From: Puniceicoccaceae bacterium 5H
GTDB taxonomy: Bacteria; Verrucomicrobiota; Verrucomicrobiia; Opitutales; Oceanipulchritudinaceae
Direction of reading: 5' to 3'
Assembly: GCA_009772895.1 (NCBI GenBank)
Contig: WOUP01000026.1
Coordinates: 1-42,297, forward strand
DNA: 42,297 nucleotides
Below the pieces are notes generated by a model. That model was given only the letters and a program-made list of their open reading frames with translations. It ran no database searches and was not told the origin of the DNA. Positions 1 to 42,297 of this stretch are shown piece by piece. How positions within the stretch are numbered: position 1 is the first letter of the stretch; the number at the start of each line of letters is the position of its first letter. A program made the translations under genes and the position numbers.

Positions 1-327
1 CCCACTACGGCCCCCGTTACCACCCCCGCTCCGGAACCGAATCCACCGCAGGTGGTGGTGGCCCCCTCGACGGCCCATCCTACCCCGGCGCCGACACCCG
101 CCACCCCGCGCAAGGTCATCCAGGCTTATCTGGACGAAGTGCAGGTGCGCGGAGTGATGAGCGGTGGCAGCAAGATCCTGTTGTTCGATCCGACTGCCGG
201 TCGGAGTCGCGCCTTTGCCCAAGGCGATTTGTTGAGTGCGGACCCGCAAATCGAAATTGCGGAAATCAAGCTAAACCAGATAATCTTCACCGACGATGCC
301 GGAGTCACCTACGTCAAACGATTCTAA
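1..327 (+). CDS. Hypothetical protein, 3' end only
   Basis: The reading frame is open from the first base, so the gene begins outside the window; an in-frame GTG at 52 is probably internal. The visible part has a Pro/Thr/Ala-rich linker (about the first 35 residues), then a compact C-terminal domain of about 70 residues with alternating beta-like hydrophobic stretches (VQVRGVMSGGSKILLF, then IAEIKLNQIIFTDDAGVTYV). A disordered linker followed by a small beta domain recalls periplasmic clamp domains of the GspC/PilP type, but I cannot assign it. The protein two genes downstream has the same plan (linker plus small beta domain), which suggests related roles. It overlaps the next gene by 32 bases, so the two are probably co-transcribed. 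Confidence 0.7.
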   Translation, partial: PTTAPVTTPAPEPNPPQVVVAPSTAHPTPAPTPATPRKVIQAYLDEVQVRGVMSGGSKILLFDPTAGRSRAFAQGDLLSADPQIEIAEIKLNQIIFTDDAGVTYVKRF

Positions 328-1111
328 TGCGTCCAACGACGAAAAGCGTTGGATTCCGAAACTGGTGTTCCGCGACCAGAATCTGAAATCTGCGGCTACT
401 TCCGATCCGATCGCGAACTTCGACGAGAAGCCGACGGAGCCGGGCGAGATCGACTTGACCACGCCGCCCCCGGCCAAGCGCATCGAACGCGCCTTGCGCG
501 ATCAAAAACCCATCGAGCCCACCACCACCGATACGGACAAGTTCCTCGACGAAGTGTTTGGCACCGCCGATGCCCCCAAGGGCGACTTGATGGCAGATGG
601 CCCGGAGTTCCCGTCCCTCAAGCAGATGTCGAAGCAGGTCGAGCCGAACGAACCGGAAACGGAGGCGCCCGAACCTTCCTCGGAGCTGACGATGGACGAG
701 CTCTTTGGCAGCGCGACCGCGTCTGAGGATCTGGACGAAGACGAAGCGCCGATCGAAGAGGAACCGGAGGAAGCAGACACCGAACCGGAACCCGCCTACC
801 AGGCACGCCGCTACACGTCTCCGCCGATGGAAGAGCCCGATTTTCCGCAGAGCCACCCGCCGTTTGCCCCTGAGGATTCCGACGAACCCGCCGATAAGAC
901 GGAGGAGGAACCGGAAGCGCCCCGGGTCACGCGTTCTCCCCTGCGCCTGCGGCTGCGCAACCAGCCATTGGAGACCGAGCCGCCCGACGAAGAGGAAGAA
1001 GCAGCCGACCTGGACGCACTCGACGCCCTCGATGAGGCCCCGGCCGAACCGCAAGAAGATCCACTCGGAGAGCTGGATGACGAGCCCAGGCGGCCACAGG
1101 ATAAAGACTGA
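296..1111 (+). CDS. Acidic, Pro/Glu-rich hypothetical protein
   Basis: A 271-residue protein dominated by Glu, Asp, Pro and Ala, with no membrane segment, signal peptide or recognisable fold; it is probably largely disordered. Short basic and hydrophobic islands occur near the N-terminus (RWIPKLVF) and near residue 210 (SPLRLRLRN). The ATG at 296 lies inside the end of the preceding gene, and no good later start is available before the acidic region. The following gene starts 13 bases after the stop and has the same biased composition, including a similar short RLRLRN / RLVLRR-type element. This indicates a functional set of three genes. Function unknown. The coding frame is supported by the uninterrupted ORF and the operon-like packing, not by homology. 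Confidence 0.65.
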   Translation: MPESPTSNDSNASNDEKRWIPKLVFRDQNLKSAATSDPIANFDEKPTEPGEIDLTTPPPAKRIERALRDQKPIEPTTTDTDKFLDEVFGTADAPKGDLMADGPEFPSLKQMSKQVEPNEPETEAPEPSSELTMDELFGSATASEDLDEDEAPIEEEPEEADTEPEPAYQARRYTSPPMEEPDFPQSHPPFAPEDSDEPADKTEEEPEAPRVTRSPLRLRLRNQPLETEPPDEEEEAADLDALDALDEAPAEPQEDPLGELDDEPRRPQDKD

Positions 1112-1124
1112 TTCCTAACTTTCC

Positions 1125-2255
1125 ATGCCCGACCCATCGCAACCTTCGGACGAACAGCCGAAGCGCCGCCTTGTCTTGCGGCGCCCGCCGGAAGCCTCCG
1201 GGGACACGCCACCGCCGAAGCAACCCGAGCCGCAGGCTGAGCCGCCACTCTTTCGCGAAGAAGAGCCGCCCAGCACCCGTCGCTCGCTGAAGCTGAAGCG
1301 CGACCTGCCAGAGGCCGCCCCACCGGCCCCCGCGCAAATGCCCGACCTCACACCCGAAGAGGAGGCGCTGCTGAGCGGCGACACGCACACGACGGCCAAG
1401 CCCACCGCCGAGCCGCCCCCTGAAGTCGACCTGTTTCGCATGCAGGCCGAGGCCTCCGCCAGTTCATCCGAAGAGCTCGAACAGCAGCTGCAGGACAACC
1501 CGTTGCGCGCGGAAGCAGGCGATTTGCCCCCCTTGCCCACCGCGGACGCTCCCGTCGAACTCGGACAGAAGCCGCAGGGCGGCAAGCAAGCCGCCCCGGG
1601 CACGCCGCCCCAGAAGGTACAGCTCAAGAAGGCCGTTTTTGACACCCGTGACGCCGAGATGGGCGCCGAAGATGAGCTCTCGACCGACGCGGCAGACATC
1701 TTCGGCGGCGACGCTTCGCCCAAAAAGAAGGGCAAGACGAAGAAGGCCAAGGCAAAGCCGGAAAAGCAGCCCGCGGACGCCAAGCAAAAGAAGGCTGCGC
1801 CCAGCCCGCTGTTGCTCGTGCTGTTACTGGTCGTCATCGGGGGTGGTGCCTACTGGTGGTTTTTCATGCGTTCCGGGCCCGAGCTGGCCAGCGTTTCCGC
1901 CCCGGCGACTCCATCACGCACGCCAGCCCCCCGGCCCAGTCCGGCCCCGAGCCCCGAAGCCGAAGCACCGGAAACCGCGCCCGATGTTGCGGCCAAGCCT
2001 GTGCAGGCAGCGACTCAGCCCTCCGTCGAGGGCGTAGCCTATCCCGAAACGCTTGAAAGCCTGCAGGCATTGCTGCTCGACTGCCAGTGGTTGGCCGCCG
2101 ACCCCGCCCGCGTCTCCTTGCAAGGCGTCGTCTACGGTGAAGGCAGCTACCTGACATCCGACCGCCGATGGAGAATCACGACCCTCGACGCCGCCACCCA
2201 CAGCATCACGCTCGAAGGCGCCGACGGAACTCCGCTGACCCTTCAGACGCCGTAA
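1125..2255 (+). CDS. Single-pass membrane protein with long disordered cytoplasmic region
   Basis: A 376-residue protein. Residues 1 to about 215 are Pro/Glu/Lys-rich and disordered, ending in a Lys-rich stretch (KKKGKTKKAKAKPEK) just before one strong membrane segment at about residues 226-246 (LLLVLLLVVIGGGAYWWFF). A Pro/Ala-rich periplasmic linker follows, then a small C-terminal domain of about 60 residues (from about 315) with beta character. The positive-inside pattern places the N-terminus in the cytoplasm. The topology, with a short periplasmic domain after a linker, resembles bitopic envelope-assembly proteins such as GspB/GspC, but no motif proves it. It is the last gene of the rightward group and faces the polysaccharide operon tail to tail. 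Confidence 0.65.
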   Translation: MPDPSQPSDEQPKRRLVLRRPPEASGDTPPPKQPEPQAEPPLFREEEPPSTRRSLKLKRDLPEAAPPAPAQMPDLTPEEEALLSGDTHTTAKPTAEPPPEVDLFRMQAEASASSSEELEQQLQDNPLRAEAGDLPPLPTADAPVELGQKPQGGKQAAPGTPPQKVQLKKAVFDTRDAEMGAEDELSTDAADIFGGDASPKKKGKTKKAKAKPEKQPADAKQKKAAPSPLLLVLLLVVIGGGAYWWFFMRSGPELASVSAPATPSRTPAPRPSPAPSPEAEAPETAPDVAAKPVQAATQPSVEGVAYPETLESLQALLLDCQWLAADPARVSLQGVVYGEGSYLTSDRRWRITTLDAATHSITLEGADGTPLTLQTP

Positions 2256-2263
2256 CCGGACAC

Positions 2264-2291
2264 AAAAAGGCCGAGCCTCACCGCCCGGCCT
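2264..2291 (-). terminator. Intrinsic terminator of the polysaccharide operon
   Basis: Read on the minus strand, a 9-bp stem with one G.U pair (AGGCCGGGC / GCTCGGCCT) encloses a 6-base loop and is followed at once by five T (plus-strand AAAAA at 2264-2268). It lies 25 bases past the stop of the glycosidase gene, so it is well placed to end the leftward locus. The plus-strand gene at 1125-2255 ends just on the other side, but the T-run is only on the minus-strand side. Confidence 0.75.
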
Positions 2292-2315
2292 GAACCTCAG
2301 GAGCCATCATTCGGC

Positions 2316-4691
2316 TTAGGGCAGGTTCGGATCCTGAAAGAAGGTGATCCCGACCTTGACCGGGACCTCCGTTCGCATGGTGCGCAGCGAGATATGCAAC
2401 GACACGACATCCTCGGGCTGCAGCTGTGCGCCGGGGCGCATGTTGCCAAAGAAGAGCTGTCGAAAATCCTCCCAGCGGAACCAGCGTTCGTGCGGATCCG
2501 TCGGGAGCGGCTCGGCATCCAGCGACGTCCAGACCGTGCCGTAGCGGTCGATCAGCATCAACCGCAAGTCGATGCGCTCCTGGGTCAGGTCCAGATCGCT
2601 GCGCAGGCAGAAGACGCCTTTGCCCGGCATCCCTTCGACCATCGTCGCTGCCACGCGTGAACGGGTCAGATAGACCGGGGCGCGCAACAGCTCCAGCTGG
2701 AGGGCCAGATCGCCCAGCTCCGGGGCCTCGATCTGTTGCACGGAGACCCCGTTCATCCCGTGCCATGCCCCCTCACGCGACGTCACCTCATAGCCGAAGG
2801 GAAAGGCGGTGTTGAAAATGTCCACCCGGCCCTCCGGCCCTTCCAGGTGCGGTGCAAAGGTCAAGGCATCAAGGGTGGGCCGCGCCGGGAGCGGATCTTC
2901 GTCCAGGCTGCGCAGGTCGCGGGCACCTTCCATCTCATCCCTGGTAAAGCCGCGGGGCGTGGGCCAGCTTTGAGCGGAAGTATCTTGACTCCCCTCCGGT
3001 AGCGCCAACGCGATCGGCTTGCGATCCACGGCCATCGGGTAGCGCTCCATGCGGTCCGCATCCGGCAGCGTTTCCAGATCAAAGCTCAGGGTCGCCGGAG
3101 CCGGTGCGATGACGACGCGGCGCTGCTCGTCCATTTTCGCTTCCGGCCCGCCACTGAGCGTCACGAACTCCGCCGAGAAGCGGCCCTCGGCCAGCGGCCC
3201 TTCGTCAGGCCGGAAGGCGATGGGCAAGCGCACCACATCGAGCGGCCCTACCTCCACGACGGGCGATTCGCCCGACTCGGTAAACGCGAACGGCCGTTCC
3301 ACGACAGGAAACGCATCGCCTTCCACCGGAGATGCCAGCAGCGCCCGGTGGGCGCCCGTCTCGTGCCAACGCACAAAACCGGTGATCACGTGCTCGCTAA
3401 AGTTGTAGACGCGCAGCTCGCCATACATCAGCCCTTCGGCATCGGCGAATTCAGGCTGAAAATCGAGGCGGTCTGGAGACGTGGGAATCGTTTCTTCCTC
3501 CGTCTCCTGTTCGCGCTGCGCCTCCGGGCGGAAGCGATAGGCCAGAGCCGCCTTGCTCTGGAAGATGGAGTCCGGAGCCGGGAGCCACTGCAGCACCACT
3601 GGATTGATAGCCTCGGGCTCCTGCGCCGCAGAACGCTGCCCCGGCGCCAGCGCGAAGTCTCTGGTCACCTTCGAAAAGGCCTGCCACGCTGGATATGGCA
3701 CCGCGGCGGAACGGAACATGTCAAAATTACTGTCGCGGTGGTATTTCAGCGCGAAGGGGATGAACACATCCACGCCCTCCTCATGAGCGGTATTGGCCGT
3801 CAGCGCGAGGAAACGTGCTTGCTCACGGCGGAAGAGCGGATCAGAAGGCGTATCGGCTTGCAGTTGCAGGCTGTTGATCTCCGTCAGCCACAAAGAAGGG
3901 TCTGCCATCAACGTGGGATGATGCTGTTGATACGCGCTGTAGCGCTCACGCACACCCTGCAGGAAATTCGAAAATGCGCTTTCCCAACCGTAGTAGTGCA
4001 CGTTGAGCCCGTCCTGGTATTCCAACAAACCGTTGTCGATCGCCTCGTCGAACCATGGGCTTTCGCCCGTAGCCAGCGGGGGCATCAACACTGCAATAGA
4101 CGCTCCATCTTCCGGCCGAAAGCCCCGGTCCGCCGTCAAATAGGGGCCGTCCTCAGCCGCCCCCGCCTTCAGGCCGAGATAGAGCGCCTTCTGGAACGAG
4201 GTCACCCGGTCCGGCAGGTCGCGCATGGCCGAGAGGTCCGGCTCGTTGGGGCCCGCATACACGCTCACATACCCGTGCATGTCGTAGGCGAGGCGTTTGG
4301 CGACCTGGAAGGCACGCAGCAGGTCGTCCTGCAAAAACGACGCTTCACTGCCCAGCAACCGGTTGGGAGACGTCCCCGGGGGGTGCATCAGGGGCACAAT
4401 AGGCTTTAGCCCTGCCGCCTGCATGCGTTCCAGGACCGGGCGCGGTTCCGGACGATAGAAGCCAAGCGCGTCTTGCTGCGTCCAGAGCGGATAGAGCGCG
4501 TAGCCCAGGTCTCCTTCTTCCTGCAGGCGATCGAGATAGCGCTGCAGCGTAGACTCGCTCTGGTTGTGAAACCAGAGGAAGTTCGCCCCCCACCCCGGCT
4601 CGAGGTCGGAAACGTTGGCCGCCAGAGGCGACGATGCGGCAACGGCCCAGCCCAGGCAGGGCAGCAACCATTTTGCGATCTGGTGCAACAT
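2316..4691 (-). CDS. Secreted clan GH-A glycoside hydrolase-like protein
   Basis: A protein of 791 residues when started at the ATG at 4691, which gives a signal peptide (residues 1-25, hydrophobic core then SSPLAA). A longer frame to 4823 would bury the signal, so I reject it. Residues about 30-400 read as a TIM-barrel glycosidase: YAGPNEPDLS carries the Asn-Glu-Pro acid/base signature (E150), and SLWLTEINS holds the likely nucleophile (E271). Both are typical of clan GH-A (for example GH39/GH5-like). The C-terminal half looks beta-rich, probably accessory domains. It is the last gene of the polysaccharide locus, 20 bases after the Wzy-like gene. A periplasmic or outer-surface glycanase trimming the polymer, as PslG does in Pseudomonas Psl clusters, is the best guess; substrate unknown. 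Confidence 0.75.
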   Translation of the reverse strand: MLHQIAKWLLPCLGWAVAASSPLAANVSDLEPGWGANFLWFHNQSESTLQRYLDRLQEEGDLGYALYPLWTQQDALGFYRPEPRPVLERMQAAGLKPIVPLMHPPGTSPNRLLGSEASFLQDDLLRAFQVAKRLAYDMHGYVSVYAGPNEPDLSAMRDLPDRVTSFQKALYLGLKAGAAEDGPYLTADRGFRPEDGASIAVLMPPLATGESPWFDEAIDNGLLEYQDGLNVHYYGWESAFSNFLQGVRERYSAYQQHHPTLMADPSLWLTEINSLQLQADTPSDPLFRREQARFLALTANTAHEEGVDVFIPFALKYHRDSNFDMFRSAAVPYPAWQAFSKVTRDFALAPGQRSAAQEPEAINPVVLQWLPAPDSIFQSKAALAYRFRPEAQREQETEEETIPTSPDRLDFQPEFADAEGLMYGELRVYNFSEHVITGFVRWHETGAHRALLASPVEGDAFPVVERPFAFTESGESPVVEVGPLDVVRLPIAFRPDEGPLAEGRFSAEFVTLSGGPEAKMDEQRRVVIAPAPATLSFDLETLPDADRMERYPMAVDRKPIALALPEGSQDTSAQSWPTPRGFTRDEMEGARDLRSLDEDPLPARPTLDALTFAPHLEGPEGRVDIFNTAFPFGYEVTSREGAWHGMNGVSVQQIEAPELGDLALQLELLRAPVYLTRSRVAATMVEGMPGKGVFCLRSDLDLTQERIDLRLMLIDRYGTVWTSLDAEPLPTDPHERWFRWEDFRQLFFGNMRPGAQLQPEDVVSLHISLRTMRTEVPVKVGITFFQDPNLP

Positions 4692-4711
4692 AGGAAGCAG
4701 CTCCGAAAGCG

Positions 4712-6238
4712 TTAGCGAGGCAAAGGTGGACGCAGGCCTGGCGCCTGCGCCGGGCGTCGTCCGGGGGACTGGGAGGGAGGGCGTGGAGCGCCCCAGCTGT
4801 CTTCCGGCCCACCGGGGCCCCATCCTTGGGGCCGGGGCGGCGGCATTTGTGGAATCAAGCCCAGGATCATGGGCGCCAACCGCGGGTTTCGCCGCAATTG
4901 CTCCTGTAGCGCCAGGTTCATCCCCAGCGTAAAGAGCAGGGCGTAATTGGTAGGCAGCAACAGGGCCTCCCGGGGGAAGCTCTCCCCAAACTGGTAGGCC
5001 AGCAACACGATATAGGCGTAGTAAAAGGCCGGCACCTTGCGCCCTTCCGGCAGCTTCGGCAACCGCGGGATCGAGGAGATAAACAGAAGGTGAAAACTGA
5101 AGTAGACGGGGATGCCTCCGTAAAACAGCATCCAGAGCGCCTGGTTATCCCAGACGCGGATAAAGCTCACGTAATCCGTAAATACCTGGGTCCAGAGATA
5201 CCCGTTGACGAGGATGCTGGGGTGCCTCTGGAAGTCGTCGAAGAGCAGCCCCCACCAGTAAATGCGCTCGATCGTACTGTGAATTGAGGCGATCGGCAAA
5301 TCGCCGAACAGCAACATCGCGATAGTCCCGATCAGTGCCGGGAAATCCACGAACATGAGCAGGAACATCGCGACCCACAAAAACACCATATAGCCTCGCA
5401 TCAGCAGGCTGTTCCGGTGCCAACCAAACAAGGTCATCACCACCAGCGGGGCCAAGGTGCCGATCCCGACAAGACCTGAACGCCCGCCCGAAAGGATACA
5501 CATGTAGGCGAACCACAGGCCCAGAGCGCAGAACATCAGGCGCAGCAGGGTCGTCTTGAAGTTCGTGAACTTGATCTGCACCACCGCGACCCAGGACAGG
5601 GTCCACCCCAAAGCCATCGTACTGGCAAAGTCAAACGCGCCACGCTCCAGCCCGTTGAGGCGCAACCAGCTGGCCGTCAGCTGTCGGTTTCCCACCACCG
5701 AGCGCCCAAAAGCCGTGGATTCCTCCGACAAGATATAGCGGTTGTAGAGAAAGATACGTTTGGATTCGGCAAAACCCACGAGGCTGTCCACCGACAGGTA
5801 GACCATGATAATCCCGAAGAACAGCACCGTATGGCGCCGTGTCATGTTCATCAGAGTGTGGAAACCGAAGAGGATGCAAAAGCTCCAGATGGCGATCCAC
5901 TTGCCGATGAGCATAAAATTTCTTCGCTCCACGCCTTCAAACGCCCCAGGCAGGATCGCCACGACCAGCAACGCCAGCGGAATCACATAGCTGAGCGGGA
6001 CGTGCCGGTTTTGCCGGTAAAACAGGAACCAGATCAACAGGGCGTTGTTGACCATCACGAGCAGGTCGCGCGTGTAAACCAGATTGCCCAGATACACGTG
6101 CAGGATCCCGCTGGGGAGATAAAAGAGGACCTGAAATACCCCCAGGAAAAAGATCCAGTCGGCGATGCGAAAGCGAGTCACGTCCAGGAGTGCTAGCCAG
6201 GAAGCAAGCGGGTCGGCTTTTTGACGAGCGGGAATCAT
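4712..6238 (-). CDS. O-antigen polymerase/ligase-like membrane protein
   Basis: An integral membrane protein of 508 residues with about 10-12 hydrophobic segments. The segment with CILSGGRSGLVGIG after a tryptophan-rich helix resembles the SRg.. element of the O-antigen ligase/Wzy family (PF04932-like). A large loop with charged residues lies between later helices. The last about 60 residues form an unusual Pro/Gly/Arg-rich cytoplasmic or periplasmic tail (PQMPPPRPQGWGPGG). I chose the ATG at 6238; a GTG two codons upstream is possible. It would polymerise repeat units or ligate glycan to its acceptor in the inner membrane. A second ligase-like protein is encoded at 31808-33475, so the two may divide polymerase and ligase roles. 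Confidence 0.75.
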   Translation of the reverse strand: MIPARQKADPLASWLALLDVTRFRIADWIFFLGVFQVLFYLPSGILHVYLGNLVYTRDLLVMVNNALLIWFLFYRQNRHVPLSYVIPLALLVVAILPGAFEGVERRNFMLIGKWIAIWSFCILFGFHTLMNMTRRHTVLFFGIIMVYLSVDSLVGFAESKRIFLYNRYILSEESTAFGRSVVGNRQLTASWLRLNGLERGAFDFASTMALGWTLSWVAVVQIKFTNFKTTLLRLMFCALGLWFAYMCILSGGRSGLVGIGTLAPLVVMTLFGWHRNSLLMRGYMVFLWVAMFLLMFVDFPALIGTIAMLLFGDLPIASIHSTIERIYWWGLLFDDFQRHPSILVNGYLWTQVFTDYVSFIRVWDNQALWMLFYGGIPVYFSFHLLFISSIPRLPKLPEGRKVPAFYYAYIVLLAYQFGESFPREALLLPTNYALLFTLGMNLALQEQLRRNPRLAPMILGLIPQMPPPRPQGWGPGGPEDSWGAPRPPSQSPGRRPAQAPGLRPPLPR

Positions 6239-6308
6239 GGCCACAATGAAAAGTGAGGATGTAACAAAGGAAGACTACTGCAATGAATTAACCTGTAGGG
6301 GAAGGAGC

Positions 6309-7358
6309 CTAAACCAACGCCACCGATCGATAAACCTTACGGTGCTGATCGGCAATGACCGGCCACGAAAACGCGTCCAACATCCGCTGCCGGTTTGAGC
6401 ACCCCACGGCACTTAAACGCGCCCGCGCTACGGCCATCTCGCGGAGATAGGCCACCGCTTGCTCCGGCTCGCGCCGGGGAAACCAGCAGTTGCCATGGGC
6501 TCCCTCCAGATAGCCGCGCAAGGCGGGCAGATCGGTTGAAACGACCGCCAGGCCGCAGCTGGCAGCCTCCAGCAGCGCGTTATTGGCGGTAGCGCCGGAA
6601 AGGGGAAGAAAGAGCACATCGCTCGAACGGTAAAGATCCAGCAACTCATTATCGGAGATGCCCGAAATACCGCAAAACTGCTCGTGGTTGCCGGTTTCGT
6701 CGCGCAAGCGAGCCACGATTTCCGGGCGGCTCAACACCGTAAACCGGATATCCGGCAGCACGGCGGTCGCGGCGTGAAAGATCTCCAGCCAGCTCTCCCA
6801 GTCGCGCAACCACGCACCCACCGTCACCACCTCCAAAGGCGCATTGGACGGTCGGCGGTCTCCACCTTGAGTGGGCGCAAAACGCTCGGTATCAATGCCG
6901 TGCGCGATAGGAATGATGCGATCATGGCCGAAAAGGCGGGCATAGGCCTCCTGCTGGGCCGGATCGAGGATGATGATCGCCGGAGCCTTCCGGGCGGCGG
7001 CGAAAAAGGGCTGACGCCGCTCGCGCTCTTCTTCCAGGCGTTCCGGCGGCTGGTGCACGGTCAGCACATATTGGCCGCGTCTGGGCAGCCAGCCCTGCTG
7101 GACGGTAGCTTCAGCGTAAATATGGTGCAGCACGGCGCCCGGGTAACGCGCCAGCAAAGACCGCAAGCGCACCTCCTGCATCCAGAAGAAGCTGCGGACC
7201 TTCTTGAATCCCATGCGGTAGAGCGGCGCCGGCAGCCCTTGCTCGGCCCGCACGACCGTGCACTCCGGCAGGTAGTCGAGCAGGCGCGCGTAAGACGAAT
7301 ACCTCCCGTGATGCGGAAAGCAGAAGCCGTACAAAACCGTCTGGCTGTCTTCACTCAT
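6309..7358 (-). CDS. GT4-like glycosyltransferase
   Basis: A protein of 349 residues with the GT-B plan. The C-terminal half carries a family 4-type donor-binding segment: VLFLPLSGATANNALLEAASCGLAVVSTDLPALRGY, where the Glu before AASCG fits the E of the EX7E motif. The N-terminal half starts directly with YGFCFPHHGRYSSYARLL, a short Rossmann-like start. The ATG overlaps the stop of the GT2 gene by four bases (ATGA), so the genes are translationally coupled. Probably a cytoplasmic or membrane-associated enzyme adding one sugar to the lipid-linked repeat unit. Donor and acceptor cannot be read from the sequence. Confidence 0.8.
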   Translation of the reverse strand: MSEDSQTVLYGFCFPHHGRYSSYARLLDYLPECTVVRAEQGLPAPLYRMGFKKVRSFFWMQEVRLRSLLARYPGAVLHHIYAEATVQQGWLPRRGQYVLTVHQPPERLEEERERRQPFFAAARKAPAIIILDPAQQEAYARLFGHDRIIPIAHGIDTERFAPTQGGDRRPSNAPLEVVTVGAWLRDWESWLEIFHAATAVLPDIRFTVLSRPEIVARLRDETGNHEQFCGISGISDNELLDLYRSSDVLFLPLSGATANNALLEAASCGLAVVSTDLPALRGYLEGAHGNCWFPRREPEQAVAYLREMAVARARLSAVGCSNRQRMLDAFSWPVIADQHRKVYRSVALV

Positions 7359-8278
7359 GCTTTGACGGCCCTAGTCAGCTCACGAAAGCGGCACAGACCG
7401 CGGCGACGCCCCCGCGCGATCTTGCGCCGTGCCTGCGCGGTGAAGCCTTTCAACAAGATCCCGCTGGTCCATTCTTCCAGCAGGTACCGGAGTTCGCGTC
7501 CTTTGCTCGGCTGCGCGAGTCCACGTACCATCAAGAGCAATTCCTCCGTCTCGGAGCCCTTTTCCATCAGGCGCAGCATGTAATCCTTTTGCACCCGACC
7601 GGCAGGGATCAGGTGGGTCATGCGCAATTGCGGGAACCGGCCCATGCCATAACCGAGGTCGCAGGCACAAAAACCGAGATCGGTGTCTTCCGAACTGGCC
7701 AGGCTGGCCCCCTTGCGGCCCAATCCGCGACGCAACTCACTGGTCTCGAGTTGCTTCATGAATTCTTCGGCCACCTGACGCCGCACCATCATGCCGGCCC
7801 CACAAGGGCTCACCCACGGCTCATATACATTGCCCCAGCGCGGCTGCTCGAGCGAACACAGCGCGAGACGGCCCGTAAAAGGCAGCACATCCGGCTCAGG
7901 TTCGGACTCGAACTCGCCATCTATATGGCCGCCGATCGCCCCCATTTGCGGAAAGGTCTGAAACACCTGCAAGCCTTGCTCGAGGTAGTCCGGTGCCAGC
8001 ACGTTGTCATCGTCCACCATGCAGAATATCTCGCCCTTCGCCTCACGAAATCCGCGCAACCGGGCCGGCGTCAAACCCAACTGCTCCTCGAGCACGATGC
8101 GAGCATTGGGATGCCACGACAGATCGAAACGCCCTGCCAGAGGCTCCTTGGAAGCATTGTCGACGAGGATGAATTCCCATGTATCGAGGGGAAGCGTCTG
8201 GCGCTTCAGCCCCTCCAGCGTCCGGGTGAGAAATTCGGGCCGCGGATTATGGGCGCAGATGATGAGCGAGACTTTCAT
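7355..8278 (-). CDS. GT2 family glycosyltransferase
   Basis: A protein of 307 residues from the ATG at 8278, which overlaps the preceding stop in an ATGA; upstream in-frame starts are non-ATG and less likely. It begins MKVSLIICAHNPRPEFL, the classic family 2 opening. The nucleotide-binding region ends in EIFCMVDDDNVLAPDYL, a D-D-D version of the DXD metal site. SSEDTDLGF later fits the ED acid/base region. Single GT-A domain, no membrane segments. It sits between two other transferase genes with overlaps on both sides. An inverting transferase of the repeat-unit assembly; sugar unknown. Confidence 0.88.
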   Translation of the reverse strand: MKVSLIICAHNPRPEFLTRTLEGLKRQTLPLDTWEFILVDNASKEPLAGRFDLSWHPNARIVLEEQLGLTPARLRGFREAKGEIFCMVDDDNVLAPDYLEQGLQVFQTFPQMGAIGGHIDGEFESEPEPDVLPFTGRLALCSLEQPRWGNVYEPWVSPCGAGMMVRRQVAEEFMKQLETSELRRGLGRKGASLASSEDTDLGFCACDLGYGMGRFPQLRMTHLIPAGRVQKDYMLRLMEKGSETEELLLMVRGLAQPSKGRELRYLLEEWTSGILLKGFTAQARRKIARGRRRGLCRFRELTRAVKA

Positions 8279-9408
8279 GAGTGAGACAGGGGCGTGCCCA
8301 AGGCGGACCACGGTTCCGCGTTGCGTTCGCAGATGCGGCGCACCTCCTGCAGACCGGGCTTGAGAATCGAAAAACCTTCTACGGCAGGCAGGCAGTAGCC
8401 GGGAATGTCATAGAGAAGTGGAAAATAGAGCAGGCAGCTCGACATAAGCGAAGCCACACCGCTCAAACCGCTGCCCCCGTAAGCCACCTCGGCGGGTACC
8501 AAATCGGCCTGCGGCTCCCAGATCAGGCGGGATGAGGCCACCTTCAGCACCAGATAATCGCTGCAAAAGGCCGGCATCCGAGGATGCGGCTTCCAGACGA
8601 CCTGATAACCGGAATCGATCATGGAGCGAAAGAGTTCCACCGTCAGCTCCAGCACCTCCTGGTAATGTAAGCGCAACGGCCAGAGTAGATTGTCTCCCAG
8701 CACCAGAATGGTCGGCTCACGGTAGACAGGCGTCTCAGCCCCCGCAAAACGCGCGTAGCGGTCGATCTCTTCACGGATAAGCGCCTGCGGGATCGCGGAG
8801 ACCGCCACGCCCTGCCCCACCGCAGGCGGCACGGTCTCCGTCAGGATGCCGTGGAAGCAATCGACGGGCGGCGCGGATTTCATCAGAGCATTCAGGGATT
8901 TCCGGTAGGCAAAGCCGCTCAAACGGCGCAGTTGCTCAAAATCGCCCCGACGCACCCGAGGGCCCAGGATCTGACGGGCCAAAGCACCCCGCGGAGCATC
9001 TGATTCCATCGCAAAGTCTTGGGTATAGGAATGCAGCCCCTCTTCGAAGACCTGAAACGAAGCCTGCGGGAACAACAGGTGCAGCGTACCCGCAATCGTC
9101 GTCCCGGGGTACGCCAGCCAGACCTCCCCTGCCTCCAGGCGCCGCGCCACCACAAACGCGATCAGATCGTCCCGTGCCCGGATGTCGCCCAGCGCGGTCA
9201 AGTCCAGCACCTCGCCCCCGGGGAAGTAGGCTTCACACAACCGCAGGAGCAGCTGATGCAGTCTGGAGCCCCGCGTGGCACCGGTGAGTAGCAGCTTCCA
9301 GCGGGAAGCGTCCTCAAGCTCGCCGTGGCGCCGCCGGATCGCCGCGCATGCGACGATCAGCTGCCAGGGGCCATTGAAGGCCAGGAAATGAACCGGGGCG
9401 TTTGCCAT
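8275..9408 (-). CDS. Polysialyltransferase-like glycosyltransferase (sialyl motifs)
   Basis: A protein of 377 residues from the ATG at 9408, 13 bases after the preceding stop; a TTG at 9474 would overlap that gene. It carries the three bacterial sialyltransferase signatures in order: D/E-D/E-G as FEEGLHSY (residues 121-128), HP as WKPHPRM (H275-P276), and the serine motif as SLMSSCLLYF (S323-S324). Families GT38, GT52, GT80 and GT97 share these, and the overall look fits the PF07388 polysialyltransferase group. It shares PTIL.LGDN, PAEVAY and LSGV.S..SS with the protein at 10574-11740, so the two are paralogues. Expected to transfer a CMP-activated acid (sialic acid or Kdo) to the growing glycan. 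The nearby neuB and neuA genes fit this. Confidence 0.72.
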   Translation of the reverse strand: MANAPVHFLAFNGPWQLIVACAAIRRRHGELEDASRWKLLLTGATRGSRLHQLLLRLCEAYFPGGEVLDLTALGDIRARDDLIAFVVARRLEAGEVWLAYPGTTIAGTLHLLFPQASFQVFEEGLHSYTQDFAMESDAPRGALARQILGPRVRRGDFEQLRRLSGFAYRKSLNALMKSAPPVDCFHGILTETVPPAVGQGVAVSAIPQALIREEIDRYARFAGAETPVYREPTILVLGDNLLWPLRLHYQEVLELTVELFRSMIDSGYQVVWKPHPRMPAFCSDYLVLKVASSRLIWEPQADLVPAEVAYGGSGLSGVASLMSSCLLYFPLLYDIPGYCLPAVEGFSILKPGLQEVRRICERNAEPWSALGTPLSHS

Positions 9409-9421
9409 CTCGCGATACGGC

Positions 9422-10561
9422 CTACGACCGCCCTCCTGATTGCCCGGACAACAGAGCCAGTAGGCGATGCCCAAAGACCTCAGCCGGGTGCGCGGGCACG
9501 CGTTCGCGAATGTGAGTGTAAGCCCGCTGGCCCATGCCCCTCAAATCTGCACGCGCCTGCCAGGCGCGTTCGAGCGCCTCGTCCAACGCCCGCACATTGG
9601 GGCTGGCGGCAACCAAGCCGTCGACATTGTCCTGCATCAACTCCGCGTTACCGCAGACATCCGTCACGATACATGGGCGGCCCCGCATCATCGCCTCGAC
9701 GATCACGATCGGCAGGCCCTCCTGACGACTGGGCAGCAGCAGCGCGTGATGCTCTTGCCAGATGCCATCGACGTCGGATACGTGCCCCTTGAATTGCACA
9801 CGGTCCAACTTCCACTCTCGGGCGAGGGCCTCCAGCTGTTGCCGACAAGGGCCGTCGCCATAAAAATCGACCGACAAATCCCGCTGCCGCCACTTTTCCT
9901 GTGCCAGCACATCGAGGATCAAGTCGCAGCCCTTATGCTTATTGGCGAGGCGCCCCACAAAGGCCAGCCTCAACCCGCTCGTTTCCGGCCACGTAAACGG
10001 CGTCTCCCGCGAAACCTGATAGGGGTTGCGCACCACTTCATCCACCGGCGGGTGCGCGACAAACTGCCGGAAGGCCACCCGCTGATTGGCCTCGCTCACC
10101 CAAAACGCTGCCGCGGCCTGGTTGAGGGTGGCGCCGACCCGCTGGGCCAGCGGATCATCCGGCCAGACGGTCTCCAGCACCGTATGCGCCACATGCACGT
10201 AGGGGATCCCGAGCTGTTGCCCCGCCTCGGTCCAGGCGAAAGGCGGAATCTGGTAACCGTTGTTGATGACAAACAAGTCGGGACGGACCTGCGCGAGATA
10301 CTTGGCCGGGGCCGGCGAGACCATATACTCTGGCTGGCGCACGAGGCGGAACCATTTGGGCAGACGACGCCAATGGCCGACCGTGACGCCCGCCTCCCGC
10401 AAGCGCTGGATCCCCGGGATCGTAACGCCGGGGCGCGCGAAGGTGCAGGCATGGACGTCATGCCCCTGCTGTTGCAGCCACTGAGCCGTCTCGGCCCACA
10501 GCAACTCGCTGCCGCCCCAGAGGGCACCGTCCATCACGCTGAGAAAGAGAAAACGAGGCAT
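9422..10561 (-). CDS. GT4 family glycosyltransferase
   Basis: A protein of 379 residues beginning MPRFLFLSVMDGALWGGSE, with the glycine-rich loop of family 4 enzymes after beta-1. The C-terminal domain shows LRLAFVGRLANKHKGCDLILDVL, then LLLPSRQEGLPIVIVEAMMRGRPCIVTD, where the two glutamates (E before GLP and E before AMM) form the EX7E donor site. A full-length GT-B enzyme with retaining chemistry expected. It lies between the two paralogous sialyltransferase-like genes with gaps of 12-13 bases, so all three probably act on the same repeat unit. The leader just before the ATG is pyrimidine-rich (CTCTTCTCT) rather than a Shine-Dalgarno. Confidence 0.88.
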   Translation of the reverse strand: MPRFLFLSVMDGALWGGSELLWAETAQWLQQQGHDVHACTFARPGVTIPGIQRLREAGVTVGHWRRLPKWFRLVRQPEYMVSPAPAKYLAQVRPDLFVINNGYQIPPFAWTEAGQQLGIPYVHVAHTVLETVWPDDPLAQRVGATLNQAAAAFWVSEANQRVAFRQFVAHPPVDEVVRNPYQVSRETPFTWPETSGLRLAFVGRLANKHKGCDLILDVLAQEKWRQRDLSVDFYGDGPCRQQLEALAREWKLDRVQFKGHVSDVDGIWQEHHALLLPSRQEGLPIVIVEAMMRGRPCIVTDVCGNAELMQDNVDGLVAASPNVRALDEALERAWQARADLRGMGQRAYTHIRERVPAHPAEVFGHRLLALLSGQSGGRS

Positions 10562-10573
10562 AGAGAAGAGCGA

Positions 10574-11740
10574 TTAGGAAGGAGCGCGATCGGTCCTTTG
10601 GGCTGCATGCGCGGCCGGGAGCCTGGAAATCTCGGGAATGTGAGCTTCTGAGAGATCCAGCACCTCCTCGAGTTGCCGGGTCAACTCGATCTCCTCCCGG
10701 GGGAAGGGAAAGCGGTAGCTGGGGATGCCAAAGAAGCGCGGAAAGTAGAAGCAGGCCGAGGAGAGCATGGAGATCACGCCCGAGAGGCTGGGCACGGCGT
10801 ACGCCACCTCCGCCGGGGCCATGTCGATATCCGGTGCCCGGTAAAACCGCTGTCCCTGGAAACGTGCATCCAGCCGCTCTGAAAGGTGGGCTGCCGCCCG
10901 CGGGTGCGGCTTCCAGTAGACATCGTAACCCAGATCGAGCACGTGCTGCAGCCAGTCGAGCGTCAATTCGAAGACTTCCTCGGCCTTGTCTCCCATGATC
11001 GAGTGAAGGTTGTCGCCGAGGAACAAGATCGTGGGCCGCTCGAAAACCGGCGGCGTATAGCCCAGCAGCTCACGGTAGGCGTCGACTTCCGCCTGCAAGA
11101 CATCTGTCTGGATCTGATGCTGCGGCAAGTGGCGCGTATAGTCCGGCAGGAGGTCGTTCAACAGGCCATAGTAGCCGGTCACCGGCAGCGGATTGCGAAA
11201 CTGGATCCAGCGGATGAGTCGCCGCCCTAGCGGCCCCGTCAGACGCAGCAGTGGCTGGAGCCCCGAACTCGACAGCAGCGGGCCCAGCTGCCGGGCCGCC
11301 CACACCTGATTGGCCGAGGGCGTGAAACGCGGCAGCGTTGAGAACGAGGGCGCGTAAGTGACCAATCCGTCTTCTACCGCCCAGTTTTGACACTGGGGCT
11401 GAATGATGTGAAGCGCGCGCGACTGTTGCTCGGTTGGGAAACAGGACCAGATAGCCTCAATCCGCGCGCCCCGACGCTGCTGCAGGTTTACGAAGAAGGC
11501 GTAGGTCGCGTGCTGCCAGAACTCCTGGTGGCGTAGCTCGAGGACTTCCACCCCCGGAAAGGCTTGCACCGAGAGATCGACCAGTCGTTGCAAAAAGGCA
11601 TCGGTCGAGCGCCCGCCGCTCACGATCACCACCCATTCCTCCGGCGTGACGCGTTCGCCATGCTGAGCCAGCGCCGCACGCAGCAGAATATACTGCCACG
11701 TGCCGGTTACCCAGAGGATTTTGAGACCCTTGCTCGCCAT
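10574..11740 (-). CDS. Polysialyltransferase-like glycosyltransferase (sialyl motifs), second copy
   Basis: A protein of 388 residues with the same signatures as its paralogue at 8275-9408: AVEDGLVTYA (E123-D124-G125), YWKPHPRAAAH (H279-P280) and SMLSSACFYF (S327-S328). The start KGLKILWVTGTWQYILL resembles the opening of PF07388-type polysialyltransferases. It lies directly downstream of neuB, which strongly suggests a CMP-nonulosonate donor. Two diverged copies separated by a GT4 gene imply two different acceptors or linkages, not simple redundancy. A CMP-Kdo transferase is the main alternative, since this locus also makes CMP-Kdo and some Kdo transferases share the GT-B fold. Confidence 0.74.
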   Translation of the reverse strand: MASKGLKILWVTGTWQYILLRAALAQHGERVTPEEWVVIVSGGRSTDAFLQRLVDLSVQAFPGVEVLELRHQEFWQHATYAFFVNLQQRRGARIEAIWSCFPTEQQSRALHIIQPQCQNWAVEDGLVTYAPSFSTLPRFTPSANQVWAARQLGPLLSSSGLQPLLRLTGPLGRRLIRWIQFRNPLPVTGYYGLLNDLLPDYTRHLPQHQIQTDVLQAEVDAYRELLGYTPPVFERPTILFLGDNLHSIMGDKAEEVFELTLDWLQHVLDLGYDVYWKPHPRAAAHLSERLDARFQGQRFYRAPDIDMAPAEVAYAVPSLSGVISMLSSACFYFPRFFGIPSYRFPFPREEIELTRQLEEVLDLSEAHIPEISRLPAAHAAQRTDRAPS

Positions 11741-11774
11741 GTTGGTGATCCATCGACCCAGGCGGCAACGCGCT

Positions 11775-12659
11775 CTAGCGCGGCTGCCACTTCAGTTTCT
11801 TGCGCTGTACCTCCTCGATCGGGAGCACTTCGGCCTGCTTGTAAGCGAGGGCCTGGTGCGTCGCGCGCAAGTCGCGGCAGAGACGGCGGATGCCGTCGGG
11901 CTCCAGCGAGGCTGCGTGGTCGGTGCCCTTCCAGGTGCGGTCAAGCGTGTAGTGGCGTTCAATCCACTCCGCGCCGAGCGTATAACCGGCGATATCGGCG
12001 GCGATGCCCAGATGGTGCCCGGAAAAGCCGATGCTCTTCACGCGGCTGGCAAATTGCTCGCGCAGACGCACGATCTCAAGCAGGCAAATGTCTTCGAACG
12101 GCACCGGATAGCCCGAAGTGCAGGCGTAGAGGATCAGGTCCTTCCCACGTCCACGCTCTTCGAAGAACGAAACGATCTTGTCCTCCTCCTCGTGCGTGGT
12201 CATGCCAAACGACAGGTGGATTTCGCCGGCGAAGTCGGAGCACAGGTAATCCAGCATCTCCCAATGCATGTTACAGGCAGAGGGGATCTTGATCAGCTCG
12301 GGCTCGAGCGGCGCGATCTCCTTGGCTGAGGTGACGTCCCAGACCGAGGTGCTGTAGACGAGGCCGAACTCCTCACACCATTCCTTCAACTGGCGGTGCT
12401 GGTCGACGCTCAACTCGAGGTATTCGCGGTGTTCGCCGTAGGTGTCGCCATAGGCGTGGATCGGGTTCGGGTGGGGGGCATTGTATTGCTCCGGGGTGAG
12501 CAGTTCGCGCGGGTTGCGCTTCTGGAACTTCACCACGTCGGCCTTGCAAAAGATGGCGGCGGTCGAGATCAACTCGCGCGCGATGTTCATGTCGCCCTTG
12601 TGGTTACAGCCCACTTCGGCGATAACGCGCGGGGTACGGTATTCGGTCGGTAAGCTCAT
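11775..12659 (-). CDS. neuB: N-acylneuraminate (nonulosonate) synthase, short form
   Basis: Condenses phosphoenolpyruvate with an N-acylmannosamine-type sugar (or its 6-phosphate) to a nine-carbon acid. The TIM-barrel signatures are clear: VIAEVGCNHKG (residues 12-22), VVKFQKR, LIKIPSACN, IGFSGHHLG and IERHYTLDR...GTDHAASLEPDG. The protein is 294 residues from the ATG at 12659 and ends just after the barrel. It lacks the C-terminal SAF/antifreeze-like domain of typical NeuB (about 340-350 residues), and only 34 bases separate its stop from the next gene, so no domain has been split off. It follows neuA-HAD by 35 bases. The exact product (Neu5Ac, Kdn, legionaminic or pseudaminic acid) cannot be told from sequence alone. 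Confidence 0.85.
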   Translation of the reverse strand: MSLPTEYRTPRVIAEVGCNHKGDMNIARELISTAAIFCKADVVKFQKRNPRELLTPEQYNAPHPNPIHAYGDTYGEHREYLELSVDQHRQLKEWCEEFGLVYSTSVWDVTSAKEIAPLEPELIKIPSACNMHWEMLDYLCSDFAGEIHLSFGMTTHEEEDKIVSFFEERGRGKDLILYACTSGYPVPFEDICLLEIVRLREQFASRVKSIGFSGHHLGIAADIAGYTLGAEWIERHYTLDRTWKGTDHAASLEPDGIRRLCRDLRATHQALAYKQAEVLPIEEVQRKKLKWQPR

Positions 12660-12694
12660 GACGATACAACAGAGAGGTGTTAGGTGAGTTAAAG

Positions 12695-13861
12695 TTACTT
12701 CAGCAGCAGGTCGCACAACTCACGGATCGCACCGTGGCCGCCTGCGCGGGAAAGAACGAGATCGGCGGCATCCTTGGCCTCCGGATAGGCATCGGCCACC
12801 GCGACTCCGCAACCGGCGCGGCGCAGGCAGTCGACGTCGTTGAGGTCGTTGCCGACGTAGATCAGCTGCTCCCAGGAAAGGCCGCGCTCCTGCAGCCACG
12901 CCCCGATAGCGGCAGGCTTGTCGTCGATACCCTGCATCACGGGCAGCTTCAGCTTGCGCGCCCGGGCCGAAACGACCGGATTCTGCTCCTTGGAAACAAT
13001 CATCAGCTCCAGCCCGGTTTTTTTCAACGCGCCCAGCTGCAGGCCGTCCGAACGGTTGCAGGCCACGGACTCGATGCCGTCCTGATTGACCCACACGCGG
13101 TTGTCGGTAAAAACGCCGTCGAAGTCGAACAGCACCGCCTTGAGGTCCTCGGGGAACGGCGCATTGGCGGCATCCTGCTTCGCGTATTGGGCCAGCGCTT
13201 CGCAGACGGCAAAGTCTTCGGGATCGTCGATCTCCCAGGCGCGCTCGGCCGGGACCGGATAGATGACGACATGCCCGAAAAAGCGGTGCCGATGCTGGCG
13301 AAAGCCCATCACACGCATGGCGTAGATGGCACCCGTCTCGCGGTATTCCGGCTCGCGATCCTGTCGGCGCGGACGAAAGCTGCGGTCGTGATTCACCCCC
13401 ACCGCGTTGCCTTTATCGTCGGCCTTCCAGAGAAAACTGTGGCTGGGCGTGGCGCTAAAAGCCGCATCCGCCTGGCGCTCCCGCATCAGGCGCAGGGTTG
13501 CATCGATATCCTCCGCCGTCGTAAGCGGCGAGGTGCATTGCAGGAACACCAGCACCTCCGGCGCTTCCCCCTGACAACGCTCGATCTCATCCAACGCGTG
13601 CAGCAAGGCCGACTCGGAGCTGGCGGTATCGTTGGCCAGATCCGCCGGGCGCATCACCACTTCGGCGCCCCACTCGCGGGCCTTGCGCGCGTAATCCTCG
13701 TCGTCGGTCGAGACGTAAACGGCATCCACCCCCTGGGCGAGACGCGCCGCCTGAATGCAGCGCTGCAAGATGGGCTGGCCGCCCACCGGGCGCAGATTCT
13801 TGTGCCGGATCCCCTTGGATCCGCCGCGAGCAGGTATGATGGCAACGGTACGAGCGTTCAT
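12695..13861 (-). CDS. neuA: CMP-sialic acid synthetase fused to KdsC-like HAD phosphatase
   Basis: A protein of 388 residues from the ATG at 13861. Residues 1 to about 230 are an acylneuraminate cytidylyltransferase: VAIIPARGGSKGIRHKNL (residues 6-23) binds CTP, VFLQCTSPLTTAEDI follows, and REPEYRETGAIYA is also typical. Residues about 240-388 are a HAD phosphatase of the KdsC type: VLFDFDGVFTDN (catalytic D246 and D248), then VSKEQNP, and YVGNDLNDVDCL for the Mg site. The same order is found in animal CMAS proteins and some bacterial NeuA. The HAD part may remove the 9-phosphate from a sialate-9-P made by NeuB, or serve as the KdsC otherwise missing from this locus. Eleven bases after the GT8 gene. 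Confidence 0.9.
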   Translation of the reverse strand: MNARTVAIIPARGGSKGIRHKNLRPVGGQPILQRCIQAARLAQGVDAVYVSTDDEDYARKAREWGAEVVMRPADLANDTASSESALLHALDEIERCQGEAPEVLVFLQCTSPLTTAEDIDATLRLMRERQADAAFSATPSHSFLWKADDKGNAVGVNHDRSFRPRRQDREPEYRETGAIYAMRVMGFRQHRHRFFGHVVIYPVPAERAWEIDDPEDFAVCEALAQYAKQDAANAPFPEDLKAVLFDFDGVFTDNRVWVNQDGIESVACNRSDGLQLGALKKTGLELMIVSKEQNPVVSARARKLKLPVMQGIDDKPAAIGAWLQERGLSWEQLIYVGNDLNDVDCLRRAGCGVAVADAYPEAKDAADLVLSRAGGHGAIRELCDLLLK

Positions 13862-13872
13862 GAGCGGCAAAA

Positions 13873-14739
13873 TTACGATTTGGAAGGCCAGACCCTGAGC
13901 TTTTGTAACAAGCGCTTGCTAAGGTAGCAGACTTCCCAAGCGTTACTGGAGACTGGGCGTTTTATCTCTGGAAACCACTTCTGCCCGTTGGCCCTTACAA
14001 AGTAGGGCCACCACATATGGTACAACGGAATATAGTGGCGCTCAAAGCGATGCAGTCTCGGCCTTTCCCATGGCTTGGTGTCCACGTAGTGGAGGAAGCA
14101 GATCTTGTCGAGATCGAAGAACTGAGGGAAGGCGTGCTTCAGGCGCTTGACTGTGTTCCACTTCAAATCGCAAAGGTGGAGGGGATCAGAGCTGCGCTCA
14201 CGAAAGTAAAAGCTCAGGACTTGCTGGTCGCCAAAATCAAAACTGCGCCCGCAATTGAAGTAATAGTCGAGCACGTCGTTGAAGAGCTCTTCGCTAGGTT
14301 CATAGACAAAAAAGCCTGAATTGATCATCGGCCCTCCCGCCGTGTCTTCCGGCGCGGAATTACCGTATGCCGGGGCTGCGGAAAAGTGCTCCAGCTCTTC
14401 GATCCCGTCCAGGGGGTTGAGGCAGAGCATGTCGCTGTCCACAAACGCGACCTTGCCTTGCACCGGGAGCTTCAGCACCAGCAACTTCTTGAAGGTAAAT
14501 ATAAACAGGTCGCGATACTGAGGGGCCAGGGCGGGCACGTCTCCGAGGCTTTGACGCGGCAGAAATTCGATCGAAATGCCTACCTGCTCAAGCGATTCGA
14601 TGTGCCGTTTCTCCAGAGGGTCTTCATGAATGACATAAAAGCGGGTATCGGCAGGGAGGTTCCCGTTTTCCTTCATGCTCTGGAGCATGGCCAAGAGCCC
14701 CGGGATGTAGGGGGCATCAGCAATAGTGACGAAATTCAT
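13873..14739 (-). CDS. GT8 family glycosyltransferase
   Basis: A protein of 288 residues that begins MNFVTIADAPYIPGLLAMLQS, the family 8 opening. It holds VAFVDSDMLCLNPLD, with the DXD metal/UDP site at D101-S102-D103. It also shows MINSGFFVYEP and FGDQQVLSFYF, the second conserved block (N/D-Q for the acceptor). FLHYVDTKPWERP matches the family's C-terminal HF.G..KPW-type ending (H, KPW). A retaining GT-A enzyme with a UDP-sugar donor, often UDP-Gal or UDP-Glc in LPS core or capsule synthesis; UDP-GalA or UDP-Xyl made here are also possible donors. It follows the GT4 gene at 14745 by five bases. Confidence 0.87.
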   Translation of the reverse strand: MNFVTIADAPYIPGLLAMLQSMKENGNLPADTRFYVIHEDPLEKRHIESLEQVGISIEFLPRQSLGDVPALAPQYRDLFIFTFKKLLVLKLPVQGKVAFVDSDMLCLNPLDGIEELEHFSAAPAYGNSAPEDTAGGPMINSGFFVYEPSEELFNDVLDYYFNCGRSFDFGDQQVLSFYFRERSSDPLHLCDLKWNTVKRLKHAFPQFFDLDKICFLHYVDTKPWERPRLHRFERHYIPLYHMWWPYFVRANGQKWFPEIKRPVSSNAWEVCYLSKRLLQKLRVWPSKS

Positions 14740-14744
14740 TTGGG

Positions 14745-16016
14745 TTACAGCTTCCCGGATGGTCTCACAGCTTCGAGAGCCGCACGTTGGACGGTTTTTT
14801 TGAATTTGTCGTAGGTAAACTCACGAAGGACGAGCTCCCGAGCTGCTGCAGCCATTTGCTGCCGGAATGGAGCGTCCGTCAGCAAACGGATACACCCTTC
14901 CGCAAATTTCGCATCGTCTTCAGCATGCCAGATCTCTTTCCTGTGGGTGGCCAGACCGGAATAGGCTTCGAAAGCGTGAGGTGCAGCCACTACCACACGG
15001 CCATAGGACATTGACTCGACAATCTTGATTTTGGAACCTCCGCCCCAATAGACTGGGCAAATACTAACGTGAGCACGAGCATATTCGGGCTTCAAGTCTT
15101 CGACGAAGCCAACGAGGTCAACGCCTGGAACATGACTCCATTTTGCTCTGTCGCGATCCGCCATGCCCGAACCGACAATCCGAAGGCGTGCATTCTCCAC
15201 TCGTAATCTTACCAACGGCCAAACGTGTTTAACAAAATGATCAACTCCTTGGTTGTTGCCTGTGGTGGCAATACGACCCACAAACAGCAGCGTGGGCGCA
15301 TAATCGTTTCCCGCATCCTCCAGCGCTTCACCCACTCCTTCTACTGCGAAGTGATGAGGGATGTTGGGTAGAATCGACGAATTCGCGCCCGGAAACCTGA
15401 TTTGGTCTACAGGATTAACAAAGAACACCTCCTTGGCCGGTTGGATGGCCTGCGCGATCGCACGCTCCACCCTTGGCCAGCGCCACTTCCAAGTCAGGCG
15501 GTTGTACACCAGCGAGCTTCTCGGTAGCTTCACCCGCATGATCTGTGAGTCCACATCGTCCACGTCCTGGATAATCGGAACGGGGCTCTGTGCATCTAGA
15601 AAGCCCCCAACGGCAGGTGAGCGCAGAAAACGGCCAAAGACCAGGTCATACCCTCCCTTGAGCAGAATCTCGCGCGCGGGGCCTGCCACTTCAGGGTGTG
15701 GCAAATAGCGCAGGGGCTCGCGGTATATCTCGTGGGCAACATGTTTCTGCTTTCGCGTGAGCACCTTCGACAACGCCCGCAAGGGCTTTGGCAATAATGG
15801 TTCTTTAAGTTCGACGCATCCTGCAAATCGGCCGGGCCACAACGCTTCGAACGGACCCACTTTTTGGTATGCTTCTGCCTGGGACTTCCAGCAAATGAGC
15901 AGCAAATGAACTTCCGCGAACTCAGAGAGTGCCCGAATAACCAGATCGGTGCGTTGACCGCCGCCTGCCACCAAAGCCGGAGGAGGAGGTGCGTCAGTAA
16001 CCAGAAGGATCTTCAT
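14745..16016 (-). CDS. GT4-like glycosyltransferase
   Basis: A protein of 423 residues. MKILLVTDAPPPPALVAGGGQRTDLVIRAL is a GT-B start with a glycine-rich loop. The C-terminal domain reads TLLFVGRIATTGNNQGVDHFVKHV, then CPVYWGGGSKIKIVESMSYGRVVVAAPHAFEAY, the GSG.K.K..E.M..G.PVV variant of the family 4 donor site. It is more AT-rich than the neuA/neuB genes to its left, marking the start of the compositionally distinct stretch. Gaps are 5 bases to the GT8 gene and 42 bases to the gene upstream. Adds one residue of the repeat unit; sugar unknown. Confidence 0.85.
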   Translation of the reverse strand: MKILLVTDAPPPPALVAGGGQRTDLVIRALSEFAEVHLLLICWKSQAEAYQKVGPFEALWPGRFAGCVELKEPLLPKPLRALSKVLTRKQKHVAHEIYREPLRYLPHPEVAGPAREILLKGGYDLVFGRFLRSPAVGGFLDAQSPVPIIQDVDDVDSQIMRVKLPRSSLVYNRLTWKWRWPRVERAIAQAIQPAKEVFFVNPVDQIRFPGANSSILPNIPHHFAVEGVGEALEDAGNDYAPTLLFVGRIATTGNNQGVDHFVKHVWPLVRLRVENARLRIVGSGMADRDRAKWSHVPGVDLVGFVEDLKPEYARAHVSICPVYWGGGSKIKIVESMSYGRVVVAAPHAFEAYSGLATHRKEIWHAEDDAKFAEGCIRLLTDAPFRQQMAAAARELVLREFTYDKFKKTVQRAALEAVRPSGKL

Positions 16017-16058
16017 GAATCAACGTAGAGAAAAACTGCAGCAGACCGGGCAACTAGG

Positions 16059-16889
16059 TTAATGCTTGAGTGTCCGAGTCGGCAGCCCGATCGCGTCAAA
16101 GTCAACGCGCTCAATCTTTGGAAGATAGGTATTGCGTGTCGCATTTTTAATCCAGCCTCCTTGAGCCCTCAAAAATTCGTCACAGACCGCGTAAGCTTCC
16201 TCTACCATCATCATGTCTGGCGGCAAAAAGCATTTTCCCGCGTAATAATTGTTCAGAAAATGATTACCCTCTCCCTTATAAGATCGATAGACATCCGTTA
16301 CACCTTCAACCTTTTGTACATTCCGGACCGTATGATCGACACCGTAAAGATAGATGTGCCTCATTCCCAAAAAATAAGCTAATTGAATGGCCGCGACGGG
16401 TGAAGTTCCCCCCGCACAGACCCCATCGAAAGGCCAGGTCTGAAATTGCAGAGGCCAGTTCCCATTTGGAAACCACAAAAACTGCTCTTTCATTCGTGGC
16501 ACTCTGCTGGAGGAAAAGAAGACGGGGCAGTCATTTACACGCACCATCTCCACCCCGAAATCGGCTATCATCTGCCGATCACTACTCAGATAAAACGTGG
16601 GGCGAAAGTCCGTCTTGCCATAAGCCAAATAGAATCGATTAAAGCAAAAAGAAATCTCCGACTTCAGACTATCAAGATCTGCGAATCGCACGCTAGGTCC
16701 ATTGCCCACCATAAAGCAAGTCCGCCCCTCAAACTTACCTCGCAGGGCCAACAAGTCGCGGTGGTAACGCGAGAGCGCAAATCCGCTTCGCGTAGCTTTT
16801 GCTGATAAGCGATAAAAGCTATCGCTTGTCACTCGCCTAGCTTTTCGCAACCGATAGGAGAGGGTAAGAATTTTACCTTTAATGCTCAT
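16059..16889 (-). CDS. DUF115 / GT42-sialyltransferase-like protein
   Basis: A protein of 276 residues. A basic N-terminus is followed by FEGRTCFMVGNGPSVRFADLDSLKSEISFCFNRFYLAYGK (GNGPS at 62-66), GVCAGGTSPVAAIQLAYFLGMRHIYLYGVDH (158-186) and GEGNHFLNNYY (H210). GNGPS, the FNRFY block, the TS before a helix, IYL.G.D and a late H are shared, in this order, by DUF115/MptE-like proteins and by CAZy family GT42 sialyltransferases (Campylobacter Cst-II: GNGPSL, CNQFYF, TSG, IYLSGIDF, SHY). I infer a CMP-nonulosonate transferase or a related nucleotide-binding glycan enzyme; homology search would decide. AT-rich codon use, unlike the genes outside the cassette. Confidence 0.6.
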   Translation of the reverse strand: MSIKGKILTLSYRLRKARRVTSDSFYRLSAKATRSGFALSRYHRDLLALRGKFEGRTCFMVGNGPSVRFADLDSLKSEISFCFNRFYLAYGKTDFRPTFYLSSDRQMIADFGVEMVRVNDCPVFFSSSRVPRMKEQFLWFPNGNWPLQFQTWPFDGVCAGGTSPVAAIQLAYFLGMRHIYLYGVDHTVRNVQKVEGVTDVYRSYKGEGNHFLNNYYAGKCFLPPDMMMVEEAYAVCDEFLRAQGGWIKNATRNTYLPKIERVDFDAIGLPTRTLKH

Positions 16890-16924
16890 AATCGATCTCT
16901 ACTTAAGGATACTTCCAAGCCTCC

Positions 16925-17656
16925 CTACAGGTCCTTGTAGTCCATGAAGTCGTTGACCTGAATGGAGTTCAGGTACCAGACACTGGCGGAAATATCGATC
17001 CAGGTATGGATGTCGCGGCCGGTGACCCAGGGGCGTTCGACCATCTTGCACTTCTGGCCCAGCCATACCCAGGGACTCGGCCCTTTCTGCTCGTAGGCGC
17101 ACTGCTTCTTGAAGGCCCAGATGCCCTGATCGTAAAAATAAACCGAAGGATAACTCTGGCGATTGGAGGACACTTCCAGATCGTGAAAGGCCTTCATGTA
17201 ACCCTTGTCATCCTGTACCATGGCCCGATACGGGTGGTCGTCCTGCGCCTTCCAGACTGTTGCCACGGAGTCGCAGTCTTCCTCGTCGAGCATGCGGAAG
17301 CATTTGTCGATCACGCCCGGTGTGACCTGCACCGTGTTGCCCAGCAGCACGATGACGTTTTCCAGCTCGGGGTGCATTTTCTCTACCTGCTCGACCGCGT
17401 ATTTGATCACGTCGCGGTGTTGGCTCGTCGGCGTAGCGAGTTCAGGCGGGCGGATCAGGATTTCCGCCCCTTCCTTTTGGGCGAGGTTTCCAATCAACTC
17501 ATCTTCCGTCGAGACGAAGATCCCATCGGTCTCCGCCGAAAGCTTTGCCGCACGCAACGGATAAAGCATGACCGGCACCCCTAGAATCGGGATGACGTTT
17601 TTGTTCTGCACGGTGGTATTCCCACCTTTAGCCGTGAGGATGACAGCGTTTTTCAT
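16925..17656 (-). CDS. Divergent acylneuraminate cytidylyltransferase-like protein
   Basis: A protein of 243 residues from the ATG at 17656, which overlaps the preceding stop (ATGA); an in-frame start three codons upstream is less likely. It shows the NeuA-type fold: VILTAKGGNTTVQNKNVIPILGVPVMLYPLRAAK, then GIFVSTEDELI and GAEILIRPPELATPTSQHRDVI. The normal P-A-R-x-G-S-K loop is replaced by TAKGGNTTVQNKN, and the usual Q-x-T-S-P is LLGNTVQVTP. So it either activates another alpha-keto acid or sugar, or has lost the standard specificity. It differs clearly from the neuA at 12695-13861 and lacks a phosphatase domain. It is GC-richer than its two neighbours. Confidence 0.72.
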   Translation of the reverse strand: MKNAVILTAKGGNTTVQNKNVIPILGVPVMLYPLRAAKLSAETDGIFVSTEDELIGNLAQKEGAEILIRPPELATPTSQHRDVIKYAVEQVEKMHPELENVIVLLGNTVQVTPGVIDKCFRMLDEEDCDSVATVWKAQDDHPYRAMVQDDKGYMKAFHDLEVSSNRQSYPSVYFYDQGIWAFKKQCAYEQKGPSPWVWLGQKCKMVERPWVTGRDIHTWIDISASVWYLNSIQVNDFMDYKDL

Positions 17657-18891
17657 AGGCCGCATAACTTCGAATAGAGTTTGGCGTATTGTTCGCGGTA
17701 GGCTTGCCGCGAATAAAGAGCGTGCGTGCCCTTGGCGAGTTCTTCCCGTCGAACCTCAAAGGCATCTGCTTTTTCTTCCATCCAGTTCTCGATCTCGGCC
17801 GCAAGAAGGTGCGTATCCTGCCTTTCAGGATCGAAAGGAGTGCCAACCGAGGGATCGATCAATGCCTGTAGCTCGCGCACTGTTGGAGCAAAACCGATCA
17901 CCGGAGTTCCTGCGCACAAGGACTCGATATACACAATACCAAAGCTTTCCGCGCGACTCGGCCCAACAAAGAGCCGACTTCGAGCAACAATCTGATAATT
18001 TTCTTCCTCAGACACCTTACCGAGAAACTCAACCTTCAGTTGATGCTCCTCCGCATAGGCTTCATATTCTCCCCGCAAACGCCCTTCACCGATCAACTTC
18101 AGCCGATAGTTCTTACCCCGATCCTTGAGCAACTTGAGCGCTTGCAGCAACAGATCCACTCCCTTTCGATGGTCATAGAGCAGGCCGATAAACGAGATGT
18201 AAGGCTCCTCCCCACCTTTCGGGCTCAGCTCCGATCGTGTGTAATTATCGGACACAAAATAGGGGATCATTGAGGAGCGCTCAGCCAAGTGCGGAAACTT
18301 CTCCAGTGCCGCTTGCTTTTGCCAACGGCTTACCCAAACAATATGATCATACTGATCTAGAAAAGGGCTATACGTAGATGAGTGGTTTGTTAGAAGCTTC
18401 GCCCCGCCCCAGCCTTCTGGCAAGCATTTCACAACTGGTGATGCGGTCTGATGCACATGAAGCAGGTGCGGCCTAAACTCCTCCATATGCATACGCATCA
18501 CCTCTTCAAGGTTACCATAGGAGGCCTTAAGCATCCGATCTATAGTCTGGAGGGGCCTGCGCAGAAAGGCTTTTTTGCGTTGCAAGATAAATGTCAGACT
18601 GCGTTTTGGCTTTGGAAGAGTAATTGTGGCCAGTAGACGAGCCTTCCCTCCACCATCCCAAATGATATCGTGAGAAGATGCCAGCTTTTCATCAGGTACT
18701 AGCTTACCCCAACTCAGAGGAAGGATGCCGACCTCGGCGCCCTCATCGATTAACATCGATGTCACTTCTCCAGCTGCCTTGTCTTTGCCCCCTCCCATCG
18801 GATTAAGGGCAAAGCCCTCAATGGCTGGATGAACCGCTATCACCCGCAACTGATTTAACTTTGGAAGCGAAACCATATGCCTTTTAATCAT
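17653..18891 (-). CDS. GT4 family glycosyltransferase
   Basis: About 412 residues. The C-terminal half has PYISFIGLLYDHRKGVDLLLQALKLL, RLKLIGEG and RLFVGPSRAESFGIVYIESLCAGTPVIGFAP, a clear EX7E donor site. The N-terminal half has GGGKDKAAGEV, the family's glycine loop, and LLHVHQTASP. The start is uncertain: ATGs at 18927 (26-base overlap with the sulfotransferase gene), 18891 and 18876 are all possible, and only the last has an AAAAGG element a few bases upstream. I used 18891, which avoids the overlap. Its stop overlaps the start of the divergent neuA. Low GC like the sulfotransferase gene next to it. Confidence 0.85.
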   Translation of the reverse strand: MIKRHMVSLPKLNQLRVIAVHPAIEGFALNPMGGGKDKAAGEVTSMLIDEGAEVGILPLSWGKLVPDEKLASSHDIIWDGGGKARLLATITLPKPKRSLTFILQRKKAFLRRPLQTIDRMLKASYGNLEEVMRMHMEEFRPHLLHVHQTASPVVKCLPEGWGGAKLLTNHSSTYSPFLDQYDHIVWVSRWQKQAALEKFPHLAERSSMIPYFVSDNYTRSELSPKGGEEPYISFIGLLYDHRKGVDLLLQALKLLKDRGKNYRLKLIGEGRLRGEYEAYAEEHQLKVEFLGKVSEEENYQIVARSRLFVGPSRAESFGIVYIESLCAGTPVIGFAPTVRELQALIDPSVGTPFDPERQDTHLLAAEIENWMEEKADAFEVRREELAKGTHALYSRQAYREQYAKLYSKLCGL

Positions 18892-18901
18892 CCAGTCTGC
18901 T

Positions 18902-19825
18902 TCAGCGCGATTGCACATCTTCCTCAAGCCAATAAGAAAGATCGCGATTCAACAATCGGGAGAGATCATAGACATCCTCCGCATAGTAATCACGCAACTC
19001 ATGCACAATCGATTGCTTAAGAGGAGGAAACTGATAAAAGTTATCATAGAGCCCCTTGATCGCTGGAATGCTTTTCATCGCTGATTTCAGTGGTCCGAAA
19101 ACGCCCAACAAAGACTTGATACGATCCAGAGGGTTCACTTGGTTTGCCGCATTTTTGACCGTGACATTATGTCGTTTACCGACGTCCGGCTTAAACCCTG
19201 GGTCGATACCAAGAAATGTATAGACATTGCGCATGACATCTACCGTGTTCACCTTCAAATCTTCCTGCAAACATACCCAAATTTGCTCTCGCGGGAAAAT
19301 ATCAAAATAAGCCTTTAGCTGCTGGTAATACAGACCGACTGTCTTGTAATAGTAAGAGTGCCAATAGCCCTCCTGAATGCGCTGACTCTCCAACGCCAGC
19401 GCCTTACCAAAATCCTTCTCAGTCTCATAGCCCACCTGCAACTGAAATAGAAAATGAGAATAAGCCCGTTCTATTGGGTTACGCAACACTGCTATAATCT
19501 TCGCGCCGGGATTATACTGGTATATTTCCTGGGCCACATTAGGGGCACAAATATAACCAGCAGACCCTTCCGCTACAACAGTCTCCTCATTCGCCCCCTC
19601 GAAGAGTGCCTCATAACCCTCAAGCGTCCAGCGAGAACGGTGTAGAAAACCGCTTCTCTTATTTTCCGTCATCTTGAAATTCAAACCTCCATCTTTAAGC
19701 AGGAAGAATTTGGGTTCTTTCAACGGGCTGAAATATACGTCAGGATGCTCCGCCAGATAGCTACACATAGCCGTGGATCCGCATTTCATCCCACCTATGA
19801 CATAGAGATTTGGCTTTTTCATCAT
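18902..19825 (-). CDS. PAPS-dependent sulfotransferase
   Basis: A protein of 307 residues. LYVIGGMKCGSTAMCSYLAEHP (residues 7-28) is the 5'-phosphosulfate loop. IIAVLRNPIERAYSHFLFQ (110-128) is the 3'-phosphate site with its Arg and Ser. It matches the Sulfotransfer_1 family (PF00685), of the kind that sulfates carbohydrates. It would move sulfate from PAPS onto the surface glycan. The PAPS-forming genes cysC, cysD and cysN lie in the same locus at 28241-31106. The start has a plausible AGGACGAGG Shine-Dalgarno, unlike most genes here; tandem ATGs at 19825 and 19822 are both usable. AT-rich composition suggests it arrived with the cassette. Confidence 0.88.
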   Translation of the reverse strand: MMKKPNLYVIGGMKCGSTAMCSYLAEHPDVYFSPLKEPKFFLLKDGGLNFKMTENKRSGFLHRSRWTLEGYEALFEGANEETVVAEGSAGYICAPNVAQEIYQYNPGAKIIAVLRNPIERAYSHFLFQLQVGYETEKDFGKALALESQRIQEGYWHSYYYKTVGLYYQQLKAYFDIFPREQIWVCLQEDLKVNTVDVMRNVYTFLGIDPGFKPDVGKRHNVTVKNAANQVNPLDRIKSLLGVFGPLKSAMKSIPAIKGLYDNFYQFPPLKQSIVHELRDYYAEDVYDLSRLLNRDLSYWLEEDVQSR

Positions 19826-19843
19826 AACCCTCGTCCTATACGC

Positions 19844-21094
19844 CTACTGCCGGTCCCAGCGGATCTCTGAAGCATTGATGGCCACAACTTCCCCGTGGAT
19901 TGATTGTTTCGTTAAGCTCGGATCATGTGAGCCACTTTTTACCGTAAAATGAAAAGGCGCGTTTTCAAAGCCATGACGGACAATCGGATTAGATGTATCC
20001 GCATGAAACAACATAGCCTTTAAACAATAGTTACCCGCGCAAAGGGGTAGGTTTATCGTAGCCGAAAAGCGGTTCTCCCCTTGTTTGATCGAAAAGTGAT
20101 CCCGCTCAAAGTCATTGCGCAAAGTAAATAGCCGAACCTGGTCATCCTGTGTCCAAACCGAGAATCCTGCCGCAACACCATCAATATCTACCTGAGAATT
20201 TGCGACCATAGAGAAGGTAATCTCGCCAAAGGTCTGCGCACTCGTGCCTCCATTGACTTCCAAGTGCTGAATCACCACTGGCTGGCTAACTGGGCTTTGT
20301 TGAGAATGCTGCGATGTATTGCCTGCAGGCACTTCCTCAATATCATTATGGTATGCTTGAAGCCCTTCATTGGTAGGACCGAGATAGAGACTGCATCCCT
20401 TCTTGAGATACATAACTTCTGAGCAGATGTTCTGCACCTGATGCAGGTTATGGCTCACAAAAATCGCAGTCCCATCGTTATCGAGGAACTTCTTGACGCG
20501 CTGCATACATTTCTGGCGAAAAGCAAAATCCCCCACTGCGAGGACTTCGTCCAGCAGGAGCACGTCGGGCTGCAGGGTGCTGGCGACGGCGAAACCGAGC
20601 CGCACTTGCATGCCGGAGCTGTAGGCGCGTACGGGCGTGTCGATGAAATCCTCCAGCTCGGCGAAATCCACGATCTCGTCGAAGCGGGCCTTGATCTCTG
20701 CCCGGGACAGGCCGAGCACCGCGCCGTTGACAAAGATGTTCTCGCGGCCGGTCAGCACGGGATTGAAGCCGGCATTGAGCGCGATCAGTGCCCCGATGCG
20801 CCCCTTCATTTCGATGTGACCCTCATCGGGCTTCAGCAGCCCGTTCAGCATCTTGAGCAGGGTCGTCTTGCCGGCGCCGTTGCGCCCGATCAGGCCCAGG
20901 CACTCGCCGCGGCGCAGCTCGAAATTGATGCCCCGGTTGGCCCAGAACTCCTGCTTGCGAAGGTTGGAACGGCTGCCCTTGTGCAAAAACAGATCACTGG
21001 CGGCATCCTGCACGCCGTAATAGAGCGAGCGCTTAAGGTCGCGGCAGAACTTCTTGCCGACATTCTCCGCGCGAACGAGGACTTCTTCAGACAT
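19844..21094 (-). CDS. wzt: Polysaccharide ABC exporter ATPase with C-terminal Wzt domain
   Basis: A protein of 416 residues. Residues 1 to about 240 form the ATPase: Walker A LIGRNGAGKTTLL (GRNGAGKT at 70-77), signature YSSGMQVRLGF (158-168), Walker B PDVLLLDEVLAVGD (177-189) and H-loop SHN (H215). Residues about 255-416 are a beta-sandwich of the Wzt C-terminal type, which in O-antigen systems reads the polymer's end modification. The partner permease is encoded 36 bases upstream. The DNA of the first part (above about 20.5 kb) is GC-rich like the locus in general, whereas the C-terminal domain is AT-rich like the genes to its left; this suggests recombination inside the gene. Confidence 0.92.
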   Translation of the reverse strand: MSEEVLVRAENVGKKFCRDLKRSLYYGVQDAASDLFLHKGSRSNLRKQEFWANRGINFELRRGECLGLIGRNGAGKTTLLKMLNGLLKPDEGHIEMKGRIGALIALNAGFNPVLTGRENIFVNGAVLGLSRAEIKARFDEIVDFAELEDFIDTPVRAYSSGMQVRLGFAVASTLQPDVLLLDEVLAVGDFAFRQKCMQRVKKFLDNDGTAIFVSHNLHQVQNICSEVMYLKKGCSLYLGPTNEGLQAYHNDIEEVPAGNTSQHSQQSPVSQPVVIQHLEVNGGTSAQTFGEITFSMVANSQVDIDGVAAGFSVWTQDDQVRLFTLRNDFERDHFSIKQGENRFSATINLPLCAGNYCLKAMLFHADTSNPIVRHGFENAPFHFTVKSGSHDPSLTKQSIHGEVVAINASEIRWDRQ

Positions 21095-21130
21095 AACGAG
21101 AGAAACTAAAAGTTGGGACCGTGCGTGGGC

Positions 21131-22027
21131 CTACATGCCCAGTCGCGCAATCATGTGCGGCAACGCAAGCCGGTAGAGCAGCCAGCCCACAAACAGGACC
21201 AGCAGGCTACAGAACGTAATGGCGATCATCTGCGGCAAGAGGGGCATATCCAGCCCCAGCAGGGCGTTTCGCGTCGTCACGATCAGCGGAACGGTCGGGT
21301 TGTACTGCATCAGCTGAGCCTTCGTACCCTCGGTCGGCAGCGGAATGACCGCGGCAGACAGCATCATCCAGAAGGTCATGATCAGGACCAGACCCTTCGT
21401 CACGTCCTGAAAGAGCATGCCCAGTGGCACCAGCAGCGTACTGATACAGGACCCCATGGAGACGAGGCCGAAGTAGCCCACGCCCGCCCAGAGCCAGCTG
21501 GCCGAAGGAGGGATCTGATAATAGATCAGCACCGGGATCAGCACACAGAGGCGTATGAGGCTGTTGAACAGGCACATTCCGATGCCGGACAGGATCAGCG
21601 ATTCGCGCGGGAAGTTGATCTTGATCAATATGTTTTTCCCCGCCGTCACCGCTCGGAGCGGGCTTTGCACGGCATCGGCAAAGGTCTGCCATACGAGCGT
21701 GCCGATAATGACGAAGGCCGGATACGGGATCGCGATCTCCGCCGTATTGAAGCTGCCCGTACTGCGCAGCACAATAAAGGTGAGCGAACTGACGATCGGC
21801 GGCAAGAAGGCCCAGACGTAGCCGAGAATGCTCTGGCGGAACTGGCCCTTGATATCCCGGATGGTCAGCAACCAGGAAAGCTCCATGCATTGGCCGAGAT
21901 CGGAAAACGCATCGGCCAAAAAGGTGCGCAAATTCCGCAGAGGCGAATCGGGATCATAAACCCGCACCTTGAGGTGTTCCGAAGCGGAAGCAGATTCCAC
22001 CTCGGTTTCGCTGGAAACAGTAGACAT
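21131..22027 (-). CDS. wzm: Polysaccharide ABC exporter permease
   Basis: A protein of 298 residues from the ATG at 22027; a longer frame uses TTG at 22060. Of the ABC-2 type (PF01061): an amphipathic N-terminal part ELSWLLTIRDIKGQFRQSILGYVWAFLPP, then six membrane helices. The GKNILIKINFPRE loop between helices is typical of Wzm/TagG/KpsM-type permeases. It forms a heterotetramer with Wzt in the inner membrane and exports the finished lipid-linked glycan. A pyrimidine run (CTCTCTCT) stands directly before the ATG, with no Shine-Dalgarno. It is followed by wzt. Confidence 0.92.
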   Translation of the reverse strand: MSTVSSETEVESASASEHLKVRVYDPDSPLRNLRTFLADAFSDLGQCMELSWLLTIRDIKGQFRQSILGYVWAFLPPIVSSLTFIVLRSTGSFNTAEIAIPYPAFVIIGTLVWQTFADAVQSPLRAVTAGKNILIKINFPRESLILSGIGMCLFNSLIRLCVLIPVLIYYQIPPSASWLWAGVGYFGLVSMGSCISTLLVPLGMLFQDVTKGLVLIMTFWMMLSAAVIPLPTEGTKAQLMQYNPTVPLIVTTRNALLGLDMPLLPQMIAITFCSLLVLFVGWLLYRLALPHMIARLGM

Positions 22028-22075
22028 AGAGAGAGACGGGTAGAGCAATACCGGCGGCAAACAGCCGACCGGCGA

Positions 22076-23791
22076 TTAAAGAATGTCGTGCATGCGCAGC
22101 AGCCCCACAAAGCGCTGACTGCCGTCCACGACGGGCAAGACGTAAATCTGCCTGGATTCCATCTGTTCGAGCGCGGTGCCGAGGCGCTCGTCGGGGCCGA
22201 TATGGATCGGCTTGGGCGTCATGATCTGGCGCGCCCGGAGGTTGAGATCGCGATACTTGACCAAGGCACGACGGATGTCGCCCTCGGTGATGATCCCAGC
22301 CAGACGGCCATCGTCTAGCGGGCAGATTGCGCCGAGATTCTTTTGCGTCATCGCCACCAGCACCTCGTCGAAGGTGGCATCGGGCGTGAGCTCAGGCAGC
22401 TCGGAAACATCGTGCATCACGTCGCGCACACGCAGCAACAGTTTGCGCCCCAGCGCGCCGCCGGGGTGATACACCGCAAAGTCGGCGTCGGTAAAGGACT
22501 TGGCCTGCATCAAGGCCGCCGCCAGCGCATCCCCGATCGCCAGCGTATTGGTGGTGGTGCTCATCGGCGCCACCCCGAGCGGACAGGCTTCGCGAGACGC
22601 ACTGATGTCGATCACTACGCGCATCTCCTCCGCGAGCTGAGTACCTTGTTGGCCGAACATGCCGATCAGCTCCACGCCGATCTTCTTCAGGCTGGGCAGC
22701 ATCTTGACCAGCTCGACCGTAGCGGCGCTGTTGCTGAGCATGATGACGACGTCACCCTTGTCCACCACCCCGAGGTCGCCATGCAGCGCTTCAGCCGCGT
22801 TGAGAAAAACGGCCGGGGTACCGGTGCTGGCCAGCGTCGCCGCCATCTTGTGCCCCACCAGGCCCGACTTGCCGAGGCCGGTGATCACAACCTTGCCAGA
22901 GGCTTTGAGGATCAGCTCCACCGCACGCGTGATTTCCTGCCGATTGCGCGGCAGCAAGGCGTGCAGGGCCTCGATCTCGTGCAGCAGGGTGGTGAGCGCC
23001 ACCTGTTCGTGGGTGCTGGGACGCTGCTGGAGCTGCTCGGGGTTGAGCCCCTGCTCCATCAGGCGCGATGCGTGACGCAGGTCGTCCTGCGTGTCGATGC
23101 CCACGCCAGCGTAGTCGGTCACCACCGTCTGAAAATTCCACCCGTGATCGACGAAGCGTAGCTGCTCCAGCTTTTCCTGCTGTTCCAGCGCGCAAGGCTC
23201 TTGCTGCTGGTACCACTCGAGCGCCGAGCGCGTGTAACCGTAAACGCCCAGGTGGCGGAAGTGCGTCTTTTCGTCGATCCAGTCCGCCCAGGCGATATCG
23301 CGCTGATACGGCGCGGTGGCCCGGGTAAAGTAGACCGCTCGCCCATCCGAGGCGCGCACGGCCTTGACCACGTTGGGGTTGAAGAGGTCGGCGCGGTGGC
23401 GAATGGGCGTGACCGCCGTCACCAGATCGCACTGGGTTTCTTCGGCCCGATACAGCAGGTTGCGCAGCAGATGCGGGTCGATAAAGGGTTCGTCGCCCTG
23501 CACGTTGAGGAAGAAATCGGCGTCCAGCTCATTGAGCAGGCAGGCGAGGCGTTCGGTGCCAGACTGGCAGGAGGCGGGTGTCATACGGACTTCACCGCCC
23601 CAATTGCGCACTTCGGCGGCGACCTCCTCGCTGTCGGTCGCAATGATGACGGGCACGTCGGGCGAGACCTGCTTCGCGCGGTTCCAGGTGTGCCAGAGCA
23701 CGGGGCGCCCGGCCAACGGGAGCAATACCTTGCGCGGGAGCCGCGTCGAGGCCAGCCGGGCCGGGATGACGATGACGGAAGTCAGAGACAC
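22076..23791 (-). CDS. CMP-Kdo synthetase fused to arabinose-5-phosphate isomerase
   Basis: A protein of 571 residues starting with GTG (VIVIPARLASTRLPRKVL). Residues 1 to about 255 are KdsB: PARLASTRLPRK, ATDSEEV, SGTERLA, NVQGDEPFI and FRHLGVYGY. Residues about 270-430 are a KpsF/KdsD sugar isomerase (SIS) domain: VVITGLGKSGLVGHKMAATLASTGTPA, AEALHGDLGVV, SNSAATVEL. Residues about 440-571 are two CBS domains (VRDVMH, then IMTPKPIHIG). The polypeptide thus carries the first step (ribulose-5-P to arabinose-5-P) and the last step (CTP + Kdo to CMP-Kdo) of the Kdo pathway. No stop or frame break separates the parts, so this is a true fusion (kdsB-kdsD). Confidence 0.93.
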   Translation of the reverse strand: MSLTSVIVIPARLASTRLPRKVLLPLAGRPVLWHTWNRAKQVSPDVPVIIATDSEEVAAEVRNWGGEVRMTPASCQSGTERLACLLNELDADFFLNVQGDEPFIDPHLLRNLLYRAEETQCDLVTAVTPIRHRADLFNPNVVKAVRASDGRAVYFTRATAPYQRDIAWADWIDEKTHFRHLGVYGYTRSALEWYQQQEPCALEQQEKLEQLRFVDHGWNFQTVVTDYAGVGIDTQDDLRHASRLMEQGLNPEQLQQRPSTHEQVALTTLLHEIEALHALLPRNRQEITRAVELILKASGKVVITGLGKSGLVGHKMAATLASTGTPAVFLNAAEALHGDLGVVDKGDVVIMLSNSAATVELVKMLPSLKKIGVELIGMFGQQGTQLAEEMRVVIDISASREACPLGVAPMSTTTNTLAIGDALAAALMQAKSFTDADFAVYHPGGALGRKLLLRVRDVMHDVSELPELTPDATFDEVLVAMTQKNLGAICPLDDGRLAGIITEGDIRRALVKYRDLNLRARQIMTPKPIHIGPDERLGTALEQMESRQIYVLPVVDGSQRFVGLLRMHDIL

Positions 23792-23804
23792 GAAATCGAA
23801 AAAC

Positions 23805-24506
23805 TCAGGAGTTGGGCGTCTCCACGATCGAAGTCACGCCGAGGGAGGCCATGACGTCGCGGAAGAACGGGTCCTGCTTGAGGTTTTCCATGCTGTCCGC
23901 GGAATGGACGCGCACGAAAAACTGTTCTTTACGCAGATTGAAGCCCGAGGAGAAGGGCTCCGTGAAAATCGAGCCGACCTTGTCGAGAAAGCCCATGCTC
24001 TGGTAGGTCACCGGCTTGCCCGCGGCCATATGCCAGAAGACCACCTCCACGTTCTGGCCCTGGAAGTCCATCTGGCGCCACTGGCCGTCCCGCAGCTTCA
24101 ACGGCCCCATATCCATCGCGTAATCGTTGTTACGCTGGTCGATCTGCCAGCCGTTGTTGACCCAGCAGACATCGGGGATGTGGGTGTTGATCTGGCGCTT
24201 GGGCATCTTGCCCGGCTCCCAATAGGCGACGTAGAGATAAAAGTCGTGGCGTGGGCTGCGATAGTGGCGGAAGACGTAGTCGTCCATCTGCAGGATCTCG
24301 ACCGAGGCCTCCTGCACCGCTTCATTGGGCCCCAGCGGCACGTCTTCGACCGCCCAATTGGTGGGCGTATCGGGCAGCATCTGCGCCAGGCTGCCCTCGA
24401 ATGAAGGTTCCGGAGCCTGGCGGGTAGCGTCCCAGGCGTACCAGCCCAACGCGAGCACGAGGGCTACGCCAAGGATACCGAGGACGACTTTGCTGCTACG
24501 ATTCAT
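23805..24506 (-). CDS. Exosortase-associated EpsI-like protein
   Basis: A protein of 233 residues with an N-terminal membrane anchor (VVLGILGVALVLALGWYAW, residues 7-25) and a periplasmic domain. The region around HIPDVCWVNNGWQI (H109, C114, G119-W120) matches the H.P..C....GW signature of EpsI (DUF3485, PF11984). EpsI goes with exosortases, which sort PEP-CTERM-type proteins, and with exopolysaccharide clusters. No exosortase (EpsH) gene is in this window, so the partner must be elsewhere. It lies between kdsA and the kdsB-kdsD fusion with gaps of 9-13 bases, so it is co-expressed with Kdo synthesis. Confidence 0.78.
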   Translation of the reverse strand: MNRSSKVVLGILGVALVLALGWYAWDATRQAPEPSFEGSLAQMLPDTPTNWAVEDVPLGPNEAVQEASVEILQMDDYVFRHYRSPRHDFYLYVAYWEPGKMPKRQINTHIPDVCWVNNGWQIDQRNNDYAMDMGPLKLRDGQWRQMDFQGQNVEVVFWHMAAGKPVTYQSMGFLDKVGSIFTEPFSSGFNLRKEQFFVRVHSADSMENLKQDPFFRDVMASLGVTSIVETPNS

Positions 24507-24515
24507 AAAAGAGCA

Positions 24516-25334
24516 TTAGGAAAAGCTGAGTTCCGGCAAGGTGCGGGCGGCACGCCAGATGCCCAGCGCCTGTCGCACCAGGGTCTCCAGCGAACCCAGC
24601 GGCACCTGATTGGGGCCGTCCGAAATGGCCTCGTCGGGCTTCGGGTGGGTTTCGACAAAGACGCCGTTGGCGCCTGCGGCCAGGGCGGCCCTTACCAGCA
24701 GGGGCACGAATTGACGCTCCCCACTGGTTTTACCCCCGCCCGCGCCCGGAAGTTGCACCGAATGCGTGGCATCCATGATCGTGGGGTGCCCGTAGGCCCG
24801 CATCAGGTCGAAATTCCGCATATCGACCACCAGGTTTTGGTAGCCGAAGGTCGTGCCGCGCTCGGTCTGCCAGATTTCCTCCGCATCGGCGCCTTCGAGC
24901 TTGTCGATGACGAAGCGCATCTCGGCGGCGGAGAGGAACTGGCCCTTCTTGACGTTGACCACGCGCGAGGTCTGGGCGGCGGCGACCAACAGATCCGTCT
25001 GTCGGCAGAGAAAGGCGGGGATCTGGAGCACATCGCAGACCTTGCCCACCGGCGAGGCCTGCTCCGGGTAGTGAATATCCGTGAGCAACGGCAGCCCGGT
25101 CTCCTCCTTGACGGCGCTCAGGATCTCGAGCCCTTCCTGCAGGCCGGGGCCGCGCGGGCTGTCCAGCGAGGTGCGGTTGGCCTTGTCGAAGGAGCCCTTG
25201 AACACGATGTTCAGGTCTTCGTAGGCGTGACGCAGGCGGCTCAGCTCGCGCGCGACTTCCAGGCTCGTATCAAAGCTCTCCAGCGAGCAGGGCCCGGCGA
25301 TAAGGAGCAGACGTTGGGGATCGAAAAGACTCAT
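24516..25334 (-). CDS. kdsA: Kdo-8-phosphate synthase
   Basis: Joins phosphoenolpyruvate and arabinose-5-phosphate to Kdo-8-P. A protein of 272 residues, full length for the family. Motifs: IAGPCSLES (C16), [62 protein letters not shown] and [14 protein letters not shown] Cys in the first motif, where the E. coli enzyme has Asn, places it in the metal-dependent class known from Aquifex. It is 9 bases after murB and 9 before epsI. Confidence 0.96.
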
Positions 25335-25343
25335 TCGGTGGAA

Positions 25344-26240
25344 CTAAACGTTGGAATGGAGGTAACGAATCTCCGGCTCCAAATCGAGGTCAAATTCTGC
25401 CTGTACCTTCTCCTGGACGATCTCGACGAGGTGCAGCACGTCGCGGGCGGTCGCGCCGCCGGCATTCTCGATCCAGTTGGCGTGCTTGGGGCTGACCATC
25501 GCCCCGCCCTCCTGCAGGCCCTTGAGCCCCGCCCGGTCGATATACACTGCGGCGGGCGTGCCGTCGGGCACGGCCTTGAAGACGCTGCCGGCGGTGGGGC
25601 GTGTAAGCGGCTGGGTGCGTTTGCGCTGCAGCAGGTGCTCGCGGGTTTCACTCCGGATCTGTTCCGGATCCCCCACCCGCTCGAGCTTCAAGCGAGCGCG
25701 CAAGACCAGCTCCTCCGTCTCCAGAATATCCGTATAGCGATAGCGCGCGTTCACCTCCTGCATGGTCACGGTGCGGGTCGAGCCATCGAGCGCGAGCAAG
25801 TCCGCCTCCTGCACGAGGGCCAACATGTGGCGCGGGTCACCCTGCTTGAAACCGGCGTTGATGGCCACCGCTGCGCCGACCGTGCCAGGGATGCCGATCA
25901 AAAACTCGTAGCCCGCATAGCCCTCATGGGCGGCGAATTTCGCCAGGCGCGGCAGGCTCACGCCGGCCTCGGCCTCGATACAATCGCCCTTGCGCTCCAG
26001 TCGCGTCATCTTGTCGCGCGTCAGGATCACCAGTCCGTCCAGGCCAGCGTCGTCGATCAGGACGTTCGAACCGCGCCCCAGCCACCAGACCCGCAGGCCT
26101 TCCGCGCGCGCCCATTGCAACAGCGCGGGGATCTGCTCGCTCGAGGGCTCCGCCAGCCAGCGCGCGGGCCCACCGATGCGCCACGTCGTCAGGGGCGCCA
26201 ACGGCACGTGCTCTCGCAACGGAATGGGGGCGGACGGCAT
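25344..26240 (-). CDS. murB: UDP-N-acetylenolpyruvoylglucosamine reductase
   Basis: Reduces the enolpyruvyl group of UDP-GlcNAc-enolpyruvate to give UDP-MurNAc for peptidoglycan. A protein of 298 residues, the short (type II) form. Motifs: TTWRIGGPARW and LGRGSNVLI for FAD binding, FLIGIPGTVGAAVAINAG, then RYTDI, QPLTRPTAGSVFK with the catalytic Ser, and a C-terminal EPEIRYL with the catalytic Glu. It is a housekeeping gene inside a polysaccharide locus, tightly packed (10 and 9 bases) between UDP-xylose synthase and kdsA. This links wall and envelope glycan supply transcriptionally. Confidence 0.95.
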   Translation of the reverse strand: MPSAPIPLREHVPLAPLTTWRIGGPARWLAEPSSEQIPALLQWARAEGLRVWWLGRGSNVLIDDAGLDGLVILTRDKMTRLERKGDCIEAEAGVSLPRLAKFAAHEGYAGYEFLIGIPGTVGAAVAINAGFKQGDPRHMLALVQEADLLALDGSTRTVTMQEVNARYRYTDILETEELVLRARLKLERVGDPEQIRSETREHLLQRKRTQPLTRPTAGSVFKAVPDGTPAAVYIDRAGLKGLQEGGAMVSPKHANWIENAGGATARDVLHLVEIVQEKVQAEFDLDLEPEIRYLHSNV

Positions 26241-26250
26241 AGGCGTCTCG

Positions 26251-27189
26251 CTAGAGTTCGAGGTGCTGCTTGAAGTAGCCGATCGTCTGCTTCAGGCCCT
26301 CTTCGAGCGGGATGGTCGGCTCCCAACCCAGCTTCTCCTGGGCCAGGGAAATGTCCGGCTGACGTTGGAGCGGATCGTCTTGCGGCAGCGGGCGGTTGAC
26401 GATCTTGCTCTTGCTGCCGGTGAGGCGGATGACGTTTTCGGCCAGCTCGAGGATCGTGAATTCGCCGGGGTTGCCGACGTTGACCGGGCCCGTGAAGCCC
26501 TCGCAGTTCATCAGGCGCACGAAGCCTTCGATCAGGTCGTCGACGTAGCAGAACGAACGCGTCTGCTGGCCGTCACCGTAGACGGTGATGTCTTCGCCCT
26601 GCAGGGCCTGCACGATAAAGTTGGAAACCACCCGCCCGTCGGAAGCCAGCATACGTGGCCCGTAGGTGTTGAAAATGCGCACGACGCGGATGTCCACGCC
26701 GCTCTGGCGGTGGTAGTCGAAGAACATCGTCTCGGCGGCCCGCTTGCCTTCGTCGTAGCAGGCACGGATGCCGATGGGATTGACGTTGCCGCGGTAGCTC
26801 TCGGGTTGCGGGTGCACCGTCGGATCGCCATAGACCTCCGAGGTCGAGGCCTGGAACACGCGGGCCTTCACGCGCTTGGCAAGGCCGAGGCAGTTGTGCG
26901 CGCCGATGACGGAGGTCTTGATCGTCTTGACCGGGTTGTACTGGAAGTGCACCGGGGAGGCCGGGCAGGCCAGGTTGTAGATCTGGTCGACCTCAAACTT
27001 GAAGGGATCCACCACATCGTGGCGGATCAGTTCAAACTTCGGGTTACCGAGGTGCTGCTGCACGTTGATTTTGCGACCCGTAAAGAAGTTATCGAGACAG
27101 ATCACCTCGTGGCCGTCGCGCAACAGGCGATCGCACAGGTGACTACCCAAAAAACCGGCACCGCCGGTGACCAAGATTCGCAGACTCAT
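26251..27189 (-). CDS. uxs: UDP-glucuronate decarboxylase (UDP-xylose synthase)
   Basis: Converts UDP-glucuronate to UDP-xylose with bound NAD. A protein of 312 residues, an extended short-chain dehydrogenase. [12 protein letters not shown] (9-20) binds [23 protein letters not shown] (71-90) is diagnostic for [12 protein letters not shown] (115-123) has the catalytic Thr/Ser-Glu, and ACYDEGKR (Y145, K149) is the YXXXK pair in the UXS form. [10 protein letters not shown] and [10 protein letters not shown] follow. With the UDP-glucose dehydrogenase at 33502-34908 it completes UDP-Glc to UDP-Xyl. 21 bases after the epimerase gene. Confidence 0.95.
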
Positions 27190-27210
27190 GAGATACGTGT
27201 GGGGTGAGGA

Positions 27211-28185
27211 CTAAAGCTGGAGATCGGAGATCCAGGAGAGATTATCGAGATACCACTGAGCCGTCTGGCGGAAACCGTCCGCCGGCTTCACCACCGGCTC
27301 CCAGCCCAGCAAGCGGCGCGCCTTGGAGATGTCGGCGTGCGTGTGACGCATGTCGGAAGGGTTCTCCGGCTCGTGCTGCAAGACGGCCTTGCGGCCCAGA
27401 ACTTCCTCGAAGGCATGGATCATCCCCATCAAGGAGACAGGTTCGTTCCCGCCCCCGAGGTTGATTACCTCATAACCCAAAGGCTTGGCCGCCGCAATGG
27501 CACCGCGCGCAATATCGTCCACAAAAGTGAAATCGCGCGTCTGCAGGCCGTCTCCATAGATGGTCAGCGGCGTACCGTGATAGATCCAGTGGCAGAAGCG
27601 CAGCGGGCTCATGTCGGGCCGCCCCGCCGGGCCGTAGACCGTGAAAAAGCGGGTGACGCTGACGTCGAAGCCGTAGAGGTGGTGATAGCTGTAGGCCAGC
27701 GCCTCGGCTGCCTTCTTCGACGCCGCGTAGGGCGAAATGGGGGTATTGACCGGCAGCTCTTCCTTGAAGGGCATCGGCAGCCCCGCGTAGAGCGAGGAAG
27801 TGGAGGCCAGCACGATCTTGCGTGGACCGCTGCTCGCCCGCATCGCGTCGAGCACCGTCAGCAGGCCCAGCGTGTTGACCTCGAAGTAAAGCTTGGGCTG
27901 CTCCAGGCTGTAGCGCACACCCGCCCGCGCTGCCAGGTGGAAGACCGCCTCAAAGGGGCCGGCCGCGAACACCTTGGCCATCAGTGCCTCGTCGCGGATG
28001 TCGCCCTCAAAACTGGTAAAGCCGGGATACCGGGCCAGCTGCTCCAGGCGCCACGACTTCAGGCGCGTGTCGTAGTAGGAGTTGAGGTCGTCGACTCCCA
28101 CCACCTCATGGCCATCCGCAAGCAAGAGCTCCGCTGTCTTCCAGCCAATGAAGCCAGCGCAGCCTGTAACGAGGTATCGACTCAT
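27211..28185 (-). CDS. UDP-glucuronate 4-epimerase-like protein
   Basis: A protein of 324 residues of the extended SDR family. VTGCAGFIGWKTAELLL (6-22) binds NAD, HLAARAGVRYSLEQP is typical of UDP-GlcA 4-epimerases, STSSLYAG holds the catalytic Ser/Thr, and SPYAASKKAAE gives Y153 and K157. RFFTVYGPAGRPDMSP (179-194) closely follows the RFFTVYGPWGRPDM hallmark of enzymes making UDP-galacturonate. It would supply UDP-GalA from the UDP-GlcA produced in the same locus. The specificity call rests on that hallmark; another UDP-hexuronate epimerase is possible. A strong hairpin lies between cysN and this gene. Confidence 0.88.
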   Translation of the reverse strand: MSRYLVTGCAGFIGWKTAELLLADGHEVVGVDDLNSYYDTRLKSWRLEQLARYPGFTSFEGDIRDEALMAKVFAAGPFEAVFHLAARAGVRYSLEQPKLYFEVNTLGLLTVLDAMRASSGPRKIVLASTSSLYAGLPMPFKEELPVNTPISPYAASKKAAEALAYSYHHLYGFDVSVTRFFTVYGPAGRPDMSPLRFCHWIYHGTPLTIYGDGLQTRDFTFVDDIARGAIAAAKPLGYEVINLGGGNEPVSLMGMIHAFEEVLGRKAVLQHEPENPSDMRHTHADISKARRLLGWEPVVKPADGFRQTAQWYLDNLSWISDLQL

Positions 28186-28194
28186 GAGGAGCGA

Positions 28195-28224
28195 CCTTGC
28201 CTTGGCAAAACGGCCAAGGCAAGG
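28195..28224 (-). promoter_or_regulatory. Perfect 12-bp inverted repeat between cysN and the epimerase gene
   Basis: Arms CCTTGCCTTGGC (28195-28206) and GCCAAGGCAAGG (28213-28224) with a 6-base loop form a stable hairpin. It starts 16 bases after the cysN stop in transcript order and ends 9 bases before the epimerase ATG. No T-run follows on the minus strand, so it is not a standard intrinsic terminator. It could stabilise the cysC-D-N part of the message, mark an RNA processing site, or control access to the epimerase start. Confidence 0.6.
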
Positions 28225-28240
28225 AAAGGAAAACGCAACC

Positions 28241-29506
28241 CTAGCGGATCATGCCCGCGGCGACCGTTTCATGGGTGAACGGGTCGACGAGGATGATGCT
28301 GCCGGTCAGGCGGTTGCGGCGGTAGCTGTCATAAAACAGCGGGGAGGAAGTGCGCAGCTTCACGCGGCCGATCTCATTGAGGCTCAAGTCGGTGTCCTCT
28401 TCGATGCGGTGCAGGGTATTGACGTCCACCTTGTAGCGGATCTCCTGCACGACGGCCTTTACTTCCTTGCTGGTGTGACGCAGCAGATACTTGCCGCGCG
28501 GGCTCATCTTCTGCTTTTCGGAGAACCAGCAGAGCATCACATCGATGTCTTGCGAGACGTGCGGCTGATTGTTCTCCTTCACGATCATGTCGCCGCGGGA
28601 GATGTCGATCTCGTCCTCCAACGTCAGCGACACGGAGTGCGGGAAGTAGGTCTCCTTCAGCTCGCCATCGTAGGTGTGGATGGCCTTGACCTTGGACTTG
28701 AAGCCGCTCGGCAGCACCAGCACGTCGTCACCCGGGCGGAATACGCCCCCGGCGACGCGACCGGCGTAACCGCGGAAGTCGTGCCAGTCGTTGCTGTGCG
28801 GGCGAATGACGTACTGGACCGGAAAGCGCGGGTCCACGTGATTGGCATCGGTGCCCACGTAGATGGTCTCCAGGTGGTAGAGCAGCGTCGCGCCCTGGTA
28901 CCAGGGCATGTTGGCGCTCTTCTCGACCACATTGTCGCCCTTGAGCGCACTGATCGGGATGAAATTGATTTCCGGGATATCGAGGCGGGAGGCGAAGTCC
29001 TTGAAGTCCTTCACGATCTTGTTGAAGGCCTCCTCCTGATAGTCCACCAGGTCCATCTTGTTCACGCACAGCACCACGTGCTGGATGCGCAGCAGGCTGG
29101 CAATGAAGGCGTGGCGGCAGGTCTGCTCCACGACGCCCTTGCGCGCATCAATCAGGATGATGGCGAGGTTGGCCGTGGAGGCACCCGTCACCATGTTGCG
29201 CGTGTACTGGATGTGCCCCGGGGTGTCGGCGATGATGAACTTGCGGCGCGGCGTCGCGAAGTAGCGGTAGGCCACGTCGATCGTGATGCCCTGCTCGCGC
29301 TCGGCCTTGAGGCCGTCGGTCAACAGCGCCAGGTCGGTGTATTCGCTGCCCCGCTGCTTGGAAGTGCGCTCGACGGCCTCGAGTTGGTCCTCGAAGATCG
29401 TCTTGGTGTCGAACATCAGGCGGCCGATCAGGGTGCTCTTGCCGTCGTCCACACTGCCCGCCGTGGTAAAGCGGAGCAGCTCCATATCAAAGTAATTGTC
29501 GCTCAT
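28241..29506 (-). CDS. cysN: Sulfate adenylyltransferase subunit 1 (GTPase)
   Basis: The GTP-hydrolysing subunit that drives ATP sulfurylase (CysDN) to form adenylyl sulfate. A protein of 421 residues, EF-Tu-like. G1 TTAGSVDDGKSTLIGRL, switch I-type REQGITIDVAYRYF, G3 IADTPGHIQYTRNM, G4 CVNKMDLVDY, then FIPISALKGDNVV. Two beta-barrel domains follow. There is no fused APS kinase at the C-terminus; cysC is separate. 45 bases after cysD. Together with CysD and CysC and without a PAPS reductase nearby, it points to sulfation, not cysteine synthesis. Confidence 0.96.
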   Translation of the reverse strand: MSDNYFDMELLRFTTAGSVDDGKSTLIGRLMFDTKTIFEDQLEAVERTSKQRGSEYTDLALLTDGLKAEREQGITIDVAYRYFATPRRKFIIADTPGHIQYTRNMVTGASTANLAIILIDARKGVVEQTCRHAFIASLLRIQHVVLCVNKMDLVDYQEEAFNKIVKDFKDFASRLDIPEINFIPISALKGDNVVEKSANMPWYQGATLLYHLETIYVGTDANHVDPRFPVQYVIRPHSNDWHDFRGYAGRVAGGVFRPGDDVLVLPSGFKSKVKAIHTYDGELKETYFPHSVSLTLEDEIDISRGDMIVKENNQPHVSQDIDVMLCWFSEKQKMSPRGKYLLRHTSKEVKAVVQEIRYKVDVNTLHRIEEDTDLSLNEIGRVKLRTSSPLFYDSYRRNRLTGSIILVDPFTHETVAAGMIR

Positions 29507-29551
29507 TTGCGGAAAAATTTCTGGGTGATCGTTGACGGTTTGCCCTGCGGC

Positions 29552-30463
29552 CTAGAAGTAGCCCTGGCGCTTGCGGTCTTCCATGGAGGAGTCGGAGCGC
29601 TTATCGTCGGCCCGGCCGCCACGCTCGGTCACGCGGGCCGCCGCCACTTCGGCGATGATGTCGTCGAGGCTGGAGGCGCTGCTCTCGACCGCACCGGTGA
29701 TCGTCGCATCGCCCATCGTGCGGAAGCGGACCTGGCGCTTTTCCACCTGCTCGTCTTCGCGCGGCTGCACAAACTCGGAGACGGCCAGGATCACGCCGCT
29801 GCGCACCACCACATCGCGCTCATGGGCAAAGTAGAGGGTCGGCAGCGGGATCTTCTCGCGCTTGATGTATTGCCACACATCCATCTCCGTCCAGTTGGAG
29901 AGCGGGAAAACGCGGAAGTGCTCGCCCTGGTTGTACTTACCGTTGAAGAGGTTCCAGAGCTCCGGGCGCTGGTTCTTCGGGTCCCACTGGCCGAAGTCGT
30001 CGCGGTGGCTGAAGAAGCGCTCCTTGGCGCGGGCCTTTTCTTCGTCGCGGCGGGCACCGCCGATCGCGCAGTCAAACTGGTTTTCTTCGATCGCGTCGAG
30101 CAGGGTCACCGTCTGCAGCGCATTGCGGCTGGCGTTGGGCCCCTTTTCTTCCTGCACCCGGCCCTTGGCGATGGATTCCTCCACGCTGGCCACCAGCAGG
30201 TTCACCCCAAGCTCACCGCAGAACTCGTCGCGGTAGGCGATCGTCTCCGGGAAGTTGTGCCCCGTGTCCACGTGCATGAACGTGAAGGGGATCTTCGCCG
30301 GCCAAAAGGCCTTGCGCGCCAGGTGCGCCACACAGATCGAGTCCTTGCCGCCGCTGAAGAGCAGCGCCGGCTTCTGGAATTGAGCCGCGACCTCGCGCAG
30401 CACAAAAATGGCCTCGGACTCCAGGTGGTCGAGGTGGTTCACACGGTATGACGGGTGCGACAT
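29552..30463 (-). CDS. cysD: Sulfate adenylyltransferase subunit 2
   Basis: Catalytic subunit that forms adenylyl sulfate from ATP and sulfate. A protein of 303 residues, normal for CysD. PALLFSGGKDSICVAHLARKAF (32-53) is the ATP-pyrophosphatase loop (SGGKDS 37-42). FTFMHVDTGHNFPETIAYRD, CAIGGARRDEEKARAKER and PLSNWTEMDVWQYI are all family hallmarks, and the C-terminal ERGGRADDKRSDSSMEDRKRQGYF is the usual CysD ending. Paired with cysN downstream. A short palindrome with a TTGACA element lies just upstream. Confidence 0.97.
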   Translation of the reverse strand: MSHPSYRVNHLDHLESEAIFVLREVAAQFQKPALLFSGGKDSICVAHLARKAFWPAKIPFTFMHVDTGHNFPETIAYRDEFCGELGVNLLVASVEESIAKGRVQEEKGPNASRNALQTVTLLDAIEENQFDCAIGGARRDEEKARAKERFFSHRDDFGQWDPKNQRPELWNLFNGKYNQGEHFRVFPLSNWTEMDVWQYIKREKIPLPTLYFAHERDVVVRSGVILAVSEFVQPREDEQVEKRQVRFRTMGDATITGAVESSASSLDDIIAEVAAARVTERGGRADDKRSDSSMEDRKRQGYF

Positions 30464-30489
30464 GATAGAAAGGGTTAAAGTATGGTTTG

Positions 30490-30506
30490 TGAGGTTGTCA
30501 ACCTCA
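30490..30506 (-). promoter_or_regulatory. Perfect palindrome with TTGACA between cysC and cysD
   Basis: TGAGGTTG, one base, CAACCTCA: perfect 8-bp arms around a single central base, partly overlapping the cysC stop. On the minus strand its centre contains TTGACA (plus-strand 30496-30501), and a loose TTTAAC lies 16 bases further towards cysD. It may be an internal promoter/operator for cysD-cysN. The -10 match is weak. Confidence 0.35.
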
Positions 30507-31106
30507 GATTAAGCTGCGCTCACGCAAAAACTGCTCGAGCTGTTCCACGCACACCGGGAGTTCATGCGCCTCGGTATCGAGGATCAGATCGGCCTCGTCC
30601 GCCTCGGGCTCTTCAAACATTGAGTCCTTGCCGGTGAAGTTCGCCACCTGACCGGCCTGAACCTTGGCATACAGGCCCTTGGGGTCGCGCTCTGCACAGG
30701 TCTCGAAGCTGGCGCGCACGTAGACTTCCACGAAGTCGCCCTGCCCCACGATTTCCTTGGCCGCCCGACGCAGCTCGCGGCGCGGCGTGATGAACGAGCA
30801 AAGCGTGATGACGCCGGTATTGAGGTAGAGCTTGGAGACCTCGGCAATGCGGCGGATGTTTTCCTGCCGGTCCTCATCGGTGAAGCCCAGGTTGCTGTTC
30901 AGCCCGCTGCGGATGTTATCGCCGTCCAGGATCTGGGTCAGCTTGCCGCGGCTGTGCAGGAGGCGCTCGAAGGCATTGGCGATCGTGCTCTTGCCCGAGC
31001 CGCTGAGCCCGTAGAGCCACACCACCACGCCGCGTTGGCCCAGCAGGCGTTCCTTGTCTTCCCGGCGCAACATGCGCTCGAATTCAGGATAAATATTCTC
31101 AGCCAT
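30504..31106 (-). CDS. cysC: Adenylylsulfate kinase
   Basis: Phosphorylates APS to PAPS, the sulfate donor for sulfotransferases. A protein of 200 residues from the ATG at 31106; the frame is open to 31175 with another ATG at 31118. VVVWLYGLSGSGKSTIANAFERLL has the P-loop (33-41), QILDGDNIRSGLNSNLGFT the DGDN APS site, and ITLCSFITPRRELR and VEVYVRASFETCAERDPKGLYAKVQAG follow as in other CysC. The last 40 residues are acidic. It follows the GbsR-like gene after 125 bases and precedes cysD by 40. Confidence 0.94.
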   Translation of the reverse strand: MAENIYPEFERMLRREDKERLLGQRGVVVWLYGLSGSGKSTIANAFERLLHSRGKLTQILDGDNIRSGLNSNLGFTDEDRQENIRRIAEVSKLYLNTGVITLCSFITPRRELRRAAKEIVGQGDFVEVYVRASFETCAERDPKGLYAKVQAGQVANFTGKDSMFEEPEADEADLILDTEAHELPVCVEQLEQFLRERSLI

Positions 31107-31231
31107 TTCAGGAAACATTGCGGGCGGCCACGCTGCCGCCCTTGGTCGCTTTCCCCTTTTCCGGCGAAAAACCAATCGAAGACCAGACTAAACTGCGAGA
31201 TACGGCTGCCATGGGGCGGCCGGAGAGAGGA

Positions 31232-31726
31232 CTAGCCGATCACGTTGCGGACCAGCGGTAAAATCTGACGCGACTTGCGGTACCAGTTACGCAGGCGCTC
31301 GAGGTTCTTTTTCAAATGCACGGCATTCGGGTCGTCCGGATCGATCGCGTCGCCAATGCGGTCGAGGCGATCGGCTCCATGCTCCAGGTGCGGCTCCACC
31401 CGCTCGCGCAGGAAGCCGTTGGCCAGTTTGCGCAGGCGGCGCTCCGCCGTAAAGTGGTCGCGACGCTGCCCCGGCAGGTAGACGACCTGCACCGCGTTGA
31501 GGTTTTGCAGAAAGCGCAGACCCTGGCTCGCCGAGCCCTTGCTGATCTGCAGGATCGTGACGATCGCATCCAGCGACAGCGGCTCCGCCGTGGCATAAAG
31601 CAAGCCGTAGATGGCGCCGACCGACTTGGGCAGGCCCAGATTGTGCCCGAAGTGCATGAACAACTCCACCATCTCGTGCTGGGCAGCGCTCATGCGGGTG
31701 TCGGAATCTGCAGAAGAACCGGACAT
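31232..31726 (-). CDS. GbsR/MarR-type transcriptional regulator
   Basis: A protein of 164 residues. After a short N-terminus, HEMVELFMHFGHNLGLPKSVGAIYGLLYATAEPLSLDAIVTILQISKGSASQGLRFLQNLNAVQVVYLPGQRRDHFTAE forms a winged helix of the GbsR type (helix-turn-helix at about residues 50-85, wing at 85-100), with a helical dimerisation tail. GbsR relatives control osmolyte uptake and synthesis in Bacillus. Here the gene heads the cysC-cysD-cysN sulfation genes, and a perfect 12-bp inverted repeat lies 26 bases upstream of its ATG, so autoregulation and control of the genes below it are likely. The inducing signal cannot be read from the sequence. Confidence 0.85.
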   Translation of the reverse strand: MSGSSADSDTRMSAAQHEMVELFMHFGHNLGLPKSVGAIYGLLYATAEPLSLDAIVTILQISKGSASQGLRFLQNLNAVQVVYLPGQRRDHFTAERRLRKLANGFLRERVEPHLEHGADRLDRIGDAIDPDDPNAVHLKKNLERLRNWYRKSRQILPLVRNVIG

Positions 31727-31752
31727 TCAGCCCAGCATCCAAGACGGATCCT

Positions 31753-31782
31753 CAATTTGTTCAATCATTTTTGAACAAATTG
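31753..31782. promoter_or_regulatory. Operator-like perfect inverted repeat upstream of the GbsR-like gene
   Basis: CAATTTGTTCAA (31753-31764) and TTGAACAAATTG (31771-31782) are exact 12-bp inverted repeats with a 6-base spacer. They lie in an AT-rich island between the ligase stop (31808) and the regulator start (31726). The symmetry and the length per half-site suit a dimeric winged-helix regulator. No T-run follows on the minus strand, so it is not a terminator. Confidence 0.75.
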
Positions 31783-31807
31783 ACGCTTTTATAACATTTC
31801 CTGAATC

Positions 31808-33475
31808 TTACGCCCCGGCCGCATCCGACGCCTCCGGGGCTTCTTCGATCCCCCCGCCCCGACGGCGACGCTTCTTCCGGACCGCGGCCTGGTCCTTGAC
31901 CTCGGCCCAGCGAGCCGTGCAGACGATCATCAAGGCCGTGAAGGAATGGATCGAGGGGGTCAGGTGGTGAAAGTCGATCAGCGCCGTCAACAACATGCCC
32001 GTCGTCCCGGCCAGGAGCATCCAGCCCGCCGCATCCAGACGCCGCAAATGCCAGAGCACCTTGAAATACCAGCAGGCGACGACAGCGAAGAGCAGGCCGA
32101 AGCCGACCAACCCCAACTCGACCAGAAATTGCGCCCAGTCGTTGTGCACGGCGTTGAGCGTCACCCGGTGCTTCTTGGGCCTCAACTTGCCCGTGGTGTG
32201 ATAATAGGTCCAATCCAGGTTCTTCCATTCGCCCGTATCCCGGTCGAAGGTGCCCCGGTATTTGTAGTAGACCAGGTCGGGATACTCATCCAGCCGCGTC
32301 AGATAGCAGTAGCGGAAGCTGCCCGCGCCCCAGCCGTAGAACTTGCGCTCCTGCCACATCTCGAGCGCCACCTCCGTCGCCCGCACCCGGTCGATCATGC
32401 GCCAGTTGGCCAGGTCTTCCCGCATCTGACGCAACTCACGCTTGTAGTTCTTCTCCTGGGCCCCATAGGCGCTATGCTCGGTCAAGTAGACGGAACCGCC
32501 CAGTCCCGCCGCCATCAGCACCCCGATGACCACCAGTCCGCCCCACTGGCGCTCCCTGATGCTGGTGATGCAGAAAAGCAGGAGCGCGAAAGCCCAGACC
32601 CCGATCAAGTAGGCCAGGGGGCCGCGGTCGAAGATCCGCACTTCCGCTACCGTAAACAGCAATGCGCCAAGGAAAAAGATCCAGTGAGGGCCCGCGTGCT
32701 GCCCGCGCTGACGTGCCTGGCGCCAATAAAGGAAGAACAGACTGAGGCAGAGCGCCGTCGCCAGCGACATGAAGTAGCCGACGTGCGCCTTGGCCACGAT
32801 GGTGCCGAAAAAGAGCGGGTACTGATAGCGGGAGGGCTTCCAGATACCGAGCACGCGCTCGAAGCGCATGAAGTCCATGTAAAAGGCGCCCGCCAGCCAG
32901 ACGAGCAGGCCGATGGCGAGCCAACCCAGGCACATGCGCCAGGCCCGCCGGTTGCGCAGCCCCACCGCCAGCGCACAGGTCAGCAACCAGCTGTTGGCAA
33001 ACAACAGGAAGAACTTGAGCGGGTTGTCCTTGTCGATACGGGCCAGAACCGACGACGGCAGCCACTCGATATGCTCCACGGTATGCAACCTCAGCCCTTT
33101 GGCGACGACCTGGGGCTCAACCCGAATATTGTAGGCCGAGATCAGCATGTAGCTCAGCAACAGCACGCCCAGCCAGAAGACCGGGTGCTGTAACAAAGCG
33201 CGGGCATTCTGGCGCGGCGAGCCAACATCCCCCGTGCGATCGCCTGGCAGGGGCCAGAAGAGCGTCGAAAATCCGACGACAGCCACGCCGGTCGCCGCGG
33301 CCTGCCAGTACCAGATCAGGCCGCTGGCCATCCAGAGCAGGAAGAAGTAGGCGAAGAGCACGCCGCCCAACACCACCTTCTCGCGCAGCGTAAAGGGCTC
33401 CAGCGACCAGCTGGAACCCCGTTTTGTCGTAGCCTGGCGTCGAAACGCCTCTACCGATGCCTGATGACGCGCCAT
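31808..33475 (-). CDS. O-antigen ligase family protein
   Basis: A protein of 555 residues with about 11-12 membrane helices. A long periplasmic loop (residues about 330-455) ends in VTLNAVHNDWAQFLVELGLVGFGLLFAVV, the H-N-x-x-x-Q-x-x-x-E-x-G signature of the WaaL/PF04932 ligase family. LALEMWQERKFYGWGAGSFRYCY before it is the usual P.GvG.g.f-like segment. The C-terminus is a basic cytoplasmic tail (KKRRRRGG). It would attach exported glycan to lipid A-core or another acceptor in the periplasm, the step an ABC-exported polymer needs. It follows the UDP-glucose dehydrogenase gene by 26 bases. Confidence 0.87.
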   Translation of the reverse strand: MARHQASVEAFRRQATTKRGSSWSLEPFTLREKVVLGGVLFAYFFLLWMASGLIWYWQAAATGVAVVGFSTLFWPLPGDRTGDVGSPRQNARALLQHPVFWLGVLLLSYMLISAYNIRVEPQVVAKGLRLHTVEHIEWLPSSVLARIDKDNPLKFFLLFANSWLLTCALAVGLRNRRAWRMCLGWLAIGLLVWLAGAFYMDFMRFERVLGIWKPSRYQYPLFFGTIVAKAHVGYFMSLATALCLSLFFLYWRQARQRGQHAGPHWIFFLGALLFTVAEVRIFDRGPLAYLIGVWAFALLLFCITSIRERQWGGLVVIGVLMAAGLGGSVYLTEHSAYGAQEKNYKRELRQMREDLANWRMIDRVRATEVALEMWQERKFYGWGAGSFRYCYLTRLDEYPDLVYYKYRGTFDRDTGEWKNLDWTYYHTTGKLRPKKHRVTLNAVHNDWAQFLVELGLVGFGLLFAVVACWYFKVLWHLRRLDAAGWMLLAGTTGMLLTALIDFHHLTPSIHSFTALMIVCTARWAEVKDQAAVRKKRRRRGGGIEEAPEASDAAGA

Positions 33476-33501
33476 AGAGAAACGCGAGGCACTATCCGCC
33501 C

Positions 33502-34908
33502 TTAGCGGTCGGAGGGCAAGGGCTTACCGATCGAGTAGGCGTCAAAGCCGATTTCGCGCAGGCGCTGCAGGTCTGCAATGTTGCGGCCGTCGAAGATGAA
33601 GGCCGGCTTCTCCATGTCGCGGTAAATGCGCTCGTAGTCCAGTTGGTCGGGCTTGAACGCATCCCACTCGGTCATGATGGCGACCGCATGGGCGCCCTTG
33701 CAGGCGGCGTAGGCGTCTTCGTAAATTTCGATCGAGGCATTGGCGCGCCCCCCGGCCTGGGTAGGCTCCTGGCCCAAATCCTGGAACGTCTGGCCGGGGC
33801 TCACCTTGGGGTCGAAGATCGCCAGCTTGGCGCGCTCCTCGAGCAAGTGGCGACAGATCGAAATGGAGGACGACTCGCGCGTGTCGTTGGTGTCCTTCTT
33901 GAAGGCGAAGCCGAGGATTGCGATCTTCTTGCCTGAAACGGTGTTGAACAGCGTCTGTACGATGCGGGTGCTGAAGCGCCGGCGCTGCCAGTCGTTCATC
34001 GCCACCACCTGCTGCCAATAGGAGGCGACTTCCGGCAGGCCGAAGTGCTCACAGAGGTAGACCAGGTTGAGGATGTCCTTCTGGAAGCACGAACCGCCGA
34101 AACCGACGGAAGCCTTGAGGAACTTCGGGCCGATGCGGCTGTCGCGGCCGATGGCGTAGGCCACTTCGTCCACGTCGGCACCGGTGGCCTCGCACAGGGC
34201 GGAAATCGAGTTGATGGAGCTGATGCGCTGGGCGAGGAATGCGTTGGCGGTCAGCTTCGAGAGCTCGGAGCTCCAGAGATTGGTCGTGATGATGCGGTCA
34301 CGCGGCACCCAGGAAGCGTAGATGTCCACCAGTTCCTGGATCGCGGCCTCCCCGCCGTTGGTGCGCTCGCCGCCGACCAGCACGCGGTCGGGCTTTTCGA
34401 GGTCGGCCATGGCCGTGCCCTCCGCGAGGAACTCGGGGTTGGAGAGCACCTGGAAAGAGGCTTCCGTGTCCGCGCTCGAGAGGATCTTCTTGATCGACTC
34501 GGCGGTGCGGACCGGGATGGTGGACTTTTCCACGATGATCTTGTCCGACTTGGCCACGCGGGCGATCTGGCGGGCGCAACCTTCGATATAGCGCAGATCG
34601 GCCGCACGTCCGGCCCCGATACCGTAGGTCTTGGTCGGTGTGTTGACCGAGATGAAGATCATGTCCGCGTCGGCGATCTTGGCGTCGACCTCGGTCGAGA
34701 AAAACAGATTGCGGCCCCGGGCCTCTTTCACGACCTCCAGCAGGCCGGGCTCGAAGACGGGCAGGTCATCGGTTTGCCAGGCCGCGATGCGAGCCGCATT
34801 CAGGTCCACCACCGTCACTTCGATGTCGGGACGCTTTTGCGCGATTTTGGCCATGGTAGGACCGCCCACATAGCCGGCCCCGATACAACAAATCTTTTTG
34901 ACTGCCAT
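33502..34908 (-). CDS. ugd: UDP-glucose 6-dehydrogenase
   Basis: Oxidises UDP-glucose twice to UDP-glucuronate with NAD. A protein of 468 residues, the length of the animal-type enzyme. [18 protein letters not shown] (6-23) binds [15 protein letters not shown] and [13 protein letters not shown] follow, then [13 protein letters not shown] with catalytic C274, and [38 protein letters not shown] is characteristic of the eukaryote-like group. It feeds the UDP-xylose synthase and the 4-epimerase in the same locus. 171 bases separate it from polX, so it probably has its own promoter. Confidence 0.96.
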
Positions 34909-34945
34909 AATAACGAGAAGAAGAGAGTCTGCGCCTGACTGTGGT

Positions 34946-34961
34946 CGGGCAAGCTTGCCCG
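34946..34961. promoter_or_regulatory. 16-bp perfect palindrome upstream of ugd
   Basis: CGGGCAAGCTTGCCCG has no spacer and lies 38 bases upstream of the ugd ATG, in the 171-base gap that probably holds the promoter of the polysaccharide locus. It could bind a dimeric regulator. As a hairpin it would have no proper loop, and there is no T-run, so it is not a terminator. I see no convincing -35/-10 pair beside it. Confidence 0.4.
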
Positions 34962-35079
34962 GGAGGCAAGGCTAAAGTAGGCCCTAACCAGATGTCAGGA
35001 GCGGCCAATAAAGCACTTTTACCGGAAATTTCCACCAGCATCCTCAACTTCAGCCGAGGCGTACCCCAAATGGTAGCAC

Positions 35080-36843
35080 CTACGACCGACCGAGCCACGC
35101 GAGGACATCCGCGACCGACCAGGTGTTGACCACCGTCTCGGCCCGGAGCCAGCCCTTGCGCGCCACCCGTAGCCCGTCGACGACATGCTCGAGCCCCTCG
35201 GTGTTGTGCGCGTCGGGGTTGATCGCGCAGCGCACTCCCTTTTCCTGGGCGGTGCGCCACCAGCGCCAGTCCATGTCCAGTCGCCAGGGATTGGCGTTCA
35301 ACTCGATCACCACCCCCTCTTCCGCCGCCGCCTCGATCACCTTGAGGTGGTCGACGCGCGAAGGCTCGCGGCGCAGCAACAGGCGACCCGTCATGTGGCC
35401 GAGTATCTTGCGCACCTGCAGCGGATGACGGATCGCGCGGAGCACGCGCGCGTTGTAGGTGGCTTCGTCCTGCGTCATGGCCTGGTGGACCGACATCACG
35501 ATGTAATCGAGCTGGTTCAGCACCTCGTCCGGGAAGTCCAGCGCGCCATCGGTCAGGATGTCGACTTCCGAGCCCGCCAGCAGCCGCACTTTGAAGCGCC
35601 CGGATGCGTTCAGCTCACGGATCGCCTCCACCTGCGCCAGCAGGCGCTCCGGCTCCAGCCCGTGGGCCTGCCAGCTCGACTTGGAGTGGTCGGCCAGGCC
35701 GAGGTATTCCCAGCCCAGCGCGTCCGCCTTGGCCGCCATTTCTTCCAGCGTGGCCCGGCCGTCCGACGCCGTGGTGTGGTTGTGAAAAGCCCCGCGCAAA
35801 TCCGCATCCTGCACCAGCCGCGGCAATTCGCCTCGTTCGGCCGCTTCGATCTCGCCCCGACCCTCGCGCAGTTCCGGCGGGATGTGAGCCAGCTTGAGCG
35901 CCTCGAACAGATCTGCCTCGCTCTGAGCGGCGATGACGGACTTGCGTGCGCGTGGGGCGAGCTCTTGCGCCTTTTCGGCCTCGTCGGTCGGGAACAGGCC
36001 CCACTCGCTCAGGCTGAGCCCCTGGGCCAGCGCGCGCTGCCGCATCGCGACATTGTGGTCCTTGGAACCGGTAAAATGGTGCAGCGCAAAGACAAACTGG
36101 TGCGGCGGCACGACGCGCAAATCGGCCTGCAATCCCGTGCTGAAGCGCACGCTGCTCTTCGTCTCGCCATGGGCGGTCACCTCCGCCACCTCCGGGTGCT
36201 GGACCAGCCACTCCATGATCGGCGCCGGTTCGTCACTCGCGGCGATGAAGTCGAGATCGCCCACCGTCTCCATCTTGCGGCGAAAGCTGCCCGCGACCTC
36301 CGCCCGCTGGACTGCCGGCAACGCGCGCAGCTGCTCCAGCAGCGGCAGGGCGAGCGCCGCGGCATCCACCCACAAGTGGCGCTGGTTGTACTGCTCGCGC
36401 ATCTCGATCGCCTTCAACAGCTTCTGCGCCGTCTTCTCGCCCATGCCCGGCAGCGCGGCCAAACGCCCGTCCTCACAGGCCACCGTCAGCTCCTCGATGC
36501 TCGTGACGCCCAGTGCCTCGTGGACCTTGCGCACCTTCTTGGGCCCAAAGCCCGGGATTTCGAGCATCAACAGCAGCCCCTGGGGCGTCTCCGCGCGCAA
36601 CTGGTCATAGAGGTCGAGCTGATCGGTCTGGTAGAGCTTGGTGATCTTGTCCACCAGCGCCTTGCCGATGCCCTTGACCTCCCCCAGCCGCTCCTCGGCA
36701 ATCAACGTGCCCAGATCTTCATCGAGGCTCTCCAGCGCCCGCGCGCCATTCTGGTAGGCGCGAATCTTGAAGGGGTTCTCGCCCTTCAGCTCCAGCAGCT
36801 GGCCAATCTCCTCCAAAACCTCGGCAATCGCACGTGCATCCAT
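35080..36843 (-). CDS. polX: Family X DNA polymerase with PHP domain
   Basis: A protein of 587 residues. Residues 1 to about 150 hold the 8-kDa-like domain and two helix-hairpin-helix motifs (VKGIGKALVDKI, IPGFGPKKVRKVHEA, LPGMGEKTAQKL). Residues about 155-320 are the nucleotidyltransferase, with RAEVAGSFRRKMETVGDLDF and the metal-binding D196, D198 and D241 (LQADLRVV). Residues about 345-587 are the PHP domain: AFHNHTTASDG (H354, H356), YLGLADHSKS, LLAGSEVDIL, YIVMSVHQ, LGHMTGRLL, IELNANPWRLD and INPDAHN. Bacterial PolX proteins fill short gaps, and their PHP domain gives 3'-5' exonuclease and AP-site activity in repair. Transcribed away from the arsR operon; unrelated to glycan synthesis. 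Confidence 0.95.
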   Translation of the reverse strand: MDARAIAEVLEEIGQLLELKGENPFKIRAYQNGARALESLDEDLGTLIAEERLGEVKGIGKALVDKITKLYQTDQLDLYDQLRAETPQGLLLMLEIPGFGPKKVRKVHEALGVTSIEELTVACEDGRLAALPGMGEKTAQKLLKAIEMREQYNQRHLWVDAAALALPLLEQLRALPAVQRAEVAGSFRRKMETVGDLDFIAASDEPAPIMEWLVQHPEVAEVTAHGETKSSVRFSTGLQADLRVVPPHQFVFALHHFTGSKDHNVAMRQRALAQGLSLSEWGLFPTDEAEKAQELAPRARKSVIAAQSEADLFEALKLAHIPPELREGRGEIEAAERGELPRLVQDADLRGAFHNHTTASDGRATLEEMAAKADALGWEYLGLADHSKSSWQAHGLEPERLLAQVEAIRELNASGRFKVRLLAGSEVDILTDGALDFPDEVLNQLDYIVMSVHQAMTQDEATYNARVLRAIRHPLQVRKILGHMTGRLLLRREPSRVDHLKVIEAAAEEGVVIELNANPWRLDMDWRWWRTAQEKGVRCAINPDAHNTEGLEHVVDGLRVARKGWLRAETVVNTWSVADVLAWLGRS

Positions 36844-36994
36844 AACCCACAGACTCTACCACGCCGCGCCACGAAGAAAAGCGGCTTATTCGGCAGGGGC
36901 TTGATAAAGCGCGTGGGCGGGTGGCCTGCCGGCAGCAAACAGAAGCTTCAAGACGTACGTCGCGCGCGTTGCCACTCCCCACCTCAGCCCGGCC

Positions 36995-37032
36995 TTGACA
37001 TCCTTTATCGTATATTTACGTTATACGATAAA
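36995..37032 (+). promoter_or_regulatory. Promoter and operator of the arsR operon
   Basis: TTGACA at 36995-37000 is a perfect -35. TTTATCGTATA (37004-37014) and TATACGATAAA (37022-37032) are exact 11-bp inverted repeats around 7 bases, filling the region where the -10 and the transcription start must lie. The last base of the right arm is the A of the arsR ATG. A repressor bound here would block RNA polymerase directly. No perfect TATAAT is present; TATA-like elements sit inside the repeat. Confidence 0.78.
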
Positions 37033-37376
37033 TGACGCGATCCAGAGCAGATTTGTTTGATGCGGAAACCGTGGCCATGGCCGATTTTGCCCGGGCGATG
37101 AGCCACCCGGCGAGGATTGCGATTTTGCGACGGTTGATGGAAGAGGGAGCGCAGACCGCGGGCCAGTTGGTCGCGGCGCTGCCGCTTGCCCAGGCCACCG
37201 TGTCCCAGCATTTGCGGGCCTTGCGCGAGGCGGAGCTGGTGGTCGCCACCGAAGCCGGCACGCGCATCACCTACGCGCTCGAGGGTGCCCGCATCCGACA
37301 CTTCTGCCACGCGTTTCAACAGGCCCTCGGCACGGCCGGCGTCCCGACCGAAGCCATGCGCGCCTGCCACATCTAA
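37032..37376 (+). CDS. ArsR-family transcriptional repressor
   Basis: A protein of 114 residues, the usual size. MADFARAMSHPARIAILRRLMEEGAQTAGQLVAALPLAQATVSQHLRALREAELVVATEAGTRITYAL is the ArsR winged helix, with recognition helix QATVSQHLRALREA at about 54-67. The classic arsenic site ELCVCDL is absent. Only C92 and C112 are present, so a thiol-, persulfide- or CoA-related signal is possible but not shown. The operator overlaps the start codon: with this ATG the message would be almost leaderless; the ATG at 37077 is the alternative. It heads the operon with the sulfur flavoprotein, 27 bases downstream, and probably represses both. Confidence 0.88.
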   Translation: MTRSRADLFDAETVAMADFARAMSHPARIAILRRLMEEGAQTAGQLVAALPLAQATVSQHLRALREAELVVATEAGTRITYALEGARIRHFCHAFQQALGTAGVPTEAMRACHI

Positions 37377-37403
37377 TTTACCACCCCACCCACTTAGACC
37401 TTT

Positions 37404-39917
37404 ATGAGCCAGCAAACCTCGACTGATACGGCCTCCGGCCAAAACCAGACAGACCGGTCTCCTCAAAAACTGCGCCTCGTCATCGTCGGCGGTGTCGCCG
37501 GCGGGGCGAGCACCGCCGCGCGGGCGCGTCGCCTCTGCGAAAACGCCGAGATCACGTTGATCGAGCGCGGGCCGGACGTCTCGTTCGCCAACTGCGGGCT
37601 GCCCTACTACATCGGGGGTGAGATCCAGGACCGCAGCCGTCTGGCGGTGCAGACGCCGCAGTCGCTGCAGGAGATGTTGAACCTGCAGGTGCACACGCGC
37701 ACCGAAGTCGTCGCGATCGACCGGCAGCACAAGACCGTGCGCGTGCGCAACCTCGAGGACGCGCAGGAGCGCGAGCTGCCCTACGACAAGTTGCTGCTCG
37801 CCCCCGGCGCCAGCCCCGTGCGGCCGCCCCTGCCCGGGATCGACCACCCGCAGATCCATACCCTGCGCAACCTGGCCGACATGGATCGCATCAAGAATGC
37901 GGCCACCGACGCCGCCAGCGTGACGATCATTGGCGCCGGCTTCATTGGGCTCGAGGTGGCGGAGCAGATGGTGCACCTCGGCAAGCAGGTGCGCGTGGTC
38001 GAGATGCAGCCGCAAGTGCTCGCCCAGATGGACCGCGAGATGGTGCGCCCGCTGGAAGATGAATTGCGCCAGCACGGCGTCGAGCTGGTGCTGGGCGACG
38101 GCATCGCCTCCTTTGCCGACGACAGCGGCAAGGTGCGTGCGACTCTGAAGTCCGGGCGCGAGCTGGAAAGCGACGTGGTGCTGCTCTCGATCGGCGTGCG
38201 GCCCGAGTCCCAACTGGCCAAGGACGCCGGTCTCGAGCTCGGTGCGCGCGGGCACATCACCGTCAACGAGTTTCAACAGACCAGCGACCCGGATATCTAT
38301 GCGGTGGGTGACGTGGTCGAGACCGCCGAGCCGATCCTGGGCGAGCGCACCGCCATCCCGCTGGGCGGGCCGGCCAACCGTCAGGGCCGGACGGCGGCGG
38401 ACCACATCTTCCGCCCCGACCTCGTAAACCCCTACCCCGGCTCGCTCGGCACCGCCATCGTGCGCGTGTTCGACTTCGCCGCCGGCGTCACCGGCTACAC
38501 CGAGGCCCGCCTCAAGCAGGCCGACCACCCCTATGAGACCGTCACGGTGACGGATTACGCGCACGCCAGCTACTACCCGGGCGCACAGCACTTGACGCTC
38601 AAGATCGTCTGGGACCCGAAGGACGGTTGCCTGCTGGGCGCGCAAGCCGTCGGTGCCGAGGGCGTGGACAAGCGCCTCGACGTGCTGGCCACCGCCCTGC
38701 GTGCGCGCCTGACGATCGACGACTTGTGCCACCTCGAGCTGTCCTACGCCCCGCCCTTCGGCTCGGCCAAGGACGTGATCAACATCGCGGGCTTTGCCGC
38801 CACCAATCTGCGCGACGGCCTGAACCGGCGCATTGAATTAGACGACCTCGACGGCGCGACGCTGCTCGACGTACGCCCTGCCGCGATGGCGGAGATCCAG
38901 CCGATCCCGGGCGCGCGCAGCATCCCGCTGGGCGAGTTGCGCAACCGTCTGGATGAGCTCGACCGCAGCAAACCGGTCGCCACCATCTGCAACCTGGGCA
39001 AGATGAGCTACTTTGGCGCGCGCATCCTCTCCCAAAACGGCTTCGAGAGCTATAGCGTGACCGGTGGGGCCAAGGTCAACCTGCCCAAGGAACCCGCCCC
39101 GGCCTCCTCGCCGCCAGCCAAGCCCGCGCCCGCCCCACAACCCAAAGCCGAGGCGCCCGCTGCCAGCGCCGAAGAAGAGCCCGCCTTGCGCCTCGATGCC
39201 AGCGGCCTCGCCTGCCCCGGCCCGATCATGCGCGTCAAGAATGCCGTGGACGAGCTGGAGGCGGGGCAAGTGCTGGAAGTGAGCGTGACCGACAGCGGCT
39301 TTCTGCAGGACTTCCCGGCGTTTTGCCGCAGCCAGGGCCACGAGCTGATTTTTGTCGAAAAGCGGGAGGGCAAGGTCGTCGGACGGCTGCGCAAGCAGGG
39401 CCAGACCGCGGACGCACCGGCCCAAACCGCCGCTCCCGCCCAGCGCAAGGGCACGACGCTGGTGGTCTTCTCGCAAGACCTCGACAAGGCGCTGGCCTCG
39501 CTCGTCATTGCCAATGGCGCCCTCGCGATGGGCAAGGAGGTGACGCTCTTCTTCACCTTCTGGGGCCTCAACGTGCTGCGCAAGGACCACGCCCCCGCGG
39601 TCGCGGGCAAGACCTTCATGGACAAAATGTTTGGCTGGATGATGCCGCGTGGGGTCAACCGCCTGCCGCTCTCCAACATGCACATGGGCGGCATGGGCAC
39701 CGCGCTGATGAAACACCGCATGGCCTCTAAAAATCTGCCGAACCTGCCCGATTTATTAGACTCTGCCCGCCAGAGCGGGGCGCGACTCGTCGCTTGCTCC
39801 ATGTCGATGGAGGCGATGGGCATCCGCGCCGAGGAGTTGATCGATGGGGTTGAGGTAGGCGGCGTGGCGGACTTCCTGGCTGCGACCGAAGATAGCGCAG
39901 CCTCCCTTTTTGTATAG
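37404..39917 (+). CDS. Four-domain sulfur-transfer flavoprotein (CoADR-rhodanese-TusA-DsrE)
   Basis: A protein of 837 residues. Residues about 22-475 are a flavin disulfide reductase like CoA-disulfide/NADH-dependent persulfide reductases: LRLVIVGGVAGGASTAARARR for FAD, SFANCGLPYYIGG with redox C64, and TIIGAGFIGLEVAEQM for NAD(P)H. Residues about 479-565 are a rhodanese domain with ATICNLGKMSYFGAR (C529). A Pro/Ala linker leads to a TusA domain (about 595-665), LDASGLACPGPIMRVKNAVDEL, with the CPxP Cys C604. Residues about 683-837 are DsrE-like, with VACSMSMEAMGI (C798). Four reactive cysteines on one chain suggest that persulfide sulfur is handed along and reduced or delivered. Controlled by the ArsR repressor upstream. 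Confidence 0.93.
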   Translation: MSQQTSTDTASGQNQTDRSPQKLRLVIVGGVAGGASTAARARRLCENAEITLIERGPDVSFANCGLPYYIGGEIQDRSRLAVQTPQSLQEMLNLQVHTRTEVVAIDRQHKTVRVRNLEDAQERELPYDKLLLAPGASPVRPPLPGIDHPQIHTLRNLADMDRIKNAATDAASVTIIGAGFIGLEVAEQMVHLGKQVRVVEMQPQVLAQMDREMVRPLEDELRQHGVELVLGDGIASFADDSGKVRATLKSGRELESDVVLLSIGVRPESQLAKDAGLELGARGHITVNEFQQTSDPDIYAVGDVVETAEPILGERTAIPLGGPANRQGRTAADHIFRPDLVNPYPGSLGTAIVRVFDFAAGVTGYTEARLKQADHPYETVTVTDYAHASYYPGAQHLTLKIVWDPKDGCLLGAQAVGAEGVDKRLDVLATALRARLTIDDLCHLELSYAPPFGSAKDVINIAGFAATNLRDGLNRRIELDDLDGATLLDVRPAAMAEIQPIPGARSIPLGELRNRLDELDRSKPVATICNLGKMSYFGARILSQNGFESYSVTGGAKVNLPKEPAPASSPPAKPAPAPQPKAEAPAASAEEEPALRLDASGLACPGPIMRVKNAVDELEAGQVLEVSVTDSGFLQDFPAFCRSQGHELIFVEKREGKVVGRLRKQGQTADAPAQTAAPAQRKGTTLVVFSQDLDKALASLVIANGALAMGKEVTLFFTFWGLNVLRKDHAPAVAGKTFMDKMFGWMMPRGVNRLPLSNMHMGGMGTALMKHRMASKNLPNLPDLLDSARQSGARLVACSMSMEAMGIRAEELIDGVEVGGVADFLAATEDSAASLFV

Positions 39918-39961
39918 AGCATACAAGAGCATCCTGCGTAAGAGAGTCAGAGAGCGACACA

Positions 39962-39993
39962 CCGCAGCTTCCCTTGGGAGCTGCGGCCTTTTT
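39962..39993 (+). terminator. Intrinsic terminator after the sulfur flavoprotein gene
   Basis: CCGCAGCT (39962-39969) pairs with AGCTGCGG (39979-39986) around a 9-base middle in which CCC/GGG can also pair. CC and five T follow. It starts 45 bases after the stop at 39917 and lies just before the convergent glycosyltransferase gene. Confidence 0.88.
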
Positions 39994-40001
39994 ATATGTC
40001 C

Positions 40002-41019
40002 TCACGGCGCGTCGCGATTGAGCGGCAACGGCAACGGGCGTCCCGTGCGACGCCAAGCCGCCAACACCGCTCCGCGAGCCACTGCCCGCAAGCCCCAACG
40101 CCAGCGTTGCAGTCGATACCGCACCGGCCAGAACGCCACCTGTCCCCGCGTATGCGCCGCCTGCGCCGGGCCGATCAGCTGCAACGCATCCACCACCGTC
40201 CGACCCACCCGGTCTGACGCCAACGTGCGCTCCCACTCGGCCCGCGCCGCCCGCCCCATCGCATCCGCCCGATCGGCATATTCCGCGAGCACTTCCGGCA
40301 GGCGCCCCACCAGGCGCTCGGGCACGCGCACCGCACAGGCCTGCCAGCGGATAAACGGCGGCGGCGCCCATGCGTTGGAGAGGATGACCGGCACCCGCCC
40401 CGCCCTGAGCGTCTCGAACAGCCGGATGGAGCTCGGCGCGGCCCCGCGCGGACACAGCACGAAGCGCGACCGCTCCAGCTGCTCCAGATACCAACGGCGG
40501 CGTTCGACCCGGCCGAGCTGCTGCGGGTCCCATTGATGGAAGGTCGAGGTATCCACCACCTGCACGTCCGCGCGGCTCCAGCGCTGCCGCAAGAGACGCT
40601 TGCGCACCCAGGAGGTCGAACCGCCGGCAAACGAGAACCAGAGGTCATGCTTGCGCGTCGAAGCCGCCAGGCGGTCCAGCGCCGCGTCTGCCTGGCTCGC
40701 CTCCAGATAAAAGCCGCCCATCAGCCGCCGAGGATCCGTCCGGCACGTGATGCCGGTATAGAGCCCAGGCAGGAAGCCCAAGGGCCGGTCCTGCTGCGAA
40801 AACGCAAACGACTTGTGCAGGTACCGCTGCAAGTCGAGGGTCCGCAGGGGCTCGAAGGCGTGCGCGTAGTCCGGCCAATCCGTCCAGATAATCGCATCCG
40901 CTTCCTCCAGCGATTCGACGTAACGGTATTTATCCCCCTGCCCCCCGCCGCAACAGGGGCTCCAGACGCTGCGCCTCGTCCGGTCGATCGGCCAAAAGCG
41001 GGCGGACGGTGATCTTCAT
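40002..41019 (-). pseudogene. Exostosin-family glycosyltransferase with a frameshift near its start
   Basis: The main frame below 40998 encodes an exostosin-like (GT47-type) enzyme: YVESLEEADAIIWTDWPDY, then FVLCPRGAAPSSIRLFETLRAGRVPVILSNAWAPP, the family signature. That frame has no ATG; its first usual start (TTG, 40832) lies after clearly conserved-looking sequence. The natural start is the ATG at 41019, which overlaps the Nudix stop as ATGA and gives MKITVRPL, but in another frame that stops after 29 codons. Dropping one T from the TTTT run (plus-strand AAAA, 40994-40997) joins MKITVRPL to WPIDRTRRSVWSPCCGGG and yields 338 residues. It is a recent frameshift, a sequencing error, or a +1 recoding site (CTT T, the slip codon known from prfB). 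Confidence 0.78.
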
Positions 41020-41519
41020 TTTCCGCGCCAACGCTGCCAGATGAGCACGAATGAGGGCGCGTGGTCTTGCGGCCGGTTTTGCACCCACCAGTCGACCACC
41101 TCGGGCGCGAACCAGCCACCCCCCTCAAGCTCACTCGCCTGCAGCGTGAAGGGGCCCTCGTGGGCCGCCCCGTAGACCCAGACGAATTCCTGCCCGGTCT
41201 GCTCACTCGCCTCGAGGTAAAAGAGCGGTTCCAGCGCCTCGGCCCGGATCTTCACGCCCAGTTCTTCCTTCACCTCGCGCGGGGCAGTGTCGAGGTAGGT
41301 GTCGCCCGCGGCCACGTGCCCCGCCGCCGAGCTATCCCAGCGCGAGGGGAAGGTATCCTTGGTGCGCGCACGCTGCTGCAGGAAGATCTCGCCCCGCGCG
41401 TTGAAGACCAGCACGTGCACGGCGCGATGCAAAAGACCCCGCGCATGGACTTCCGTGCGAGGGGCCTGAGAAATGACCGCATCGTGGCGGTCGACGACAT
41501 CGAAGATCTCCTCGGCCAT
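41016..41519 (-). CDS. Nudix hydrolase (YfcD-like)
   Basis: A protein of 167 residues. MAEEIFDVVDRHDAVISQAPRTEVHARGLLHRAVHVLVFNARGEIFLQQRARTKDTFPSRWDSSAAGHV matches the IPP-isomerase-like Nudix proteins such as YfcD. The Nudix box runs from G67 to V89: GHVAAGDTYLDTAPREVKEELGV, intact at REVKEELG with Asp (D73) in place of the first box Glu. Hydrolyses a nucleoside diphosphate-linked or related substrate, unknown here. Its stop overlaps the start of the exostosin-like gene (ATGA), suggesting co-translation. Confidence 0.88.
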   Translation of the reverse strand: MAEEIFDVVDRHDAVISQAPRTEVHARGLLHRAVHVLVFNARGEIFLQQRARTKDTFPSRWDSSAAGHVAAGDTYLDTAPREVKEELGVKIRAEALEPLFYLEASEQTGQEFVWVYGAAHEGPFTLQASELEGGGWFAPEVVDWWVQNRPQDHAPSFVLIWQRWRGK

Positions 41520-41558
41520 GCCGCCAGCTAAAGCGGTGGCCGGGCGCGCGGCAAGGGC

Positions 41559-42200
41559 CTACATGCCCTGCCGCACAAAGTTGATCACTTCGCTGTCGTC
41601 CTTGAGCACGATGTGCTGCTCGCCATTGGTCTCGGCACCGACGTAGTTCATCGCCGCCGCGGCGAGCACCGGCACGTAGGCGCGCATGTCCTGGCTCTGG
41701 TCGGTGGCGCGCACCGTCAGGTTCCAGAGTTCCTCGCCCGGCGTGCCGTCGGGCTGCAACTCGCGCGCGCTCATCGTGAGCGACTTCTGGTAAAGGGAAT
41801 ACGTCCGGGTCGAACGCTCGTGATAGATGTCCGTATAGCTCGGTCCCGGCGTCCAGCTGTAGCCGATCAGATGTCCCTTCTTGTCCACCACGGCCACCCG
41901 GGTGTAGGACGGGCGGGAATAGAAGACGGGCTCCGTCCGCGTTTCGGACTGCTGAATGGGGCCTTTCATCTCGGTCTTGAACGAGATGGCGACATCGGCC
42001 TCGGCGGTATCGCTGGTGCGGATGTAGCCGGCGCCGGCCAAAGCCGTTTCAAGGTATTCCGCCGTTTCCGCAAACCGCAGGTCGCCGGGCTTGAGGTTGG
42101 GGTCGTTGCTCTTGAGGGTGTAATAGAGCAGGTTGCCGGCCGTCGGGTTGGCCGCGAGCGCGGCATCCTGTCGCGCCATCGAATCGACTGACAGGTAATA
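41559..42200 (-). pseudogene. DUF4136-like lipoprotein gene, 5' end removed by an insertion sequence
   Basis: The body of about 206 residues (from the ATG at 42179) reads DLRFAETAEYLETALAGAGYIRTSDTAEADVAISF and TRVAVVDKKGHLIGYSW, like the DUF4136-type envelope lipoproteins. In-frame sequence YYLSVDS just upstream of that ATG also fits the family, whose members begin with a lipoprotein signal and a short VDS-type strand. That signal is missing: the frame runs at 42200 into the end of an insertion sequence and meets its transposase stop at 42210-42212. The remaining ORF might still be made from the internal ATG but would stay in the cytoplasm. Function of the intact protein unknown. Confidence 0.65.
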
Positions 42201-42297
42201 GAGGCCGTTTCAAAACTTCATCCTGCGCATCGTTAGCATAACGCAGGCGATCATGAAGAACGCATGGTAGATATTGAAGTGGTGCTCATGGCGCACG
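42201..42297 (-). mobile_element. Insertion sequence end, IS5-like
   Basis: The element runs off the window. Its visible end begins at about 42201 with GAGGCCGTTTCAAAAC, a plausible terminal inverted repeat, preceded by TA, and includes the last 28 codons of a transposase. The other end and the target duplication cannot be seen. Confidence 0.65.
42210..42297 (-). CDS. Transposase, C-terminal fragment
   Basis: The minus-strand frame gives VRHEHHFNIYHAFFMI, then ACVMLTMRRMKF and a stop at 42210-42212. An aromatic-rich stretch, a hydrophobic helix and a short basic end such as LRRM.F are typical of the C-terminus of IS5/IS4-group DDE transposases. The catalytic residues lie outside the window. 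Too short for a firm family call. Confidence 0.6.
   Translation of the reverse strand, partial: VRHEHHFNIYHAFFMIACVMLTMRRMKF

Follow-up and report, generated by a model that had tools for sequence, protein, structure and literature searches.

A candidate Kdn polysaccharide locus with two distant PF07388 transferases in a Cerasicoccus-related member of the Verrucomicrobiota

The window analysed here, by which we mean the whole 42,297-nt stretch of contig WOUP01000026.1, comes from a Cerasicoccus-related member of the Verrucomicrobiota. Its genes probably build a sialic-acid-like sugar, and three candidate enzymes look able to attach it to a polysaccharide of the cell surface. Our preferred reading, at a probability of roughly 0.55, is that this locus directs the synthesis and export of a surface polysaccharide with a nonulosonic acid, most likely Kdn, and that the PF07388 proteins PST1 and PST2 transfer Kdn with inversion.

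From protein families, motifs and gene linkage we infer the substrate, donor, linkage and product of these enzymes. NeuB without a SAF domain would condense phosphoenolpyruvate with mannose-6-phosphate to Kdn-9-phosphate. As the domains and gene pairing of NeuA-HAD suggest, its HAD half would dephosphorylate this product and its NeuA half would form CMP-Kdn. By analogy with MhPST, PST1 and PST2 would then extend the chain with Kdn through an inverting single displacement in which E-(E/D)-G provides the acidic base and KPHP binds CMP. The GT42-fold PF01973 protein, encoded in a strain-variable segment, may add a ulosonate elsewhere in this strain's glycan. The Wzm/Wzt-type genes suggest ABC-transporter export without a KpsC/KpsS Kdo linker; such a linker was rejected, as PF05159 had no match in the genome.

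Results

Organization of the locus

Every open reading frame named in the initial annotation was found in place on the minus strand (Table 1). The observation it had made, that neuB, neuA-HAD, a second neuA, two paralogous sialyltransferase-like proteins and genes for CMP-Kdo and PAPS lie together, was confirmed; its interpretation was partly supported. The nearest NCBIfam models of the Wzt-type ATPase were teichoic acid and galactan export ATPases, below cut-off. Genes resembling the Wzm-type permease adjoined Wzt in locus L107 and lay near it in L117. The GT8 name given to one protein rests on motifs that we take to be typical of that family.

Table 1. Features of the locus, with scores of family models where available.
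Coordinates	Strand	Feature	Evidence
6309..7358	-	GT4-like glycosyltransferase	
7355..8311	-	GT2 glycosyltransferase	PF00535 67 bits
8275..9408	-	PST1, distant PF07388 (polysialyltransferase family) transferase, EEG/KPHP/SS	PF07388 44.6 bits
9422..10561	-	GT4 glycosyltransferase, between PST1 and PST2	63% in G016, same position
10574..11740	-	PST2, distant PF07388 transferase, EDG/KPHP/PAE/SS	PF07388 57.7 bits
11775..12659	-	NeuB-family nonulosonate synthase without SAF domain, 294 aa, TWKGxDH	PF03102 225 bits
12695..13870	-	NeuA-HAD fusion: CMP-nonulosonate synthetase and C0-type HAD phosphatase	CTP_transf_3 and HAD
13873..14739	-	GT8-like protein, motifs DSD and HxxxxKPW	no Pfam family over cut-off
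14745..16016	-	GT4 glycosyltransferase, variable segment	
16059..16889	-	MptE/DUF115 (PF01973) protein, GT42/Maf fold, variable gene, candidate CMP-ulosonate transferase	PF01973 35.8 bits
16925..17665	-	NeuA2, divergent cytidylyltransferase, KGGN replacing RGGSK	PF02348 (CTP_transf_3) 50.4 bits
17653..18927	-	GT4 glycosyltransferase, variable segment	
18902..19825	-	Sulfotransferase-family protein	PF00685 39.9 bits (cut-off 22)
19844..21094	-	Wzt-type ABC ATPase with C-terminal extension	PF00005
21131..22060	-	Wzm-type ABC permease	position next to Wzt, hydrophobic sequence; no Pfam match at 0.001
22076..23791	-	KdsB-KpsF fusion: CMP-Kdo synthetase and arabinose-5-phosphate isomerase	TIGR00466 193 bits, TIGR00393 301 bits, over cut-off
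24516..25334	-	KdsA, Kdo-8-phosphate synthase	TIGR01362 353 bits (cut-off 314)
28241..31175	-	CysN, CysD, CysC, sulfate activation to PAPS	TIGR02034 578 bits, TIGR02039 440 bits, TIGR00455 213 bits, over cut-off
33502..34908	-	Nucleotide-sugar dehydrogenase, UDP-glucuronate supply likely	TIGR03026 327 bits (cut-off 190)

Kdn is favoured over Neu5Ac as the probable nonulosonic acid

The initial annotation proposed a sialic-acid-like glycan without naming the sugar. A nonulosonate module with a PF07388 pair and one GT42-fold protein was supported. Sequence evidence favours Kdn over Neu5Ac because NeuB lacks a SAF domain, the cytidylyltransferase has a HAD phosphatase as its fusion partner, and neither NeuC nor NanE is found over cut-off. 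The window NeuB, the sole NeuB match in the genome, matched PF03102 only, whereas E. coli K1 NeuB matched PF03102 and PF08666 (SAF). In meningococcal NeuB, Arg314 of the SAF domain contacts ManNAc and is proposed to position the N-acetyl group (PMC6795526). The likelier start of the window protein, judged by its orthologue in G016, a genome of the same genus, is 12659. Scores on TIGR03569 (Neu5Ac synthase; 179.8 bits, cut-off 399.65) and TIGR03586 (132 bits, also below cut-off) were far too low to assign either model's substrate.

The HAD half of NeuA-HAD retains DxD and GNDLND. On the Kdn-9-phosphatase model NF058599 (cut-off 180) it scored 80.5 bits, and its G016 counterpart 82.0; since the window domain scored higher on KdsC (102 bits), Kdn-9-phosphatase is only a candidate role. 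In three further loci, two from Clostridia and one from Synergistales, the window NeuB type (64-74% identity) was likewise paired with NeuA-HAD; there NF058599 was the best model of the partner HADs (169.8, 166.2 and 161.7 bits, below its cut-off). In the genome, the best NeuC match (TIGR03568) reached 77.7-79 bits (cut-off 235.9) and the best NanE match 19.8 bits (cut-off 27); both PF02350 proteins were wecB over cut-off, and a NeuC elsewhere in the genome was therefore rejected.

NeuC was also sought around 61 NeuB places in 40 genomes (39 from the top of the list of 78 NeuB-positive genomes, plus G016). None of the 32 places with a short or window-type NeuB had NeuC within 10 kb, against 12 of the 29 places with a long NeuB (Fisher 3e-5). 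Short meant an open frame of at most 330 aa, and the 10 window-type places (at least 60% identity), one of them with a frame of 338 aa, were pooled with the short class. In genome G141 a short NeuB had NeuC at a distance of about 14 kb, beyond the limit. Among 11 genomes with the window NeuB type, eight had no NeuC over cut-off and three had it on other contigs only. A NeuC/WecB-family match below cut-off (55.8 bits) about 10 kb from the NeuB of G072 counts against the Kdn reading. In the motif list of 40 loci, from which the mis-extended L025 was left out of judging, the TWKGxDH pattern as written was not matched by three window-type NeuBs (L027, L028, L188).

Alternatively, an unrecognised epimerase could supply ManNAc or ManNAc-6-P; the sugar would then be Neu5Ac or a different N-acyl nonulosonate, and the PSTs ordinary sialyltransferase-like enzymes. 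TIGR03569 was the better of the two NeuB models, and human-type 9-phosphate synthases can accept both substrates. The genome also encodes one AGE-family (PF07221) protein, but this begins, by eye, with a signal-peptide-like stretch and looks secreted. Given this, the SAF-less NeuB and the distribution of NeuC, we consider an N-acyl sugar unlikely.

PST1 and PST2 are distant members of PF07388

The two proteins that the initial annotation took for sialyltransferase-like paralogues both exceeded the curated PF07388 (A-2_8-polyST) cut-off of 23.3 bits (E-values of 1.8e-11 for PST1 and 1.8e-15 for PST2) and carried the three motifs in order: E122-E-G, K273-P-H-P and S323-S in PST1, and E123-D-G, K277-P-H-P and S327-S in PST2. 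When residues were shuffled 5000 times, the order [DE][DE]G ... KxHP ... SS arose in 0.06-0.08% of cases, and the other 34 window proteins tested all lacked it, so that it exceeds chance; the Pfam scores are stronger evidence than the pattern. For MhPST, residues E153, K289 and H291 are described in PMC5517516. The G016 orthologues were 52% (PST1) and 60% (PST2) identical.

The PSTs scored 45-58 bits on PF07388, against 152 for E. coli K1 NeuS, and PST2 matched no PDB entry by single sequence (E<=1) or by profile (E<=10). Its structure model, built from two sequences, was poor (pLDDT 46.3, pTM 0.48); the best Foldseek match of this model was MhPST (5wc6/5wcn, E 3.6e-4), which counts as weak support. 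Profile comparison of the PST alignment (A1) by hhalign gave weak local matches only: K1 NeuS at E 0.087, over the KPHP-SS stretch, NeuE at 0.29, KpsC at 0.071 and KpsS at 0.11. The NeuS match was no better than that to KpsC, and this comparison thus does not discriminate. A scan of the genome_contigs collection with the PST alignment gave 22 pattern matches, none of them confirmed as a relative.

PST homologues were also NeuB-linked in G016, and they lay about 5 kb from NeuB in G072 and G388, which share one other genus and are therefore not independent. In G011, of the same family as the window genome, linkage is probable: the complementary halves of NeuA-HAD are split between two contig ends, with NeuB near one half and a PF07388 gene beside the other. 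The A1 profile gave no match to this genome.

Because CMP-Kdo synthesis is encoded nearby, PST1, PST2 and the GT42-fold protein might instead be Kdo transferases fed by KdsA and KdsB-KpsF, with NeuB and NeuA-HAD serving another glycosyltransferase. The (K/R)xHP motif is common to GT99 and GT107 Kdo transferases (PMC12887879), and the poor PST2 model had KrkA (GT140) high in its list of fold matches, although the GT38 enzyme MhPST ranked first. In the PSTs a conserved acidic residue (D243 in PST2) also precedes the HP histidine by 36 residues, a spacing similar to the 34 of the KrkA nucleophile; however, the Q of the KrkA QxxxD motif is missing at that position and one G016 copy has E for D. 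The PST loci of G072 and G388 contain NeuB, NeuA and HAD genes, with no KdsA match in 20 and 11.6 kb, and incorporation into the lipid A core is enough to account for the Kdo. Transfer of Kdo by these proteins is, in our judgement, rather improbable.

Less likely still is that the PF07388 proteins are general polysaccharide glycosyltransferases with an unrelated nucleotide-sugar donor, alike in fold only. In favour of this, PF07388 does match proteins of M. jannaschii and M. acetivorans, C13, the third PF07388 protein encoded in the genome, lacks a NeuB/NeuA match within its 20 kb, and in B. subtilis the protein SpsB, with its DEG and HP motifs, is dispensable for Leg transfer (PMC7439481). 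Against it, E-(E/D)-G, KPHP, PAE and SS are retained by the two paralogues in each of the two species, and the homologues in G072 and G388 are NeuB-linked.

A third candidate transferase has a GT42 fold

The initial annotation called the 16059..16889 protein GT42-like. Its fold upheld this, and its family did not: PF01973 was the sole family at E up to 1 (cut-off 34.6 bits), and PF06002, which we take to be Pfam's GT42 model, was unmatched over the same range, so that the Pfam assignment to GT42 was dropped. A confident structure model (pLDDT 89.3) matched Maf (Z 14.2), CstII (1ro8, Z 12.5 with 181 residues superposed at rmsd 3.6) and Cst-I (2p2v, Z 12.5); unrelated folds gave lower values (for example SteA Z 9.2, thiamine pyrophosphokinase Z 8.4).

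The protein contains GNGPS and a conserved Asn (N84). H210 was invariant in the 14-row alignment A4 but was not a >=90% column of the 60-row A6, which drew on complete ATG-started ORFs of 220-330 aa from 59 of 78 loci. In a profile alignment it fell four residues before His188 of CstII, presumably the catalytic His. At least 544 PF01973-like stretches were confirmed in one scan; the 78 loci, from many phyla, represent the best 80 of these matches. PF01973 relatives stood directly before a CMP-ulosonate synthetase in 24 of 100 cases, compared to 0 of 37 for other glycosyltransferases in the same loci; these controls comprised only genes similar to named window proteins, among which NeuB genes held that position in 1 of 10. 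These results suggest a candidate CMP-ulosonate transferase. In several Bacillus-type loci MptE, KdsB and KdsA were adjacent, an arrangement that speaks for the Kdo-transferase alternative.

Variable genes, NeuA2 and distribution

The corresponding G016 locus, searched over 60 kb at 1e-6, contained no match to the GT42-like gene or the sulfotransferase, so neither is core. This weakens the suggestion of a possibly sulfated glycan as a core trait; CysDNC can also serve sulfate assimilation.

The divergent second neuA exists and is conserved (90% identity in G016; KGGN replaces the RGGSK nucleotide loop in alignment), but a role in the same pathway became less convincing. Of five other genomes with NeuA2 matches of at least 44%, only G021 was among the NeuB matches, and G347, G287, G325 and G085 were not; each scan covered 377 genomes, which we assume to be the same draw. 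NeuA2 may not serve the NeuB product.

The initial annotation had considered a sialic-acid-like glycan unusual for a probable environmental member of the Verrucomicrobiota. That view lost ground, as 78 of 377 genomes of the phylum (a scan with no row for G016) had NeuB-family matches. In a literature search with most subscription journals outside its coverage, no title among those listed concerned this locus or Kdn in Verrucomicrobiota.

Discussion

If the Kdn reading is correct, a Verrucomicrobiota genus would have two PF07388 transferases using an N-acetyl-free sugar, which could offer a route to Kdn-type transferases. A SAF-less NeuB of this type with NeuA-HAD and no NeuC might then be a genome signature marking Kdn producers. 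More tentatively, PST1 and PST2 could both be Kdn-specific with distinct roles, such as one priming and one polymerising or each forming a different linkage, giving a PF07388 system that draws on Kdn made without NeuC. On the same tentative reading, PF01973-like proteins could be a large group of transferases for CMP-ulosonates (Kdn/Pse/Leg/Kdo), for the most part uncharacterised and with many members in surface polysaccharide loci. The PF01973 result gives a testable function to a widespread family that goes under a pterin kinase name.

Kdn and sulfated glycoconjugates have been reported together in extracellular polymers of granular sludge, and bacterial pathways for sulfated polymers are described as not well known (PMC10483923). 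That work concerned mixed communities, and its main text does not contain the string 'verrucomicrob'.

The 16059..16889 protein resembles GT42 (CstII, Cst-I) and Maf (5mu5) proteins in fold, GNGPS and the conserved Asn. It differs in belonging to PF01973, in its 276 aa with an N-terminal helix and in lying in a polysaccharide locus; by length, it is too short for the extra domains of Maf.

PST1 and PST2 are like the GT38 polysialyltransferases (MhPST 5wcn, K1 NeuS) in their PF07388 match, in the order of D/E-D/E-G, KxHP and SS, and in having genes beside NeuB, NeuA and an ABC exporter. Unlike those systems, the locus has two conserved paralogues with lower PF07388 scores and no PDB sequence match, and lacks NeuC and KpsC/KpsS. 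The E. coli K1 group 2 capsule locus likewise combines an ABC exporter, CMP-Kdo genes, NeuB/NeuA and a PF07388 transferase; here NeuB is SAF-less, NeuC is missing, PF05159 (KpsC/KpsS) is absent from the genome and glycosyltransferases are more numerous.

Compared by gene set, the locus shares a synthase, a HAD phosphatase, a CMP-transferase and the lack of NeuC with the Kdn pathway of Bacteroides thetaiotaomicron, which we take to be BT1713-BT1714-BT1715. A further point of similarity is that the partner HADs of Clostridia and Synergistales match the Kdn-9-phosphatase model NF058599 best. In the window, by contrast, phosphatase and CMP-synthetase are fused and the HAD falls under the NF058599 cut-off. 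Man-6-P is considered in connection with BT1714 in PMC6200933.

Paralogous PF07388 transferases in the locus

The two paralogous glycosyltransferases, PST1 and PST2, had been credited in the initial annotation with the signatures of bacterial sialyltransferases, and this was borne out: both scored above the cut-off of PF07388, a model on which E. coli K1 NeuS reaches 152 bits. The two proteins are about 30-34% identical. Both carry the three motifs in order, an arrangement given by fewer than 0.1% of residue shuffles and found in none of the 34 other proteins of the window. For MhPST, excerpts of the published report (PMC5517516) name E153, in the D/E-D/E-G motif, as the catalytic base; the CMP site includes K289 and H291, and the ribose is held by E323. 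PST2 has E123-D124-G125, K277-P-H279-P and E311; E311 and MhPST E323, each 32 residues past the HP histidine (H279 and H291, respectively), are matched by spacing and not by direct alignment. It is conceivable that the PSTs transfer Kdo instead: an acidic residue (D243 in PST2) lies 36 residues ahead of the HP histidine, and the corresponding spacing of the KrkA nucleophile is 34. However, the Q of the KrkA QxxxD motif is missing there, and one of the four copies has E instead of D at this position.

G016, a genome of the same genus, carries orthologues of PST1 (52% identity) and PST2 (60%) in the same gene order and with the same GT4 gene in between. Because both orthologues are present in this arrangement, the duplication is older than the split of the two species, with both copies kept. 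Profile A1, the alignment of four PST sequences, matched 3 of 387 phylum genomes with the 5H genome counted, and G016 was not among the matches of that draw; PF07388 itself matched in 3 of the 17 genomes of the family. In G072 and G388, from one other genus, about 5 kb separates a PST homologue from NeuB; NeuA and a HAD with 50% identity to the window HAD occur in these loci, and KdsA had no match in them (20 and 11.6 kb read). In G011, from the same family, contig C74 carries NeuB and also a NeuA truncated at the contig end, and at the end of contig C10 a truncated HAD half occurs with a gene that scores 28.6 bits on PF07388 and has no profile A1 match; we infer that the two contigs adjoin. 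The linkage should not be over-read, since neither NeuB nor NeuA was matched within the 20 kb around the third PF07388 protein of the 5H genome.

Features with coordinates
Feature	Location	Strand	Remarks
835-aa protein	2316-4823	-	G016 counterpart 55% identical, at the same locus end; no Pfam family at E≤0.001
KdsB-KpsF fusion, 571 aa	22076-23791	-	CMP-Kdo synthetase and KpsF/KdsD-type arabinose-5-phosphate isomerase in one protein; 84% identity to G016 counterpart
Third PF07388 protein of the 5H genome	G000:C13:131503-132756 (L013:9503-10756)		28.3 bits; adjoins a GT4 gene
Tandem pair of further PF01973-like proteins of the 5H genome	G000:C40:10049-12635 (L124)		34-35% identity to the window protein

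The probable sugar product of NeuB and NeuA-HAD

From its likelier start the window NeuB is 294 aa long and matches PF03102 only; unlike E. coli K1 NeuB, which has PF03102 and SAF, it is without SAF. In the meningococcal synthase, the SAF-domain Arg314 contacts ManNAc and is proposed to position its N-acetyl group (PMC6795526, in part). The 5H genome has this single NeuB match, two PF02350 epimerases (both above the wecB cut-off and far below that of NeuC), no NanE above cut-off and one PF07221 protein, whose N-terminus by eye resembles a signal peptide.

NeuB of the window type was found in 11 genomes (10 from the phylum search plus G016), and NeuC above cut-off was absent from eight of them. 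The remaining three have NeuC on other contigs, where in two (G142 and G384) it adjoins a second, longer NeuB. Across 61 NeuB places, drawn from G016 and from 39 of the 78 NeuB-positive phylum genomes, taken from the top of the list, none of the 32 short (open frame of at most 330 aa) or window-type NeuBs had NeuC within 10 kb, compared with 12 of 29 long ones. Among the matches listed, two Clostridia loci and one Synergistales locus hold a NeuB of the window type (64-74% identity), each with a NeuA-HAD fusion, and the best model for these HADs was the Kdn-9-phosphatase NF058599, slightly below its cut-off. The window HAD scored 80.5 bits on NF058599, which is not near the cut-off, versus 102 on KdsC. 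Kdn is the favoured product and not a demonstrated one, because the window HAD is far from that cut-off. By similarity to BT1714, Man-6-P would be the expected substrate (excerpts of PMC6200933). A second NeuB group, common among the sampled NeuB loci within L029-L047, carries M(Y/W)GSDQ instead of TWKGxDH; most of its members are 273-305 aa long.

The third candidate transferase

The third protein, 276 aa long, had been described as GT42-like; the likeness held for the modelled fold, but its family is PF01973. The highest-ranking VIA-align matches of the AlphaFold model (60 sequences; pLDDT 89.3, pTM 0.88) were Maf 5mu5 (Z 14.2), CstII and Cst-I (both 12.5), M. jannaschii HPPK 8sd5 (10.9) and Pasteurella sialyltransferase 9c08 (10.2). 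GT29 sialyltransferases came next (8-9.3), and among them ranked SteA at 9.2 and thiamine pyrophosphokinase at 8.4. Rows 1-7 of a PDB profile search were all CstII at E 0.003-0.005, weak when taken alone. The likeness of the Maf pfam01973 domain to CstII is already published (PMC11339370, in the portion available). Conserved features include the GNGPS motif and N84. H210, invariant among 14 sequences, is conserved in less than 90% of 60 and is therefore at most a candidate catalytic base.

Neighbourhoods were sampled at the 78 best loci out of at least 544 matches. In this sample, 50 PF01973 loci had a NeuA or KdsB homologue, within 5 kb in 48, and such a homologue lay directly downstream of 24 of 100 PF01973 genes. 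The same test on other genes of these best 78 loci gave 0/37 for GT4/GT2, 0/29 for SDR/UGD, 0/20 for Wzt and 1/10 for NeuB. Gene neighbourhood thus supports the PF01973 protein as a candidate CMP-ulosonate transferase. At the NeuB locus of G208 (NeuB identity 71-72%), Wzt- and Wzm-like genes and NeuA are accompanied by a PF01973-like protein 5 bp from NeuB, which scores 31.6 bits, just under the cut-off of 34.6. As donors, Kdo and a nonulosonate are indistinguishable, because several Bacillus-type loci among the matches listed have a PF01973-KdsB-KdsA arrangement. KdsA and KdsB homologues adjoin PF01973 proteins in L135, L144, L146-L149, L171 and L198 (Bacillus, Neobacillus, Paenibacillus, Rossellomorea). 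To our knowledge, lipid A Kdo is not expected in Gram-positive bacteria.

NeuA2, the second cytidylyltransferase, encoded at 16925-17665, is not tied to the PF01973 gene, because the G016 locus keeps NeuA2 (90% identity) and has no match to that gene. The loop of NeuA2 is KGGN and that of NeuA1, the NeuA half of NeuA-HAD, is RGGSK. K-G-(G/N)-N is common to five aligned NeuA2 homologues of other genomes (G016, G347, G287, G021 and G325), and the form R-GNN occurs in three PF01973 loci. G347, G287, G325 and G085 have NeuA2 matches and are not among the NeuB matches at E≤1e-20; a NeuA2 subfamily with an altered nucleotide loop is present in genomes outside the NeuB matches.

A probable variable segment and possible sulfation

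None of the PF01973, GT8-like and sulfotransferase genes had a match at the G016 locus, over a stretch of 60 kb. GC is 0.48-0.57 over 14001-22000, which covers genes without a G016 match, versus 0.61-0.67 in the rest of the window. Because of the missing matches and the GC drop, these three genes look like a strain-variable segment. NeuA2 lies inside this low-GC stretch, yet is highly conserved in G016. The genes for sulfate activation have G016 counterparts at 85-92% identity; such genes can also serve cysteine synthesis. Since the sulfotransferase is not shared with G016, the sulfation proposed initially is a possible strain trait.

Locus layout and comparison with known systems

The genome comprises 4.10 Mb in 40 contigs, and the window is all of C35 (42,297 bp). 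Assigned genes from about 2.3 to 34.9 kb are all on the minus strand. In transcription order, the 5' part includes genes for a nucleotide-sugar dehydrogenase, CysC, CysD, CysN, two SDR enzymes, MurB, KdsA, the KdsB-KpsF fusion and a Wzm/Wzt-type pair. Next come the sulfotransferase, GT4, NeuA2, the PF01973 protein, GT4, the GT8-like protein, NeuA-HAD, NeuB, PST2, GT4, PST1, GT2, GT4, a membrane protein and the unclassified 835-aa protein.

NeuB-family matches were found in 78 of 377 phylum genomes. Passages of one study report nonulosonic acids including Kdn in granular sludge, together with sulfated polymers (PMC10483923), and part of a second source also places nonulosonic acids there (PMC8053191). 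Kdn-containing glycans are described, in excerpts of PMC7845648, from Streptomyces, Sinorhizobium fredii and Klebsiella K4. Given the NeuB frequency in the phylum, Kdn and sulfated polymers in sludge and Kdn glycans elsewhere, the locus is a real, somewhat unusual combination of known parts.
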